The position numbers and the translations under genes were made by a program. Shown here piece after piece: positions 1 to 51,870 of a DNA stretch of 51,870 nt. Where the stretch lies: contig JASEER010000015.1 in assembly GCA_030019475.1 (NCBI GenBank), forward strand, positions 1 to 51,870, read 5' to 3'. The DNA comes from Thermoanaerobacterales bacterium. Lineage in GTDB: Bacteria; Bacillota; Desulfotomaculia; Desulfotomaculales; JASEER01. The notes beneath the pieces are model-generated. The model ran no database searches and was not told the origin of the DNA. It saw only the letters and a program-made list of their open reading frames with translations. How positions within the stretch are numbered: the stretch's first letter is position 1; every line of letters starts with the position of its first letter.

Positions 1-2
1 AT

Positions 3-137
3 GAACTCTTCCGGCTCCGCTTTCAGATGGCTACCGGACAGCTTGATAACCCGATGCGGCTGAAGGACGTGCGGCGTCGGATCGCCCGGCTGCGGACCAT
101 CATCCGGGAAAGAGAGCTTAACATCAAGCGCGCGTAA
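3..137 (+). CDS. rpmC: Ribosomal protein uL29, C-terminal part
   Basis: The reading frame enters from the left edge and ends with TAA at 135-137. The 44 visible residues ([17 protein letters not shown] near the start, then an Arg/Lys-rich helix ending [11 protein letters not shown]) match the C-terminal two thirds of L29, the small two-helix protein beside the peptide exit tunnel. The N-terminus lies outside the window. The next gene, rpsQ, follows after 14 bases, the usual rpmC-rpsQ order of the S10/spc region. Truncation is only due to the window edge. Confidence 0.93.
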
Positions 138-151
138 GGAGGGAAGAGACG

Positions 152-409
152 GTGGAACGTGCCAACCGCAAGACGCGTACCGGCGTCGTGGTCAGCAATA
201 AGATGGATAAATCGGTCGTCGTGGCCGTCGAGACCCTGGTGCGCCATCCCCTGTACGGACGGATCATGCGCCGCACCCGGAAGTTCATGGCCCACGATGA
301 GGAGAACCAGTGCCGCGTGGGCGACAAGGTCAGAATCATGGAGACCCGGCCCCTTTCCAGCCGGAAGAGGTGGCGGGTTACCGAAGTCCTGGAGCGGGCG
401 AAGGCTTAG
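152..409 (+). CDS. rpsQ: Ribosomal protein uS17
   Basis: 85-residue primary 16S rRNA-binding protein of the small subunit. The OB-fold signature is clear: [19 protein letters not shown] near the N-terminus, [11 protein letters not shown] in the middle and [20 protein letters not shown] toward the end. The GTG start at 152 is preceded by AAGGAGG at 136-142. Length is normal for the family. It lies in tight spc-operon order between rpmC and rplN, so it is presumably co-transcribed with them. Confidence 0.97.
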
Positions 410-426
410 CAAAGGAGGTGTAGGCC

Positions 427-795
427 GTGATCCAGGTACAAACGATGCTCAACGCCGCTGACAACACCGGTGCCAAGAAATTGATGTGCATCCGTATCCT
501 CGGCTCCAGCTTCCGGCGCTACGCCTCCATCGGGGACATTATCGTGGCCTCGGTTAAGGAAGCCGCTCCCGGCGGCGTGGTCAAGAAGGGGGACGTCGTC
601 AAGTGCGTGGTCGTCCGGACCAAGAAAGAGGTCCGGCGCCCGGACGGCTCTTACATAAAGTTTGACGAGAACGCGGCCGTGGTCATCAAGGACGACAAGA
701 GCCCGCGCGGAACGCGCATCTTTGGCCCGGTCGCCCGGGAACTAAGGGACAGGGACTTCATGAAAATCATCTCCCTGGCCCCGGAGGTGCTTTAG
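427..795 (+). CDS. rplN: Ribosomal protein uL14
   Basis: 122-residue large-subunit protein that contacts 23S rRNA and forms part of intersubunit bridges. The N-terminus [19 protein letters not shown] and the [25 protein letters not shown] region are family hallmarks, and it ends in the typical [12 protein letters not shown]. The GTG start at 427 has a strong AAAGGAGGTG site at 411-420. Length is exactly as expected. The last codons carry the Shine-Dalgarno of rplX, which starts one base after the stop, indicating translational coupling. Confidence 0.98.
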
Positions 796-796
796 C

Positions 797-1117
797 ATGC
801 CGAAGCTGAACGTCCGTAAGGGGGATACCGTACTCGTCATCGCCGGCAAGGACGCGGGCAAGAGGGGCAAGGTGGTCTCCACCTCACCGAAGGACCAGCG
901 GGTGATCGTCGAAGGGGTCAACGTCGTCAAGCGCCACACCCGCCCCACCCGGCGCATCCCGCAGGGAGGCATCGTGGAGAAGGAGGCCCCGATCCACGCC
1001 TCGAACGTGATGCTCCTGTGCGCCAAGTGCCACCAGCCCACCAGGACCGGCAGGCGCGTACTGGCCGACGGGAGTAAGGTCCGCGTCTGCAAGAAGTGCG
1101 GTGAGGTGCTGACGTGA
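797..1117 (+). CDS. rplX: Ribosomal protein uL24
   Basis: 106-residue assembly-initiator protein of the large subunit with an N-terminal KOW motif (residues 4-35, [20 protein letters not shown]). The C-terminal part contains CAKC and CKKC pairs (about residues 75-103), a zinc-ribbon-like pattern seen in many bacterial L24 proteins. The ATG at 797 follows the rplN stop by one base and uses GGAGGTG inside the end of rplN. It is separated from rplE by an unusual palindromic spacer rather than the normal short gap. Confidence 0.97.
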
Positions 1118-1120
1118 GAA

Positions 1121-1189
1121 GTGAGATATGAGATGTGAGATGTCGGATGTGGCGGTAAGTGCCATGACACATCACACATCACACATCTC
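1121..1189. repeat. Short-word palindromic spacer between rplX and rplE
   Basis: The gap contains repeats of the word GAGATGTGAGATGT (about 1121-1150) followed by its inverse ACACATCACACATCACACATCTC pattern (1167-1189). The arms 1130-1152 and 1167-1189 match at 19 of 23 positions by eye and can fold into a long imperfect hairpin with a short loop. There is no U-tract, so it is not a typical terminator. It sits inside an otherwise tightly packed ribosomal operon and resembles in design the spacers at 9982-10056 and 37069-37121. Confidence 0.7.
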
Positions 1190-1207
1190 CGTTTGAAGGG
1201 AGGCCAG

Positions 1208-1759
1208 GTGAAGAAAGTGTCGAGGCTCAAGGAAAAGTACGAGCAGGAAGTCGTTCCGGCCTTAATGGATAAATTCGGGTACAAGAACCGCCTGCAGGTC
1301 CCCCGGCTGGAGAAGGTGGTCATCAACATGGGCCTCGGGGAGGCCATCGCCAACCCGAAGGCCATTGACGCCGCCGTAAAGGACCTGGAAACGATCACGG
1401 GCCAGCGTCCTGTCGTGACCCGCGCCAAGAAGTCGGTGGCGGCCTTCAAGGTACGCGAGGGAATGAAGATCGGGGCCAAGGTGACCCTGCGCGGCACCCG
1501 GATGTACGACTTCGCCGACAAGTTTATGAACATCGCGTTGCCCAGGGTGCGGGACTTCCGCGGGGTTTCCCCGAAGTCCTTCGACGGGCGGGGCAACTAT
1601 ACGATCGGTGTCAAGGAACAGTTAATGTTCCCGGAGATCGAGTACGACAAGATCGACCGGGTTCGCGGCATGGACATCACCTTCGTCACCACCGCCGGGA
1701 CCGACGAAGAGGCGCGGGAATTGCTGCGCCTGATGGGCATGCCGTTTCAACCCCATTAA
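1208..1759 (+). CDS. rplE: Ribosomal protein uL5
   Basis: 5S rRNA-binding large-subunit protein of the central protuberance. Recognised by [19 protein letters not shown] at the start, VINMGLGEA, the [25 protein letters not shown] stretch and the C-terminal [19 protein letters not shown]. The frame is open from a TTG at 1193, but GAAGGGAGG at 1195-1203 is the likely ribosome site, so I place the start at GTG 1208; GTG 1217 is possible. This gives about 183 residues, normal for the family. Followed by rpsZ after 20 bases. Confidence 0.96.
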
Positions 1760-1779
1760 AGGAGGGCCGTCAAGAAAGT

Positions 1780-1965
1780 ATGGCCAAGAAGTCGCTTATC
1801 GCCAAGGCGCAAAGACCGCCCAAGTTCAAGGTCCGGGCCTACCACCGCTGCAAGCTTTGCGGGAGGCCGCGGGCCTATATGCGCAAGTTCGGGATCTGCC
1901 GCATCTGTTTCCGTGAGCTTTCTTACAAGGGGCAGATCCCCGGCATCCGCAAAGCCAGCTGGTAA
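1780..1965 (+). CDS. rpsZ: Ribosomal protein uS14, zinc-binding short form
   Basis: 61-residue S14 of the C+ type. Two cysteine pairs, CKLC (about residues 24-27) and CRIC (about 40-43), form the zinc site; the remainder is strongly basic and ends IRKASW as in the family. The zinc-free S14 is about 89-100 residues and lacks these cysteines. ATG at 1780 with AAAGGAGGG at 1758-1766. Normal place in the spc operon between rplE and rpsH. Confidence 0.97.
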
Positions 1966-1978
1966 AGGAGGTAGCGGC

Positions 1979-2374
1979 ATGTTGACGGATCCGATTGCGG
2001 ATTTCCTGACGCGCATCCGGAATGCCAACACTGTGTATCACGAAACTACTGAAATCCCTGCCTCCAACATGAAGAAGGCCATCGCTGGCATCTTGAAGGA
2101 AGAGGGTTTCATCAAGGACTACGAAGTGATCGATAACGGGAAGCAGGGCATCATCCGGATCTACCTGAAGTACGGCGGCAACCGGGAGCGGGTGATCAGC
2201 GGCCTGAAGCGGATCTCCAAGCCCGGCCTGCGTGTCTACGCCGGGAAGGACGAGGTGCCCAGGGTGCTGGGCGGCCTCGGGATCGCGATTCTCTCGACCT
2301 CGAAGGGCATTGTGACCGACAAGAAGGCGCGAAGCCTGGGTGTCGGCGGCGAGGTCCTGTGTTACGTATGGTAG
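1979..2374 (+). CDS. rpsH: Ribosomal protein uS8
   Basis: 131-residue 16S rRNA-binding protein. N-terminus [17 protein letters not shown] and C-terminal [13 protein letters not shown] are diagnostic. The frame is open further upstream, but ATG 1979 directly follows AAAGGAGG at the rpsZ stop and gives the standard length. In enteric bacteria S8 represses its own operon; nothing here shows whether this applies. Confidence 0.97.
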
Positions 2375-2406
2375 GACCTGGAGCGAGCGGGGAGGTGAGC
2401 TGGTAG

Positions 2407-2949
2407 ATGTCACGTATTGGGAAACTGCCCATTAAGATTCCCCAGGGCGTCTCGGTGGCCATCGACGGTAACACCGTCCGGGTCAAGGGACCGAAGGGGG
2501 AGTTGGTCAGGGAACTCCCGCGGGCGATGACGGTCGTGGAAGAGGACGGGGCCTTGATCGTCAAGCGCCCGAGCGACGAGATAAAGGACCGCGCCCTGCA
2601 CGGCCTGACACGGTCGCTGTTGAACAACATGGTCGTGGGCGTGACCACGGGGTACGCCAAGGCCCTTGAGCTGGTCGGCGTGGGTTACCGCGCCCAGAAG
2701 CAGGGCCGCAAGGTGCAGATTACCATCGGCTACTCTCATCCCGTGGAATACGAACCCCCGGCCGACATCGAACTCGAGGTGCTGGCCCCCACCAGGATCG
2801 TGGTCAGGGGCGCCGACAAGGAGAAAGTCGGCGCGGTGGCCGCCGAGATCCGGAAGATCCGCGGCCCCGAGCCGTACAAGGGCAAGGGCATCAGGCATGA
2901 AAACGAGCACATTCACCGCAAGGCCGGCAAGGCCGGGGCGAAACGGTAG
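2407..2949 (+). CDS. rplF: Ribosomal protein uL6
   Basis: 180-residue large-subunit protein with the duplicated L6 fold. Visible signatures are [15 protein letters not shown], the central [27 protein letters not shown] and the C-terminal [15 protein letters not shown] signature. ATG 2407 has GGGGAGGTGAG upstream. Length is standard. Tightly spaced to rplR. Confidence 0.98.
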
Positions 2950-2972
2950 CGCGTAAGAGAGGGGGGCAGATC

Positions 2973-3341
2973 TTGCTTAAGAAAGTCAGCCGCCAGGAGG
3001 TGCGGGACAAAAAACGCATCCGGGTGCGGAAAAAGGTATTCGGCACACCCGAACGCCCCCGGCTCAATGTCTTTCGCAGCTTGAACCATATCTATGCGCA
3101 GCTCATAGACGACGAGTCGGGGCGTACGCTCTGCACCGCCTCCACCCTTTCCCCGCAGCTCAAGGGGAAGCTGAAGACGGGCGGGGACGTCGAGGCGGCG
3201 CGTGCCGTCGGGGAACTGATCGCCCGGATCGCCGGCGAGAAGGGCATTAAGGACGTAGTTTTCGATCGGGCCGGTTACCTGTACCATGGCCGCGTAAAGG
3301 CCCTGGCCGAGGGCGCCCGGGCCGGCGGACTGCAGTTCTAA
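2973..3341 (+). CDS. rplR: Ribosomal protein uL18
   Basis: 122-residue 5S rRNA-binding protein. Recognised by the basic N-terminus ([19 protein letters not shown]), the central [20 protein letters not shown] and the C-terminal [20 protein letters not shown]. Starts with TTG at 2973 behind GAGAGGGGGG. Standard length and position before rpsE. Confidence 0.97.
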
Positions 3342-3358
3342 CCGAAGGGGGGAATGAC

Positions 3359-3868
3359 GTGGCTAGGATCGATGCTTCGAAGCTGGGAGAACTCACCGAG
3401 AAGGTGGTCTTTATCAACCGCTGCGCCAAGGTGGTCAAGGGCGGCCGGCGCTTCAGCTTTTCGGCCCTGATGGTGGTCGGCGACGGCCAGGGACACGTGG
3501 GCGCGGGCCTGGGCAAGGCCACCGAGGTTCCGGAGGCGATCCGGAAAGGAATTGAGGACGCGAAGAAGAACCTCATTAAGGTACCAATGGTAGGTACGAC
3601 CATCCCTCACGAGGTGGTCGGCACCTTCGGCGCCGGGAAGGTCCTGCTCCGGCCCGCTGCCCCCGGTACCGGCGTGATCGCCGGCGGTCCGGTGCGGGCG
3701 ATCCTTGAGGCGGCCGGGATCGCGGACATCCTCACCAAGTCCCTGGGGTCGAACAACGCGAATAACATGGTCCGGGCGACCCTGGAGGCGATCAAGAACC
3801 TCAAAACCACCGAAGAAGTGGCCCGCCTGCGGGGGAAGGAAATCAAGGAACGGAGGCTGGAGGGCTAG
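3359..3868 (+). CDS. rpsE: Ribosomal protein uS5
   Basis: 169-residue small-subunit protein important for decoding accuracy. The double-stranded RNA-binding N-terminal part reads [19 protein letters not shown] followed by [19 protein letters not shown]. The C-terminal domain contains [19 protein letters not shown] and [17 protein letters not shown] 3359 with GAAGGGGGGAA upstream. Followed by rpmD after 3 bases. Confidence 0.98.
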
Positions 3869-3871
3869 GCG

Positions 3872-4054
3872 ATGGCGAAGGTCAAGATTACGCTGGTCAG
3901 AAGCATTATCGGCCGGCCTCCGGGACAGCGGGCGACAGTGCGCGCCCTGGGGCTCAAAAAGCTCCACCAGACGGTGGTCAAGGAGAACACGCCCCAGATC
4001 CAGGGGATGATCAGGCAGGTCGGTCACCTGCTCAAGGTTGAGCAGGAAGCGTAA
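3872..4054 (+). CDS. rpmD: Ribosomal protein uL30
   Basis: 60-residue protein with the family pattern: [26 protein letters not shown] then [25 protein letters not shown]. The ATG at 3872 starts three bases after the rpsE stop, with GGAGGG inside the end of rpsE, suggesting coupling. Standard length for bacterial L30. Confidence 0.97.
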
Positions 4055-4072
4055 GGGGGTTGGCCAGAGAAG

Positions 4073-4513
4073 ATGAACCTATCCGAATTAAGACCGGCGC
4101 CGGGTGCCCGCCGCGCCCCCAAGCGCAAGGGCCAGGGGATCGGTACCGGCAACGGAAAGACGGCCGGACGGGGGCAGAAGGGGCAAAAGGCGCGCTCGGG
4201 CGGCGGTGTCCGCCGGGGCTTTGAGGGCGGCCAGATGCCGATTTCCCGCCGCCTGCCGAAGCGCGGGTTCTACAACCCGTTTAAGAAAGAATTCCTGGTT
4301 GTCAAGCTCGAGGACCTGAACCGGTTCGAGGACGGCACCGTGGTGACCCCGGAACTCCTCGCCGAGGCCCGGCTGATCAAGGGCCGGGGCGACGGGGTCA
4401 AGATCCTGGGCAACGGGGAGCTTACGAGGTCTCTTACCGTGCGCGCCCACGCCTTCTCCAAGGCGGCTATGGAAAAGATCGCCGCTGCCGGCGGGAAGGC
4501 CGAGGTGATTTAA
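4073..4513 (+). CDS. rplO: Ribosomal protein uL15
   Basis: 146-residue late-assembly protein. The Gly/Arg/Lys-rich N-terminal extension ([40 protein letters not shown]) and C-terminal globular part ([24 protein letters not shown]) are characteristic. ATG 4073. Its stop at 4511-4513 is one base from the secY start and the end of the gene carries GAGGTGAT, so secY is probably translationally coupled. Confidence 0.97.
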
Positions 4514-4514
4514 A

Positions 4515-5792
4515 ATGGCCGCCGGGGCGCAGTTTCTCTCATCCCTGCAGCAGGCCCTGAAGGTCAGCGAACTCCGGTCGAAGCTCCTTTTCACCGTGGC
4601 CATGCTGCTGGTTTTCCGGATCGGGGCGCACATCCCGGTACCGGGAGTCAATCCGGACGCTATCGCCCGGCTGATCGAGAGCGGAGCGCTCTTCGGTTTC
4701 TTTGACGTCATCTCGGGCGGCGCCTTTAAGAACTTCTCCGTGTTTGCGATGGGGATCATCCCCTACATCAACGCCTCCATTATCATGCAGCTCTTGACGG
4801 TGGTCATCCCCGCCCTTGAGAGACTCTCCAAGGAAGGCGAAGAGGGGCGCAAGAAGATCGTCCAGTACACGCGGTACGGCACGGCGATCCTGGCCTTCCT
4901 CCAGGCCATCGGGATGTCGGTGGCGCTGCGCGGTTCGCTGGTGAACCCGGGTATCTGGACCTACCTGTTCGTGGCCATCGTCCTGACGGCGGGGACGGTC
5001 TTCCTGATGTGGCTCGGCGAGCAGATCACCGAGCGGGGGATCGGCAACGGCATCTCGCTCTTGATTTTCGCCGGCATCGTCTCCCGGGTACCGGCCGGGT
5101 TCGTACGCACCGTCGATTACCTGCAGGCGGGGACGATCAACATCCTGAGCGTCGTCGGCCTGATCATCATCGGCGGCCTGGTCATCGCCGCCGTGGTCGC
5201 GGTCCAGGAGGGGCAGCGGCGCATCCCGGTGCAGTACGCAAAGAGGGTGGTCGGCCGGCGGGTCTACGGCGGCCAGACGACCCACCTGCCGCTGCGCGTC
5301 AACCAGGCCGGCGTGATCCCGGTCATCTTCGCGTCGTCGCTCCTGATGTTCCCCGAGCAGATCGCGCGTTACTTCCCGGGCAACGTCGTCGCCGACACGT
5401 TCCTGCGGTTCTTCCAGTGGGGCACCTTCTTGCACACCCTGTTCTACGCCCTGCTGATCATCGGGTTCACCTACTTCTACACGGCGGTAATTATGAACCC
5501 GAACGACGTCGCCGACAATATTAAGAAATACGGCGGGTTTATCCCCGGCCTGCGCCCGGGACGGCCGACGGCCGAGTACATCAGCCGGGTGATGGCGCGC
5601 ATCACCCTGGCGGGCGCCATCTTCCTGGCCCTGATCGCCATCCTGCCGAACTTCGTGCTGCTGGCGACCAGGATCCCGAACATCTACTTCGGCGGCACGG
5701 CGCTCCTGATCGTTGTCGGCGTGGCGTTGGAGACCATGAAACAGGTGGAGGCGCACCTCCTGATGCGCAGCTACCAGGGCTTCATCAAGTAG
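4515..5792 (+). CDS. secY: Protein translocase channel subunit SecY
   Basis: 425-residue, ten-span inner-membrane channel of the Sec translocon. Visible signatures: [12 protein letters not shown] after the first segment, the plug region [20 protein letters not shown], the cytosolic loop [17 protein letters not shown], and [22 protein letters not shown] before the last segments. ATG 4515. Length is normal. Unusually, no adk gene follows: map begins 11 bases downstream. Confidence 0.98.
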
Positions 5793-5803
5793 CGGAGGAC
5801 GAG

Positions 5804-6550
5804 ATGATCACCCGCAAGTCGACCCGCGAACTGGATTATATGCGCGAGGCCGGCCGCATCGTGGCCGGTACCCTGCGCGAACTGGAAAAGGCCGTCCGTC
5901 CCGGGATCACGACCCGGGAACTGGACGTGATCGCCGAAGACTTCATCCGGAAGCAGGGGGCGAAGCCGGCCTTCAAGGGCCTGTACGGGTTTCCGGCCAG
6001 CATCTGTGCCTCGGTCAACGAGGAAGTCGTCCACGGAATCCCGGGGTTAAGGGAACTGCAAAACGGGGATATTATTAGTATTGACATCGGGGCGGAAATA
6101 AATGGTTATTTTGGCGACGGCGCGGCAACTTTCCCAATTGGAACCGTCAACGGGGAAGTATTAGAATTATTGCGTGTCACCCGGGAGGCCCTCCACGCCG
6201 GTATCGAGAAGGCCCGGCCCGGCAATCGCCTGACGGACATCTCCCACGCCGTGCAGAGCGTGGCGGAGGCGTATCGTTTCGGCGTGGTCCGGGATTACGT
6301 CGGCCACGGGATCGGGCGGAAGATGCACGAGGAGCCCCAGGTGCCGAACTACGGCCCTCCGGGGCGGGGACCGCGCCTGGAGCCGGGAATGACCCTGGCC
6401 ATCGAGCCGATGATCAACCTGGGCACGCATGAAGTCGAGACGCTATCCGACCGGTGGACAGTCGTTACCAGGGATCGCAAACCTTCGGCGCATTTTGAAC
6501 ATACCATTGCCATCACGGACGGGCCGGCGGAGATCCTCACCCGCTGCTAG
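5804..6550 (+). CDS. map: Methionine aminopeptidase type I
   Basis: 248-residue dinuclear metalloprotease that removes the initiator methionine from nascent proteins. The pita-bread fold is recognisable from [28 protein letters not shown] (His near the substrate pocket), [17 protein letters not shown] (two metal-binding Asp), [14 protein letters not shown] (His) and MTLAIEPMI (Glu), with a final Glu in [11 protein letters not shown] 5804 with GGAGGACGAG. A patch at about 6060-6175, covering the two metal Asp, is visibly AT-richer in codon choice than the rest. Confidence 0.97.
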
Positions 6551-6565
6551 GGAGGTCGATGCCGA

Positions 6566-6850
6566 TTGGAAGGGCGTAAACTCCGCATGGGCCAGGTTGT
6601 AAGGTCGTGCGCCGGCCGTGACAACAACTGCTTCTACGTGGTGGTGGGTATCGTGAGCGAGGATCGCGTGGCTTTGGCCGACGGTATCAGGCGGAAAATC
6701 GATAACCCGAAAATGAAGAACATAAAGCACGTTAAAATTATCTCGCACGCCGATGAATCCCTGAAACGCAGGCTGGCCGGCGGTGAGAAGATTTCCGACG
6801 CCGATGTACGTAAAGTTCTCCGGGGTTTTGTGGAGGAGGAGGGATGCTGA
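6566..6850 (+). CDS. KOW-domain RNA-binding protein (L14e/L6e/L27e-like)
   Basis: 94-residue basic protein. The N-terminal half ([45 protein letters not shown]) is a KOW fold of the type found in archaeal/eukaryotic L14e, a family that in Firmicutes is often placed between map and infA. Its role is not established; ribosome or rRNA binding is the natural guess from fold and place. TTG start at 6566 behind GGGAGG at 6550-6555. Its stop overlaps the infA start (TGATG), so the two are coupled. Confidence 0.85.
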
Positions 6851-7065
6851 TGAAGCAGGACGTGATAGAGGTCGAGGGGAAGGTCATCGAGCCCCTGCCG
6901 AACGCCATGTTCCGCGTGGAATTACCCAACGGCCACAAGGTGCTGGCCCACGTCTCGGGAAAAATCCGGATGCACTTTATCCGCATTCTCCCCGGGGACC
7001 GGGTGATGGTGGAGCTGTCTCCCTATGACCTGTCCCGGGGTCGAATCGTGTATCGGTATAAGTAG
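6850..7065 (+). CDS. infA: Translation initiation factor IF-1
   Basis: 71-residue S1-like OB-fold factor that occupies the ribosomal A site during initiation. [35 protein letters not shown] and [21 protein letters not shown] are diagnostic. The frame contains ATG at 6844 and 6850; I choose 6850 because [10 protein letters not shown] fits the family N-terminus and spacing to the GGAGGAGGAGGG run at 6832-6843 is better. The ATG overlaps the stop of the preceding gene. Confidence 0.97.
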
Positions 7066-7087
7066 TCACTGGAGGAGGGCGCAGGAA

Positions 7088-7201
7088 GTGAAGGTTAAGC
7101 CTTCGGTAAAGGCGATCTGCGAGAAGTGCAAGATCATCCGTCGCAAGGGACGGGTTATGGTCATCTGTGAAAACCCGAAACACAAGCAAAGGCAAGGATA
7201 G
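7088..7201 (+). CDS. rpmJ: Ribosomal protein bL36, zinc form
   Basis: 37-residue protein, too short for most ORF callers. It reads [20 protein letters not shown] followed by [17 protein letters not shown]: three Cys and one His make the zinc ribbon of the C+ form. GTG at 7088 preceded by GGAGGGCGCAGG; stop TAG at 7199-7201. Sits in the conserved infA-rpmJ-rpsM order. Confidence 0.96.
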
Positions 7202-7215
7202 GGGGGTAATGAGGC

Positions 7216-7587
7216 TTGGCACGAATTGCCGGGGTTGACCTGCCCAGAGACAAACGGGTCGAGGTCGCGCTGACGTACATTTATGGCATCGGCCGTTCCA
7301 CTTCGCAGAGGATTTTGGCGCGGACGGGGATCAACCCGGACACCCGGGTGCGCAACCTCACGGAGGACGAGGTAACGAAGCTCCGCGAGGTCATCGACAA
7401 GAACCACCGGGTCGAAGGCGATCTGCGGCGCGAAGTGGCCCTGAATATCAAGCGTCTCATTGAAATCGGGTCCTACCGCGGACTGCGGCACCGCCGGGGA
7501 TTGCCGGTTCACGGGCAGCGGACGCGCACCAATGCCCGGACGCGGAAGGGTCCGAAGAAGACCGTCGGCGTGCGCCGGAAGAAGTAG
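7216..7587 (+). CDS. rpsM: Ribosomal protein uS13
   Basis: 123-residue protein of the head of the small subunit. [21 protein letters not shown], the helix-two-turn-helix [20 protein letters not shown] and the basic tail [16 protein letters not shown] are typical. Starts with TTG at 7216 after GGGGGGTAATGAGG. Normal length. Confidence 0.98.
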
Positions 7588-7609
7588 GGGAAAGAGAGGG
7601 GGTTAGAGC

Positions 7610-7996
7610 GTGGCGCGCAGAACAAGGGTCAAGAGGAAGGAACGCAAGAACGTTGAACAGGGCGTAGCCCACATCAAGTCTACGTTTAACAATACGGTAG
7701 TCACCATTTCGGATACGCACGGCAATGCGATCTCCTGGGCCAGCGCCGGGACGGTAGGGTTCAAGGGCTCCCGGAAGAGCACGCCGTTCGCCGCTCAACT
7801 GGCGGCCGAAAAGGCGGCCCGCGAGGCGATGGAGCACGGCATGAAGGAAGTCGCCGTAATGGTCAAAGGTCCGGGCGCCGGGCGGGAGGCGGCCATCCGC
7901 TCCTTACAGGCGGCCGGTTTGGAAGTCAACCTGATCAAGGACGTTACACCCATTCCACACAATGGCTGCCGGCCGCCCAAGCGCCGGCGCGTTTAG
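7610..7996 (+). CDS. rpsK: Ribosomal protein uS11
   Basis: 128-residue platform protein that binds 16S rRNA and lines the mRNA exit region. [57 protein letters not shown] and [14 protein letters not shown] are diagnostic. GTG 7610 behind GAGAGGGGG. Normal length and place. Confidence 0.98.
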
Positions 7997-8011
7997 GAGG
8001 TACACAGTTCG

Positions 8012-8644
8012 ATGGCGAGATACACCGAAGCGCGATGCCGTCTGTGTCGCCGCGAAGGTACCAAGCTCTACCTCAAGGGGGACCGCTGTTTCGGCCCTCG
8101 TTGCACCATCGACCGCCGCCCCAATCCCCCCGGCGCCCAGGCTCACGGCCGCCGGCGGGCGAAGGTGACCGAGTACGGGTTGCAGCTTCGTGAAAAGCAG
8201 AAGGTGCGCCGGATCTACGGCATACTGGAGACGCAGTTCCGGAACTACTTCGCCAAGGCCGAGCGGCAGCCGGGCGTCACGGGCGAGAACCTGCTGCGGC
8301 TGCTGGAGCGGCGCCTGGACAACGTGATCTACCGCCTGAACATGGCCGGATCCCGCGTGGAGGCCCGGCAACTGGTCAGGCACGGTCACTTCATGGTCAA
8401 CGGGCGGAAGGTGGACATCCCGTCCTACCTGGTCCGGGTGGGGGACGTCATCACCGTACGGGAAAGGTCAAAGTCGTCGCCGAGAATACAGGAGCTTCTG
8501 GAACGGGCGGCGGAGAACGCGCCGGCGCCCTGGTTGGAGTACGACGCCGAGCGGGCCGAGGCCCGTGTGGCGGCTCTTCCGACCCGGGAGCAGATCGACA
8601 TCCCGGTTAAGGAATCGCTGGTTGTCGAGCTGTATTCCAGGTAG
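8012..8644 (+). CDS. rpsD: Ribosomal protein uS4
   Basis: 210-residue primary 16S rRNA-binding assembly protein. The N-terminal domain carries a Cys cluster (CRLCRREG and CFGPRC, residues about 9-31), the zinc-type S4 form. The S4 RNA-binding domain follows at about residues 97-160 ([39 protein letters not shown]). ATG 8012 behind AGGAGG. Standard length; clustered with rpoA as usual. Confidence 0.98.
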
Positions 8645-8674
8645 ACGGCGGCCTTCGTATTGAGGGGGTTCGCA

Positions 8675-9622
8675 ATGCTTGAAATTGAAAAGCCGAAAAT
8701 AGAGTGTGCCGAAATGGACCTGGATGCCGGCTACGGCAAGTTTATCGTGGAGCCCCTGGAGAGGGGTTACGGCACGACCCTGGGCAACTCCCTGCGCAGG
8801 GTGCTGTTGGCCTCGCTGCCCGGCGCGGCGGTGGTGGCCGTCAAGATCGACGGCGTGCTCCACGAGTTCTCCACCATCCCCGGGGTACGTGAGGACGTCA
8901 CCGAGGTCATCCTCAACCTGAAGAACCTCCGGGTGAAGCTGCACTCCGAAGAGGAGCGCATGGTTCGCATCGAGGTCGATAAAGAGGGTGACATCAAGGC
9001 CGGGGACATCGTGACCGACCCTGACGTGGAGATCCTGAACCCCGATCTGCACATCGCCACCCTTGGGCCCGACGGGCGGCTGTACATGGAAATGACCGTC
9101 GCCCGGGGCCGGGGCTACGTGCCGGGAGACAAGAACCGCCGGGGGCCGCATGTCATCGGGACCATCCCCGTCGACGCCATCTTCACCCCGGTCACCAAGG
9201 TGAACTTCGACGTCGAGAAGACCCGCGTTGGGCAGGACACCAGCTTCGACAAGCTGGTCCTGGAGGTCTGGACCGACAAGAGCATCCGCCCCGACGAGGC
9301 CGTCAGCCTGGCCGCCCGCATCCTGTGCGAGCACCTGCGCCTGTTCGTCGGCCTGACCGAGTCGGTCGGCGATGTCGAGATCATGGTCGAAAAGGAAGAG
9401 GAGAAAAAGAATAAGCTCCTGGAGATGCCGATCGAGGAACTGGACCTTTCGGTCCGCTCGTACAACTGCCTCAAGCGGGCGGGCATCAACACCGTGGAGG
9501 AACTCATCCAGCGCAACGAGGAAGAAATGATGAAGGTCCGCAACCTGGGCAAGAAGTCGCTGGAGGAAGTGGTTCGCAAGCTGAACGATCTGGGTCTTGC
9601 CTTGCGCAAGGACGAGGACTGA
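8675..9622 (+). CDS. rpoA: RNA polymerase subunit alpha
   Basis: 315-residue alpha subunit. N-terminal dimerisation domain includes [17 protein letters not shown] and [14 protein letters not shown]; the C-terminal DNA/activator-contacting domain starts near residue 245 and contains [11 protein letters not shown] and [11 protein letters not shown]. The frame is open from TTG 8660, but ATG 8675 follows GAGGGGG at 8663-8668 and gives the common length and N-terminus [10 protein letters not shown]. Confidence 0.98.
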
Positions 9623-9635
9623 GGAGGGAACTCAC

Positions 9636-9974
9636 GTGGGCTACCGTAAGTTGGGCCGCCCGACCGACCACCGCCGGGCCATGCTGCGCAACCTGGTGAC
9701 GTCGCTCTTCCAGAACGAGCGCATCACCACCACCGAGCAGCGGGCCAAGGAAGTGCGGGGCTTGGCCGAGAAAATGGTGACCCTGGCCAAACGGGGTGAC
9801 CTGGCCGCGCGCCGGCAGGTCCTGGAATACGTATTCGACGAGGGTGTGGTGCGCAAACTCTTCAGCACCATCGCCCCGAAGTACGAGGACCGCAGCGGGG
9901 GCTACACCCGCATCGTCAAGACCGGCTACCGGCGCGGCGACGCGGCGCAGATGGTGATACTTGAACTGGTCTGA
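9636..9974 (+). CDS. rplQ: Ribosomal protein bL17
   Basis: 112-residue large-subunit protein near the exit tunnel. [20 protein letters not shown] at the start, [14 protein letters not shown] in the middle and [19 protein letters not shown] toward the end are typical. GTG 9636 with GAGGAGGGAA upstream. Last gene of the ribosomal run: the ECF transporter genes (ecfA, ecfA', ecfT) common downstream in Firmicutes are not here. Confidence 0.97.
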
Positions 9975-9981
9975 AAGACGG

Positions 9982-10056
9982 GAATTCGAAATTGGAAATT
10001 AGAAATTGGGAGTGGGAGGCGCTGGACGGGTCGCCCACACCCAATTACCAATTCGT
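9982..10056. repeat. Short-word palindromic spacer after rplQ
   Basis: Direct word repeats of the type GAAATTGGAAATTAGAAATTGG (about 9986-10010) face an inverse copy CCCACACCCAATTACCAATT (10034-10053). The inner arms 10004-10016 and 10034-10046 pair at 12 of 13 positions. It is designed like the spacer at 1121-1189 although the word is different. No coding potential. Confidence 0.65.
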
Positions 10057-10075
10057 TACCGCCAATCACGCTCAC

Positions 10076-10096
10076 GCGCCCCGTTGGGGCGCTTTT
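10076..10096 (+). terminator. Intrinsic terminator of the ribosomal operon
   Basis: Perfect 7-bp GC stem GCGCCCC (10076-10082) with GGGGCGC (10086-10092), three-base loop GTT and a TTTT tail. It lies between rplQ and truA, so it likely ends or attenuates the long ribosomal transcript; truA starts only 20 bases further on and may depend on readthrough. Confidence 0.8.
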
Positions 10097-10115
10097 CGTC
10101 TCCGGGGGTGCACAC

Positions 10116-10859
10116 GTGCGTAACATAAAACTGATCCTGGCCTACGACGGGACAAACTACAGCGGCTTTCAGAAGCAGAGCGGGAGCGGTCTGCCCACGG
10201 TCCAGGAGCGGCTGGAGGAAGCCCTGGCGACCCTGGCGCATGCGGCTATCCCCGTCATCGGCGCCGGGCGGACGGACGCCGGGGTGCACGCCCGGGGGCA
10301 GGTCGTCAGTTTCCGGACCGGGACCTGGACCATCCCCACCGGCCGCATCGTGCCGGCCCTCAACAGCGTCCTGCCCTTGGACATCGCCGCCCTCGCGGCC
10401 CATGAGGTGCCGCCGGAGTTCCACGCGCGCTACAGCGCCCGGGCCAAGACCTACACCTACACGGTCCACAACGGCCCGGTGCGCTCGCCTTTCCACCGTC
10501 TCTATACCTACCATCTTCCGCATCCCCTGGATGTGCGCAAAATGGCCGAGGCGGCGCGCCTCCTGGTCGGAGAGCACGACTTCTCCTCCTTCCGGGCCGC
10601 GGGCCGGCCCGTACACTCCGCCGTACGCACGGTCTTCGCCTGCGACGTGGCGCGGGACGGCGACCTGGTCCGGCTGACGGTCCGCGGCAGCGGCTTCCTT
10701 TACAAGATGGTGCGCGCCATTGCCGGGACCCTGATCGAGGTCGGCTGCGGCCGGCGCCGGCCGGAGGAGGTCGCCGAAATCCTGGCCGCCCGCGACCGCT
10801 CCCTCGCCGGGCCCACCGCCCCGCCGCACGGCCTCTGCCTGGAGTCGGTGGAGTACTGA
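10116..10859 (+). CDS. truA: tRNA pseudouridine(38-40) synthase
   Basis: 247-residue enzyme converting U38, U39 and U40 of tRNA anticodon arms to pseudouridine. [17 protein letters not shown] at the start and [15 protein letters not shown], containing the catalytic Asp of the RTDAGVHA motif, are clear; the C-terminal [18 protein letters not shown] is the second signature. GTG 10116 with GGGGGTG close upstream. In many Firmicutes rplM and rpsI follow; here smpB follows instead. Confidence 0.96.
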
Positions 10860-10899
10860 AACCAGATGTCATTTAATGGTAATAATTTCTCTGCCCACG

Positions 10900-10928
10900 T
10901 TGACATTAACCCCGATGTACCGTAACAT
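10900..10928 (+). promoter_or_regulatory. Sigma-A type promoter upstream of smpB
   Basis: TTGACA (10900-10905), a 17-base spacer, then TAACAT (10923-10928). It is in the AT-richer 128-base gap after truA and points at smpB. Consensus -35 and good spacing; the -10 matches moderately. Confidence 0.6.
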
Positions 10929-10987
10929 GAGAGATGTAGATCTGTCGGCGCGGGAGGCGAGGCGAAGCGAGAAGAGGTGTGTGAGCG

Positions 10988-11440
10988 ATGGGCATCAAGG
11001 TCATCTGTGAAAACCGCAAGGCCCGGCATGACTACCAGATCCTCGAGACTTACGAGGCCGGGATCGCGCTCGCGGGGACCGAGGTCAAGTCGCTCCGCGC
11101 CGGGAAGGGCAACCTGAAAGACAGCTTCGCCCGGGTCGAGAACGCCGAACTGTGGCTCTACAATATGCACATCAGCCCCTACGAGCAGGGCAACCGCTTC
11201 AACCGCGACCCGAAGCGCGTGCGCAAGCTCCTGATGCACCGCAGCGAGGTCATGCGGCTCTGGGGCAAGGCCCGGGAGAAAGGGCTGGCCCTCGTCCCCC
11301 TGAAGGCCTACTTCAAGGACGGGAAGGTTAAGATCGAACTGGCCCTGGCCCGGGGCAAAAAGCTCTACGACAAGCGCGAGGACATCGCGGCCCGCGAAAC
11401 GCGCCGGGAACTGGAGCGCGTGGCCCGCGGAAAGGTGTAG
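10988..11440 (+). CDS. smpB: SsrA-binding protein SmpB
   Basis: 150-residue partner of tmRNA in rescue of stalled ribosomes. [39 protein letters not shown] and [20 protein letters not shown] are family signatures, and the basic C-terminal tail ([18 protein letters not shown]) is intact. ATG 10988, normal length. It lies 117 bases upstream of ssrA, so protein and RNA partners are linked. Confidence 0.97.
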
Positions 11441-11557
11441 GTCTAACCTGGGGTTAACCCCCACAAATTCCGTGCGCGGAGCGCGCTATCACGCGCCCGC
11501 AGGGCGCAATCCCGACCGAATTTCAGCCGCGTAAGCGGCGTAATTACACACTACATT

Positions 11558-11916
11558 GGGGGCGACGTGGTTTCGACGGGGGAACTGGTGGTAAGAGGAG
11601 CGAGCCGGGGTTGCCGCCCGCCCGTAAAAACGGTGGCAAAGGCATAACTGCCAAGAACGAAGCTTACGCTCTAGCCGCTTAGTTGTGGCTAGCATCCTGC
11701 CGGCCTTCGCCTGCGTGGCCGGGCCAGGGTGTCACACCAGCGGGCTTGCTCAGGGACCAATTCTCGGAGGTCTCCGGGGACACTCATCGAGATAGCTCCA
11801 AGGGAGCCTGGCTGCGGGCGCCCGCCGGAGCGAAACCTTAAAACACAGCCTGCGCTCGGAGAGCCTCTTGCGGTCATTCTTCCGGACGGTGGGTTCGACT
11901 CCCCCCGCCTCCACCA
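11558..11916 (+). ncRNA. ssrA: Transfer-messenger RNA (tmRNA)
   Basis: The 5' end GGGGGCGACGTGGTTTCGAC (11558 on) and the 3' end with T-arm GGGTTCGACTCC and CCA (11914-11916) are canonical. Acceptor stem: 11558-11564 pairs with 11906-11912, leaving discriminator A11913. The tag reading frame is best read from GCC 11650 to stop TAG 11680-11682, giving AKNEAYALAA, with the usual ALAA degradation end. Single-piece form, CCA encoded. Adjacent to smpB. Confidence 0.95.
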
Positions 11917-11928
11917 AATGAAAGGTAG

Positions 11929-11956
11929 AACCGTGGTCCGGCCGCCACGGTTTTTT
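11929..11956 (+). terminator. Intrinsic terminator of ssrA
   Basis: Stem AACCGTGG (11929-11936) with CCACGGTT (11945-11952) followed by a T run to 11956. Placed 12 bases after the tmRNA CCA end. Confidence 0.85.
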
Positions 11957-12148
11957 GGTTCGCAATATCCAGCTACAGCTTCATATGGCAGAGGTAATTC
12001 CAATTAAGGTTGGAACCTTGTTGTCAGGGATTCGTCCCAATCGGCTTCAGCTTATAGACGCATAGCCGGATGGCAATTATACTATTAGGAAAGAGATACT
12101 ATAGACGACAACAAAACCATTGTTTTTGCCTTCACCGGAGGGATAGCT

Positions 12149-12442
12149 ATGGATTCTTCCTCTGTTGTTCTCGAAAAGCTAAGAGCAAAAATGCCAGAAA
12201 TGAAGAAGTATGGTGTAAAACGTATTGGCTTGTTCGGGTCTTTTGTTAGGGGAGAGGAAACTGAAAAAAGTGATCTAGATATCATTGTTGAGTTTGAGAA
12301 AAAGAAGAAAACCTTTCGTAACTATATGGAGTTAAGATTCCTATTGGAGGATCTCTTCGACCGCCGAGTTGACTTGGTTACTCGTGAAGCACTGAAGCCT
12401 GACCTTAGGGCGAGGATTTTACGGAGCGCCAAGTATGCCTAG
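12149..12442 (+). CDS. mntA: MntA-type nucleotidyltransferase antitoxin
   Basis: 97-residue minimal nucleotidyltransferase. The core motif [20 protein letters not shown] (GSF...DxD) is intact, giving the metal-binding aspartates. In characterised HepT/MntA pairs the MntA protein adenylylates a tyrosine of the HEPN toxin and silences it. Here the antitoxin gene comes first and overlaps the HEPN gene by 8 bases. Codons are visibly AT-richer than in flanking genes, suggesting acquired DNA next to ssrA. ATG 12149 behind GGAGGGATAGCT. Confidence 0.88.
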
Positions 12443-12776
12443 GGATCATAGGACATACTTACTTGATATAAGCTTACGCATCAACAGAATTGAAGAGTAT
12501 ACAGAAGGCCTATCCTTTAGGGATTTTAGGAAGAATCACCAGGTTCAAGATGCCGTAATTAGAAACCTCGAGGTCATCGGCGAAGCTGCCAAGGGTATTC
12601 CGGAGAGTGTTAGAATTCTAGCACCTGCCGTAGCATGGAGGAAGATAGCCGGATTGCGTGATATCCTGATCCACGAGTACTTCGGAGTAGACCTTGACAT
12701 AGTATGGGATATAGTCCAAAACGAAATTCCTCACCTAAAAACAGAGATAGAGAAACTGTTAGACCGTTGGATTTAG
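12435..12776 (+). CDS. hepT: HEPN-domain RNase toxin, HepT family
   Basis: 113-residue all-helical protein of the HepT (former DUF86) family. The active-site motif RX4HXY is complete: Arg75, His80 and Tyr82 in [12 protein letters not shown]. Arg and His form the RNase site and the tyrosine is the known target for AMPylation by MntA. It also has [19 protein letters not shown], a family hallmark. The start overlaps the end of the antitoxin gene. AT-rich codon use like its partner. Likely functional, since all key residues are present. Confidence 0.88.
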
Positions 12777-12856
12777 CCCCAAGGTTATAGTTTGGGCCTA
12801 GTGAATGCATATTCGATAAGACAGCCTCCGACCATCTCTTTCAGTTGGTCAGGGGC

Positions 12857-13108
12857 CTATGAAAACGGGGCCACCTCTAAAACCGCCTCCTCCACGTCAG
12901 GGGGCGTTTGGTTGGGCCTGATACGCGGGCCTGGCTGGCGATCATAAAGACCTTCATCGCCTTCGTCCTGGTAGCGGTGCAGGTACTTGTAAAACGTCGT
13001 ATGGGAGATCATGCACCGCCTTGCTATCTCCCGTCGGCTTATGGTCTTACGAGTATCGAGTTGCATGGCTTGCCTGCGGCAGCGCAATGCTGTAGGATGA
13101 GTGTGCAC
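12857..13108 (-). pseudogene. Transposase N-terminal fragment (IS481-like)
   Basis: An 83-codon minus-strand frame containing a helix-turn-helix, ISRREIARRCMISHTTFYKY, followed by LHRYQDEGDEGLYDRQPGPR, the typical start of IS481/IS3-like DDE transposases. A full enzyme would continue for more than 200 residues with the DDE core; here the frame ends after EEAVLEVAPFS. It starts with GTG at 13108 behind GAGGAGGAG, so the 5' end looks intact and the 3' part is lost. Confidence 0.65.
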
Positions 13109-13174
13109 AGCTCGCTCCTCCTCAAAATTGGTTTGTTGGTAACTACCATTTTAAGGGGAGCGCTGTGTACACTC
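13098..13174. repeat. Large inverted repeat at the 5' end of the transposase fragment
   Basis: Left arm 13098-13127 (TGAGTGTGCACAGC followed by CGCTCCTCCTCAAAA) is inverted at 13149-13174 (TTTTAAGGGGAGCGCTGTGTACACTCA), with small gaps. The loop has its own smaller symmetry (TGGTAACTACCA). Ends read TGT...ACA, as in many insertion-sequence termini. On the minus strand the left arm holds the Shine-Dalgarno and start codon of the transposase fragment. A second hairpin abuts it: TCAACCATCCGG (13173-13184) with CCGGGTGGTTGA (13191-13202). Confidence 0.6.
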
Positions 13175-13297
13175 AACCATCCGGCTAACCCCGGGTGGTT
13201 GATCCTTTATTCCACATCATTACAACTTAATGCACTTTTAATCATTAAGGCGCCTGCCCTTTTAAAAAAGTAGGGCTCTGACTACAGATGACAACAA

Positions 13298-13495
13298 CTA
13301 TTTGTCTTGCGTAAGGCCTTGTCGTAGGTAGTCTAGGAAGGCTACTCCCCAGGCAAGCACAACTGTTACGAGAGCTATCCAGAGCAGCCACGTTAATGAG
13401 TCTCTGTCTCCTATCACGAACAACACTACGGCAGCAAATAGACCTGCAGCCACAACGCATTTACGTCTAAAGGAAGAAAGATACAAGTTACACAT
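13298..13495 (-). CDS. Possible small two-span membrane protein
   Basis: A 65-residue frame from ATG 13495. Two hydrophobic segments are visible, CVVAAGLFAAVVLFVIG and LTWLLWIALVTVVLAWGVAFL, each about 20 residues long, with short charged ends. No family recognised. The frame runs continuously upstream into the IS256-like remnant, and there is no clear Shine-Dalgarno for ATG 13495, so it may be a chance or chimeric frame. The region is AT-richer than its surroundings. Confidence 0.35.
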   Translation of the reverse strand: MCNLYLSSFRRKCVVAAGLFAAVVLFVIGDRDSLTWLLWIALVTVVLAWGVAFLDYLRQGLTQDK

Positions 13496-13531
13496 CACCA
13501 ATCTGCAGGTAATTCCAGGCGAACTATCAAG

Positions 13532-13645
13532 GTAACGGCGCTCGGTCGACCACTCCTCGTGGTACTCCATCATCAGCGCTCCCAGCAGGAGCTCGGCCCC
13601 TTCCTGGTTGGGGAAGATCCGGATTACCCGTTCCCGCCATCGCCG
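13532..13645 (-). pseudogene. IS256-family transposase C-terminal remnant
   Basis: About 38 codons on the minus strand read IRIFPNQEGAELLLGAL then MMEYHEEWSTERRYL, matching the pattern at the end of IS256/MULE transposases (FPN...LLGA...HDEW...RRY). The rest of the transposase is missing and the frame continues into an unrelated hydrophobic region. It lies immediately upstream of, and antisense to, the start of the YkgJ gene. Confidence 0.6.
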
Positions 13646-13662
13646 GCTCCGGGGGATGCGAG

Positions 13663-14334
13663 GTGACAAGAATTAACAGGACGAGCTGCATACGGTGCGG
13701 CACCTGCTGCCGGAAGGGCGGCCCGGTCCTGCACCACGAGGACAAGGGGATCCTCCTGGAAGGCCACGCGGGGCACCCGGACCTGATAACCATCAGGAAG
13801 GGCGAACTTGTGTTCGACCCCGCCGCCGGGGGCATAAGGCCGGCGGAGCGGGAACTGGTGAAGGTGCGCGGGAGAGGGGCGGAGTGGACCTGTCGCTTCT
13901 TTGACGATAGAGCCCGGGCGTGCACGATCTACGAACACCGCTTCCTGGAATGCCGCCTCCTGAAGTGCTGGGACCCCTCCGCGCTGTTGTCCGTCATCGG
14001 CAGGAACACCATCGCGCGGGCCGACATCATTAATCCCGGTGACCCGATCCTGAAGGTGATCGAGATGCACGAGCGGGAGTGTCCCGGCCAGGAGGTGCAG
14101 GAGTTGATTGCCGGACTGTCGCGTGGGGAGGATAGGGTTCAAACACTGAAGAAGCTGGCCGGGTTGGCCCGGAAAGACCGGGCCATACGTTCTTACGCCA
14201 TATCGGAGCTGGGACTGCGCGGGGAGTTTGAGCTGTTCATTTTCGGACGGCCCCTGGCCAGTATCCTGAGGGCCCACGGCATCCCGGTTCACCGTACCCC
14301 CTCCGGAACGGGCCTGGAACCGGCCGGGTGCTAG
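13663..14334 (+). CDS. YkgJ-type cysteine cluster protein
   Basis: 223 residues. The N-terminus has CIRCGTCCRKGGP (CxxCxxCC), followed later by CRFFDDRARACTIYEHRFLEC, the remaining cysteines of the UPF0153/YkgJ family, thought to bind zinc or an Fe-S cluster. The biochemical role of the family is unknown. The C-terminal half is helical and lacks cysteines until a final one. GTG 13663 with GAGGTGACAAG region upstream; this end abuts the IS256-like remnant. A second YkgJ-type gene is at 21472-22275. Confidence 0.8.
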   Translation: MTRINRTSCIRCGTCCRKGGPVLHHEDKGILLEGHAGHPDLITIRKGELVFDPAAGGIRPAERELVKVRGRGAEWTCRFFDDRARACTIYEHRFLECRLLKCWDPSALLSVIGRNTIARADIINPGDPILKVIEMHERECPGQEVQELIAGLSRGEDRVQTLKKLAGLARKDRAIRSYAISELGLRGEFELFIFGRPLASILRAHGIPVHRTPSGTGLEPAGC

Positions 14335-14422
14335 GCCCCCGATTCAATAACCTCTAATCTTTGTGCCGGATTTGGGCAAGTTATGGACAACCACAAAACT
14401 TCCCAAGGGGGCTGAGGCTATA

Positions 14423-14611
14423 ATGAACTTCGAGCGGGCGCGCCGGATCGTAAACGCCGAAGAGACGATTGATGTCCTGCTGAACGGTGCCCCGGTCTGG
14501 ATCGAGGACCTGGACCCCGAGACCAACATGGCCAGGGTGAGGCTGGTGGACGGGACGAAGAAGAGTGTAGAGGTCCCGGTCGCCGAACTGGTGGAAGGCC
14601 GCTTTATGTAG
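14423..14611 (+). CDS. sspH: H-type small acid-soluble spore protein
   Basis: 62 residues: MNFERARRIVNAEETIDVLL, GAPVWIEDLDPETNMARVRL and SVEVPVAELVEG match the SspH family, minor spore-core proteins made in the forespore under sigma-G in Bacillus. The open frame extends upstream to 14363, but ATG 14423 is preceded by AAGGGGGCTGAGG and gives the family N-terminus. This is direct evidence that the organism sporulates or descends from sporulators. Monocistronic, with a hairpin downstream. Confidence 0.88.
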   Translation: MNFERARRIVNAEETIDVLLNGAPVWIEDLDPETNMARVRLVDGTKKSVEVPVAELVEGRFM

Positions 14612-14653
14612 GGGGAAGGCCTTGCGATTAAAGGATCCTGAGGTTTAGGGATT

Positions 14654-14684
14654 CCCGCGGCGAACCGGCCGCGGATTTCTTTTG
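14654..14684 (+). terminator. Probable terminator after sspH
   Basis: CCGCGG (14655-14660) pairs with CCGCGG (14669-14674) around an eight-base loop, followed by ATTTCTTTT. The tail is broken by single bases, so strength is uncertain. Confidence 0.6.
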
Positions 14685-14774
14685 GGCAGGAGTGGAACGA
14701 GAGCGAACCGGCGGTGCCTTCCTGAGCGGTCGAACATATGATGTTCAATAAGGCTCACAAGGGAGGTGCCAAAG

Positions 14775-15407
14775 GTGCATTACACCGTCAGGGATGGCGA
14801 TACGCTTGATATCATATGCCGTCGCTTCAAAGTCAGGGAGGATGACGTCCTGCGGTTTAACCCGCACCTTAGAAAGATCCGCCGGCTGAGGCCCGGCCAG
14901 GTGATCGTAATCCCCATACACGAATTCATCGAGGAGTGCCCTGTTCCGCCGCCGCCCATCGAACGCTTCGTGCCGCCCGGGGCCACGGTGGTGGTCAGGA
15001 CCGTGCGGCTCAGCGGCCGGCGCGTCCCCGAGCGCGTCATCATCTTCACGGTCGAAACGCCTACCGGTCCGGAAACCGGGATCGTGGTCATCCGCTTCAC
15101 CTGCGAACGCGGCTGGTTTGTCGTGTTCCGGCGCCTGAACATCAGGCTCCGCCTGCGCTTCATTACGACCGTGAGGATACTGGACGACGACCGGGAACAG
15201 GTGGTTATCGGGACCACGACGGGGCCCGACCAGGCCCTTTCCTTCATCCTCCTTGGATGGGCCGGCGGCCGGGTTGTGGTCCTTGACCGGCTGAATGTCC
15301 GGTTCCCCCAGGGCGCCGTCTTCGTCCGGGACCGCCGGCTGATCGTCAGGTCGGGCCCAAGGGTCGTAACGTTCACCTGGAGCGGCACGGAGTTCGTGGA
15401 AGGGTAG
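14775..15407 (+). CDS. LysM-domain protein with Arg/Val-rich beta domain
   Basis: About 210 residues. Residues 1-50 form one LysM module (YTVRDGDTLDIICRRF to LRPGQVIVIP), a peptidoglycan-binding fold. A proline linker (CPVPPPPIERFVPPG) leads to about 140 residues rich in Val, Arg and Thr with alternating hydrophobic pattern, likely beta-structured, that I do not recognise. There is no signal peptide, typical of LysM proteins that act on the spore surface or cortex in Firmicutes, a possibility supported only by the nearby sspH. GTG 14775 chosen because GGGAGG lies at 14761-14766. Confidence 0.75.
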   Translation: MHYTVRDGDTLDIICRRFKVREDDVLRFNPHLRKIRRLRPGQVIVIPIHEFIEECPVPPPPIERFVPPGATVVVRTVRLSGRRVPERVIIFTVETPTGPETGIVVIRFTCERGWFVVFRRLNIRLRLRFITTVRILDDDREQVVIGTTTGPDQALSFILLGWAGGRVVVLDRLNVRFPQGAVFVRDRRLIVRSGPRVVTFTWSGTEFVEG

Positions 15408-15533
15408 GCGAGGACGAGGAGCTTCTTGTTACCGTCCTCGGAAAGTAGCGGCAACGGCGGCTGTGTACTTTTGCGGCGTATGCCTGTCGTGTCGTGCACC
15501 GTTATTGGGTGCCGGGCGTGCTACGGGTGGCGG

Positions 15534-16400
15534 CTACTCCCGGGGCGCCAGCCCGAGGCGGACGAAAAGCCACGGGGTGGCGAAGGTGACCCACAGGCCC
15601 AGGATCGCGTAGCGCACAAAGCGAAAGGCGTCCGTCGCCGGGAACAGGGCGTACATCCCCAGGTACAGGGCGAACATGGTTCCCAGCCCTACGCCCAGCT
15701 TGGCCGCCTGCGTGCCGGGGCCTCCCCCCGCCGCAAAGCGGACCAGCCGCCGTTCCAATACGGCGCCGGTCCCCAGGCCCAGGATCAGCCCCGCCACGCG
15801 CACCGCGCCGCTGCCCTGGGAAAGCGAGAGGATGATCAGAGGGACCAGCACGGCAAAGAGCAGGGTGATGCCGGGACCGATGTTGATCTGCCTTACGATC
15901 GCCGTTCCCAGCAGGAACAGGACCAGGATGACGGCCCCGATCAGCCAGCCGCCGATCACGTCGTGCGGGTAATGGACGCCGAGGTAGATGCGCGACAGGC
16001 CTATGGCCAGGGGCAGGACGACTGCCAAGGCCCAGGTCAGCGGACGGCGGAACTGGGTGGCCAGGTAGCCCCACAGGACGGTCGCGTTCTGGGCGTGCCC
16101 GCTCGGGAATCCCGGCGAGGTTTCCTCCCGGAGCACGGTGATCCGGGGATCGTCGGGGCGGGGGGCGTTGAAGGTCTCCTTCAGCAGACCGTTGGTACAG
16201 TCGTTGAGGAACAGCAGGACGCCGAGACGAAGCCCGGCGTCGCGACTGACGCACCAGAGAACGGCGGGCAGGAAAAGGAGGAAAAAGAACTCTTCGCCCA
16301 TAAGTGTCAGCAGGGTGAACAACCCGTCCAGGAACGGGTTCCGCAAGGACTGGACCCGGATAATGAGATCGGTTCCCCATTGAAACAGGCTGTCCGGCAC
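15534..16400 (-). CDS. PAP2-family membrane phosphatase
   Basis: 288 residues with several hydrophobic spans. The three phosphatidic-acid-phosphatase motifs are intact: KETFNAPRP, PSGHAQN and SRIYLGVHYPHD, giving the conserved Lys/Arg, the two His and the Asp. Such enzymes hydrolyse lipid phosphates such as undecaprenyl pyrophosphate or phosphatidic acid at the membrane; the substrate cannot be read from sequence. C-terminal spans beyond the PAP2 core (after about residue 170) make it longer than minimal family members. Transcribed alone, divergent from the DUF2007 gene. Confidence 0.88.
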   Translation of the reverse strand: MPDSLFQWGTDLIIRVQSLRNPFLDGLFTLLTLMGEEFFFLLFLPAVLWCVSRDAGLRLGVLLFLNDCTNGLLKETFNAPRPDDPRITVLREETSPGFPSGHAQNATVLWGYLATQFRRPLTWALAVVLPLAIGLSRIYLGVHYPHDVIGGWLIGAVILVLFLLGTAIVRQINIGPGITLLFAVLVPLIILSLSQGSGAVRVAGLILGLGTGAVLERRLVRFAAGGGPGTQAAKLGVGLGTMFALYLGMYALFPATDAFRFVRYAILGLWVTFATPWLFVRLGLAPRE

Positions 16401-16575
16401 GCCCTTCTCCCTTCCTTTCGTAGCGCACGACGGCTAAAGGTCACACTCTCCTGATGCACTACTGTCCGCTGACCGTCAAGGGGCAGCCCATATTTATGGT
16501 GCGATCACTTTGACATGGACACGGAAATGTCCTTTCCGGCCGGGTAGAATGGCTGTAGAAGGGGGCTTGACACTA

Positions 16576-16797
16576 ATGTGGCTTGTCAAGGTAAAGAACT
16601 TCCCCAGCAGGATGTTCGCCGAGCAGGCCGAGCAGATCCTGAAGGGCGAAGGCATCCCGGCGGTCATCGTCTCGCCGGACACGGGCATCACGGGCACCAC
16701 CGGTTCACGGGTCGTCCAGGGTGCCGATCTCTACGTCCCCGAACAATTCGCGGAAAGGGCCAAAGAACTGGTAACGGCCCTGTTTAACGGGATATGA
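16576..16797 (+). CDS. DUF2007-type small protein
   Basis: 73 residues, MWLVKVKNFPSRMFAEQAEQ, GIPAVIVSPDTG, GADLYVPEQFAERAKELV. This is the ferredoxin-like fold of DUF2007, annotated as putative signal-transducing but without proven function. The frame opens further left at 16510; ATG 16576 gives the family N-terminus, with AGAAGGGGG upstream at longish spacing. It converges with the PHP phosphatase gene, leaving only four bases between stops. Confidence 0.72.
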   Translation: MWLVKVKNFPSRMFAEQAEQILKGEGIPAVIVSPDTGITGTTGSRVVQGADLYVPEQFAERAKELVTALFNGI

Positions 16798-16801
16798 GGG
16801 C

Positions 16802-17611
16802 CTACTCCAGCGGGACGAACCGGGGCCGGCCGCCGCGGAAGGCGGCGACGTACCTGAAGCCGGCCGCCAGCAGCAGTTCCCGCCCCAAGTCAAACCGCAG
16901 GCCGACGTGTTCCGGGCGATGGGCGTCCGAACCCAGGGTCACGACCTCGCCTCCCAGCCGCCGGTAGAGCTTGAGCAGTTCGAGACCCGGGTAGGTACAG
17001 CGCAGGGCGTTGCGGTAGCCCGAGGTGTTGACCTCGATGCCTCTGCCCGAGGCGATCAGCACCTTAAAGGTATCCTCGACGATATCCCAATACAGTGACC
17101 AGTCGATATCCTCCGGCCTGCAGGACAGGAAATGGAGATAACGCTTGAAAAGGTCGGCGTGCCCCAGGACGTTGAAATGGGGAAAGGCGCGCACGTTTCT
17201 GTTGACGGCTTCAAGGTAGAGGCGGCCGGCCTCTCCCAGGCTCCGGCCGACAAAGAACTGCCCGTTATCCAGGTCCTTGTCCCCCACGATGTGGACCGAA
17301 CCGATGACAAAGTCAAAGGCATGGGTCTTGATAAACGCTGCGTTCCTCTCGTTGGCCGCGGGGTGCAGGCCCAGTTCCACGGCCTTGAGCACCCTCAGGC
17401 CGCCACCGGCGCTTTCCGCGCAGCGCTCAATTTCCCGGGCATAGTCCCGGTACTCGAACTCCCATTTCAAGGGACTCCCGGGGTAGTAATAGTCCAGGTG
17501 GTCCGTGAAGGATATCTCCGTAAGCCCGATTTCCAGGGCCCTGCGGCAGGCGGCGAGCATGCTCATCCTGGCGTCCGGGGAGAACCGGGTGTGGACGTGG
17601 TAATCGAACAT
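16802..17611 (-). CDS. PHP-domain histidinol-phosphatase-like hydrolase
   Basis: 269 residues. Metal ligands of the PHP fold are visible: DYHVHTRFSPDA at the start, FTDHLDYYYP, VELGLHP, GSVHIVG, LGHADLFKRY and LGSDAHRPEHVG. The family (HisJ/HisK type) dephosphorylates histidinol phosphate in histidine synthesis, but no other his gene is near, so another phosphoester is possible. The frame reaches TTG 17638, but ATG 17611 has GGAGAT upstream and avoids overlap with VanW. Last gene of a four-gene minus-strand operon. Confidence 0.85.
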   Translation of the reverse strand: MFDYHVHTRFSPDARMSMLAACRRALEIGLTEISFTDHLDYYYPGSPLKWEFEYRDYAREIERCAESAGGGLRVLKAVELGLHPAANERNAAFIKTHAFDFVIGSVHIVGDKDLDNGQFFVGRSLGEAGRLYLEAVNRNVRAFPHFNVLGHADLFKRYLHFLSCRPEDIDWSLYWDIVEDTFKVLIASGRGIEVNTSGYRNALRCTYPGLELLKLYRRLGGEVVTLGSDAHRPEHVGLRFDLGRELLLAAGFRYVAAFRGGRPRFVPLE

Positions 17612-17627
17612 CGGCCGGTGATCTCCA

Positions 17628-19022
17628 TTACTTGTCAATTGTGTAGCGCGAACGGTCGGCCTCGGCCACGTAAATCACCGCCGTATGCGGCTCGGCCTGC
17701 TGCAGGGCGATGGGGTAGCGCTGCACAACGCGGTTATCAATATATTTCACTTCGTAAGTGGTGATGACATAGCCGTCCCGGCCGGGATCGGCCACGCGCA
17801 TCTCCCCCTGCGGAAGGGAAGGATCGACCCGGAAGATGGTCTTCGGCTTCAGGACCCTTCTCTCGGTCTCCGTCCGGTAAACGATGTTCTCGCCCTGCTC
17901 CTCGTGGCCGAAGATCCCGACGTGAAGCTTGTTGTCGCGTATTTCGGCGGTGATCAGGATGGGGTGAGACCGGTCGTTGCGGAAGCGGAGGTCCAGCACG
18001 TCCTGGTAGATGGTCGCGTCCCGTCCCTGGGGGACGTAGGGCACCGGGCGGGAGTGGCCGGTACGTTTGGTGACCGGCAGTCCCGCCCCCAGGACGGCGT
18101 TGTAGAGGGTGGACGCCACCTGGCAGACGCCCCCGCCGTAGTCCCGGAGAAGCCCGTTGGAGGTGAAGAGCAGCGCCTTTTCATATCCGCGCTCGGGGGT
18201 GCGCGGGCCCAGGTGTTTGTTCAGGGAAAACTCCGCCCCCGGGGGCACATAGGCGTTGTTCAACAGCCGGGCGGCCAGGGTTAAGTTCTTCGTCCGGGGG
18301 ACGTCTTGCGGGTTGAAGGATGTGATGAAGTACCCCAGGCGGGCGTTGATGTCCCGCAGCTTGTCCGCCGTTAATTCAGGGGTGACGGGTGTCAGGGCGA
18401 GAGGCACCCGGTACCGGCGGGGGTCCAGCGCTTTTACCTCTTTGATGGTGCCCCTGGTGTCCAGCCGGCGCCCCACGGATTCCGGCAGGATGGTGATCCT
18501 GGCCTCGTCAAAGGCCAGCTGGGCGCTCTTCGGCTCGATCCGGCACTCACCGGCGATGCCCTCGAGGAAAGCCCGCAGCCGGCCTTCGTTAAAGCTGTGT
18601 TCAAGGGGCAGGTCGATGCCCACAAGGAGCAGGCGGAAAAAGGATGCGAGATGCTCCGGCTTCCGCAACTCCTTGCCGGCCCGCAGGGCCTCGTCGACCG
18701 CTCCCTCGTAATCCAGGCGCCAGTCCAGTTCACCGTATGACAGGGACCAGCTGTGCCCCTCGGGAGTGGACAAAAGGAGGCGGCTGTCGCGGCTGGGCTG
18801 GGGAATGTTGTTGCGCAGCGCCGCCAGAGCCTCCTCGCGGCCCAGTCCCCCGACGTTGACCCCGGCGACCCGGACGCCGTCAAGGATGACGTCCCCGTAG
18901 CGCCAGCGCAAAAAGGCCGTCGCCGCGGCGACGCTTACCAGGCACTGGACGAGGACAAGAAGGGAGACAAGGGCGACCAGGCGCCCCCCGGACAGTTGTA
19001 ATGGGAATCTTCCACTAGACAC
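17628..19022 (-). CDS. VanW-family protein with peptidoglycan-binding domain
   Basis: 464 residues. A single N-terminal membrane segment (VALVSLLVLVQCLVSVAAA) anchors it, then a putative peptidoglycan-binding-4 region (about residues 50-200), then the VanW domain (about 225-360) with NAYVPPGAEFSLNKHLGPRT and DYGGGVCQVASTLYNAVLGA. VanW proteins are common in Firmicutes cell walls; their reaction is unknown. The C-terminal end resembles a shortened G5-like strand (DNRVVQRYPIA). The GTG start overlaps the end of the PRC-barrel gene by 8 bases. Confidence 0.87.
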   Translation of the reverse strand: MSSGRFPLQLSGGRLVALVSLLVLVQCLVSVAAATAFLRWRYGDVILDGVRVAGVNVGGLGREEALAALRNNIPQPSRDSRLLLSTPEGHSWSLSYGELDWRLDYEGAVDEALRAGKELRKPEHLASFFRLLLVGIDLPLEHSFNEGRLRAFLEGIAGECRIEPKSAQLAFDEARITILPESVGRRLDTRGTIKEVKALDPRRYRVPLALTPVTPELTADKLRDINARLGYFITSFNPQDVPRTKNLTLAARLLNNAYVPPGAEFSLNKHLGPRTPERGYEKALLFTSNGLLRDYGGGVCQVASTLYNAVLGAGLPVTKRTGHSRPVPYVPQGRDATIYQDVLDLRFRNDRSHPILITAEIRDNKLHVGIFGHEEQGENIVYRTETERRVLKPKTIFRVDPSLPQGEMRVADPGRDGYVITTYEVKYIDNRVVQRYPIALQQAEPHTAVIYVAEADRSRYTIDK

Positions 19023-19749
19023 CGGTGTACAGGGCCAGGTCTACGTACTTGTCGTACTTGACGGCCTGATCGATGATCTCCTGGGTCACGGTGTCGCCCG
19101 CCTCGGCGATGACCGTTCCGTCATCCGCGGTGATGCGCTGCGCGACCTTCCGCCCCAGGAGGAGCTGTTTCTGCTGCTGTTCGAAGTACTGCAGGGGGTC
19201 GGACACCTTCGGTGCTTCGGACGGGGAGGGCTGAGGCCCGGCCTCCAGGTTATCGAAACCGGAGACCAGGATGCTGTCCAGGTCCTGGTCGACGACGACG
19301 AGGTCCCGGCCGTAGGTTACGACGTTGGCGGCGGGGACGACGCCGGCCGGGTTGCCCTGCCCGGAAAGGACGACCTCCAGGCCCATAAGGCGGCCGCTTT
19401 CTTCGTCGACGGCGTACTCGCTGATCACGCCCGTGATCTGTCCTTTACGGGTCATGACGCGGGTATCGATCAGGCGCACCTGCCGGTCAAGCAGGTTTAA
19501 GGCCTCCGGTACCGACGAAAGGGTCCTGGCCGCTTCCCCGCCGGCGACGGTAAGGGCGTCGGGGCCGATGCCTTCCAGGCTCGTAAAGGGCACCACGAGG
19601 CACTCCCGGAAGCCTCCGTCGCGGTCGACCGCCACGAAGTCCACCGTTCCGGTCGCCGGGTTGACCAGCAGCCCCTTGGCGCTCCCCAGGGTCGCTACCT
19701 CGCTGATGCTCAATACCGGCAGGCCGATGATCTCTCTGCTCTTACGCAT
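19015..19749 (-). CDS. PRC-barrel domain protein
   Basis: 244 residues. Two PRC-barrel units are visible: residues about 5-80 (GLPVLSISEVATLGSAKGLL) and about 88-165 (DTRVMTRKGQITGVISEYAV). A linker with Pro/Ser leads to an end segment, LLLGRKVAQRITADDGTVIA and AGDTVTQEIIDQAVKYDKYV. PRC barrels act in RNA processing (RimM) and photosynthetic reaction centres; in Firmicutes, sporulation proteins of the YlmC/YmxH type use them. No membrane segment. ATG 19749 with AAAGGAG. Coupled to VanW by overlap, suggesting a joint role. Confidence 0.8.
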   Translation of the reverse strand: MRKSREIIGLPVLSISEVATLGSAKGLLVNPATGTVDFVAVDRDGGFRECLVVPFTSLEGIGPDALTVAGGEAARTLSSVPEALNLLDRQVRLIDTRVMTRKGQITGVISEYAVDEESGRLMGLEVVLSGQGNPAGVVPAANVVTYGRDLVVVDQDLDSILVSGFDNLEAGPQPSPSEAPKVSDPLQYFEQQQKQLLLGRKVAQRITADDGTVIAEAGDTVTQEIIDQAVKYDKYVDLALYTGV

Positions 19750-19785
19750 TGGGGTATTCTCCTTTCGAGTTCTTATTTTCCAGGT

Positions 19786-20913
19786 CTAGGCCGCGGGAAC
19801 GGCCATTGCTTCCCGGAAGGCCAGGCCCTTAAGGTCCTCCGGCACGGAGGCGTAGGCCAGGTTCGGGGTGCCGCGGCGGGTCAGGAGCCGGTCAAGGCTC
19901 CGGCAGAAGGCCTCCTTCTGCCAGAGGATGGGGACCAGGGGGTGATCCGCGGCCTTCCGCATGGACAGGAAAGCGCTGATAAGCTCGGCGGCCAGGCGGT
20001 ACTGTCCCAGGTGCTGGTAGATGTCGCTCATCTGCGCCACGATGACCCACTCGAGAGCGGGCTCGGGGTGCAGGCGCAGCGCCTCGGTCAGGATGGTCAC
20101 GGCCCGGACGAAATCCCTTCTCCGGGCCGCCGCCAGGGCCCGGTTCACCAGGTCGCGCGGTGAGTCATCATCCCTCTCCTCGACGGCGGCCGCGGGTGCC
20201 GTATCAGCGGGTTCCTCCGCCACGGTATCCGCCGGGGTCTCCTCGGCCCCGGCCGGCATCTCTGCCGCTTCGCAGACGGCTTCCGCCGGGGGTTCTTGGG
20301 TTCCGGCGGGCTCGTCCGCCCCGGCCGGCATGTCCGCCTCGGCTTCATCAGCGGCTTCCGCCACCGCCTCTGTTGCAGCCGTCAAGGCGTCTCCGGCGGG
20401 GGACGGCAGCTCCTCCCGCGGAGTCCCCGCCGCCTCCCGGGCGGATTCCGGTACGGCCTCGGCCGTGGCCGTCAGCGGGCCGTCCACCCGGATTTCCGGG
20501 GCGGTCCGGGGTAGGACCTCCGCGGCACTGACGGCGAAGATCCCGGCCGGGCCTTCAACGGGTGCCGGCTGCGCTTCAACTCGTCCGTCAACTGCTTGAA
20601 CTTTTGCCGGGGGCAGGGCGGCGACGGCGGGCGCGGGGGGGAGAGCGAGGGGTGGGGACTGGATGCCGTCCGGCCTGGCGGTCCGGAGCCGCGTGAGGTA
20701 GCAGCAGGCGCCCAAGGCGATGAGAGGCGCGGTCCCCAGGTACAGGAGAACGGTCTTTACCGGGCCGAAGGAAAAAGCGGAGAAGGGGAAGAGCCCGGCG
20801 AGCACCAGGGCCGCCAGTCCGCTGACACCGGCCGTCCGCTGGTCGAAAAGACGACCGTTGATTTTAATAAACAGGATAGACAGCAGCCCCAGGACAACGA
20901 AATAGGCGAACAA
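19786..20913 (-). CDS. Membrane-anchored protein with Ala/Glu/Pro repeats and TPR-like end
   Basis: 375 residues. Two hydrophobic segments lie at about residues 3-17 and 28-70. Residues about 95-245 are low-complexity, rich in Ala, Glu and Pro, with imperfect repeats such as MPAGADEPAG / MPAGAEETPAD and EEPADT. The C-terminal about 110 residues look like TPR helices (ALAAARRRDFVRAVTILTEA, QMSDIYQHLGQYRLAAELIS). No family named. TTG start at 20913 behind GGGGGTG. First gene of the operon with the PRC-barrel, VanW and PHP genes. Confidence 0.65.
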   Translation of the reverse strand: MFAYFVVLGLLSILFIKINGRLFDQRTAGVSGLAALVLAGLFPFSAFSFGPVKTVLLYLGTAPLIALGACCYLTRLRTARPDGIQSPPLALPPAPAVAALPPAKVQAVDGRVEAQPAPVEGPAGIFAVSAAEVLPRTAPEIRVDGPLTATAEAVPESAREAAGTPREELPSPAGDALTAATEAVAEAADEAEADMPAGADEPAGTQEPPAEAVCEAAEMPAGAEETPADTVAEEPADTAPAAAVEERDDDSPRDLVNRALAAARRRDFVRAVTILTEALRLHPEPALEWVIVAQMSDIYQHLGQYRLAAELISAFLSMRKAADHPLVPILWQKEAFCRSLDRLLTRRGTPNLAYASVPEDLKGLAFREAMAVPAA

Positions 20914-20972
20914 GAAACTGCAGCACCCCCAACCCTACGATTACCGGACACAGGGCGCCATTATCAGACAAT

Positions 20973-21001
20973 ATTTTACACGCGAACGCCCGGTAGAACA
21001 A
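20973..21001 (-). promoter_or_regulatory. Promoter of the TPR/PRC/VanW/PHP operon
   Basis: On the minus strand TTGTTC (20996-21001) and TAAAAT (20973-20978) are separated by 17 bases, about 60 bases upstream of the TTG start. Reasonable sigma-A match. Confidence 0.45.
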
Positions 21002-21009
21002 GACAAATA

Positions 21010-21025
21010 TTGCCTTTAAAGGCAA
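21010..21025. promoter_or_regulatory. Perfect 16-bp palindrome, possible operator
   Basis: TTGCCTTTAAAGGCAA is a perfect palindrome lying eight bases upstream of the -35 box of the minus-strand promoter at 20973-21001. Position and symmetry fit a dimeric regulator site; the regulator is unknown. Confidence 0.4.
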
Positions 21026-21073
21026 GAGCTTTGAAGGGGTGGGGTATTGGCAAAAGACAGAACCCGACAGTTC

Positions 21074-21096
21074 TCCCCCCTTGTCGGAAAGGGGGA
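21074..21096 (+). terminator. Hairpin before the small membrane gene
   Basis: TCCCCCCTT (21074-21082) faces AAAGGGGGA (21088-21096) with loop GTCGG, followed by TTATTGTCT. It could terminate plus-strand readthrough or be a leader hairpin of the gene at 21147. Confidence 0.35.
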
Positions 21097-21146
21097 TTAT
21101 TGTCTATGGTAATTACAGGCAAGAAAACGGGAAGGGATGAGACCCC

Positions 21147-21461
21147 TTGCAGGTACCGCGCTGGTTGTTCTTGTTGACCGTAGCCGCCGCGTTGGTTCTC
21201 GGGCTGGAAGTCGAATACCACTGGCACGTCGTCGGGCCGATGGGGGCCGTGTTGGCCCGGGCCGCGGGGACGGCCTGGCTGCAGCAGATTTTCCTGGTGG
21301 CCGTGGGGGTGGTGGCGGGGCTGGCCGTCGGCTTGGTCCTGTTCAGTCGCCGGGCGGGAGTATCGCGGGAAGCAAACCCGCCCCGCTGGCCGGAGCCGCG
21401 GGGCGGGGAGATTGAACGTGAAGAACTGCGCCGGAAGATCCGGGCGAGCCGGGGAAGTTAG
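21147..21461 (+). CDS. Small membrane protein, unknown function
   Basis: 104 residues. Two hydrophobic segments: WLFLLTVAAALVLGLEV (about residues 6-22) and IFLVAVGVVAGLAVGLVLF (about 48-66). The polar C-terminal tail ends in charged helix REELRRKIRASRG, probably cytoplasmic. No family recognised. TTG start at 21147 after GGGAAGGGATGAG. Single gene converging with the YkgJ-type gene at 21472. Confidence 0.6.
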   Translation: MQVPRWLFLLTVAAALVLGLEVEYHWHVVGPMGAVLARAAGTAWLQQIFLVAVGVVAGLAVGLVLFSRRAGVSREANPPRWPEPRGGEIEREELRRKIRASRGS

Positions 21462-21471
21462 TAGACTGAGA

Positions 21472-22275
21472 CTACATCGGCAGCCCTTCGTCTCCGAAGG
21501 CCTCGTCCCGCAGGGCGATGGTCGTCTGGAGGTCGGGCCCGGCGGCCAGCCACTCGAGGCCGAACCGCAGTAACGCCACGTCCTCGGTCTTGATCCTCTC
21601 CACCGTCTCCGGCGGGGCGGGGAAGACCTCCAGGAAGCGCGAGTGGAAAACGAGCCGGCGGAAACGGTCCACATTGTAGCACACCGTGTAGAAGAGGCGC
21701 ACCAAGTGCTCGTCGAGGAGCGAAAAGCCCGTGAACTGTAAACGCCCCGGCAGTTCCCTGAACCCGGCCTCGACGGGGTCGTAGGCCGGCAGCCCCTGGT
21801 CCTCCATCCACTCCGCCACCGTCCATTCGCGGGACTCCAGCAGGCCCAGGCAGCGGGCCGGGTCGAAGTTGACCCGGTAGACGCCGTCCTCGGTCTGGTC
21901 CACCGGGGCCATGCGGCAGGACCAGGGTCGCGCTGCGTACACCCGGCATCCCTTGTCGGTCAGGAAGGGGCAGGTCTTCTTCTCGTTGTCCTGCATCCTG
22001 ATCTGGACCACCGGCAGGCCGCGCCCGGCGCGGTGCCGCAGGGTGTAGCGCGCCAGGAACTCGTCCGACGTCAGGTTGAGGGCCTGCTTCAACCGGATGA
22101 CGTCGTAAGGCGTCAGGTAGATATTGACGTCGCGGCAGCAGTCCCCGAAGCATTCCAACCCCGGGTGACAATGGAACTTGAACCTGCCGTCCGGGCCCAT
22201 CTCCTCCTTGAAGCCGAAACGCCTCCTGACGGGCTCTTCCTTTTGTTTGCCTTGTGCCGCTTGCGTTTGCGCCAT
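21472..22275 (-). CDS. YkgJ-type cysteine cluster protein
   Basis: 267 residues. The cysteine set is at CHPGLECFGDCCRDVNIYLT near residue 36-55, CPFLTDKGCRVYAARPWSC in the middle, and a later Cys in DPARCLG, the pattern of the UPF0153/YkgJ family (zinc or Fe-S binding suspected, function unknown). The C-terminal half is helical and carries extra sequence (GFSLLDEHLVRLFYTVCYNV). ATG 22275 lies 94 bases downstream of the methyltransferase gene in the same direction. Distinct from the shorter YkgJ-type protein at 13663. Confidence 0.82.
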   Translation of the reverse strand: MAQTQAAQGKQKEEPVRRRFGFKEEMGPDGRFKFHCHPGLECFGDCCRDVNIYLTPYDVIRLKQALNLTSDEFLARYTLRHRAGRGLPVVQIRMQDNEKKTCPFLTDKGCRVYAARPWSCRMAPVDQTEDGVYRVNFDPARCLGLLESREWTVAEWMEDQGLPAYDPVEAGFRELPGRLQFTGFSLLDEHLVRLFYTVCYNVDRFRRLVFHSRFLEVFPAPPETVERIKTEDVALLRFGLEWLAAGPDLQTTIALRDEAFGDEGLPM

Positions 22276-22369
22276 CGGGCAACACCTCGTCCTTTCTCTC
22301 TTGTGACTTTCCGCTCAAACCTCCTCTATTGTAGCTGATCGGTTGACGAACAGGCAAGTGGCGGCCGCG

Positions 22370-22963
22370 TCACGTGCGCCGGCCGGCGGCGATGAAGCGG
22401 TCGTTTCCGTCGAACACGGTCACGTCCCTAAAGCCTCCGGCGGTGAGCGCCGCCTCCAGCTCGGCCGCGGTCGGCAGCAGGTGATCCCTCACCGGCCCGC
22501 CGACAACCTCCCGGTGGAGGCGGTTGATCGCCTCCCGGCTCTCGGTGTGGCAAATGATCAGGTTTCCTCCGGGGACAAGCACCCGGCGCATTTCCGATAG
22601 GGCGGCCGGGATGTCGGGGAAATGGGGCAGGGCGCTGTAGCAGAAGACGGCGTCGAAGTGCCCGTCGGGGAAGGGCAGATCGGAGACGTCGGCCTCGACG
22701 AAGGTCGCCCGGGGGTCGAACCCCTTGGCCCGCGCGACGGTGAGCATGGCGGGGGCGAAGTCGACGCCGACGACCTCCCCCTCCTCCCCGACGGCGGCGA
22801 GCAGCAGCGGGGTCAGGACGCCGGTGCCGCAGCCGACGTCCAGCACGCGCGCCCCCGGCGGGGGACGATGCGCGGTGACGATTTCTTCGAGCCGGGCTAT
22901 GGTTTGAGGCGCAATCCGCTCGTCCCACCGGGCGGCCAGGCCGTTAAAGTAATCCCGTATCAT
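22370..22963 (-). CDS. Class I SAM-dependent methyltransferase
   Basis: 197 residues from ATG 22963 (MIRDYFNGLAARWDERI). SAM-binding motifs are VLDVGCGTGVLTPLLL, VVGVDFAPAML, ADVSDLPFPDGHFDAVFC and RRVLVPGGNLIICH, as in the Methyltransf_11/UbiE group. The substrate is unknown. The start overlaps the end of the permease gene by about 20 bases, so it is co-translated with the metal transporter. A partnership with metal homeostasis is suggested only by this linkage. Confidence 0.85.
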   Translation of the reverse strand: MIRDYFNGLAARWDERIAPQTIARLEEIVTAHRPPPGARVLDVGCGTGVLTPLLLAAVGEEGEVVGVDFAPAMLTVARAKGFDPRATFVEADVSDLPFPDGHFDAVFCYSALPHFPDIPAALSEMRRVLVPGGNLIICHTESREAINRLHREVVGGPVRDHLLPTAAELEAALTAGGFRDVTVFDGNDRFIAAGRRT

Positions 22964-23777
22964 TTCCGTTTGCCTCCGTTTCGTGGCGCTTGACCCGCCT
23001 CTTGGGCGAAAAGGCGGCGGCCAGCAGGAAGATAAGGGTCGAAACAACGACGATGGTCGCTCCGCCGGGCCAGTTCGCGTAATAGGCCAGGGCGAGCCCG
23101 GCCCAGCAGGAGAGGACGCCGAAGCCCGCGGCCAGGGCGAAGAGCCGGCGCAGGTCGTACGTCAGTTGATAGGCGGCGGCCGCCGGGTTGAGGATCAGGC
23201 TGTAGACCAAAAGACCTCCCACCGGCCGGAGGCCGGCGGCCACGGTGACCCCGGTCAAAAAGAGGAGGGCGTAGAAGATCCAGGTCGCCGGCAGGCCGAC
23301 GGCCAGGGCGACCTCCCGGTTGAAGAGCAGGGCCTGGATCTCCTTGAAGAAGAGGATCACCGTGCCGGTGACGAGGGTCGCGCCGACGGCCAGGACGGCC
23401 AGGTCGGACGGCGTGACGGCGAGGATGCTGCCCCACATCAGACCCAGGGCCGCGGTCTTCGGCCCCGGCATCAGGCCCATGAAAAGAAAGGCCAGGCCGA
23501 GCATCAGCGTGAAGACGATGCCCAGCGAGGTGTCCGGGTTGAACTCGCCGCGGTCGGCCAGGGGACCGATCGCCGCCGCCGCGGCCAGGCTGAAGACGAG
23601 GGTGCCGGCCAGCGGGTCGAGGCCGGCGAAGGCGGCGTGGGAGATGCAGACGCCGATGAAGGAGAGGTGCATGCCGACCACCAGCACCCCCACCAGGGAG
23701 CAGGCCGCCCCGCCGAGCAGCCCGGCCAGGAGGGCGTGCTGCATGAAATCGTAGCCGAGGACGCTCACCGGCAGCAC
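22944..23777 (-). CDS. Zinc/manganese-type ABC transporter permease
   Basis: 277 residues of the ZnuB/MntB (ABC-3) permease family with about eight spans. Family features: QHALLAGLLGGAACSLVGVLVVGMHLSFIGVCISHAAFAG near the start, GLMWGSILAVTPSDLAV, and GLRPVGGLLVYSLILNPAAAA. GTG start at 23777 overlaps the ATPase gene by 13 bases. The metal cannot be fixed from the permease alone. Confidence 0.9.
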   Translation of the reverse strand: MLPVSVLGYDFMQHALLAGLLGGAACSLVGVLVVGMHLSFIGVCISHAAFAGLDPLAGTLVFSLAAAAAIGPLADRGEFNPDTSLGIVFTLMLGLAFLFMGLMPGPKTAALGLMWGSILAVTPSDLAVLAVGATLVTGTVILFFKEIQALLFNREVALAVGLPATWIFYALLFLTGVTVAAGLRPVGGLLVYSLILNPAAAAYQLTYDLRRLFALAAGFGVLSCWAGLALAYYANWPGGATIVVVSTLIFLLAAAFSPKRRVKRHETEANGNDTGLL

Positions 23778-24541
23778 CCCCCGTAGACGGCGGTCAGGCG
23801 GGCCTCGGCCAGCGCCTCGGCCGGCGGGCCCAGGGCGGCCAGGCGGCCCCGGTGCAGGAGCGCCACGCGGTCGCAGTGGTCGAAGGTCGCCCGGGGATCG
23901 TGGGTGACCAGCAGCGTTGTCAGGCGGCGCTCCCGGTGGACCCGCACGAGCAGGGACATGATCTCCCGCTGCGAGCGCCAGTCCAGGGAGACGGTCGGCT
24001 CGTCCAGCAGCAGCACCCGCGGCTCCTGGGCCAGGGCGCGGGCGACGGCCACGCGCTGCTGTTCCCCGCCGGAGAGGTGCCCGAAGGGGCGATGCGCCAG
24101 GCGGGTCATCCCGACCAGCTCCAGGAGCTCGTCCACCACCCGCCGGTCCTCCGGGCCCGGACGGCGAAAGAGCCCGAGGCGGCCGTAGCGGCCGAGCATG
24201 ACCACCTCGCGCGTGCGGATCGGCGCCCGCGGATCGACGGCGCCGCCCTGCGGCACATAGCCGATCAGGCGGCGGAGGGCGGTCGCCCGGCGGTCGGCGC
24301 GGAAGTCCCTCCCCCGCCGGCCGGCCGCCAGGCGCAGTCCCAGCACGACGGCTTCGCCGCGGACCAGGCGGCCCAAGCCGTTCACCACCGTCAGGAGGGT
24401 GGTCTTGCCGGCGCCGTTCGGGCCGGCGACGCCCAGGAACTCCCCTTCGTATACGTCCAGGCTCACCCCGCGCAGGGCGACCTCCTCCCGGTAGGACACG
24501 ACCACCCCGCGCAGGCTGATCGCGACACGTTCCTGTCCCAT
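23765..24541 (-). CDS. Metal ABC transporter ATP-binding protein
   Basis: 258 residues. Walker A GPNGAGKTT, Q-loop VPQGGAVDPRAPI, signature LSGGEQQRVAVARALAQEP, Walker B VLLLDEPT and switch His in LLVTHDPRA are all intact, so it should be an active ATPase. The Q-loop region is typical of ZnuC/MntA-type subunits. An Arg-rich insertion (RRGRDFRADRRATALRR) precedes the Q-loop. Four bases separate it from the binding-protein gene. Confidence 0.92.
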   Translation of the reverse strand: MGQERVAISLRGVVVSYREEVALRGVSLDVYEGEFLGVAGPNGAGKTTLLTVVNGLGRLVRGEAVVLGLRLAAGRRGRDFRADRRATALRRLIGYVPQGGAVDPRAPIRTREVVMLGRYGRLGLFRRPGPEDRRVVDELLELVGMTRLAHRPFGHLSGGEQQRVAVARALAQEPRVLLLDEPTVSLDWRSQREIMSLLVRVHRERRLTTLLVTHDPRATFDHCDRVALLHRGRLAALGPPAEALAEARLTAVYGGCCR

Positions 24542-24545
24542 CGGC

Positions 24546-25430
24546 CTACTTTCCGATCGCTTCCAGCACCAGATCTACGTTCTTTCTCACGGCCTTCTCC
24601 CAGGTATCGGTGTCCGGCAGCCCGCCGGGGAAGTTCGAAAGGGTGACGTGTTCGGCGCCGAGTTCCTTCGCCATCCCGACCCCGGCCTCGTGCCCGCTCT
24701 GCAGGTTGTCAATGACCAGGGTCACGCCCTCCTGCCGCGCCTTGGCCAGCAGTTCCTCCATCTGCTGCGGCGTGGTGTCCTCGGGGCGGCCGTAGACGCC
24801 CACGACCGTGAAGCCCATCCATTTCACAAACCCGGCCTGCATGTCCGCGCACAGGACCTTGATGTCCTTGACCTCGGCCTGCTCCAGCCGGGCTTTCAGT
24901 TCCTGCCCTGTCCTCTGCACCGTATCCGCCAGCGCGGCGGAGGCAGCCCGGTAAGCTGCGGCGTTGGCCGGGTCGGCGGCCTCCAGGGCGGCGGTTATCC
25001 GCTCGATGGCCTGCGCCTGTACCGGCGGGGCCATCCAGTTGCCCTGGATGTCCAGGACCACCTTTTGCAGGGCGGGGTTGCCGGCCGAGCGGATGAGGCC
25101 GTCCGAGAACTTCTCGCCCTGCCAGTCGTGCAGCATAAAGAGCCTGGCGTCGGCCAGGGCCTTGAGGTCCCCCGGTTTGATGTCGAAGTGTCCCGGGCAG
25201 GAAGCCGGAGGGATGATGTTTGTCACCTGGACCCTGTCACCCCCTACAGCCTTGACGACGTCGGCGATCAGGGAGGTCGTGGTTACCACCTGCAGCTTCG
25301 GCTGCGCCGGGGGGGTAACGGCCGGGGCGCCCTGTTCGGGGGCCCGGGATGCGCAACCGGCGGCGCAAAACACCAGGGCCAGAAGTATAAAGAGCAATGC
25401 CGCGGGGCCGATTGGGACACGTTTACTCAC
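24546..25430 (-). CDS. Metal ABC transporter substrate-binding lipoprotein
   Basis: 294 residues of the cluster A-I (ZnuA/TroA) solute-binding family. Signal peptide with lipobox LVFCAAGC, lipidation at Cys26. Features include VVTTTSLIADVVKAVGGDRV, CPGHFDIKPGD (a metal His in the place of the usual HxxE region), ADARLFMLHDWQGEKF and VVGVYGRPEDTT. The His-rich loop typical of zinc-specific ZnuA is absent, so manganese, iron, zinc or nickel remain possible. The CPGH motif instead of a plain PHxYE motif is noteworthy. ATG 25430; SD AAGGAGG at 25442-25448. Confidence 0.88.
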   Translation of the reverse strand: MSKRVPIGPAALLFILLALVFCAAGCASRAPEQGAPAVTPPAQPKLQVVTTTSLIADVVKAVGGDRVQVTNIIPPASCPGHFDIKPGDLKALADARLFMLHDWQGEKFSDGLIRSAGNPALQKVVLDIQGNWMAPPVQAQAIERITAALEAADPANAAAYRAASAALADTVQRTGQELKARLEQAEVKDIKVLCADMQAGFVKWMGFTVVGVYGRPEDTTPQQMEELLAKARQEGVTLVIDNLQSGHEAGVGMAKELGAEHVTLSNFPGGLPDTDTWEKAVRKNVDLVLEAIGK

Positions 25431-25463
25431 CGATGGAATACCTCCTTATAGAATTGGTTGAGA

Positions 25464-25516
25464 TAAAAAAACCACGAAGACAAGCTTTGCTCCGGCAAAG
25501 CCTGACCTCCGTGGTT
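25464..25516 (-). terminator. Attenuator-like terminator in the metal ABC operon leader
   Basis: Read on the minus strand, AACCACG (25510-25516) pairs with CGTGGTT (25470-25476); an inner stem CAGGCTTTGC (25495-25504) pairs with GCAAAGCTTG (25481-25490) around CGGA; a run of seven T follows (25464-25470). It lies between promoter and ribosome site, only about 16 bases before the SD of the binding-protein gene, so transcription must pass it to express the operon. A leader segment GCGTGG further upstream could pair with CCACGG and compete. Confidence 0.8.
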
Positions 25517-25580
25517 TAATCCCGTAAGATTGCGGCGGATTCCAGGGCGGCTCCACGCCGTCCGTTATGTGCTTATGCCG

Positions 25581-25610
25581 ATTATAGACAAGCCGGACCC
25601 GGTTTGTAAA
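25581..25610 (-). promoter_or_regulatory. Sigma-A promoter of the metal ABC operon
   Basis: On the minus strand TTTACA (25605-25610), 18-base spacer, TATAAT (25581-25586). The start would fall near 25574, giving a leader of about 140 bases with the terminator at 25464-25516. Confidence 0.7.
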
Positions 25611-25677
25611 GGGGGAACCGAATTATTCGGCGCATTTTTGGCCACGATAACGACAAATGGAATGGGGAGGCGGGAGC

Positions 25678-25911
25678 GTGAGCTGCAGCAGCCTGAAACA
25701 CCGCTTCGAGGAAGAGCGGCAAAAGGGTCTCAGTTTCAAGCGGGCCATGGAGATCTACCAGGAGGCGCGGGGCTCGGTGGCCGCCCACGAGACCGAGTTG
25801 GAAGAACTGCGCCGCGCCGGGGCCGAGGCCTCCCGCGTCGACCACCTGCGGGAGCATCTGAACGACGGGAAGGCGCTGCTCCGGGAGATCGAGGGACTGC
25901 GCGTCCACTAA
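25678..25911 (+). CDS. Small coiled-coil protein, unknown function
   Basis: 77 residues. Almost entirely charged helix: LKHRFEEERQKGLSFKRAME, HETELEELRRAG, HLREHLNDGKALLREIEGL. Heptad-like spacing suggests a coiled coil. No family recognised. GTG 25678 chosen over the upstream ATG 25657 because GGGGAGGCGGGAG lies just before it. Nine bases separate it from the DUF3231 gene, so the two are probably one transcript. Confidence 0.6.
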   Translation: MSCSSLKHRFEEERQKGLSFKRAMEIYQEARGSVAAHETELEELRRAGAEASRVDHLREHLNDGKALLREIEGLRVH

Positions 25912-25920
25912 AGAGGGGGG

Positions 25921-26433
25921 ATGGTCGCCGTGTCGACGTTGTTATCGGGTATTCTGGGGAAACATCCCGCCGAGGAACTCACCGCCGGCGAGGCGCAGGT
26001 GCTCTGGGAGGACCTCGTCGTACGCTACGATGTCCTGGAACTCTCCGAGTTCTTTAGGAGTTGCGCCGAGGACAGCGAGTTCAAGCTCCTGCTGACGCGT
26101 GGGTGCGAGGGGACGCTTAAGTCCCAGATCACCGAGCTGGAACAGCTGTTGCAGAAATACAAGATCGCCCTGCCGGACCGCCCGCCGAAGATGAACACCG
26201 ACGGCGGCGCCGTCAAGGAAGCGGTCCGCGACGAACTGATCTTCCGTACCATCCTGCGCGGGATGCAGGACTGCATGGACATGCACGCGCGGGCGCTACG
26301 GGCGGTCGTCAACGACGGCCTGCGCAACCTTTTTATGGGGCACCTGACCGACGAGCTGAAGATGTATGACAACTGGGTCAAGTACGGTAAGGTCAAGGGC
26401 TGGATCAAGGCCCCGCCGGCCTACCGGCACTAG
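25921..26433 (+). CDS. DUF3231-type ferritin-like protein
   Basis: 170 residues, helical. LTAGEAQVLWEDLVVRYDVL, FKLLLTRGCEGTLKSQITEL, DRPPKMNTDGG, DELIFRTILRGMQDCMDMHA and YDNWVKYGKVKGWIKAPPAY follow the DUF3231/spore coat F arrangement of a four-helix ferritin-like fold. In Bacilli and Clostridia such proteins occur in spore coats, but their role is not settled. Assignment is by overall pattern, not by a catalytic motif. Preceded by the small coiled-coil gene. Confidence 0.62.
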   Translation: MVAVSTLLSGILGKHPAEELTAGEAQVLWEDLVVRYDVLELSEFFRSCAEDSEFKLLLTRGCEGTLKSQITELEQLLQKYKIALPDRPPKMNTDGGAVKEAVRDELIFRTILRGMQDCMDMHARALRAVVNDGLRNLFMGHLTDELKMYDNWVKYGKVKGWIKAPPAYRH

Positions 26434-26581
26434 CGGCCCGGGGTGCCGGGGCGACGGCGGGGCGCTCCTTCTCGAAGATGGGATGGCAGTGTTCGATCAC
26501 TGGCTTATTGATTGACTGGTCCCTGTACCAACAATTGACTTAGCCGGCTTGAGCTTCCGGACACCTGGAGTCGTTCATCGC
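26434..26581. other. Intergenic stretch before the repeat copy
   Basis: No gene or clear regulatory element seen. Contains GC-rich sequence after the DUF3231 stop followed by AT-richer sequence. Confidence 0.5.
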
Positions 26582-26707
26582 CGTGGTCCGGACCGTTGTC
26601 AGTTTCACTCTGTGCCGCGCCGTCCTCCGCCTTGCCGCCCCCTTCCTCGTCAAGGACATTAGAAGAGAATTGGAAAAGGATTAAAATTGATTTCAGGCGT
26701 TTTCTAA
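26582..26707. repeat. Degenerate direct copy of the pepSY/response-regulator control region
   Basis: Bases 26582-26652 match 43098-43168 at 66 of 71 positions, and 26653-26707 match 43769-43823 at 49 of 55, by eye and in the same orientation. The first block corresponds to the 3' part of the pepSY gene (read on the minus strand), the second to the control region upstream of the response regulator. About 600 bases present in the right copy are missing here, so this is a pseudogene scar plus an operator copy. Together the copies flank the cobalamin cluster. Confidence 0.88.
26658..26690 (+). promoter_or_regulatory. Copied OmpR-type operator, three 11-bp repeats
   Basis: ATTAGAAGAGA, ATTGGAAAAGG and ATTAAAATTGA are three head-to-tail 11-base units, the spacing used by OmpR/PhoB-family regulators. 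The same array is at 43774-43806 before the response regulator gene. It ends 21 bases upstream of the -35 box of the riboswitch promoter. Confidence 0.5.
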
Positions 26708-26711
26708 GCGC

Positions 26712-26740
26712 TTGACAGGCGGTTTAACGGGACTTATACT
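26712..26740 (+). promoter_or_regulatory. Sigma-A promoter of the cobalamin cluster
   Basis: TTGACA (26712-26717), 17-base spacer, TATACT (26735-26740): an almost perfect consensus promoter. Transcription should start near 26747, about 20 bases before the riboswitch. Confidence 0.85.
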
Positions 26741-26764
26741 TTGGACAAACACCATAAAGCAGTA

Positions 26765-26932
26765 ATCCTGGGTGCCCTGCTCAAAGGCAGGGAGAATAGG
26801 GAAACCGGTGCGAATCCGGTGCGGACCCGCCGCTGTAACCGGGTACGAAAGCCATAGCAGATCCACTGGCGGAGCAACCGCCGGGAAGGTGTGGCCGTAG
26901 GACGATCCGGAAGCCAGAAGACCTGCCCAGGG
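26765..26932 (+). ncRNA. Cobalamin riboswitch
   Basis: Class features are visible: GGTGCC after the first stem, GAATAGGGAAACCGGTGCGA, GGACCCGCCGCTGTAACCGG, GCGGAGCAACCGCCGGGAAGG, and the B12-box AGCCAGAAGACCTGCC at about 26912-26927. The closing stem pairs CCTGGG (26767-26772) with CCCAGG (26926-26931). The central GCCACTG element is altered (GCCATAGCAGATCCACTGG). Binding of adenosylcobalamin or a related corrinoid should switch off downstream genes through the terminator at 26995. Confidence 0.95.
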
Positions 26933-26994
26933 TGGAAAAGCGTACCCGCCTCGCGGAATAGGGGGTATCTCGGTAACGTCGGGATTGAATACGT

Positions 26995-27030
26995 AATCCC
27001 TGACCCATTGCTTGGGGTCAGGGATTTTTT
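26995..27030 (+). terminator. Riboswitch expression-platform terminator
   Basis: AATCCCTGACCC (26995-27006) pairs with GGGTCAGGGATT (27015-27026) around a short loop, followed by a T run to 27030. It lies between the riboswitch and cbiM, the normal place for transcriptional control. Confidence 0.9.
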
Positions 27031-27070
27031 ATCTCGGTTTATCGCCAAAAAGTTTGAAAGGGTGGTCATT

Positions 27071-27733
27071 GTGCACATTATGGAAGGGTTTCTGCCCATT
27101 GGTCACGCGTTGGCCTGGACTGCGGCCTCGGCGCCGTTTCTGGCTCACGGGCTGTATTCCATCAAGAAAAAAGCGGGCGCCCAACCCGAAGCAAGGATGC
27201 TTCTGGGGCTGTCGGGGGCATTTACTTTTGTCCTGTCAGCCCTCAAATTGCCTTCCGTTACCGGTAGTTGTTCACATCCCACGGGTACAGGCCTGGGCAC
27301 AATCCTCTTCGGCCCCAGCGTAATGTCTGTCATCGGCTGCGGCGTATTGTTGCTGCAGGCATTGCTGCTGGCACACGGAGGTATTACCACACTTGGCGCC
27401 AATACTTTTTCAATGGCTGTGGCGGGACCGTTCGCGGCGTACGGTGTGTTCCGCCTGTGTCAGTCTTTGAGGGTTCGCTTTAGCATAGGGGTGTTTTTGG
27501 CTGCCTGCGTAGGGGATCTAATGACCTACGCGACTACTTCCTTTCAGCTTGCCCTGGCTTTTCCTGATCCCGTTGGCGGGTTTGCCGCTTCGCTGGTCAA
27601 GTTCGGAACGATTTTTGCCGTGACGCAGGTGCCTCTGGCCGTAAGCGAGGGGTTGCTTACCGTGTTGGTGTTCAGCGCTCTGCATATACACAATGACAAA
27701 CAGGTGCGCGATTTGTCGATTGGGAGGCGTTAA
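27071..27733 (+). CDS. cbiM: Cobalt ECF transporter substrate-specificity component
   Basis: 220 residues, several spans. The N-terminus [16 protein letters not shown] is decisive: in CbiM/NikM the amino group, His2 and a later His coordinate the metal. Other signatures are [19 protein letters not shown] and [20 protein letters not shown]. The open frame extends back through the riboswitch, but GTG 27071 follows AAAGGGTGG and gives the family start. With CbiN, CbiQ and the CbiO domain it forms the cobalt importer. Confidence 0.96.
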
Positions 27734-27736
27734 GAT

Positions 27737-28039
27737 TTGAAGAGGCTATCAAAAAATATGTTACTCATCGTTGGCGTTGTTTTGTTGTCTGTCTTGCCTT
27801 TCTTTCTCGTTGCCGGCACGGGCGATTCGAAAGCCGAAATGTTTACGGGCGCTGACGGACGGGCCGAAGAGATGATTATGGAAATCAGACCCGACTATAA
27901 GCCGTGGATCAAACCCATCTGGGAACCGCCCTCCGGTGAAATAGAGAGCTTGCTGTTTGCTTTGCAGGCAGCTTTAGGGGCTGGTTTTATCGGATACTAC
28001 TTCGGCCGCAGGAAGGCCCGGAGGAATTACATTGATTGA
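27737..28039 (+). CDS. cbiN: Cobalt ECF transporter component CbiN
   Basis: 100 residues with two membrane spans (MLLIVGVVLLSVLPFFLVAG and LLFALQAALGAGFIGYYFG) and an outside loop with FTGADGRAEEMI and YKPWIKPIWEPPSGEIESLL, all typical of CbiN, which helps load cobalt onto CbiM. TTG start at 27737, three bases after the cbiM stop. Overlaps cbiQ by 8 bases. Confidence 0.94.
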   Translation: MKRLSKNMLLIVGVVLLSVLPFFLVAGTGDSKAEMFTGADGRAEEMIMEIRPDYKPWIKPIWEPPSGEIESLLFALQAALGAGFIGYYFGRRKARRNYID

Positions 28040-28799
28040 CCGGTATGCCTATGCCAGTCCCCTGGCGATGAGACCCGCGGCGGAAAAGGTAGTCTCTGTG
28101 TTGCCGGTCCTTCTTGCCTGTTTCGTGGCGCGCTCTTTCTGGATACCCTTGCTGGCGTTCGGCTTTATAACGCTGTTGACGCTGGGTGTCGCCCGCACTC
28201 CGTGGCAGGTGTACCTGCGTGTCATGCTGGTACCGGCCTTCTTTATACTGGCCGGTTTACCGGCGGTGGCGCTGTCGGTTACCACCGAATGTCCTTCCGG
28301 AGGATACTGGCTGACCGTTTGCGGTATTCATTTGGGCTTTACTTCAGCGGGGTTGTCCCAGGCGCGTGATATTCTGACTCGTACCCTGGGTGCTGTCTCC
28401 TGTATGTGCTTTCTTGCCTTGTCTACACCGATGCCCGACCTTATCGGTTTCCTGCGGCGCTGCCGGGTGCCGGCCCTGTTCCTGGACCTGCTGGCCCTTA
28501 TTTATCGCTTTGTGTTTGTTCTCCTGGAGACCGGGCTGGCGATGCAGAGGGCGCAGGCACTTCGCCTGGGTTACATCACGCCGGGGACCGGCTTCCGCTC
28601 GGCGGGCTGCCTGTTCGCCAACCTCTTCATGCGGGCGCAGCATCGCGCCCATAGCCTGTATGTGGCCCTTTCCACCAGGGGCTACGAAGGTCGCCTGGAT
28701 GTGGTGGAAAAGCCGTACCGCCTGTCTGTATGCAATGTGGCGTTATCGGCAGTGACGGGCGGGTGGCTGCTTGTGCTGGCTGTGGTGACCAGGGGTTAG
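28032..28799 (+). CDS. cbiQ: Cobalt ECF transporter transmembrane protein CbiQ
   Basis: 255 residues of the T-component family. IDRYAYASPLAMRPAAEKVV at the start, several spans, and the coupling helices with AQALRLGY and LYVALSTRGYEGRL (the AxxxRG-type motif that contacts the ATPase). TTG start at 28032 overlapping cbiN. Five bases before the CbiO-CbiC gene. Confidence 0.94.
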   Translation: MIDRYAYASPLAMRPAAEKVVSVLPVLLACFVARSFWIPLLAFGFITLLTLGVARTPWQVYLRVMLVPAFFILAGLPAVALSVTTECPSGGYWLTVCGIHLGFTSAGLSQARDILTRTLGAVSCMCFLALSTPMPDLIGFLRRCRVPALFLDLLALIYRFVFVLLETGLAMQRAQALRLGYITPGTGFRSAGCLFANLFMRAQHRAHSLYVALSTRGYEGRLDVVEKPYRLSVCNVALSAVTGGWLLVLAVVTRG

Positions 28800-28803
28800 G
28801 CTG

Positions 28804-30432
28804 GTGGACGACGCGATTTTTGAAATGCGGGGAGTAACCTACCGCTATCCGGATGGCACGCCCGCGTTGCGGGGAGTCAGCGCGGCGCTGCGCCGGGGAC
28901 AGAGAATCGCCGTTCTGGGCGCCAACGGAGCGGGCAAGACGACGCTCTTCCTGCACCTGGTAGGCGTACACAGGCCGAACGAGGGAAGCGTGCATTTTCG
29001 CGGCCGGCCCCTGTCTTACGGCCACCGCGCCTTGCAGTCTTTGCGGCGCCGGGTGGGGATGGTTTTCCAGGACCCCGACGCCCAGTTGTTCTCGGCCAAT
29101 GTTTACCAGGACGTTTCCTTCGGTCCTCTTAACCTCGGTCTTCCGGAGGCCGAAGTGCGCCGGCGTGTTGAACAAGCACTTGCTACGGCAGGCATCGCCG
29201 GTCTGGCCGAACGTCCCACGCACGCGCTGTCTCACGGGGAAAAGAAACGGGCGGCGTTGGCGGGGGTGCTGGCTATGGAGCCGGAGGTCCTGATCTTTGA
29301 CGAGCCCACGGCCGGGCTTGACCCGCGGGGGGCTTCGGAGATGATAGAACTCCTGCGCCGCCTCCGGGCGGGGGGAAAGACCGTGCTTTTCTCCACCCAC
29401 GACGTTGATCTCGCCTATACCGCCGCCGACTGGTGCCTGGTGCTTGCCCGGGGTCGGGTCATCGGGCAGGGGGCGCCGACAGAGGTTTTTAGGGATCAGG
29501 CCCTTCTTGCCGCCGCCGGCCTGGCCACACCCTGGCTGTTGGACCTTTTTGAGGAGGCCCGCCGCAGGGGCTGGGTGGCTGAAGGCGGGAAGCCCCCGTT
29601 GCACCGAGGAGACCTTTTTAAGATTCTGGAGGCCGGCTTCGGCGCCGGGAAGACGCCGCCGGGAGGAAGCGTGGGCGTTGCGGCGCCCGGAATCGCCGGG
29701 GACGACGAAACGGGGAACATGCTGCCGCCGCCGGAGGTTGCTTTCCGGGAGAGCAGGGTTTATGCGCTCTACGAACGGCCGGTGTCGGGGGATGAAATCG
29801 AGGCCGAGTCCCTCCGCCGGATTGAGGCCGAAGCGCCGCCTCACAGTTACAGGCCCGAAGAATGGAGCGTGGTCCGGCGGCTCGTCCATACCACGGCGGA
29901 CTTCGGCCTGGTAGGAATGGTGCGCTTCGCGCCGGGAGCCGTCGAGGCCGGGATAAAGGCACTGAAGCGGGGCGCCCCTGTTTTTACCGACGCCAATATG
30001 GTCAGGGCGGGGATTTCCCAAACCAGGCTCCGGCGGGCGTGTCCCGCTTATACACCGGAACACATTCACTGCCTGATCGCCCATCCGGCCGTCATTGCCG
30101 AGGCCCGGGCCGCCGGCCTGCCGCGCTCGCTCTTCGCGGTGCGAAGGGCCCGCCCCATCCTCGAGGGGGGCATCGCGCTCATAGGCAATTCGCCGGTGGC
30201 CCTCCTGGAACTGAACAGGATGATCCGGGAAGGAGAGGCCAGCCCGGCTCTGGTCGTGGCGATGCCGGTGGGTTTCGTCCACGTGGAGGAGAGCAAGCAG
30301 GAACTGATGGAACTGGGTGTGCCCTATATCTGCCTGGCCGGCCGGCGGGGAGGAAGCACCCTGGCGGTGGCGGCGCTGCACGCTTTAGCCGTCCTGGCCG
30401 CCGGCGATCAACGACCGACTACCGACCACTGA
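28804..30432 (+). CDS. Fused cobalt transport ATPase and cobalt-precorrin-8 methylmutase
   Basis: 542 residues in one uninterrupted frame. Residues 1-275 are a complete CbiO ATPase: GANGAGKTT, FQDPDAQLFS, LSHGEKKRAALAGVLAMEPE, LIFDEPTAGLD and STHDVD. After a Gly/Pro linker, residues about 310-530 are a complete CbiC: EWSVVRRLVHTTADF with the catalytic His near 362, DANMVRAGI, IGNSPVALLEL, PVGFVHVEESK and GRRGGSTLAVAA. The reaction moves a methyl from C11 to C12 to give cobyrinate. The last residues (QRPTTDH) come from a spacer word repeat. An internal ATG (GNMLPPPEV) might give free CbiC. Confidence 0.92.
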   Translation: MDDAIFEMRGVTYRYPDGTPALRGVSAALRRGQRIAVLGANGAGKTTLFLHLVGVHRPNEGSVHFRGRPLSYGHRALQSLRRRVGMVFQDPDAQLFSANVYQDVSFGPLNLGLPEAEVRRRVEQALATAGIAGLAERPTHALSHGEKKRAALAGVLAMEPEVLIFDEPTAGLDPRGASEMIELLRRLRAGGKTVLFSTHDVDLAYTAADWCLVLARGRVIGQGAPTEVFRDQALLAAAGLATPWLLDLFEEARRRGWVAEGGKPPLHRGDLFKILEAGFGAGKTPPGGSVGVAAPGIAGDDETGNMLPPPEVAFRESRVYALYERPVSGDEIEAESLRRIEAEAPPHSYRPEEWSVVRRLVHTTADFGLVGMVRFAPGAVEAGIKALKRGAPVFTDANMVRAGISQTRLRRACPAYTPEHIHCLIAHPAVIAEARAAGLPRSLFAVRRARPILEGGIALIGNSPVALLELNRMIREGEASPALVVAMPVGFVHVEESKQELMELGVPYICLAGRRGGSTLAVAALHALAVLAAGDQRPTTDH

Positions 30433-30443
30433 CGTCTGACGAC
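30405..30443. repeat. Word-repeat spacer at the end of the fused gene
   Basis: The words CGACCGACTACCGACCACTGA and CGTCTGACGACTGA are built from repeats of GAC(T/C)GAC. They run from the last codons of the CbiO-CbiC gene into the gap before cbiX. Same style as the other word-repeat spacers, but without an inverse arm. Confidence 0.5.
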
Positions 30444-30462
30444 TGAAAACGAGGTGCTGTTG

Positions 30463-30948
30463 ATGCGTGCGTTAATTCTGCTGGGGCACGGAAGCCGCGT
30501 GCCCGAAGCGGCCAGGGAAATGGAGATTCTGGTCGGGATGCTGCGGGAGATCACCGGGATCCCGCTGGTGCGGGTCTGTTTTCTCTCCCGCTTGGGACCG
30601 CACCTGCCCGAGACCCTGGCGGCCTGTGCCGCTGACGGCGCCAGGGAGATTATCGTCATCCCCTACTTCCTGCACACCGGGCTGCACATCCTGGTCGATA
30701 TTCCGCGCGAGCTGCAGAAGCTGGCGGCGGACTACCCGGGTGTAAAAATCGTCTACGGGCGTCATCTGGGCTGCGACCCGGTCTTCGCGGACATCCTGGC
30801 CCGCCGCGTGCAGGAGTCCTTGACCCTGCCCGACGTGCGGGAGATCAGGGTACCCGACCGCTCCCGGTACCCGGTGCCGCCCGGGCAGGGCGAGTTCGTG
30901 GAAGTGCTTCCGGATTTTTGCGCCTGCGGAGGTATTGAACAGCGTTGA
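30463..30948 (+). CDS. cbiX: Sirohydrochlorin cobaltochelatase
   Basis: 161 residues of the CbiX type. It inserts cobalt into sirohydrochlorin, the committed step of the anaerobic pathway. RALILLGHGSRVPEA carries the first catalytic His; IVIPYFLHTGLHILVDIP carries the second His region. The tail has CACGG near the end, reminiscent of the metal-ligand tails of some CbiX proteins. ATG 30463 follows GAGGTG; the upstream GTG is part of that site. Overlaps cbiD by 4 bases. Confidence 0.9.
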   Translation: MRALILLGHGSRVPEAAREMEILVGMLREITGIPLVRVCFLSRLGPHLPETLAACAADGAREIIVIPYFLHTGLHILVDIPRELQKLAADYPGVKIVYGRHLGCDPVFADILARRVQESLTLPDVREIRVPDRSRYPVPPGQGEFVEVLPDFCACGGIEQR

Positions 30949-32048
30949 CGGGCGGGAAAGGGGCGCGAAAACGGGACCACTGCGGCAAGAACAGCCTGAG
31001 ACGTGGCTACACGACCGGAACGTGTGCTGCACTAGCGGCGCGGGGCGCCGCCCTCTGGCTGCTTGAGGGGCGTTTCCCTGAAACGGTCACGATCCTTCTG
31101 CCCGGAGGTGAACCCGTAACCATGCCGGTGCATGCAGTCTACCGTGACACGTCTGCCGCCGAGTGTTACGTGATTAAGGATGCGGGCGACGACCCCGATG
31201 TAACCAACGGGATGGCCGTGCACGCCCGCGTCGAACCTGCCGCGTTTCCGGGCGTTGTCATCGATGGAGGACAGGGCGTCGGTCGCGTTACCAAACCCGG
31301 CCTTCCCGTCGCGGTGGGAGAGGCGGCCATTAACCCCGTGCCGCGGGCGATGATCGCCGGCGCGCTGGCCGACCTTGTGCCTCCCGGCGGGGGCTGGAGG
31401 GTTGCCGTTTCCGTTCCCGGAGGAGCCGGGATCTCCGGGCGTACCTTCAACCCGCGGCTGGGTATCACCGGCGGGATTTCGATTCTCGGCACCACCGGCT
31501 ATGTCGAGCCGCGCAGCCTTGACGCCCTGCGGCGTTCGCTCCCGCCGCTCCTGGACATCCTTCATGCCGCCGGATGCCGGGAGGTCTGTCTGGTCCCGGG
31601 CAATATCGGCCGACGGGCGGCACGGCGCTTGCTGCCGCCGCCCGCGGAGGAGCAGATCGTGGAGGTCAGCGATTTCCTGGGCTTTATGCTGGACGAAGCA
31701 TCCCGGCGGGGCTTTACCCGGATCGTCCTCGTCGGGCACCCGGGTAAACTGGCCAAGGTCCTGAACGGGGACTGGCAGACGCACGCCAAGTACGCCCGGC
31801 CGGCCAACGGCGCCGTTATCGAATTTTGCGCCGCCGCCGGTCTGCCGGAAAACCTCCTCCGGCGTTTAAGGGAACTGCCGACGGTGGAAGCGATTCAGCA
31901 GGTGCTGCTTAATGAAGGGTACGGCCGTTTGCTGGGGATGCTGGCGGGCACGATCAGGGTTTTGGTGCGGGAAAGGCTGGGGCCGGAGCCTTACGTGGCG
32001 GTGCACCTCTGCGACCTGCAGGGGAACATTGTGGGGGAAGCGCTGTGA
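30945..32048 (+). CDS. cbiD: Cobalt-precorrin-5B C1-methyltransferase
   Basis: 367 residues. LRRGYTTGTCAALAARGAAL at the start is the CbiD hallmark; VIKDAGDDPDVTNGM, GVGRVTKPGLPVAVGEAAINPVPR and NPRLGITGGISILGTTGYVEP follow. It methylates C1 of the corrin ring with SAM after loss of the two-carbon unit. TTG start at 30945 overlapping the cbiX stop. Confidence 0.96.
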   Translation: MTGGKGARKRDHCGKNSLRRGYTTGTCAALAARGAALWLLEGRFPETVTILLPGGEPVTMPVHAVYRDTSAAECYVIKDAGDDPDVTNGMAVHARVEPAAFPGVVIDGGQGVGRVTKPGLPVAVGEAAINPVPRAMIAGALADLVPPGGGWRVAVSVPGGAGISGRTFNPRLGITGGISILGTTGYVEPRSLDALRRSLPPLLDILHAAGCREVCLVPGNIGRRAARRLLPPPAEEQIVEVSDFLGFMLDEASRRGFTRIVLVGHPGKLAKVLNGDWQTHAKYARPANGAVIEFCAAAGLPENLLRRLRELPTVEAIQQVLLNEGYGRLLGMLAGTIRVLVRERLGPEPYVAVHLCDLQGNIVGEAL

Positions 32049-32707
32049 AACCGGAACGAGGGAGACTGACCATTGTCGGCTGCGGGCCGGGCGGGGCGGA
32101 GTATTTGACGCGGCAGGCGCTTTCGGCGGTAGCCGGGGCCGAAGTGCTCTGCGGCCCCCGGTTCCTGCTCGACCTCTTCCCGGAGGCCGGGGCCGAGCGG
32201 GTGGTGACAGGAGCCGGCGCCCGCCAGGTGGCCGGCCTGGTCAGATCCCGTATGGAGGAAGGAAGCCGCGTGGTGCTCCTGGTGACGGGGGACCCCGGCC
32301 TGCACAGCCTGGCCGGTCCGGTGACGCGCCTTCTCGGCCGGGAAAGGGTGCAGGTCGTTCCCGGGATCAGTTCGCTGCAGTTGGCTTTCGCGCGCCTGGG
32401 CCTTCCCTGGGAAAATGCCCGGATCTTCAGCCTGCACGGTGTCTCCGGGGAAGAGGCGCGGCTTGTCTTAGGCGCTCTGGCTGCTGTGTCGACCGCCGCC
32501 GTACTTTGTTCGCCGGTCTGGACACCCGGGAAAATCCTTGGCGCCCTTCGGGATACGGCAGGACAACGCGAAGTACACGTCTTCTGGGACTTGGGGCGAC
32601 CTACGGAAGGGCGCATGACCGGGACGGTCGATGAACTGGCCGGGCGTTTTGAGGGTTCCGGTCGAAGCGTACTGGTTTTGACGGAGGCGGAGGAGAGTGA
32701 TGAGTGA
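32045..32707 (+). CDS. cbiE: Cobalt-precorrin-7 C5-methyltransferase
   Basis: 220 residues of the tetrapyrrole methylase fold. LTIVGCGPGGAEYLTRQAL (SAM-loop start), LVTGDPGLHSLAGPV, VVPGISSLQLAFARLGLPWE and SLHGV are CbiE features. It methylates C5. The partner CbiT, which methylates C15 and decarboxylates, is neither fused to it nor present in the cluster. GTG 32045 overlaps the cbiD stop by 4 bases. Confidence 0.92.
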   Translation: MKPERGRLTIVGCGPGGAEYLTRQALSAVAGAEVLCGPRFLLDLFPEAGAERVVTGAGARQVAGLVRSRMEEGSRVVLLVTGDPGLHSLAGPVTRLLGRERVQVVPGISSLQLAFARLGLPWENARIFSLHGVSGEEARLVLGALAAVSTAAVLCSPVWTPGKILGALRDTAGQREVHVFWDLGRPTEGRMTGTVDELAGRFEGSGRSVLVLTEAEESDE

Positions 32708-33428
32708 AACGCAGGGATCATTCTGGGGCATCGGGCTCGGTCCCGGGGACCCGGAGCTGATGTCGCTGAAAGCGAAACGCCTTATCGAGGAAGCGGACTG
32801 CGTGGTCGTGCCCAAGTCCAGCCTGGCCGGGGAGAGCCTGGCCCTGGATATCGCCCGCCCGTTTATTGGTCAAAAACCCGTGCTTGAATTCGAGTTCCCC
32901 ATGCGCCGTGACGAGCGGGAACTGATCCCTTACTGGGCGGCGGCGGCCGAGGAAATCGCCGGCCGTGTCCGGCGGGGGGAGAAGGTGGTCTTCCTGACGC
33001 TGGGAGATTGCCTTACTTACAGTACCTACTGCTACGTCCTGCGGGAATTGCGGCAAAGGCTTTCGCCGGAGCTGATCCGCTCGGTGCCGGGCATTACCAG
33101 TTTTGCCGCTGCGGCATCGGCCGCAAACTTCCCCCTGGGTGAAAAGGACGAGCGGATCGCGGTGGTGCCGGTGCCCCGCGGCGACCTGGCGCCCGTGCGT
33201 CAAGCCCTCGAAGAATTTGAGACGGTGGTGCTGATGAAGGTGGCCAAGCAACTGCCTGCCGTAATCAACCTCTTGCGCGAAATGGGCCTGGACAGGCACG
33301 CCGTCTTTATCAGCCGCGTTTCCCAGCCGGAGGAGTACCTTACGTCCGACCTGCAGTCCCTGCCGGAGGGCGAACACGGCTACCTGTCGGTGATCCTGGT
33401 GCGCAAAAAAGGAGGACGTGCGTCTTGA
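32700..33428 (+). CDS. cbiL: Cobalt-precorrin-2 C20-methyltransferase
   Basis: 242 residues. FWGIGLGPGDPELMSLKAKR, VFLTLGDCLTYSTYCYVLREL and SVPGITSFAAAASAANFPL are the CbiL/CobI signatures within the tetrapyrrole methylase fold. ATG 32700 chosen over GTG 32697, behind GGAGGCGGAGGAGAG. Overlaps both neighbours by a few bases. Confidence 0.95.
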   Translation: MSETQGSFWGIGLGPGDPELMSLKAKRLIEEADCVVVPKSSLAGESLALDIARPFIGQKPVLEFEFPMRRDERELIPYWAAAAEEIAGRVRRGEKVVFLTLGDCLTYSTYCYVLRELRQRLSPELIRSVPGITSFAAAASAANFPLGEKDERIAVVPVPRGDLAPVRQALEEFETVVLMKVAKQLPAVINLLREMGLDRHAVFISRVSQPEEYLTSDLQSLPEGEHGYLSVILVRKKGGRAS

Positions 33429-34168
33429 CCGTTTATTTCATCGGCGCCGGACCGGGGGACCCCGAACTGATCACGGTGCGGGGCAAGCGCCTTCTGGAAC
33501 GCTGCCCGGTGGTCATCTACGCGGGCAGCCTGGTCAACCCGGAAATCCTGAATTGGGCGCGGGCCGACGCGGAGAAGCACGACGCCAGCCGGCTCGACCT
33601 GGAGGCGCAGATGGCCGTCATCGCCGAAGCCGCGGGTGCGGGACGGGACGTCGCCCGGCTGCACACCGGGGATCCCTTGCTTTACGGGGCCCTCGCCGAA
33701 CAGGTACGCGCCCTGGAGCGCCTGGGCGTTTCCTATGAGGTCGTGCCGGGAGTCAGCGCCTGTTTTGCGGCGGCCGCCTTGCTGGGGAAGGAATACACCC
33801 TCCCCGGAGGCTCGCAGACCCTGATCCTGACGCGCCGTGCGGGGCGGACGCCGGTACCGGAAAGCGAAAGCCTGCCGCGGCTGGCGGCGGCCCGGGCCAG
33901 CCTGGCGCTGTACCTGAGCGCCGCCGACGCGGACGGGGTGCAGGCCGACCTGCTCCCCGCCTACGGTGCCGACTGCCCGGCGGCCGTGGTTTACCGGGCC
34001 ACCTGGCCCGACCAGCGGGTTATCCGCTGCCGCCTCGCGGATCTGGCCGCAACCGTCCGGGAGTCGGGGGTGAAGCGGCATGCCCTGATCCTGGTCGGGT
34101 CCTTCCTGGGGCGGGACGGCGGGACGAGCTATCTTTACTCGAAGGAGCGCCTGCGAGGTGAAGGATAA
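33425..34168 (+). CDS. cbiF: Cobalt-precorrin-4 C11-methyltransferase
   Basis: 247 residues. VYFIGAGPGDPELITVRGKR, VVIYAGSLVNPEIL, RLHTGDPLLYGALAEQ and EVVPGVSACFAAAALLGKEY are diagnostic of CbiF/CobM. The C-terminal SFLGRDGGTSYLYSKER resembles the family ending. TTG start at 33425 overlapping cbiL by four bases; the end overlaps cbiG by 11. Confidence 0.95.
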   Translation: MTVYFIGAGPGDPELITVRGKRLLERCPVVIYAGSLVNPEILNWARADAEKHDASRLDLEAQMAVIAEAAGAGRDVARLHTGDPLLYGALAEQVRALERLGVSYEVVPGVSACFAAAALLGKEYTLPGGSQTLILTRRAGRTPVPESESLPRLAAARASLALYLSAADADGVQADLLPAYGADCPAAVVYRATWPDQRVIRCRLADLAATVRESGVKRHALILVGSFLGRDGGTSYLYSKERLRGEG

Positions 34169-34997
34169 GCGGCCGCCGGCGGTAGTCGTCATCAACGAGG
34201 CGGGGTTCGGCCCCGGCGCGGTGGTGGCCGGAGCCCTCGAAGGGGCCCTGTACGTTCCTCTCCGCTTATTGCCCGAAGAAGCGGCCTCACCGCGCCCCGG
34301 AAATCTTTTCGGTTACGAGGGTTCGGCAGGGTACGCCGTTAGGCAATTATTCCGGAGAGGCCACGGGTTGGTGCTGGTCATGGCGGCGGGGATCGCCGTG
34401 CGCCTTTTGTCGGGCCTGCCGCAAGACAAGCGGCGCGACCCCCCGGTAGTGGTCCTGGATACCGCCGGGCGGTACGCGGTGAGCCTGCTCGCCGGGCATG
34501 AAGGCGGCGCCAACGGGCTGGCTTACCGGGTGGCGGCCGCGGTGGGCGCCGAACCGGTGGTCACCACCGGCAGCGAGGTCCACCGGACGCTTGTCGTCGG
34601 ACTCGGCTGCCGCCGGGGTGTCGGCGCGCCGGCCATCATGGCGGCCATCGAGCAGGGACTCGCTCTGGCGGGACGGGAGAAGGAGCAGCTCCGGGTTGCG
34701 GCCACCGCCGATTTCAAGGCTGAAGAGCCGGGCATCCTTGAGGTTTGCGCCGCCCTGGGCGTGGGACTGCGGGTGTTCGGCCGGGACGCCATCCGGAGCG
34801 TCGACAGGCTGTTCGGCGAGTCGCGTTGCGCCCGCAAGTATTTTGACGTGGGGGGAGTTGCTGAACCATGTGCCTTTCTGGCCGCCCGCAACGGCCGGAT
34901 TATCCTGCCGCGCCTGGTGGCGGGCCAGGTGACGGTGGCCTTGGCCGAGGATCGCTTGTGGTCGCCGGGATCGGACCGGGAGACGCCGGACACCTGA
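34158..34997 (+). CDS. cbiG: Cobalt-precorrin-5A hydrolase, short form
   Basis: 279 residues, shorter than typical CbiG (about 330-360). The N-terminal domain (LVLVMAAGIAVRLLSGLPQD, DPPVVVLDTAGRYAVSLLAG, HEGGANGLAYRVAAAVGA) passes almost directly to the C-terminal domain (VVGLGCRRGVGAPAIMAAIE, ATADFKAEEPGILEVCAALG). The middle domain normally between them seems missing. The enzyme opens the ring lactone and releases acetaldehyde. GTG 34158 overlaps cbiF; cbiH starts inside its last 40 bases in another frame. Confidence 0.9.
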   Translation: MKDKRPPAVVVINEAGFGPGAVVAGALEGALYVPLRLLPEEAASPRPGNLFGYEGSAGYAVRQLFRRGHGLVLVMAAGIAVRLLSGLPQDKRRDPPVVVLDTAGRYAVSLLAGHEGGANGLAYRVAAAVGAEPVVTTGSEVHRTLVVGLGCRRGVGAPAIMAAIEQGLALAGREKEQLRVAATADFKAEEPGILEVCAALGVGLRVFGRDAIRSVDRLFGESRCARKYFDVGGVAEPCAFLAARNGRIILPRLVAGQVTVALAEDRLWSPGSDRETPDT

Positions 34998-35695
34998 CGC
35001 CTGCCGCCCGCGCCGCCTTGTCGGCAGCCGAAGTGGTGGCCGGCTACCCCCTTTACCTCGACCTCGTCCGGGAGCACCTGGCGGGGAAAGAACTGATCAA
35101 GAGCGGAATGCGCCGGGAGGTCGAGCGGGTCCGGGAGGCCATCGCCGCCGCCCTGGAAGGCCGCCGGGTATGCCTGGTTTCGAGCGGGGATGCCGGGGTC
35201 TACGGGCTGGCCGGCCTTGTCCTTGAGGAACTTGCCCGCCGCGACCTGGTGCTCCCCTTCAGGGTCGTCCCGGGGGTAACGGCCGGCCTTGCTGCTGCAG
35301 CGCTCCTGGGGGCGCCGCTGGCCCACGACCATGCCGTGATCTCCCTTTCCGACCTCCTCACCCCTGTCGGCCTCATCAAAAGGAGGGTGCGGGCGGCTGC
35401 CGAGGCCGACTTTGTCCTTGCCCTGTACAACGTCCGTTCGCGGACGCGCGTCGAGCCGTTTGCGGCGGCCCTGGACATCCTGCGTGAAACGCGACCGCCG
35501 GAGACGCCGGTGGGCATCGTCCGCAACGCCTTCCGGGAGGGACAGGGGAGGCGCGTCGTCACGCTCGCCGAACTGGATCTCGACGACGCCGATATGTTGA
35601 CGCTGCTCATCGTGGGCAACACGCGGACCTTCACCTGGCGCGGGTTTATGATTACGCCCCGCGGCTACTTAAACAGGGGAGACCATGATGATTAA
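34958..35695 (+). CDS. cbiH: Cobalt-precorrin-3 C17-methyltransferase
   Basis: 245 residues. VVAGIGPGDAGHLTPAARAA, AEVVAGYPLYLDLV, VCLVSSGDAGVYGLAGLVLE, VVPGVTAGLAAAALLGAPLA, HDHAVISLSDLLTP and LYNVRSRTRV are the CbiH/CobJ signatures. The frame is open from 34868, but GTG 34958 with GAGG at 34947-34950 gives the family start. It overlaps cbiG by 40 bases and cbiA by 11. Confidence 0.94.
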   Translation: MVAGIGPGDAGHLTPAARAALSAAEVVAGYPLYLDLVREHLAGKELIKSGMRREVERVREAIAAALEGRRVCLVSSGDAGVYGLAGLVLEELARRDLVLPFRVVPGVTAGLAAAALLGAPLAHDHAVISLSDLLTPVGLIKRRVRAAAEADFVLALYNVRSRTRVEPFAAALDILRETRPPETPVGIVRNAFREGQGRRVVTLAELDLDDADMLTLLIVGNTRTFTWRGFMITPRGYLNRGDHDD

Positions 35696-37067
35696 GGTGC
35701 CGCGCCTGCTCGTGGCCGCGCCCTCGAGCGGGCAGGGGAAGACGACCCTGACCCTGGGCCTGCTTCGGGCCTTGAGGCGGCGGGGTTTGGCGGTGCAGCC
35801 CTTCAAGGTGGGCCCCGACTATATCGATCCGGGCCACCACGCCGGGGCTGCCGGGCGCGCGTCGCGGAACCTGGACACCTGGCTTATCGGGGCCGAGGCC
35901 TCGAACGAGCTGTTCCAACGGGCTGTCGCGGGAGCGGACATAGCGGTCCTGGAAGGGGTAATGGGCCTGTACGACGGGCTGGGGGACGGCACGACGCGGG
36001 CCTCCAGCGCCGAACTGGCCAAGATGCTGCGCACGCCGGTGATCCTCGTTATCGACATCTCCCGGCAGGGAGCCAGCGCGGCGGCTGTTGTCCTGGGCTT
36101 TCAGGCTCTCGATCCCGAAGTGAACGTTGCCGGGGTCATCCTCAACCGTGCCGGGTCGGCGCGGCACGCCGCCGTGGTCACCGAAGCCGTTGTGCAATAT
36201 TGCCGGGTGCCTGTCCTCGGGGCGATTCCCAGGGAAGAGAAACTGAAGATCCCGGAGCGGCATCTCGGGCTTTTTACGGGAGCGGAGGGCGACTGGGAGA
36301 TAGTCTACGAGCGGCTGGCCGACGCGGTCGAGCAGCACGTCGACCTTCCAGCCTTGCAGCGGTTAGCCGGGACAGCGCCGGGCCTCTCCCCGGCAAGGCC
36401 TTGCATCTTTGCCGGGGAAGCCCCCGGAGGCGCGATGCGGGTGGGGGTGGCCCGTGACGAAGCCTTCAGTTTTCTTTATGCCGACAACCTGGACATCCTT
36501 CGCCACCATGGCGCGCAACCGGTTTTCTTCAGCCCCCTTCACGACGACCGTCTGCCGCCTGACTGTGCCCTGCTTTACTTCGGCGGCGGTTACCCGGAGC
36601 TGTATACCGGGGTGCTTGCATCCAACCGGACGATGTTGGCCGCCGTCAGGTCCTACGCGGCAGCGGGGGGGCCAATCTACGGCGAGTGCGGCGGCCTAAT
36701 CTACCTGGGAGAGGGGTTGACCGATCTGGATGGCCGTTACCACCCGATGACCGGTCTTCTTCCGGTGCGCGCCGGCATGGCCGGCCGGCGGCTTTCCCTG
36801 GGTTATGCGGTGGCTCAAGCCCGGTCTGACACCCTGATCCTGGAGGAAGGCGCAGAGGTCCGGGGGCATGTTTTCCATTACTCGGAGGCCGAGCCGGAGC
36901 CCGGAAGCCGGGCCTGCCTGATGGTCCGCCAGGCTTGCGGAACACAAGTCCGGAAGGATGGCTGGCAGGCCGGGTCCGTTTTCGGCTCCTACCTGCACCT
37001 GCACTTTGCCTCGGCCCGCCACGTACTGCAGCGCCTGCTGAACAAAGCCGCGGGCTGTGGGCTGTAA
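35685..37067 (+). CDS. cbiA: Cobyrinate a,c-diamide synthase
   Basis: 460 residues. P-loop APSSGQGKTTLTLGLLRALR and VGPDYIDPGHHA belong to the ATP-dependent synthetase half; YFGGGYPELY and GECGGLIYLGEGL with the nucleophilic Cys near 335 belong to the glutaminase half. It amidates the a and c carboxylates of cobyrinate. ATG 35685 or 35688. Followed by a 74-base gap with a palindromic spacer, the first real break in the gene train. Confidence 0.96.
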   Translation: MMIKVPRLLVAAPSSGQGKTTLTLGLLRALRRRGLAVQPFKVGPDYIDPGHHAGAAGRASRNLDTWLIGAEASNELFQRAVAGADIAVLEGVMGLYDGLGDGTTRASSAELAKMLRTPVILVIDISRQGASAAAVVLGFQALDPEVNVAGVILNRAGSARHAAVVTEAVVQYCRVPVLGAIPREEKLKIPERHLGLFTGAEGDWEIVYERLADAVEQHVDLPALQRLAGTAPGLSPARPCIFAGEAPGGAMRVGVARDEAFSFLYADNLDILRHHGAQPVFFSPLHDDRLPPDCALLYFGGGYPELYTGVLASNRTMLAAVRSYAAAGGPIYGECGGLIYLGEGLTDLDGRYHPMTGLLPVRAGMAGRRLSLGYAVAQARSDTLILEEGAEVRGHVFHYSEAEPEPGSRACLMVRQACGTQVRKDGWQAGSVFGSYLHLHFASARHVLQRLLNKAAGCGL

Positions 37068-37068
37068 G

Positions 37069-37121
37069 CTGTTGGAAGGCCGTTACGAGGCGAGTCGTGG
37101 CCAGGTAAAGTTTTCCAACAG
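37069..37121. repeat. Word-repeat palindromic spacer between cbiA and cobD
   Basis: GGGCTGTGGGCTGTAAGCTGTT (from about 37052, overlapping the cbiA end) is a word repeat; CTGTTGGAA (37069-37077) recurs inverted as TTCCAACAG (37113-37121). Built like the spacers at 1121-1189 and 9982-10056. No T tail. Confidence 0.6.
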
Positions 37122-37141
37122 TCACCCCTGGAGGTGGTGTT

Positions 37142-38182
37142 ATGAAATGGGACCATGGCGGCAACATTGCCGGGGTGACGGCCGATTTCAGCGTAAGCCT
37201 CAACCCGCTCGGGCCCCCGGACTGTCTCGCCGGGCTGTTGCGGGACGCCCTTCCCTTGATAACCCGTTATCCTTCCCTTGATGCACGTCCCGCGCGCTGT
37301 TCCCTGGCGGCATTTCTCGGCCTTGATCCGGGTGAGGTGCTGGTGGGAAACGGCGCGACCGAGCTGATCAGTCTCCTCGTGCGCACCTTGCGGCCGGGGC
37401 GGGTCTGGGTTATAGAGCCGTGCTATTCGGAATACCGCGGCGCCGCCGAGGCTTGCGGGATTCCTGTGGCGGCGGTGACCTCACGGGTTGTGGACGGCAG
37501 TTTCGAACCGGTGTGGGAGACGCTTACGCCCGTGCCGGGTGACGTGGTCTTCATCGGGTACCCGAACAACCCTACCGGACAGCTTCCGTCTCCGGACGCG
37601 CTTGAGCGCCTGCGGGAGTCCTGTCCCGGGGTGTACTGGGTGTTTGACGAGTCATTTCTGGCTTTTGTGGATCCCGCAAGGGGCCGTTCCCCGGCCCTGC
37701 CGCCCATGCCGGGGGTGGCGGCGGTATGCTCGCTGACCAAGTTTTACGCGGTGCCCGGGCTGCGGCTCGGTTACCTTGTCGGGACGGGGGATCTGGTGCA
37801 GCGGCTCCTGGCGGCGAAGGATCCCTGGAGCGTAAACGGCCTGGGCGAGCACCTCGTCGGCCGGCTGCTCGCCGACACGGCTTATGCGGAAAAGACCAGG
37901 GATTTTGCGGCGACGGAGCGGGAACGGGTAACGGCCGCGCTCGTTAAGCTGGGGCTTCGCGTTTTTCGCGGAGAGGCGAACTTTCTGCTCTGTGAGCTGC
38001 CCGACGGTTATGACGTCCAAACCCTCAACGCCTGCCTGTTTAGACATGACATGGCGGTAAGGGACGCCTCTACTTTTGCCGGGCTTTCGACACGGCACTT
38101 CCGCATGGGGCTGCGCAGGGCTGAACAGAACGACCGGCTGCTCGAAGTCTTGTCGGGCTTTTTACGGGGTGAAAACGTATGA
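37142..38182 (+). CDS. cobD: L-threonine-O-3-phosphate decarboxylase
   Basis: 346 residues, PLP fold type I, HisC-like. VGNGATELISLLVRTLRPGR, IGYPNNPTGQLPSPDAL, VFDESFLAFVDP and CSLTKFYAVPGLRLGYLVG with the PLP lysine near 200. CobD makes (R)-1-amino-2-propanol O-2-phosphate for the nucleotide loop linker. Distinguished from histidinol-phosphate aminotransferase by context and the NPTGQL motif; the reaction itself is inferred. ATG 37142 behind GGAGGTGG. Overlaps cbiP by 4 bases. Confidence 0.92.
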   Translation: MKWDHGGNIAGVTADFSVSLNPLGPPDCLAGLLRDALPLITRYPSLDARPARCSLAAFLGLDPGEVLVGNGATELISLLVRTLRPGRVWVIEPCYSEYRGAAEACGIPVAAVTSRVVDGSFEPVWETLTPVPGDVVFIGYPNNPTGQLPSPDALERLRESCPGVYWVFDESFLAFVDPARGRSPALPPMPGVAAVCSLTKFYAVPGLRLGYLVGTGDLVQRLLAAKDPWSVNGLGEHLVGRLLADTAYAEKTRDFAATERERVTAALVKLGLRVFRGEANFLLCELPDGYDVQTLNACLFRHDMAVRDASTFAGLSTRHFRMGLRRAEQNDRLLEVLSGFLRGENV

Positions 38183-39669
38183 CGGCACGCGTGCTGATGG
38201 TCCAGGGCACGGCCTCTTCCGCAGGCAAGAGTCTTGTGGTGGCCGGGCTTTGCCGCCTCTATGCCCGGAGAGGCTTCCGGGTGGCTCCTTTCAAGAGCCA
38301 GAACATGGCCCTCAACTCTTACGCCACCCGGGACGGCGGGGAAATCGGCCGCGCCCAGGCGTTGCAGGCCGAAGCTGCAGGCATCCCGCCCCACGTGGAC
38401 ATGAACCCCATTCTCTTGAAACCGACAGGGGAGGCGGGCAGCCAGGTAGTGGTGCTGGGGCGGCCCCTGGGCGTCTACAAGCCGGCTGATTATTACGCCT
38501 TAAAGGAAAAGCTGTGGCCGATGGCCGTCGCCGCTCTCGACCGGCTCCGGGCCGACTGCGACCTGGTGTTTGCCGAAGGGGCGGGAAGCCCGGCCGAGAT
38601 CAATCTCCGACCGCACGACATCGCTAATATGGATGTGGCGCTTTACGCCGGGGCCCCCGTCCTGCTCGTCGGGGACATCGAACGCGGCGGGGTGTTCGCT
38701 TCCCTGCTCGGAACGATGGAACTGCTGGCGGAAAGGGAACGGGAACTTGTCGCTGGTTTCGTTGTCAATAAGTTCCTGGGCGATGAAGAGCTTTTGCGGC
38801 CCGGGCTGGCCTTAATCGAGGAGCGGACAGGCCGGCCGGTGCTGGGCGTGTTGCCTTACCTGCGCGATCTCCACCTCGACGAAGAGGACTCGGTGAGCCT
38901 GTCCGGGCGGGGAAAGACGCCGGTTCCGGGCGACCTGGCGGTGGCGGTCGTCCGTTTGCCCCGGATATCCAACTACACTGATTTTCTGCCCCTCGAGACC
39001 GAGGACGGGGTAGCGCTGCGTTACGTCGACCGCCCGCAAGAACTGGACGGCGCGCACATGGCCATCCTTCCCGGCAGCAAAGAGACGCTGGCCGACTTGG
39101 CCTGGCTCAACCGCCGCGGGCTGGAGCGGGCGCTGCGCGGCTTCGCCGCCCGGGGAAAGCCCTTGCTGGGCATTTGCGGCGGCTTCCAGATGCTCGGCCG
39201 GACCATCCGGGAGGGGGAGACGACGGTTTCAGGGCTTGGCCTGCTGCCCGTGCACACCCGGTTTGCGCCCGAGAAGCGCACTGTCCAGGCGAGCGGCGTC
39301 ACGGCCGGCGGGGTTTGGGGTATTCCGGGCGGGCTTCCCGTCCGGGGATACGAGATCCACATGGGGTTCTCCGAGGTATGCGGGGGAAGACCGTGCTTCC
39401 TGCTCGACGGGCAGGGAACAGGCATCGTGCCTGAAGGCTGCGCCGCCGAAGAAGGTTACGTGGCGGGGACTTACCTGCACGGGTGCTTCGACGCTGACGC
39501 CTACCGGGCGCACTGGATAGCAGCCGTGCGCCGCATTGCGGGACTGCCGGCCCGACCATCCATACAGCCGCGGTTTGCCGCGCGCCGGCAGAAGGACCTG
39601 GACCGGATCGCCGACCTGCTGGCGGAAAGAATCGGGGTGGAGCGGCTGGATGGAGTTCTTGGCCTCTAG
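38179..39669 (+). CDS. cbiP: Cobyric acid synthase
   Basis: 496 residues. Synthetase half with MVQGTASSAGKSLVVAGLCR, PFKSQNMALNSYAT and DCDLVFAEGAGSPAEINLR; glutaminase half with LLGICGGFQMLGRTI, nucleophilic Cys near 333. It amidates the b, d, e and g carboxylates of adenosylcobyrinate diamide. ATG 38179 overlapping cobD; cbiB starts inside the end. Confidence 0.97.
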   Translation: MTARVLMVQGTASSAGKSLVVAGLCRLYARRGFRVAPFKSQNMALNSYATRDGGEIGRAQALQAEAAGIPPHVDMNPILLKPTGEAGSQVVVLGRPLGVYKPADYYALKEKLWPMAVAALDRLRADCDLVFAEGAGSPAEINLRPHDIANMDVALYAGAPVLLVGDIERGGVFASLLGTMELLAERERELVAGFVVNKFLGDEELLRPGLALIEERTGRPVLGVLPYLRDLHLDEEDSVSLSGRGKTPVPGDLAVAVVRLPRISNYTDFLPLETEDGVALRYVDRPQELDGAHMAILPGSKETLADLAWLNRRGLERALRGFAARGKPLLGICGGFQMLGRTIREGETTVSGLGLLPVHTRFAPEKRTVQASGVTAGGVWGIPGGLPVRGYEIHMGFSEVCGGRPCFLLDGQGTGIVPEGCAAEEGYVAGTYLHGCFDADAYRAHWIAAVRRIAGLPARPSIQPRFAARRQKDLDRIADLLAERIGVERLDGVLGL

Positions 39670-40609
39670 AGCCGGCGTAATCCTGGCCGCCCTGATCCTG
39701 GACCGGCTGCTGGGCGATCCCCGCCGGCTTCCGCACCCTGTCCGGCTGATCGGCCGCTTGATCGCTTCCGGCGAATCCCTGCGGCGCCTGCCGCTGCCGG
39801 CGCGCTGGTCAGGAACCCTGCTGGCCCTGGGCGTGATCACGGCAGCCGGCGGAACGGCCTGGCTGCTGGTTAATCTGGGGCGGACGGCGGGCCTTTGGTG
39901 GGGCCTGGGTGTTGAAACCCTGCTGGTTTACCTGGCCGTTGCCCCTTGTTCCCTGGCCGGCGAGGCGCTCGCGGTGGACGCCGCCCTGCAACACGGCAAC
40001 CTGCCGGGCGCGCGCCGGAGACTGGCGATGATCGTCGGGCGCGACACCGCCGGGCTTGATGAACGGGAGGTCCGCCGGGCGGTGGTGGAGACGGTGGGCG
40101 AGAATACGGTCGACGCGGTGCTTTGCCCCGTTTTCTATGCGCTTCTCTTCGGCCCGGTGGGAGCCTGGGTTTACAAGGCTGTCAGCACGCTGGATTCGAT
40201 GATCGGTTACCGGCACGAGCCGTACCGTGATTTCGGCCGGGCCGCCGCCCGGCTGGACGACCTCGCCGCCTTTGTCCCGGCGCGGTTGGCCCTCTTTTTC
40301 GTGCCAACGGCGGCCCTGTTATCCGGCCTGTCGGCACGGGACGCCTGGCGGGTGGGCTGGCGGGACCGTTTGGCCCACCCCAGTCCCAACGCCGGCCACG
40401 GGGAAGCGCTGTTCGCGGGGGCGCTCAAAGTTCGTCTCGGCGGGCCGTCAACCTACCACGGGATGCCCTCGGAAAAACCGTACCTCGGCGCGGAATTTCC
40501 GGCGCCCGGGCGGTCAGCCGTGCGCCGGGCGGTGACCCTGCTCTGGGCGACCACCTGGCTGTTTGCCGTAGCGGGCTCGGCGGTTCTGGTGTTCCTTGGC
40601 TTATTTTAG
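39650..40609 (+). CDS. cbiB: Adenosylcobinamide-phosphate synthase
   Basis: 319 residues, multi-span membrane protein. LILDRLLGDPRRLPHPVRLI at the start, VETVGENTVDAVLCPVFYAL, AVSTLDSMIGYR, RLDDLAAFVPARL and RDRLAHPSPNAGHGEALFAG are CbiB hallmarks. It attaches the aminopropanol phosphate to cobyric acid. ATG 39650 inside the end of cbiP gives the family start. Confidence 0.96.
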   Translation: MEFLASRAGVILAALILDRLLGDPRRLPHPVRLIGRLIASGESLRRLPLPARWSGTLLALGVITAAGGTAWLLVNLGRTAGLWWGLGVETLLVYLAVAPCSLAGEALAVDAALQHGNLPGARRRLAMIVGRDTAGLDEREVRRAVVETVGENTVDAVLCPVFYALLFGPVGAWVYKAVSTLDSMIGYRHEPYRDFGRAAARLDDLAAFVPARLALFFVPTAALLSGLSARDAWRVGWRDRLAHPSPNAGHGEALFAGALKVRLGGPSTYHGMPSEKPYLGAEFPAPGRSAVRRAVTLLWATTWLFAVAGSAVLVFLGLF

Positions 40610-40638
40610 CAAAGGTGGGAGAAGGGCTGGTCTTAACG

Positions 40639-41178
40639 ATGGCGCAACAATCGCCCGAAGTAGTGCTGGTCCTCGGCGGCACCCGGAGCGGGAAGAGCGA
40701 CTGGGCCAGGCACTATGTCGAAAACCGCTACCGGAAGCCGGTCTTCCTGGCCACGGCCCGGGATGGCGATGCGGAGATGGAGGCGCGCATCGCCCGCCAC
40801 CGGCGGGAGAGAGGCGGGGAGTGGGGCCTGGTTGAGGAGCCGATGGAGATCGCGGCCGTGTTAACCGATCCCGCCCGGCGGCCCGGGGCCGATGCGATCC
40901 TGGTCGATTGTCTGACCATGTGGCTGACCAATATCGTCCTGACCGAGGGGGAGACGGCGGTCGAACGCCGCACCGCCGAACTGTTGGCGGCGCTGCGTGA
41001 TCCGCCCTGTTCTGTAGTGCTTGTCGCCAACGAGGTCGGGATGGGGATTGTACCCGAGCACGAACTGGGCCGGTGGTTCCGGGACGCGGCAGGCCGGCTG
41101 AACCAGCAGGTGGCCGGCCTGGCGCGCCGCGCAGTCCTTGTCATTGCCGGTTTGGCCCTTGATCTTAAAAATGAATAA
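40639..41178 (+). CDS. cobU: Adenosylcobinamide kinase / guanylyltransferase
   Basis: 179 residues. LVLGGTRSGKSDWARHYVE is the P-loop; FLATARDGDAEMEARIARHR, VDCLTMWLTN and VANEVGMGIVPEHELGRWFR are CobU signatures. It phosphorylates adenosylcobinamide and transfers GMP. The frame reaches GTG 40615, but ATG 40639 gives the usual short N-terminus. Follows cbiB after 29 bases. Confidence 0.95.
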   Translation: MAQQSPEVVLVLGGTRSGKSDWARHYVENRYRKPVFLATARDGDAEMEARIARHRRERGGEWGLVEEPMEIAAVLTDPARRPGADAILVDCLTMWLTNIVLTEGETAVERRTAELLAALRDPPCSVVLVANEVGMGIVPEHELGRWFRDAAGRLNQQVAGLARRAVLVIAGLALDLKNE

Positions 41179-41198
41179 GGTGGGAGAGAGAGGAGAAA

Positions 41199-42257
41199 AT
41201 GCAATCCACGTCCCTTTCTGAAATCATCAGTGCCATCCGTCCGGTTGACCCCGACCGCCTGCGCGCGGCCCAGGACCACCTGGACAACCTGACCAAGCCG
41301 CGCGGGAGCCTCGGCATGCTTGAAGAGATCGCGGCCCGGATGGCGGCCCTGAGCCGGGAAGTCAGGCCGGCCGTCCGTGCGGCAAGGATCTTTGTCTTTG
41401 TGGGGGATCACGGGGTGGTGGAAGAGGGCGTTTCGGCCTACCCTCCCGAAGTCACCACGCTTATGGTCCACAACTTCCTTGCCGGGGGCGCGGCTATCAA
41501 CGTGCTGGCGCGCCGCGCCGGGGCCGAGGTGCGCGTCGTCGACGTAGGCATGCGGGACAGGGTTGATGTCCCGGCACTGATTAACCGCAACGTACGGCGG
41601 GGCGCCGGCAACATCGCCCGCCGGCCCGCCATGTCGGTGGAGGAAGCGATGCAGGCCCTGATGGCGGGGGCGGAGATGGCTATGCAGGCGGACAGCGAGG
41701 GAAGCACCCTGATTGGGCTTGGCGAAATGGGGATCGGCAATACGACTCCTTCGGCGGCCCTGTACGCGGCCCTGTTGCCCTGTGCGCCGCGGGAAATTGT
41801 CGGAAAGGGCACCGGGCTGGATGCGGCCGGCGTCGCGCGGAAGATCGAGACGGTAGCCACAGTGCTGGCGGTCAATCAGGAGCGCCTGACCGACCCTCTG
41901 TCCACCCTCGCGGCCGTAGGGGGCCTGGAAATCGCGGCCATCGCCGGCTGCTGCCTGGGGGCGGCCGCCTGCGGCCTTCCGGTGGTGGTGGATGGTTTCA
42001 TCTCGGGAGCGGGAGCCCTGGCGGCGATGCGCATGGCCCCGGCGGTCCGCGACTACCTGTTCTTCTCGCACGTCTCGGCCGAAGCGGGACACAAGCTCTA
42101 TTTTAACCGCGAGGGCTTGCGCCCCATGCTGGACCTGGACATGCGCCTGGGTGAAGGGACGGGAGCCGCTATCGGGATGCAAATCATCACGGACGCGGTG
42201 GCGATCTACAACGAGATGGCCACCTTCGCCGACGTCGGCATCGAGCCGGGAGCCTAA
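41199..42257 (+). CDS. cobT: Nicotinate-nucleotide:dimethylbenzimidazole phosphoribosyltransferase
   Basis: 352 residues. LDNLTKPRGSLGMLEEIA, FVGDHGVVEEGVSAYP, GLGEMGIGNTTPSAAL, DGFISGAGALAA and SHVSAEAGHKLYF are CobT signatures, including the catalytic Glu region near the end (MLDLDMRLGEGTGAA). It activates the lower ligand base as its ribotide. No gene for making dimethylbenzimidazole is in the cluster. ATG 41199 behind GGTGGGAGAGAGGAG. Confidence 0.97.
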   Translation: MQSTSLSEIISAIRPVDPDRLRAAQDHLDNLTKPRGSLGMLEEIAARMAALSREVRPAVRAARIFVFVGDHGVVEEGVSAYPPEVTTLMVHNFLAGGAAINVLARRAGAEVRVVDVGMRDRVDVPALINRNVRRGAGNIARRPAMSVEEAMQALMAGAEMAMQADSEGSTLIGLGEMGIGNTTPSAALYAALLPCAPREIVGKGTGLDAAGVARKIETVATVLAVNQERLTDPLSTLAAVGGLEIAAIAGCCLGAAACGLPVVVDGFISGAGALAAMRMAPAVRDYLFFSHVSAEAGHKLYFNREGLRPMLDLDMRLGEGTGAAIGMQIITDAVAIYNEMATFADVGIEPGA

Positions 42258-42259
42258 AG

Positions 42260-43000
42260 TTGCGCGGGTTGATTACAGCCATCCGAACCTTGACGGTCGT
42301 ACCTGTCCCGGGACGCGACGCCTCGCGGCTGGCGGACGCGCTGCCGTACTTTCCTGCGGTCGGGGTCATCCTTGGGGGTCTCGTAACCCTTGGGGGGCAG
42401 GGGTTGCTGGCCGCCGTCCCCGGGTGGACGGCAGGGGCGGCGTCCGTCATGCTGCTGGCGGAAATGCTGCTGACGGGGGCGATCCATACCGACGGCCTGG
42501 GCGACGCCGCCGATTCCCTGGGGGCGGGACGCGACCGGGGGCGGGCCCTGGCCATTATGAAAGATCCCCGGCAGGGCAGTTTCGGCGTCGTAGCCATCGC
42601 CCTCTCGCTGCTGTTTAGATGGGTAGCCTACGCACGCCTTCTGGAAGGGGCCGACGGATGGGGACTCGTTATCGGGGCCTTTGCTGTATCGCGGGCGGGC
42701 ACAGCTCAATTGGCCGCCTTCCAGCCTTACGCCCGAGCGGAGGAGGGAACGGGCCGGCCCTTTGTCGGCGAAGGGCGTATCCTGCCGGTGGCTGCGGGGT
42801 GGCTGATTACTGCGGGAATCGCCGTGTTTATTGCGAAGTGGGCCGGCTTGGTGGCATTGGGCCTCGGTACGGGTTTTGCCTGGGCTTTTGGGTGTTGGTG
42901 CCGGGGGCGTTACGGCGGCGTAACGGGCGATCTGCTGGGGGCACATACGGAAATATCTCTGGTTCTCGCCCTGTTTTTACTGGCTGTCTTGCACCGGTAA
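42260..43000 (+). CDS. cobS: Adenosylcobinamide-GDP ribazoletransferase
   Basis: 246 residues, multi-span. LITAIRTLTVVPVPG at the start, YFPAVGVILGGLVTLGG and AIHTDGLGDAADSLGAGRDR with the metal-binding acidic motif, then RALAIMKDPRQGSFGVVAIA. It joins the ribazole phosphate to adenosylcobinamide-GDP to make cobalamin phosphate. TTG start at 42260, two bases after cobT. Last gene of the cluster. Confidence 0.96.
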   Translation: MRGLITAIRTLTVVPVPGRDASRLADALPYFPAVGVILGGLVTLGGQGLLAAVPGWTAGAASVMLLAEMLLTGAIHTDGLGDAADSLGAGRDRGRALAIMKDPRQGSFGVVAIALSLLFRWVAYARLLEGADGWGLVIGAFAVSRAGTAQLAAFQPYARAEEGTGRPFVGEGRILPVAAGWLITAGIAVFIAKWAGLVALGLGTGFAWAFGCWCRGRYGGVTGDLLGAHTEISLVLALFLLAVLHR

Positions 43001-43040
43001 AGGCCTCGGGCGCGCCGCCTGCCGGCGTACCCGGGGCCTG
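43001..43040 (+). terminator. Hairpin between cobS and pepSY
   Basis: AGGCC and CGGG on the left side (43001-43010) pair with CCCG and GGCCT on the right (43031-43040) around a GC-rich loop. No clean T tail. It sits between convergent genes and may end the cobalamin transcript. Confidence 0.4.
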
Positions 43041-43068
43041 TTCAATTCAGCGTGGTGAACCTCCCGGA

Positions 43069-43605
43069 TTACTCTTCGACCTCTTCCTGGACCCGGTCGT
43101 GGTCCGCACCGTTGTCAGTTTCACTCTCTGCCGCGCCGTCCTCCGCCTGGCCCCCCTCTTCCTCGTCACCGGCGTTCTCCCGGGCCAGGACCTTGCCGTC
43201 TCCGGCGTCGACCTTAACATCCTTTACTCCCTGGGTCGTCTTGACCTCCACGCTGTAGACCAGGTTCCCGTTTTCGTTGTCGAGTTCGGTCTTCAGCGCC
43301 GTTCCCGGCACGGCGGCCAGCGCGGCGGCCTGCGCCTGTGCGGGGCTGATCTTCGCCTTCCCCTGCAGGGCCGCGGCCTCGGCGGCCTCATCCGCGGCGT
43401 CCTTCGCCTGCTCCTCGTTCTTGTCCTGCGGGTCGGCGACCTGGATGCCGGCCCGATAGGACGGTTGCTCCTGCCGCTGTTCCTGGGCGACCGCAGCCGG
43501 GGCGGCCTTTGCCGGCGCGTTCTGCGCCCAGGCGGCGCTCAGCCCGCCCGCGCCGCCGAGCAGGAGCACGCCGGAAGTGACGTAAGCCAGGATTTTCTTA
43601 TTCAT
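43069..43605 (-). CDS. Secreted PepSY-domain protein
   Basis: 178 residues. Signal peptide MNKKILAYVTSGVLLLGGAG ending near AAWA. A low-complexity acidic/Ala-rich stretch follows, then one PepSY unit (KISPAQAQAAALAAVPGTAL, NENGNLVYSVEVKTTQGVKD, DAGDGKVLARE), then a strongly acidic tail (EEEGGQAEDGAAE). PepSY proteins often accompany two-component systems in Firmicutes and may modulate them outside the cell. Divergent from the response regulator, sharing its 250-base control region. The 3' part of the gene recurs as a fragment at 26582-26652. Confidence 0.85.
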   Translation of the reverse strand: MNKKILAYVTSGVLLLGGAGGLSAAWAQNAPAKAAPAAVAQEQRQEQPSYRAGIQVADPQDKNEEQAKDAADEAAEAAALQGKAKISPAQAQAAALAAVPGTALKTELDNENGNLVYSVEVKTTQGVKDVKVDAGDGKVLARENAGDEEEGGQAEDGAAESETDNGADHDRVQEEVEE

Positions 43606-43630
43606 GGTGATCCCCCTTCAAAGTATTATT

Positions 43631-43660
43631 CACTGTTCGTTCCGGCACTGTTCGTTCCGG
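43631..43660. repeat. Perfect 15-bp tandem repeat upstream of pepSY
   Basis: CACTGTTCGTTCCGG occurs twice without gap (43631-43645 and 43646-43660), followed by the partial copy ACTGTCC. It is 25 bases upstream of the pepSY start on the minus strand and could be a recent duplication or a regulator site. Confidence 0.7.
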
Positions 43661-43717
43661 ACTGTCCCATCGCTGTTGGTGTTCCCTCACACCGGTCAAC
43701 CCTCCTTTCCCTGGATT

Positions 43718-43744
43718 CCCTGCCGGTGTTTTTCCTCGGCAGGG
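43718..43744. repeat. Inverted repeat in the pepSY/regulator control region
   Basis: CCCTGCCG (43718-43725) and CGGCAGGG (43737-43744), perfect, with an 11-base loop containing TTTTT. Lies 30 bases before the 11-bp operator array. Confidence 0.55.
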
Positions 43745-43773
43745 ATAATGTAACCCGGGACGATGAGAAGGAC

Positions 43774-43840
43774 ATTAGAAGAGGATTGGAAAAGGATTAG
43801 AATTGACTCTAAGCGTTTTCTAATCTCCAGGGTGTACAAT
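43774..43840 (+). promoter_or_regulatory. OmpR-type operator array and promoter of the response regulator
   Basis: ATTAGAAGAGG, ATTGGAAAAGG and ATTAGAATTGA (43774-43806) are three head-to-tail 11-base units, followed by CTAAGCGTTTTCTAA and a -10 like TACAAT (43835-43840). No good -35, as expected for an activated promoter. Probably bound by the regulator encoded next. An 89-percent copy of this block stands upstream of the cobalamin riboswitch. Confidence 0.55.
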
Positions 43841-43853
43841 CGGTCGGGGTGAA

Positions 43854-44558
43854 GTGACGGTGAACGAGCAAACGGAGACGGCGCGCATCCTGATCGTCGA
43901 GGACGAAGCCAGCCTGGCGCGGGCCCTGCAACTGGAACTCGAACACGAGGGCTACCGGGCGGAGACGGCCGGCAACGGGTACGAGGCCGCGGCCCGGGCG
44001 GCCGAGGGCGGCTGGGACCTGATCCTGTTGGACATCATGCTTCCCGGACTGGATGGCTTCGAGGTCTGCCGGCGGGTGCGGGAGCGCTCCGCCGTGCCGA
44101 TCATTATGCTGACGGCGCGCGACGCCACGGGAGATAAGGTGACCGGCCTGGACGCCGGAGCGGACGACTATGTGCCCAAGCCCTTCGCCATCGAGGAACT
44201 GCTGGCGCGCATCCGGGCCCGCCTGCGCCGCGCGGCGCCCGCGGGCCGGGACGGGGACCGGCTGGTGGTCGGCGATCTCGTGATCCGCCGGGACACCCGG
44301 CAGGTCGAGCGGGCCGGCCGGCCGGTCGCCCTGACGCGGCGGGAGTTCGATCTCCTGGCCTACCTGGCGGAGAACGCCGGGCTGGTCCTGACGAGGGAAA
44401 TGATCCTCAACGGCGTCTGGGGCTACGACTATTACGGGAACACGAATGTCGTGGACGTTTACATCCGCTATTTGCGGGCGAAGGTCGACGAACCCTTCGC
44501 GACACGTCTCATTCATACGGTGCGCGGCATCGGCTACACCCTGCGGGAGGAGGGCTGA
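43854..44558 (+). CDS. OmpR/PhoB-family response regulator
   Basis: 234 residues. Receiver domain about 12-125 with acidic pocket VEDEAS, phosphorylation Asp near 60 in LILLDIMLPGLDGFEV, MLTARDATGDK and conserved Lys in YVPKPFAIEEL. Winged-helix DNA-binding domain about 140-232: VALTRREFDLLAYLAENAG, LNGVWGYDYYGNTNVVDVYI and IHTVRGIGYTLR. GTG 43854 or 43860. Followed by its kinase after 4 bases. Confidence 0.94.
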   Translation: MTVNEQTETARILIVEDEASLARALQLELEHEGYRAETAGNGYEAAARAAEGGWDLILLDIMLPGLDGFEVCRRVRERSAVPIIMLTARDATGDKVTGLDAGADDYVPKPFAIEELLARIRARLRRAAPAGRDGDRLVVGDLVIRRDTRQVERAGRPVALTRREFDLLAYLAENAGLVLTREMILNGVWGYDYYGNTNVVDVYIRYLRAKVDEPFATRLIHTVRGIGYTLREEG

Positions 44559-44562
44559 AGGG

Positions 44563-45975
44563 GTGCGCTCGCTTTCATGGCGCCTGACACTCTGGTACGC
44601 CGCGGTCCTGCTGACCGTCCTGTCCATCTGCGGGGCGGTGGCCTTTTGGGGGGTGCGCTATATCCTTTTCACCGGGGCGGCGCGCGAGGCGGAGGCGGCG
44701 GTGGCCACCATCCAGCGCCTGACGGGAGGGGGTAACGAGCAGGGTGACTACAATCATATGGATCTGGATGATCCCGAGTTCGCGACCGTTCTGGGAAGTA
44801 ACCTGTTGTGGGTACAGATCACGACGCCCGACGGCCGGGTGTTGAACCGCTCCCACGCGCTGCAGGGTGATGTGCGGGCCCCGGCCTACCTCGGCCCGGC
44901 CGTACAGGGGCGTCTGGGGGATCAGGACGTGATCCTGGTCGGCGGGCAGCTCGCCGACGGGGTGCGCCTGCAGGTGATCCGCCCCCTGGAGCGGGAGGAG
45001 AAGTTTCTCGCCACCCTGACCAGGGTTTTCATCCTGGTGGCGCTGGCCGGCCTGGTGCCGGCCGTCGTCGGCGGGCGGGCCATCGCCCGCGCCGCGCTGC
45101 GGCCGGTCGAGACCCTGACCCGTACGGCACGGGACATCACGGCCAGCGACCTGAGCCGGCGCATCCCCCTGCGCGGACCGCGCGACGAGCTTTACGTCCT
45201 GGGGGAGGCCGTCAATGCGATGCTCGGACGCCTGGAGGACGGCTTTTCCCGCCAGCGGGAGTTTGTCGCCGCGGCTTCGCACGACCTGCGCACCCCGCTG
45301 ACCGTGGTCCGCAGCTACGCCGACCTCCTGGCCCGCTGGGGCGGGAACGACCCCCGGGTCGTCGCGGAGTCGTCCCGGGCCATCGGCCGGGCGGCGCAGA
45401 CCATGGAACGGCTGGTCAACGATCTGCTGCTCCTCGCCCGCGTCGACGCGCGGCCGCCGCTTAAGACCGCGCCCCTGGCACTGGACGAACTGGCGCTGGA
45501 GACGGTGCAGGAGGCCGGGGCCGTGGCCCCGGGGGTGGCCGTGGAGCTGGGAGCGGTGACCCCGGTCACGGTGACGGCCGACGAGGCCTGCCTGCGCCGG
45601 GCCGTATGGGCCCTGGTGGACAATGCTATCAAGTACGGCGGGGGGCGGGTGACGGTCTCCGTGGCCCGCGACGGCGGGGAGGCCGTTCTGGCCGTGGCCG
45701 ACAACGGCCCCGGCATCGACGCCGCGGACCTGCCCCGCATCTTCGAGCGCTTCTACCGCGCCGACCGCGCCCGCGGCCGGGAGGGCGGCTTCGGACTCGG
45801 CCTCTCCCTGGCCCGGGGCATCGTCGAGGCGCACGGGGGACGGCTGGAGGCGGAGAGCGCGCCCGGCCGGGGCAGCCGGTTCACAATCCGGCTCCCCGCG
45901 GCCCTCGTGTCCGCCTCCCGTCCGGGCGAAGAAACGGGGACCGCTCATCACGGGGGGCCGAGGCAACGTCTGTAG
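44563..45975 (+). CDS. Membrane histidine kinase
   Basis: 470 residues. Two spans (about 9-36 and 146-168) enclose an extracellular sensor of about 110 residues. HAMP follows (ARAALRPVETLTRTARDITA), then HisKA with the phospho-acceptor His240 in AAASHDLRTPLTVVRSYADL, then the ATPase domain with N box LVDNAIKYGGG, G1 VADNGPGIDA, F box IFERFYRAD and G2 GGFGLGLSLARGI. The open frame begins upstream, but GTG 44563 follows GGAGGAGGG. The signal is unknown; the divergent PepSY protein is a candidate partner. Confidence 0.93.
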   Translation: MRSLSWRLTLWYAAVLLTVLSICGAVAFWGVRYILFTGAAREAEAAVATIQRLTGGGNEQGDYNHMDLDDPEFATVLGSNLLWVQITTPDGRVLNRSHALQGDVRAPAYLGPAVQGRLGDQDVILVGGQLADGVRLQVIRPLEREEKFLATLTRVFILVALAGLVPAVVGGRAIARAALRPVETLTRTARDITASDLSRRIPLRGPRDELYVLGEAVNAMLGRLEDGFSRQREFVAAASHDLRTPLTVVRSYADLLARWGGNDPRVVAESSRAIGRAAQTMERLVNDLLLLARVDARPPLKTAPLALDELALETVQEAGAVAPGVAVELGAVTPVTVTADEACLRRAVWALVDNAIKYGGGRVTVSVARDGGEAVLAVADNGPGIDAADLPRIFERFYRADRARGREGGFGLGLSLARGIVEAHGGRLEAESAPGRGSRFTIRLPAALVSASRPGEETGTAHHGGPRQRL

Positions 45976-46012
45976 CTCTTTGATGCCCTGTTGTTGTCCC
46001 GGGCAATTATGA

Positions 46013-46037
46013 GGGCCTTGCCGCTGCGGCAAGGCCC
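46013..46037. terminator. Strong hairpin between convergent genes
   Basis: GGGCCTTGCCG (46013-46023) pairs perfectly with CGGCAAGGCCC (46027-46037), three-base loop CTG. No T tail on either strand. It stands between the histidine kinase end and the small membrane protein end and may act on both transcripts. Confidence 0.5.
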
Positions 46038-46064
46038 CTGGCCGGTCAACTATACGGTCTGCGG

Positions 46065-46274
46065 CTACACGCCTTCGCTGGTGGACTTGTCGTTTCTGAC
46101 ACAAAACTCGTCAACAAAGCTGGGAACGAGGTAGATCAGGGCCGCCAGCCCCAGGCCGGCCATATAGGCCGAAAAGGTGGTCCCATGGATCCCCGCCACG
46201 GTCTCCATCCCGTAGGCGAAAAACGAGTAGACAATGAGTGCCGATCCAACAACCAGGGATAGGAACGTCCGCAT
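46065..46274 (-). CDS. Small two-span membrane protein
   Basis: 69 residues from ATG 46274, behind GAAGGGAGGG. Two hydrophobic segments: TFLSLVVGSALIVYSFFAYG and FSAYMAGLGLAALIYLVPSF, then a charged end with one Cys (DEFCVRNDKSTSEGV). No family recognised. Monocistronic, convergent with the kinase gene. Confidence 0.6.
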   Translation of the reverse strand: MRTFLSLVVGSALIVYSFFAYGMETVAGIHGTTFSAYMAGLGLAALIYLVPSFVDEFCVRNDKSTSEGV

Positions 46275-46597
46275 AACCTGAGCCCTCCCTTCGATTATTG
46301 AAACCAACCTCATGTTTGACGATAGCCCCCGCCGGTGATGGGGTCAAGTTGCAAAAGACTTTCGAAAAAGGGCTTTAGGACAGGTTGAAGACCTTAGACC
46401 GCCCCGCAGCGGACCGCAAGGCCTGTAAAAGGAAATCACCATGGTTTCGCCCTTTCATAAGGCAAGATAACACCGGCACGCCGGCCCGATCAGGGCAACG
46501 GCCGGAACCCGACCGCCAGAGGACCACGCGGACCAACCAGGTATTCGAGCGCCCGGAGGAGAATAGACCTGGGGTTAAGGTAAGGGAGGCGCGGAAC
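46275..46597. other. Intergenic region with no clear feature
   Basis: About 320 bases between the divergent small membrane gene and the MBL-fold gene. The MBL reading frame is open through 46385-46597 but its translation is rich in Arg/Pro/Thr with no family likeness and no good ribosome site, so I do not count it. No clear promoter or RNA element was seen. Confidence 0.5.
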
Positions 46598-47449
46598 TTG
46601 ATTACGTCGATGAAGGTCACGATGGTCTGTGAGAACACGGTGGGCACGCCGGCCGGCCTCACCGGGGAGTGGGGGCTGGGTATGCTGGTGGAGATCCCGG
46701 GGCTCACGGTCCTTTTCGACACCGGCGCCCAGGGCGCCCTGGTCCCCAACGCGCGCACGCTGGGCATCGATCTGGACAGAGTCGACGTGGTGGTCCTGAG
46801 CCACGGCCACTACGACCATACCGGCGGCCTGCCCGCCTTCCTGCGGTACCGCCGCCGGCGGCTGCCCGTCGTCGCCCACCCGGACGTATTTACCCCGAGG
46901 TTCATCCGCGAAGACGGCGGGTTGCGGCACATCGGGGTGCCCTTCCGGCGCGTGGAGCTGGAGAGCCTCGGCGCGGACTTCCAGCTCGGGGCCGGCCCGC
47001 GCGAACTGGCGCCGGGCCTGTTCGCCGGCGGGGAGGTGCCGCGCCGCCTGAGCTTTGAGAAGGGCGACCGGCGCCTGGTGCTGCTGGACGGGGAACGGGA
47101 GAAGCCCGATCCCCTGCGCGACGACCTTTCCCTTTACGCCGTAACCCCCCGGGGGCTGGTGATCATCCTCGGCTGCGCCCATGCCGGAGTGGCCAACATT
47201 GTCACGCACGCCCGGGAGGTTACGGGCGTGGAAAGGGTGCACGCCATTATCGGCGGGACCCACCTGGGGGCGGTGGACCCGGCACAGCAGGAAGCCACCG
47301 TGGACTACCTGCGGGCGCTGGACGTCGAACTGTTGGCCGCCAACCACTGCACGGGGCTCCCCATGGCCGCCGCCCTGGCGCGCGTTTTCCGGGAGCGTTT
47401 CCGCTTCGCCCCGGCGGGGAGCAGGTTCGTTCTGCCTTTTGGGTACTAG
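46598..47449 (+). CDS. MBL-fold metallohydrolase, dihydropterin-ribofuranosylaminobenzene synthase-like
   Basis: 283 residues. Metal motif LSHGHYDHTGGLPAFLR (HxHxDH), then GLVIILGCAHAGVANIVTHA, IIGGTHLGAV and a late His in AANHCTGLP. This is the archaeal-type family annotated as 7,8-dihydropterin-6-yl-methyl-4-(beta-D-ribofuranosyl)aminobenzene phosphate synthase, common in anaerobes; true substrates in bacteria are unknown. TTG 46598 chosen since AAGGGAGG lies at 46582-46589; ATG 46610 is the alternative. Ends at a strong convergent hairpin. Confidence 0.85.
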   Translation: MITSMKVTMVCENTVGTPAGLTGEWGLGMLVEIPGLTVLFDTGAQGALVPNARTLGIDLDRVDVVVLSHGHYDHTGGLPAFLRYRRRRLPVVAHPDVFTPRFIREDGGLRHIGVPFRRVELESLGADFQLGAGPRELAPGLFAGGEVPRRLSFEKGDRRLVLLDGEREKPDPLRDDLSLYAVTPRGLVIILGCAHAGVANIVTHAREVTGVERVHAIIGGTHLGAVDPAQQEATVDYLRALDVELLAANHCTGLPMAAALARVFRERFRFAPAGSRFVLPFGY

Positions 47450-47455
47450 AAAATA

Positions 47456-47479
47456 GGGCCCCGGGAGACCCCGGGGCCC
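47456..47479. terminator. Bidirectional hairpin between MBL and SLH genes
   Basis: GGGCCCCGGG (47456-47465) pairs with CCCGGGGCCC (47470-47479), loop AGAC. On the minus strand it is followed by TATTTTCT, a weak T tail. Located between two convergent genes. Confidence 0.6.
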
Positions 47480-47502
47480 GTGGCGGTCGCCTCGGTGCCG
47501 GC

Positions 47503-49731
47503 CTACCTGGCGGTCAGGGCGCGGACGAGCATAGATGCCGCCTCGCCCCTGGTGACCGTGCCCTCGGGGCCGAACCGGCCGCCGGCCTGCAGGGTCAGGT
47601 AGCCCATGGCCAGGGCGGCGGCGACGTAGCCGCGGTCGGCCTGGGAGACGGCCGCCGCGTCGCCCGCCTTAAGGTTGAAGATCTCGCCGTGGCGCGCCAG
47701 CGGCCCGAAGCCCTGGCTGTTGACCAGCCAGCGCGCCGCCTGCAGCCTGGTTACCGGGGAAGCCGCCTTGATATCCTCGCCGGCGGCGATAATCCCCAGG
47801 GCGCGGGCCCGTTCGATAAGCTGCTTGTCGTCCTCTTTGGCCAGGGGCCGGTACCCGTCCCGGTCGGCGGAGGCGACCAGCCACGCCAGCAGTTCGCCGC
47901 CCGTGACCCGGTCGTTGGGCCGAAACCGCCCGTCCTCGGCCGAAACAATGCCCTGGTCGGCCAGGAGCTGGATGTCCCTGGCGGCCGGGTGGCCGGCGAT
48001 GTCCGTAAACTCGGCCTTGCGGCCGGCGACCGGCTTCCCTTCACTGTCCAGTTCCTGGCCGGTCCTGGCGTCCAGGACTCCCATCGGCCAGCCGGTGGGG
48101 TGGTAGACCAGGAAGTACTTGGGCCGGTCGGGGCCGTCGGGGTAGCGCTCGAAGGCCCGTGCGTACTCGAGCAGCAGCGGATGCTTCTCCAGGTAGAGGG
48201 CAGCCGCCTTGGCCTTGTCGATGAGACCGGCGGGCGCCGGGAAGGATGTGTCCCACCACCCCATGTTGTAGTTGGTGACCTCCCCGGTGGTGGAATTGAC
48301 GGTCACGTTAAAGCCGTTGGCGGGGTACACGACGCCGTTCACCAGGCGGGCGTACTCCAGCGAATAGGCGCGGGGACTCTCGTCGCCGAACTTGGCCCAG
48401 GGGCCGATATCCTTATTGCAGCGGCGGAACGTAACCTGCCCGGCGCGTTCCGGCTGTTGTTGCTTGATGAACTCCTCCGCGAGCTTCCGCGCCTGGTCCT
48501 CGCTGACCTTTACTTCGGGCTTCTTCAGGTAGTCCTCGGGATCCAGGTTTTCATAGGTGGAAAAGCCCAGCAGTTCGCCGGTGGCGGCGTCGACCCGGAT
48601 CTCGACCGTGCGCTTCTTTTCCTTGTTACTGTAGCTGAAGTTCCAGGCCTTGGCCCCCGGCACCTCCCAGTTCTGCCACAGGCGCTTGCCCGTGAGCTGC
48701 ATTCCGTCCGGCAACGGGTAGGCCGCCTCGGCCTTCGCCTGCGCCTGCTCGGCGGTCAGGAGCCGCCCCAGCTTTTCCACCGCCGCCTGCTCGGCATCCG
48801 AGAGGGGCTCCTCCTTCTTGGCGCGGGAGTACATCGGTTCCCCGCCGCCCCCGCCGTAGCCGCCGATGTCTAAATGGTACGGCCCTTCCCGGGGGTCCTG
48901 CACTTTGCCGGTGAGGGCGTCCAGGATGAAGTTCCCGTCCTTTACCTGGTAGACCAGCTTGGGACGCTCTCCCGTATCCCGGTCGCGCGGGCCGTAGTAG
49001 GCGTAGGCCAGCTCCAGGCCCTGGCCGGTGAAGATCGCCGCCGCGCGGTCGGCCGAGATGCGGCCCGAGGGATCGGGCACGTCCAGCTTGTCTTCCCAGT
49101 TGACGTTGAAGTGCTGCATCTCGCCGGTTTCGGCGTTGACTACCACCCGGATTTCGTTGCCGGTGACCGGGATGCCTTTTACCGTCCGCGCGAAGGTGAA
49201 GTTGTAGACCACCGGGTAAGTGCGGTCCTTCAGCGGGAAGATAATGGGTTCCTCAAAGGGCCTTTCCGGCACCAGCTTGCACTGGGCGAACTTCTCGGGG
49301 AGTAGCCCGCGGGCCACCTTCTCGGCGACGGCCTGTGCCTGGGCCCTGGTATAGGCCGGCATTCCGCTGTAGCGCCCGGACGGCGAGCCCTGCCATATGT
49401 TCAGGTGAATGATCTCGCCGGTGTCGGCGCTGATCGTCACGTTGCACGATCCGCCCGGCTCTCCTTTTTTGCTCCAGCGCAGCTCCCATACCCCGCGGCC
49501 TTCGTACTCATTGTAATCGGAGTTGAACTCGTCGAACCTGCCGACGTCGGGGTAGGCCTCCTTGGCGATCCGGATGGCCTGTTCCAGCGTGACCTTGTTC
49601 TGCGCCGCGGCCGACGCGGCAACGGCCGGCGCCGGACCCGCGGCGAGCGCCGGTGCCGGGAGCGCCCCGGGCAGGAGCAGGCTGGCGGCGGTCACGGCCA
49701 CGACCAGCCGCCGGCGGCACCCTTTAAGCAA
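47503..49731 (-). CDS. Secreted YcdB/PepSY-repeat protein with SLH domains
   Basis: 742 residues. Signal peptide RLVVAVTAASLLLPGALPAP with likely cleavage after ALA. The body (about 45-530) repeats a YcdB/PepSY-like unit: VTLEQAIRIAKEAYPDVGRF, VTISADTGEIIHLNIW, VVNAETGEMQHFNV, VRVDAATGELLGFSTY-type strands, NVTVNSTTGEVTNYNM. The end carries SLH modules (FTDIAGHPAARDIQLLADQG, RFRPNDRVTGGEL, TVTRGEAASMLVRAL), which anchor proteins to cell-wall polymers. Function unknown; surface location is well supported. Confidence 0.85.
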   Translation of the reverse strand: MLKGCRRRLVVAVTAASLLLPGALPAPALAAGPAPAVAASAAAQNKVTLEQAIRIAKEAYPDVGRFDEFNSDYNEYEGRGVWELRWSKKGEPGGSCNVTISADTGEIIHLNIWQGSPSGRYSGMPAYTRAQAQAVAEKVARGLLPEKFAQCKLVPERPFEEPIIFPLKDRTYPVVYNFTFARTVKGIPVTGNEIRVVVNAETGEMQHFNVNWEDKLDVPDPSGRISADRAAAIFTGQGLELAYAYYGPRDRDTGERPKLVYQVKDGNFILDALTGKVQDPREGPYHLDIGGYGGGGGEPMYSRAKKEEPLSDAEQAAVEKLGRLLTAEQAQAKAEAAYPLPDGMQLTGKRLWQNWEVPGAKAWNFSYSNKEKKRTVEIRVDAATGELLGFSTYENLDPEDYLKKPEVKVSEDQARKLAEEFIKQQQPERAGQVTFRRCNKDIGPWAKFGDESPRAYSLEYARLVNGVVYPANGFNVTVNSTTGEVTNYNMGWWDTSFPAPAGLIDKAKAAALYLEKHPLLLEYARAFERYPDGPDRPKYFLVYHPTGWPMGVLDARTGQELDSEGKPVAGRKAEFTDIAGHPAARDIQLLADQGIVSAEDGRFRPNDRVTGGELLAWLVASADRDGYRPLAKEDDKQLIERARALGIIAAGEDIKAASPVTRLQAARWLVNSQGFGPLARHGEIFNLKAGDAAAVSQADRGYVAAALAMGYLTLQAGGRFGPEGTVTRGEAASMLVRALTAR

Positions 49732-49812
49732 AGCTATCCCCTCCCTGTCAAATTTTTCATCGCATATATTTAAGGCCGTTCACCGCCGAAAAATGACAGG
49801 TGCCGGCCAAAT

Positions 49813-49842
49813 GATAAAGGCCCCCGGGCGGACCCGGAGGCC
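49813..49842 (-). terminator. Terminator of the small membrane gene
   Basis: On the minus strand GGCCTCCGGG (49833-49842) pairs with CCCGGGGGCC (49819-49828), loop TCCG, followed by TTTAT. Fits the end of the gene at 49871-50077. Confidence 0.65.
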
Positions 49843-49870
49843 GGTCGCGGATTAGTCCGTGGGCCGTGCT

Positions 49871-50077
49871 TCAGTCGTAGCAGCCCTTGCGCAGTACCTT
49901 GTACATGACATAGACCGAGGCGAGCCAGAGGAATGCCAGCCCCACGAGGGCGATCGCGGCGGCGACGGGCTGGGCGGCCGCTGCGGCGGCGATCAGGGCC
50001 GCGCCGTAACTGGTGAAGAGGACGGCGTTGACAATAACGGCGACCACGGCGAGGAGGGCCAGGACGCACTTGTTCAC
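49871..50077 (-). CDS. Small two-span membrane protein
   Basis: 68 residues from GTG 50077, behind AAAGGGGGGAGC. Hydrophobic segments CVLALLAVVAVIVNAVLF and AAIALVGLAFLWLASVYVMY, with a very Ala-rich link, and a charged tail KVLRKGCYD. The much longer open frame up to 51469 is antisense to the HD protein and not counted. No family recognised. Confidence 0.65.
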   Translation of the reverse strand: MNKCVLALLAVVAVIVNAVLFTSYGAALIAAAAAAQPVAAAIALVGLAFLWLASVYVMYKVLRKGCYD

Positions 50078-50212
50078 GTTGCTCCCCCCTTTCCTTTGGG
50101 TTCGGAGGGCCCTCTCCATAGCATATGCCGCACCGATGCCAGGAGTTACCACCAGGGAGGAACCGGGGGCCGGAGGGCGAATAGGGACCGGGAAAGCTGT
50201 GGCGCGACGGGG

Positions 50213-51445
50213 GTGGAAGCGTTGGACGCACCGGCCGGATCGACGGGCGAACTGCTGGCTGCGCTGAGCACGGCTCTGGATTTCACGGCCCGCGGCCTTT
50301 CGGCTCACCACCGGCGGGTGGCCTATGCCGCCCTGGAAGTGGGGAAGGCCGCCGGCCTGGGGACCGCCGAAACCGGGCGGGTCTACACCGCGGCACTGAT
50401 TCACGACCTGGGGGCGCCCACTTTTGTCGAAAAGATGGAGCTGCACCGCTTCGAGGTCGCCAGCCCCTTCGAGCACTGCGCGCGGGGAGCCGCCCTGGCG
50501 GCGGCGATTCCCGGCCTGGAAGGAGTGGCGGAGGTCATCCTCAGCCATCACGACCGCTGGGACGGCGCCAACCCGAGCGGCCTGGCGGGGGAGGCCGTTC
50601 CCGTGGAGAGCCGGCTCATCCACCTCTGTGACCGCCTGGATGTCCTGATCGACGCGAAACACTACATCCTGGACCAGGCAGACGTCATCCTGGCGCGCCT
50701 GAAGGACGGCGCGAAATCGCTCTTCGACCCCCTGCTGTACGAGGCCCTCGAGGACGTGGCGGCGCGGGAGTCTTTCTGGCTCGACCTCGTCTCCTGGAAC
50801 CTGCCCGAGCTCCTGCGGGAGAAAGCAGGTCCGCCGGTGCCGGAACGGGACGGGGCCGCGTCCCTGGCCGGCATCGCCGGGATGTTCGCCCGCGTCGTCG
50901 ACAGCAAGAGCCCCTTCACCCACCGGCACTCCCGCCTGGTGGCCCGGGTGGCCGGGGAGCTGGCCGCGCGCCTGGGCTTCGGCGCCGCGGAGCGGGAACG
51001 GGTGTATATCGCCGGGCTCTTGCACGACCTGGGCAAGCTCTCCGTCCCCGAGGCCGTCCTCGACAAACCGGGCCGGCTGGCGGCCGCCGAGTACCGCGTG
51101 ATCAAGCGCCATACCTATTACACCTACCATATCCTGCGGCGGGTTCCCGGCCTGGAAGAGATCGCCGGCTGGGCGGCCTACCACCACGAGCGCCTCGACG
51201 GGCGGGGCTACCCTTTCCACCTGCGGGGGCAGGAACTGTCGACCGGCGCCAGGCTGATGGCCGTCGCCGACCTCTTCGCCGCCCTGGTCGAGGACCGTCC
51301 CTATCGTCCGGGCCTGCCGCGGATGCAGGTGGAGAGCATCATCCGCGACCAGGTGCGCGACGGCGCCGTCGACGGGGACATCGCCAGCGTCCTGCTGGCC
51401 GGCTACGAATCCTTCGCCGCCCTGGACGAGGTCTTTCGGCCATGA
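50213..51445 (+). CDS. Tandem HD-domain protein with C-terminal HD-GYP phosphodiesterase
   Basis: About 410 residues. Two HD units in tandem. The first (about 15-200) has TARGLSAHHRRVAYAALEVG, AALIHDLGAPTF and SHHDRWDGANPSGL: HDLGA instead of HD-GK and GANP instead of GYP, so it looks degenerate. The second (about 225-410) has THRHSRLVARVAGELA, AGLLHDLGKLSVPE, HHERLDGRGYPFHL and MAVADLFAALVEDRPYR, all HD-GYP hallmarks, suggesting cyclic-di-GMP hydrolysis. No membrane or receiver domain. GTG 50213 is my best start; earlier starts are possible. Confidence 0.85.
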   Translation: MEALDAPAGSTGELLAALSTALDFTARGLSAHHRRVAYAALEVGKAAGLGTAETGRVYTAALIHDLGAPTFVEKMELHRFEVASPFEHCARGAALAAAIPGLEGVAEVILSHHDRWDGANPSGLAGEAVPVESRLIHLCDRLDVLIDAKHYILDQADVILARLKDGAKSLFDPLLYEALEDVAARESFWLDLVSWNLPELLREKAGPPVPERDGAASLAGIAGMFARVVDSKSPFTHRHSRLVARVAGELAARLGFGAAERERVYIAGLLHDLGKLSVPEAVLDKPGRLAAAEYRVIKRHTYYTYHILRRVPGLEEIAGWAAYHHERLDGRGYPFHLRGQELSTGARLMAVADLFAALVEDRPYRPGLPRMQVESIIRDQVRDGAVDGDIASVLLAGYESFAALDEVFRP

Positions 51446-51664
51446 CAGGGTGTTCCACCGGACTTTCATACGGGTTTTGGCATCTGGCCAAAGACGCTCA
51501 TTATAAAAGTGCAGGGCTCCAACTTGGATATCGAGTCCTTGATGGAGAGTGCCCGGCGCATAAGGGTCGATAGGCGGTTACGGGCGCTCCTTGCGAAAAC
51601 GACATTGCCAGGGGGGCCGGACGCGTAAGACTGCAACGTGTCAGTTAATCCAGGGCCTTCCGTT
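51446..51664. other. Intergenic region after the HD-GYP gene
   Basis: The HD-GYP frame stays open past its stop for about 60 codons, and a 39-residue frame from GTG 51509 (with SLMESARRIRVDRRLRALLA) ends at TAA near 51628. No ribosome site and no family likeness, so I do not call a gene. AT content rises toward the right. Confidence 0.4.
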
Positions 51665-51716
51665 TGGGTGGGTCAATTCCCTACCGGTGCCAGTGGGTCA
51701 AAGAGTAAGTCGTTGA
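51665..51716. mobile_element. IS21-family-like terminal repeats
   Basis: GGGTGGGTCAATTCCCTACC followed by GTGCCAGTGGGTCAAAGAGT and a GTTGACAGG element. Two spaced copies of GTGGGTCAA followed by a TTGACA-like end is the style of IS21-family termini, which carry multiple internal repeats. No istA or istB sequence is visible, so this would be an isolated or edge-cut end. Recognised from memory of the pattern only. Confidence 0.35.
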
Positions 51717-51870
51717 CAGGGGTACCAGTATCAGACCAGGAGCAAACACCAGGTTTACCACGACGGCGTCTACGACCCCAGCTCTCCAAAGATATGCTAC
51801 AGCAGTGTCATAACCGTGAAATAGCACTCTCTCACCGGCCAGGCTCTCCCGGTCAGTTGTTGTTTGTCGG
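51681..51870 (-). CDS. Possible hydrophobic ORF entering from the right edge
   Basis: A minus-strand frame is open from the right edge to a stop at 51681-51683, 62 codons. It includes YLWRAGVVDAVVVNLVFAPG and LILVPLSTTYSL, which could be a membrane segment. It overlaps the IS21-like repeats and no start is in view, so it may be chance. Confidence 0.2.
   Translation of the reverse strand, partial: RQTTTDRESLAGERVLFHGYDTAVAYLWRAGVVDAVVVNLVFAPGLILVPLSTTYSLTHWHR

Follow-up and report, generated by a model that had tools for sequence, protein, structure and literature searches.

The report on DbfQRS of Vibrio cholerae places PepSY-kinase-regulator modules in several phyla, some of them with genes on opposite strands, and gives indications that dbfQRS is positively autoregulated (PMC12714742). 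The pho box is composed of 11-bp direct-repeat units with seven conserved and four loose bases (PMC4415409) and overlaps the -35 region (PMC3348028). PhoB of E. coli is reported to be strict in the spacing it requires and to have many sites that are inert (PMC10294691). The window (the whole stretch of 51,870 nucleotides that was analysed) contains a locus that resembles DbfQRS in that a small secreted PepSY-domain protein adjoins a two-component system (PF03413, PF00072/PF00486, HisKA/HATPase_c). It differs in belonging to a Desulfotomaculales-type lineage and in that the divergent genes share a predicted six-unit operator; no operator of this kind is described in the passages found in the DbfQRS paper. 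The array at this native locus is similar to the pho box in its 11-bp tandem units and in the placement of a box in the -35 region, but its unit is ATTAGAA/TTCTAAT and its boxes stand back to back for two divergent promoters. The regulator is also unlike PhoB in its score of 215 bits, below the PhoB equivalog cut-off of 296. Like cobalamin riboswitch-controlled cbiMNQO operons, the cobalamin operon of the window has an RF00174 aptamer and a terminator-like hairpin ahead of cbiM; unlike them, it carries a foreign operator fragment directly upstream of its core promoter, which is absent in relatives. In the literature on PepSY proteins with operator repeats, or on cobalamin riboswitches together with a response regulator, the combination was not found. 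The cobalamin-side fragment is probably a duplication relic, which may have kept a cryptic binding site. The coordinates of all features are collected in Table 1.

Table 1. Features of the cobalamin promoter region and of the native pepSY/regulator-kinase locus, with positions in the window.
Feature	Position	Strand	Evidence or remark
pepSY 3' coding-end remnant	26582..26652	-	copy of 43098-43168, 66/71 identical; 29-aa pepSY match, E 3.6e-6
Operator-segment copy	26652..26707	+	50/56 identical to 43768-43823, blastn E 1e-13
Intact forward units F2-F4 (ATTAGAAGAGA ATTGGAAAAGG ATTAAAATTGA)	26658..26690	+	three 11-bp units
Reverse-unit slots R1 (TTTCAGG, broken) and R2 (TTCTAAG, retained)	26691..26712	-	matrix scores
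Cobalamin operon core promoter TTGACA-17-TATACT	26712..26740	+	11/12 consensus
Cobalamin riboswitch aptamer RF00174	26753..26944	+	128.8 bits, E 3.8e-32; gathering score 31.5
Terminator-like hairpin, then T run	26995..27026	+	between riboswitch and cbiM
Cobalt uptake/cobalamin operon (cbiM, cbiN, cbiQ, cbiO-cbiC fusion ... cobT, cobS)	27071..43000	+	
Gene for a secreted pepSY-domain protein (178 aa), from which the remnant derives	43069..43605	-	PF03413, E 4.6e-15
Putative pepSY-promoter -10 (TACATT)	43747..43752	-	10 bp beyond F1 core
Native six-unit bidirectional operator F1 F2 F3 F4 R1 R2	43763..43828	+	conserved in L039-L042, L045, L048
Regulator-promoter -10 (TACAAT)	43835..43840	+	10 bp beyond R2 core
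OmpR/PhoB-type response regulator gene	43854..44558	+	PF00072, PF00486
Sensor histidine kinase gene	44555..45975	+	HAMP, HisKA, HATPase_c; ATG-initiated alternative ORF 44446-45975 overlaps

The native units lie in one 11-bp register, with forward units starting at 43763, 43774, 43785 and 43796 and reverse units at 43807 and 43818. Of the 113 genomes of the order searched for pepSY, 14 had hits, and six units in exact 11-bp register were found between divergent pepSY and regulator genes in this genome and at six loci of relatives (L039, L040, L041, L042, L045 and L048). Across the seven six-unit loci the cores of F1-F4 read ATTRGAA and those of R1 and R2 TTCTAAT. At every one of the seven, the regulator -10 stands 10 bp past the end of the R2 core, and outward from the F1 core a pepSY -10-like hexamer follows after 10 bp in six, the exception being L048. 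At L043 an insertion shifts the R pair, and a TATAAT is kept beyond the pair. The source array had been described as three units of OmpR/PhoB type. These three units are present, but the native array comprises six (four forward and two reverse); the assignment to the OmpR/PhoB type is upheld by the conservation in relatives. The arrangement fits an operator of this type in which a two-unit box, presumably bound by the regulator, substitutes for the -35 element. At the native locus, phosphorylated regulator dimers on R1R2 would stand in for the -35 of the regulator promoter, in the fashion of PhoB, and dimers on F1F2 would do so for the pepSY promoter. The geometry of such a two-way operator comes from conservation, and binding and activation are predicted; to judge from the same geometry, F2-F4 would natively serve the pepSY side and the centre. 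The useful outcome is this symmetric, conserved array, which lies between the divergent pepSY and regulator genes and keeps an exact 10-bp step to the -10; the six-unit model yields a concrete rule, open to test, for binding in a two-component system linked to PepSY.

Since two abutting matches (66/71 and 50/56) lead to this one locus, the segment upstream of the cobalamin promoter could be identified as a 126-bp condensed pepSY/operator duplicate of 43098-43823, in which 43169-43767 is missing, a gap of 599 bp relative to the source. The pepSY remnant is 93% identical to its source and lies directly upstream of the operator copy. The neighbouring pepSY part had been reported as deleted, which holds for the 599 bp but not for the 71 bp of the 3' coding end that survive. 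The three 11-base units of the preliminary description were recovered at 26658, 26669 and 26680, ending at 26690, 21 bases before TTGACA (26712), and they do copy the array at 43774-43806 (31/33 identity). The motif scan of the genome that had been suggested as a check returned only the cobalamin-side and the native arrays. The 33-mer of the array, with up to three mismatches, occurs at two places only in the 2.28-Mb genome (control pattern, 0), and the three-unit motif, again with up to three mismatches across the whole genome, was found just in the arrays at 26658 and 43774 (control, 0); at other places in the genome, weak matches to two units were close to the background of the control pattern. 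Chance similarity of copy and source is ruled out by the blastn E value of 1e-13, the unique 33-mer and the matrix scores. A mobile repeat family is likewise ruled out, the sequence being present at two genome places only. Comparison of the left flank (26434-26581) with the window and with relatives gave no informative match on the origin of the duplication.

The units in the copy were scored with a matrix built from four relatives, with this genome left out. F2, F3 and F4 scored 14.1, 10.9 and 14.6 in the copy and 14.1, 10.9 and 14.1 natively, giving three-unit sums of 39.6 bits versus 39.1. When the window was shuffled eight times (first-order), no three units scored higher than 14.1. The two base changes of F2-F4 relative to the source sit at tolerated positions. 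As the copied F2-F4 rank as high as the native units, they are likely to still bind the regulator. The F1 position reads TCGTCAA, and the unit is lost. R1 scores 2.5 bits in the copy versus 8.5 natively and R2 11.5 versus 14.1, and both native -10s are absent from the copy.

It had been proposed that the cobalamin operon would be under dual control. The regulator on F2-F4, with or without R2, would raise or lower the cobalamin promoter, and the riboswitch operon would also answer to the pepSY-kinase signal. The array does lie directly upstream of a genuine promoter, and its score equals the native one and is far above the shuffled-window maximum; the native spacing and orientation rule is broken there, though. 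The distance from R2 to the -10 is 26 bp versus 10 bp natively, and the -35 element follows R2 after 3 bp. A PhoB-like activated promoter would have two intact units ∼10 bp before the -10, a layout that the copy fails to provide with R1 broken and R2 26 bp off, and F2-F4 are oriented away from the cobalamin promoter. The start site is expected ∼57-89 bp downstream of these units, and an activator bound at such a distance could touch the polymerase alpha subunit, which counts against the copy being a relic. Also weighing against dual control are a near-consensus promoter without need of an activator, an array that is preserved no better than the adjoining dead sequence, and its absence from the other cobalamin promoters examined. 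With the core-to--10 spacing of 10 bp broken and the array lacking at orthologous promoters, we did not uphold dual control and regard it as unlikely. For the relic, the sequence of events was probably a segmental duplication of the pepSY/operator region, with a 599-bp internal deletion, set against a pre-existing cobalamin core promoter. F2-F4 should still be bound in the copy, but they point away, with their promoter-proximal partners broken and the spacing wrong; from these three features, cobalamin transcription most likely relies on the consensus -35/-10 and the riboswitch.

The retention of the three units had been pointed out in the preliminary description. In the copy, F2-F4 differ from the source at 2/33 positions, the pepSY remnant at 5/71 and R1R2 at 4/17, and the divergence of F2-F4 matches that of the dead pepSY fragment (Fisher p = 1) in a comparison of copy and source within one genome, the sole family member compared. 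With equal divergence in both parts, the sequences give no sign of array-specific preservation, and the retained units do not hold as evidence of selection. This bears also on the idea that the copy is a decoy that titrates the regulator from its own locus and so tunes the two-component system, not the cobalamin genes. The genome has just two strong arrays, as a decoy would have it, but a single additional site in each genome would bind very few regulator molecules, and with array and dead fragment diverged alike there is no sign of selection. We consider a decoy highly improbable.

The relatives' cobalamin promoters were compared with that of the window. Similarity to genome G020, which we take to be Candidatus Desulforudis audaxviator MP104C, is 85% and starts at 26708, the base after the last one of the copy (26707). 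The cobalamin promoter of G020 (GCGCTTGACA...TATACTTTGGACAAACACCAT) is without the array; in the same genome arrays were not found and the pepSY search gave no hit. In G001 the core promoter is kept and the array is absent. No array was found upstream of the orthologous cobalamin operon in G020, G001, G040, G049 and G058, and among the inspected boxes of array geometry in 113 genomes of the order, none precedes a cobalamin riboswitch. Among relatives, the repeats are thus conserved at the native pepSY/regulator locus but not at the orthologous cobalamin promoters. The copy might also act as A/T-rich upstream DNA (a UP-like element or bent DNA) that boosts the promoter independently of the regulator. 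An 11-bp-phased A/T-rich segment directly upstream of the -35 in a window of 64.5% G+C would suit this, but in G020 and G001 the promoter is kept though the segment is absent, and we hold such a role to be improbable. The copy at the cobalamin promoter most likely amounts to ordinary debris of a duplication. There is a small chance that it is a working graft, in which a duplicated two-component operator on a riboswitch promoter would represent early regulatory rewiring and the PepSY/kinase signal and cobalamin would jointly set a large operon; if true, it would clearly illustrate how a promoter can acquire a second input via DNA duplication.

The two repeats are in direct orientation, one on each side of the 16-kb operon. 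The junction would be accounted for by a tandem duplication of ∼26708-43823 in which most of the first copy was then lost. G020 has the same gene order from cbiM as far as the gene at 39.5 kb, and a scan of named genomes for CbiM gave a best identity of 75%. Between this genome and G020, protein identity is 84.7% for the cobalamin proteins and 83.1% for RpoA, whereas G020 and G040, assigned to one genus, share 94.7% in RpoA and only 68.7% in the cobalamin operon proteins. The first pair of values fits together and the second does not, so that G020 looks like a transfer recipient, which probably acquired the cobalamin operon horizontally. This comparison agrees with a report that cobalamin synthesis in Candidatus Desulforudis audaxviator MP104C appears horizontally acquired (PMC4406082). 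That the operon of the window is a recent foreign insert that created the repeats is unsupported, the identity pattern pointing to G020 as the recipient.

Within the operon, a single 542-aa frame (28804-30432) joins CbiO (cobalt-transporter ATPase) to CbiC (precorrin-8X methylmutase). The fusion is probably not a sequencing error, because it is matched over nearly its full length in G020, G058 and G040. Elsewhere in the window, a stretch of low G+C (12001-13000; 45.5% versus about 64.5%) lies just downstream of a tmRNA gene (11558-11916), and tmRNA genes are a common integration site. Near the two-component system, 47503-49731 on the reverse strand encodes a 742-aa protein with PepSY, two YcdB/YcdC repeat and S-layer homology domains. 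Two arrays outside the pepSY loci were noted by eye in other genomes. A second array of G045 (L192 ∼1500; G045:C11:111421-111449), ∼20 kb from the pepSY locus, precedes a secreted-protein gene with 10 bp to a TACAAT and is divergent to a lipoprotein/ABC-transporter pair; it is likely a further target of the regulator. In G016 a four-unit array (L212 ∼1500; G016:C56:95734-95762) stands before a small exported protein gene, with a TATTCT ∼10 bp past the outer unit on the reverse strand, and is a possible further target.
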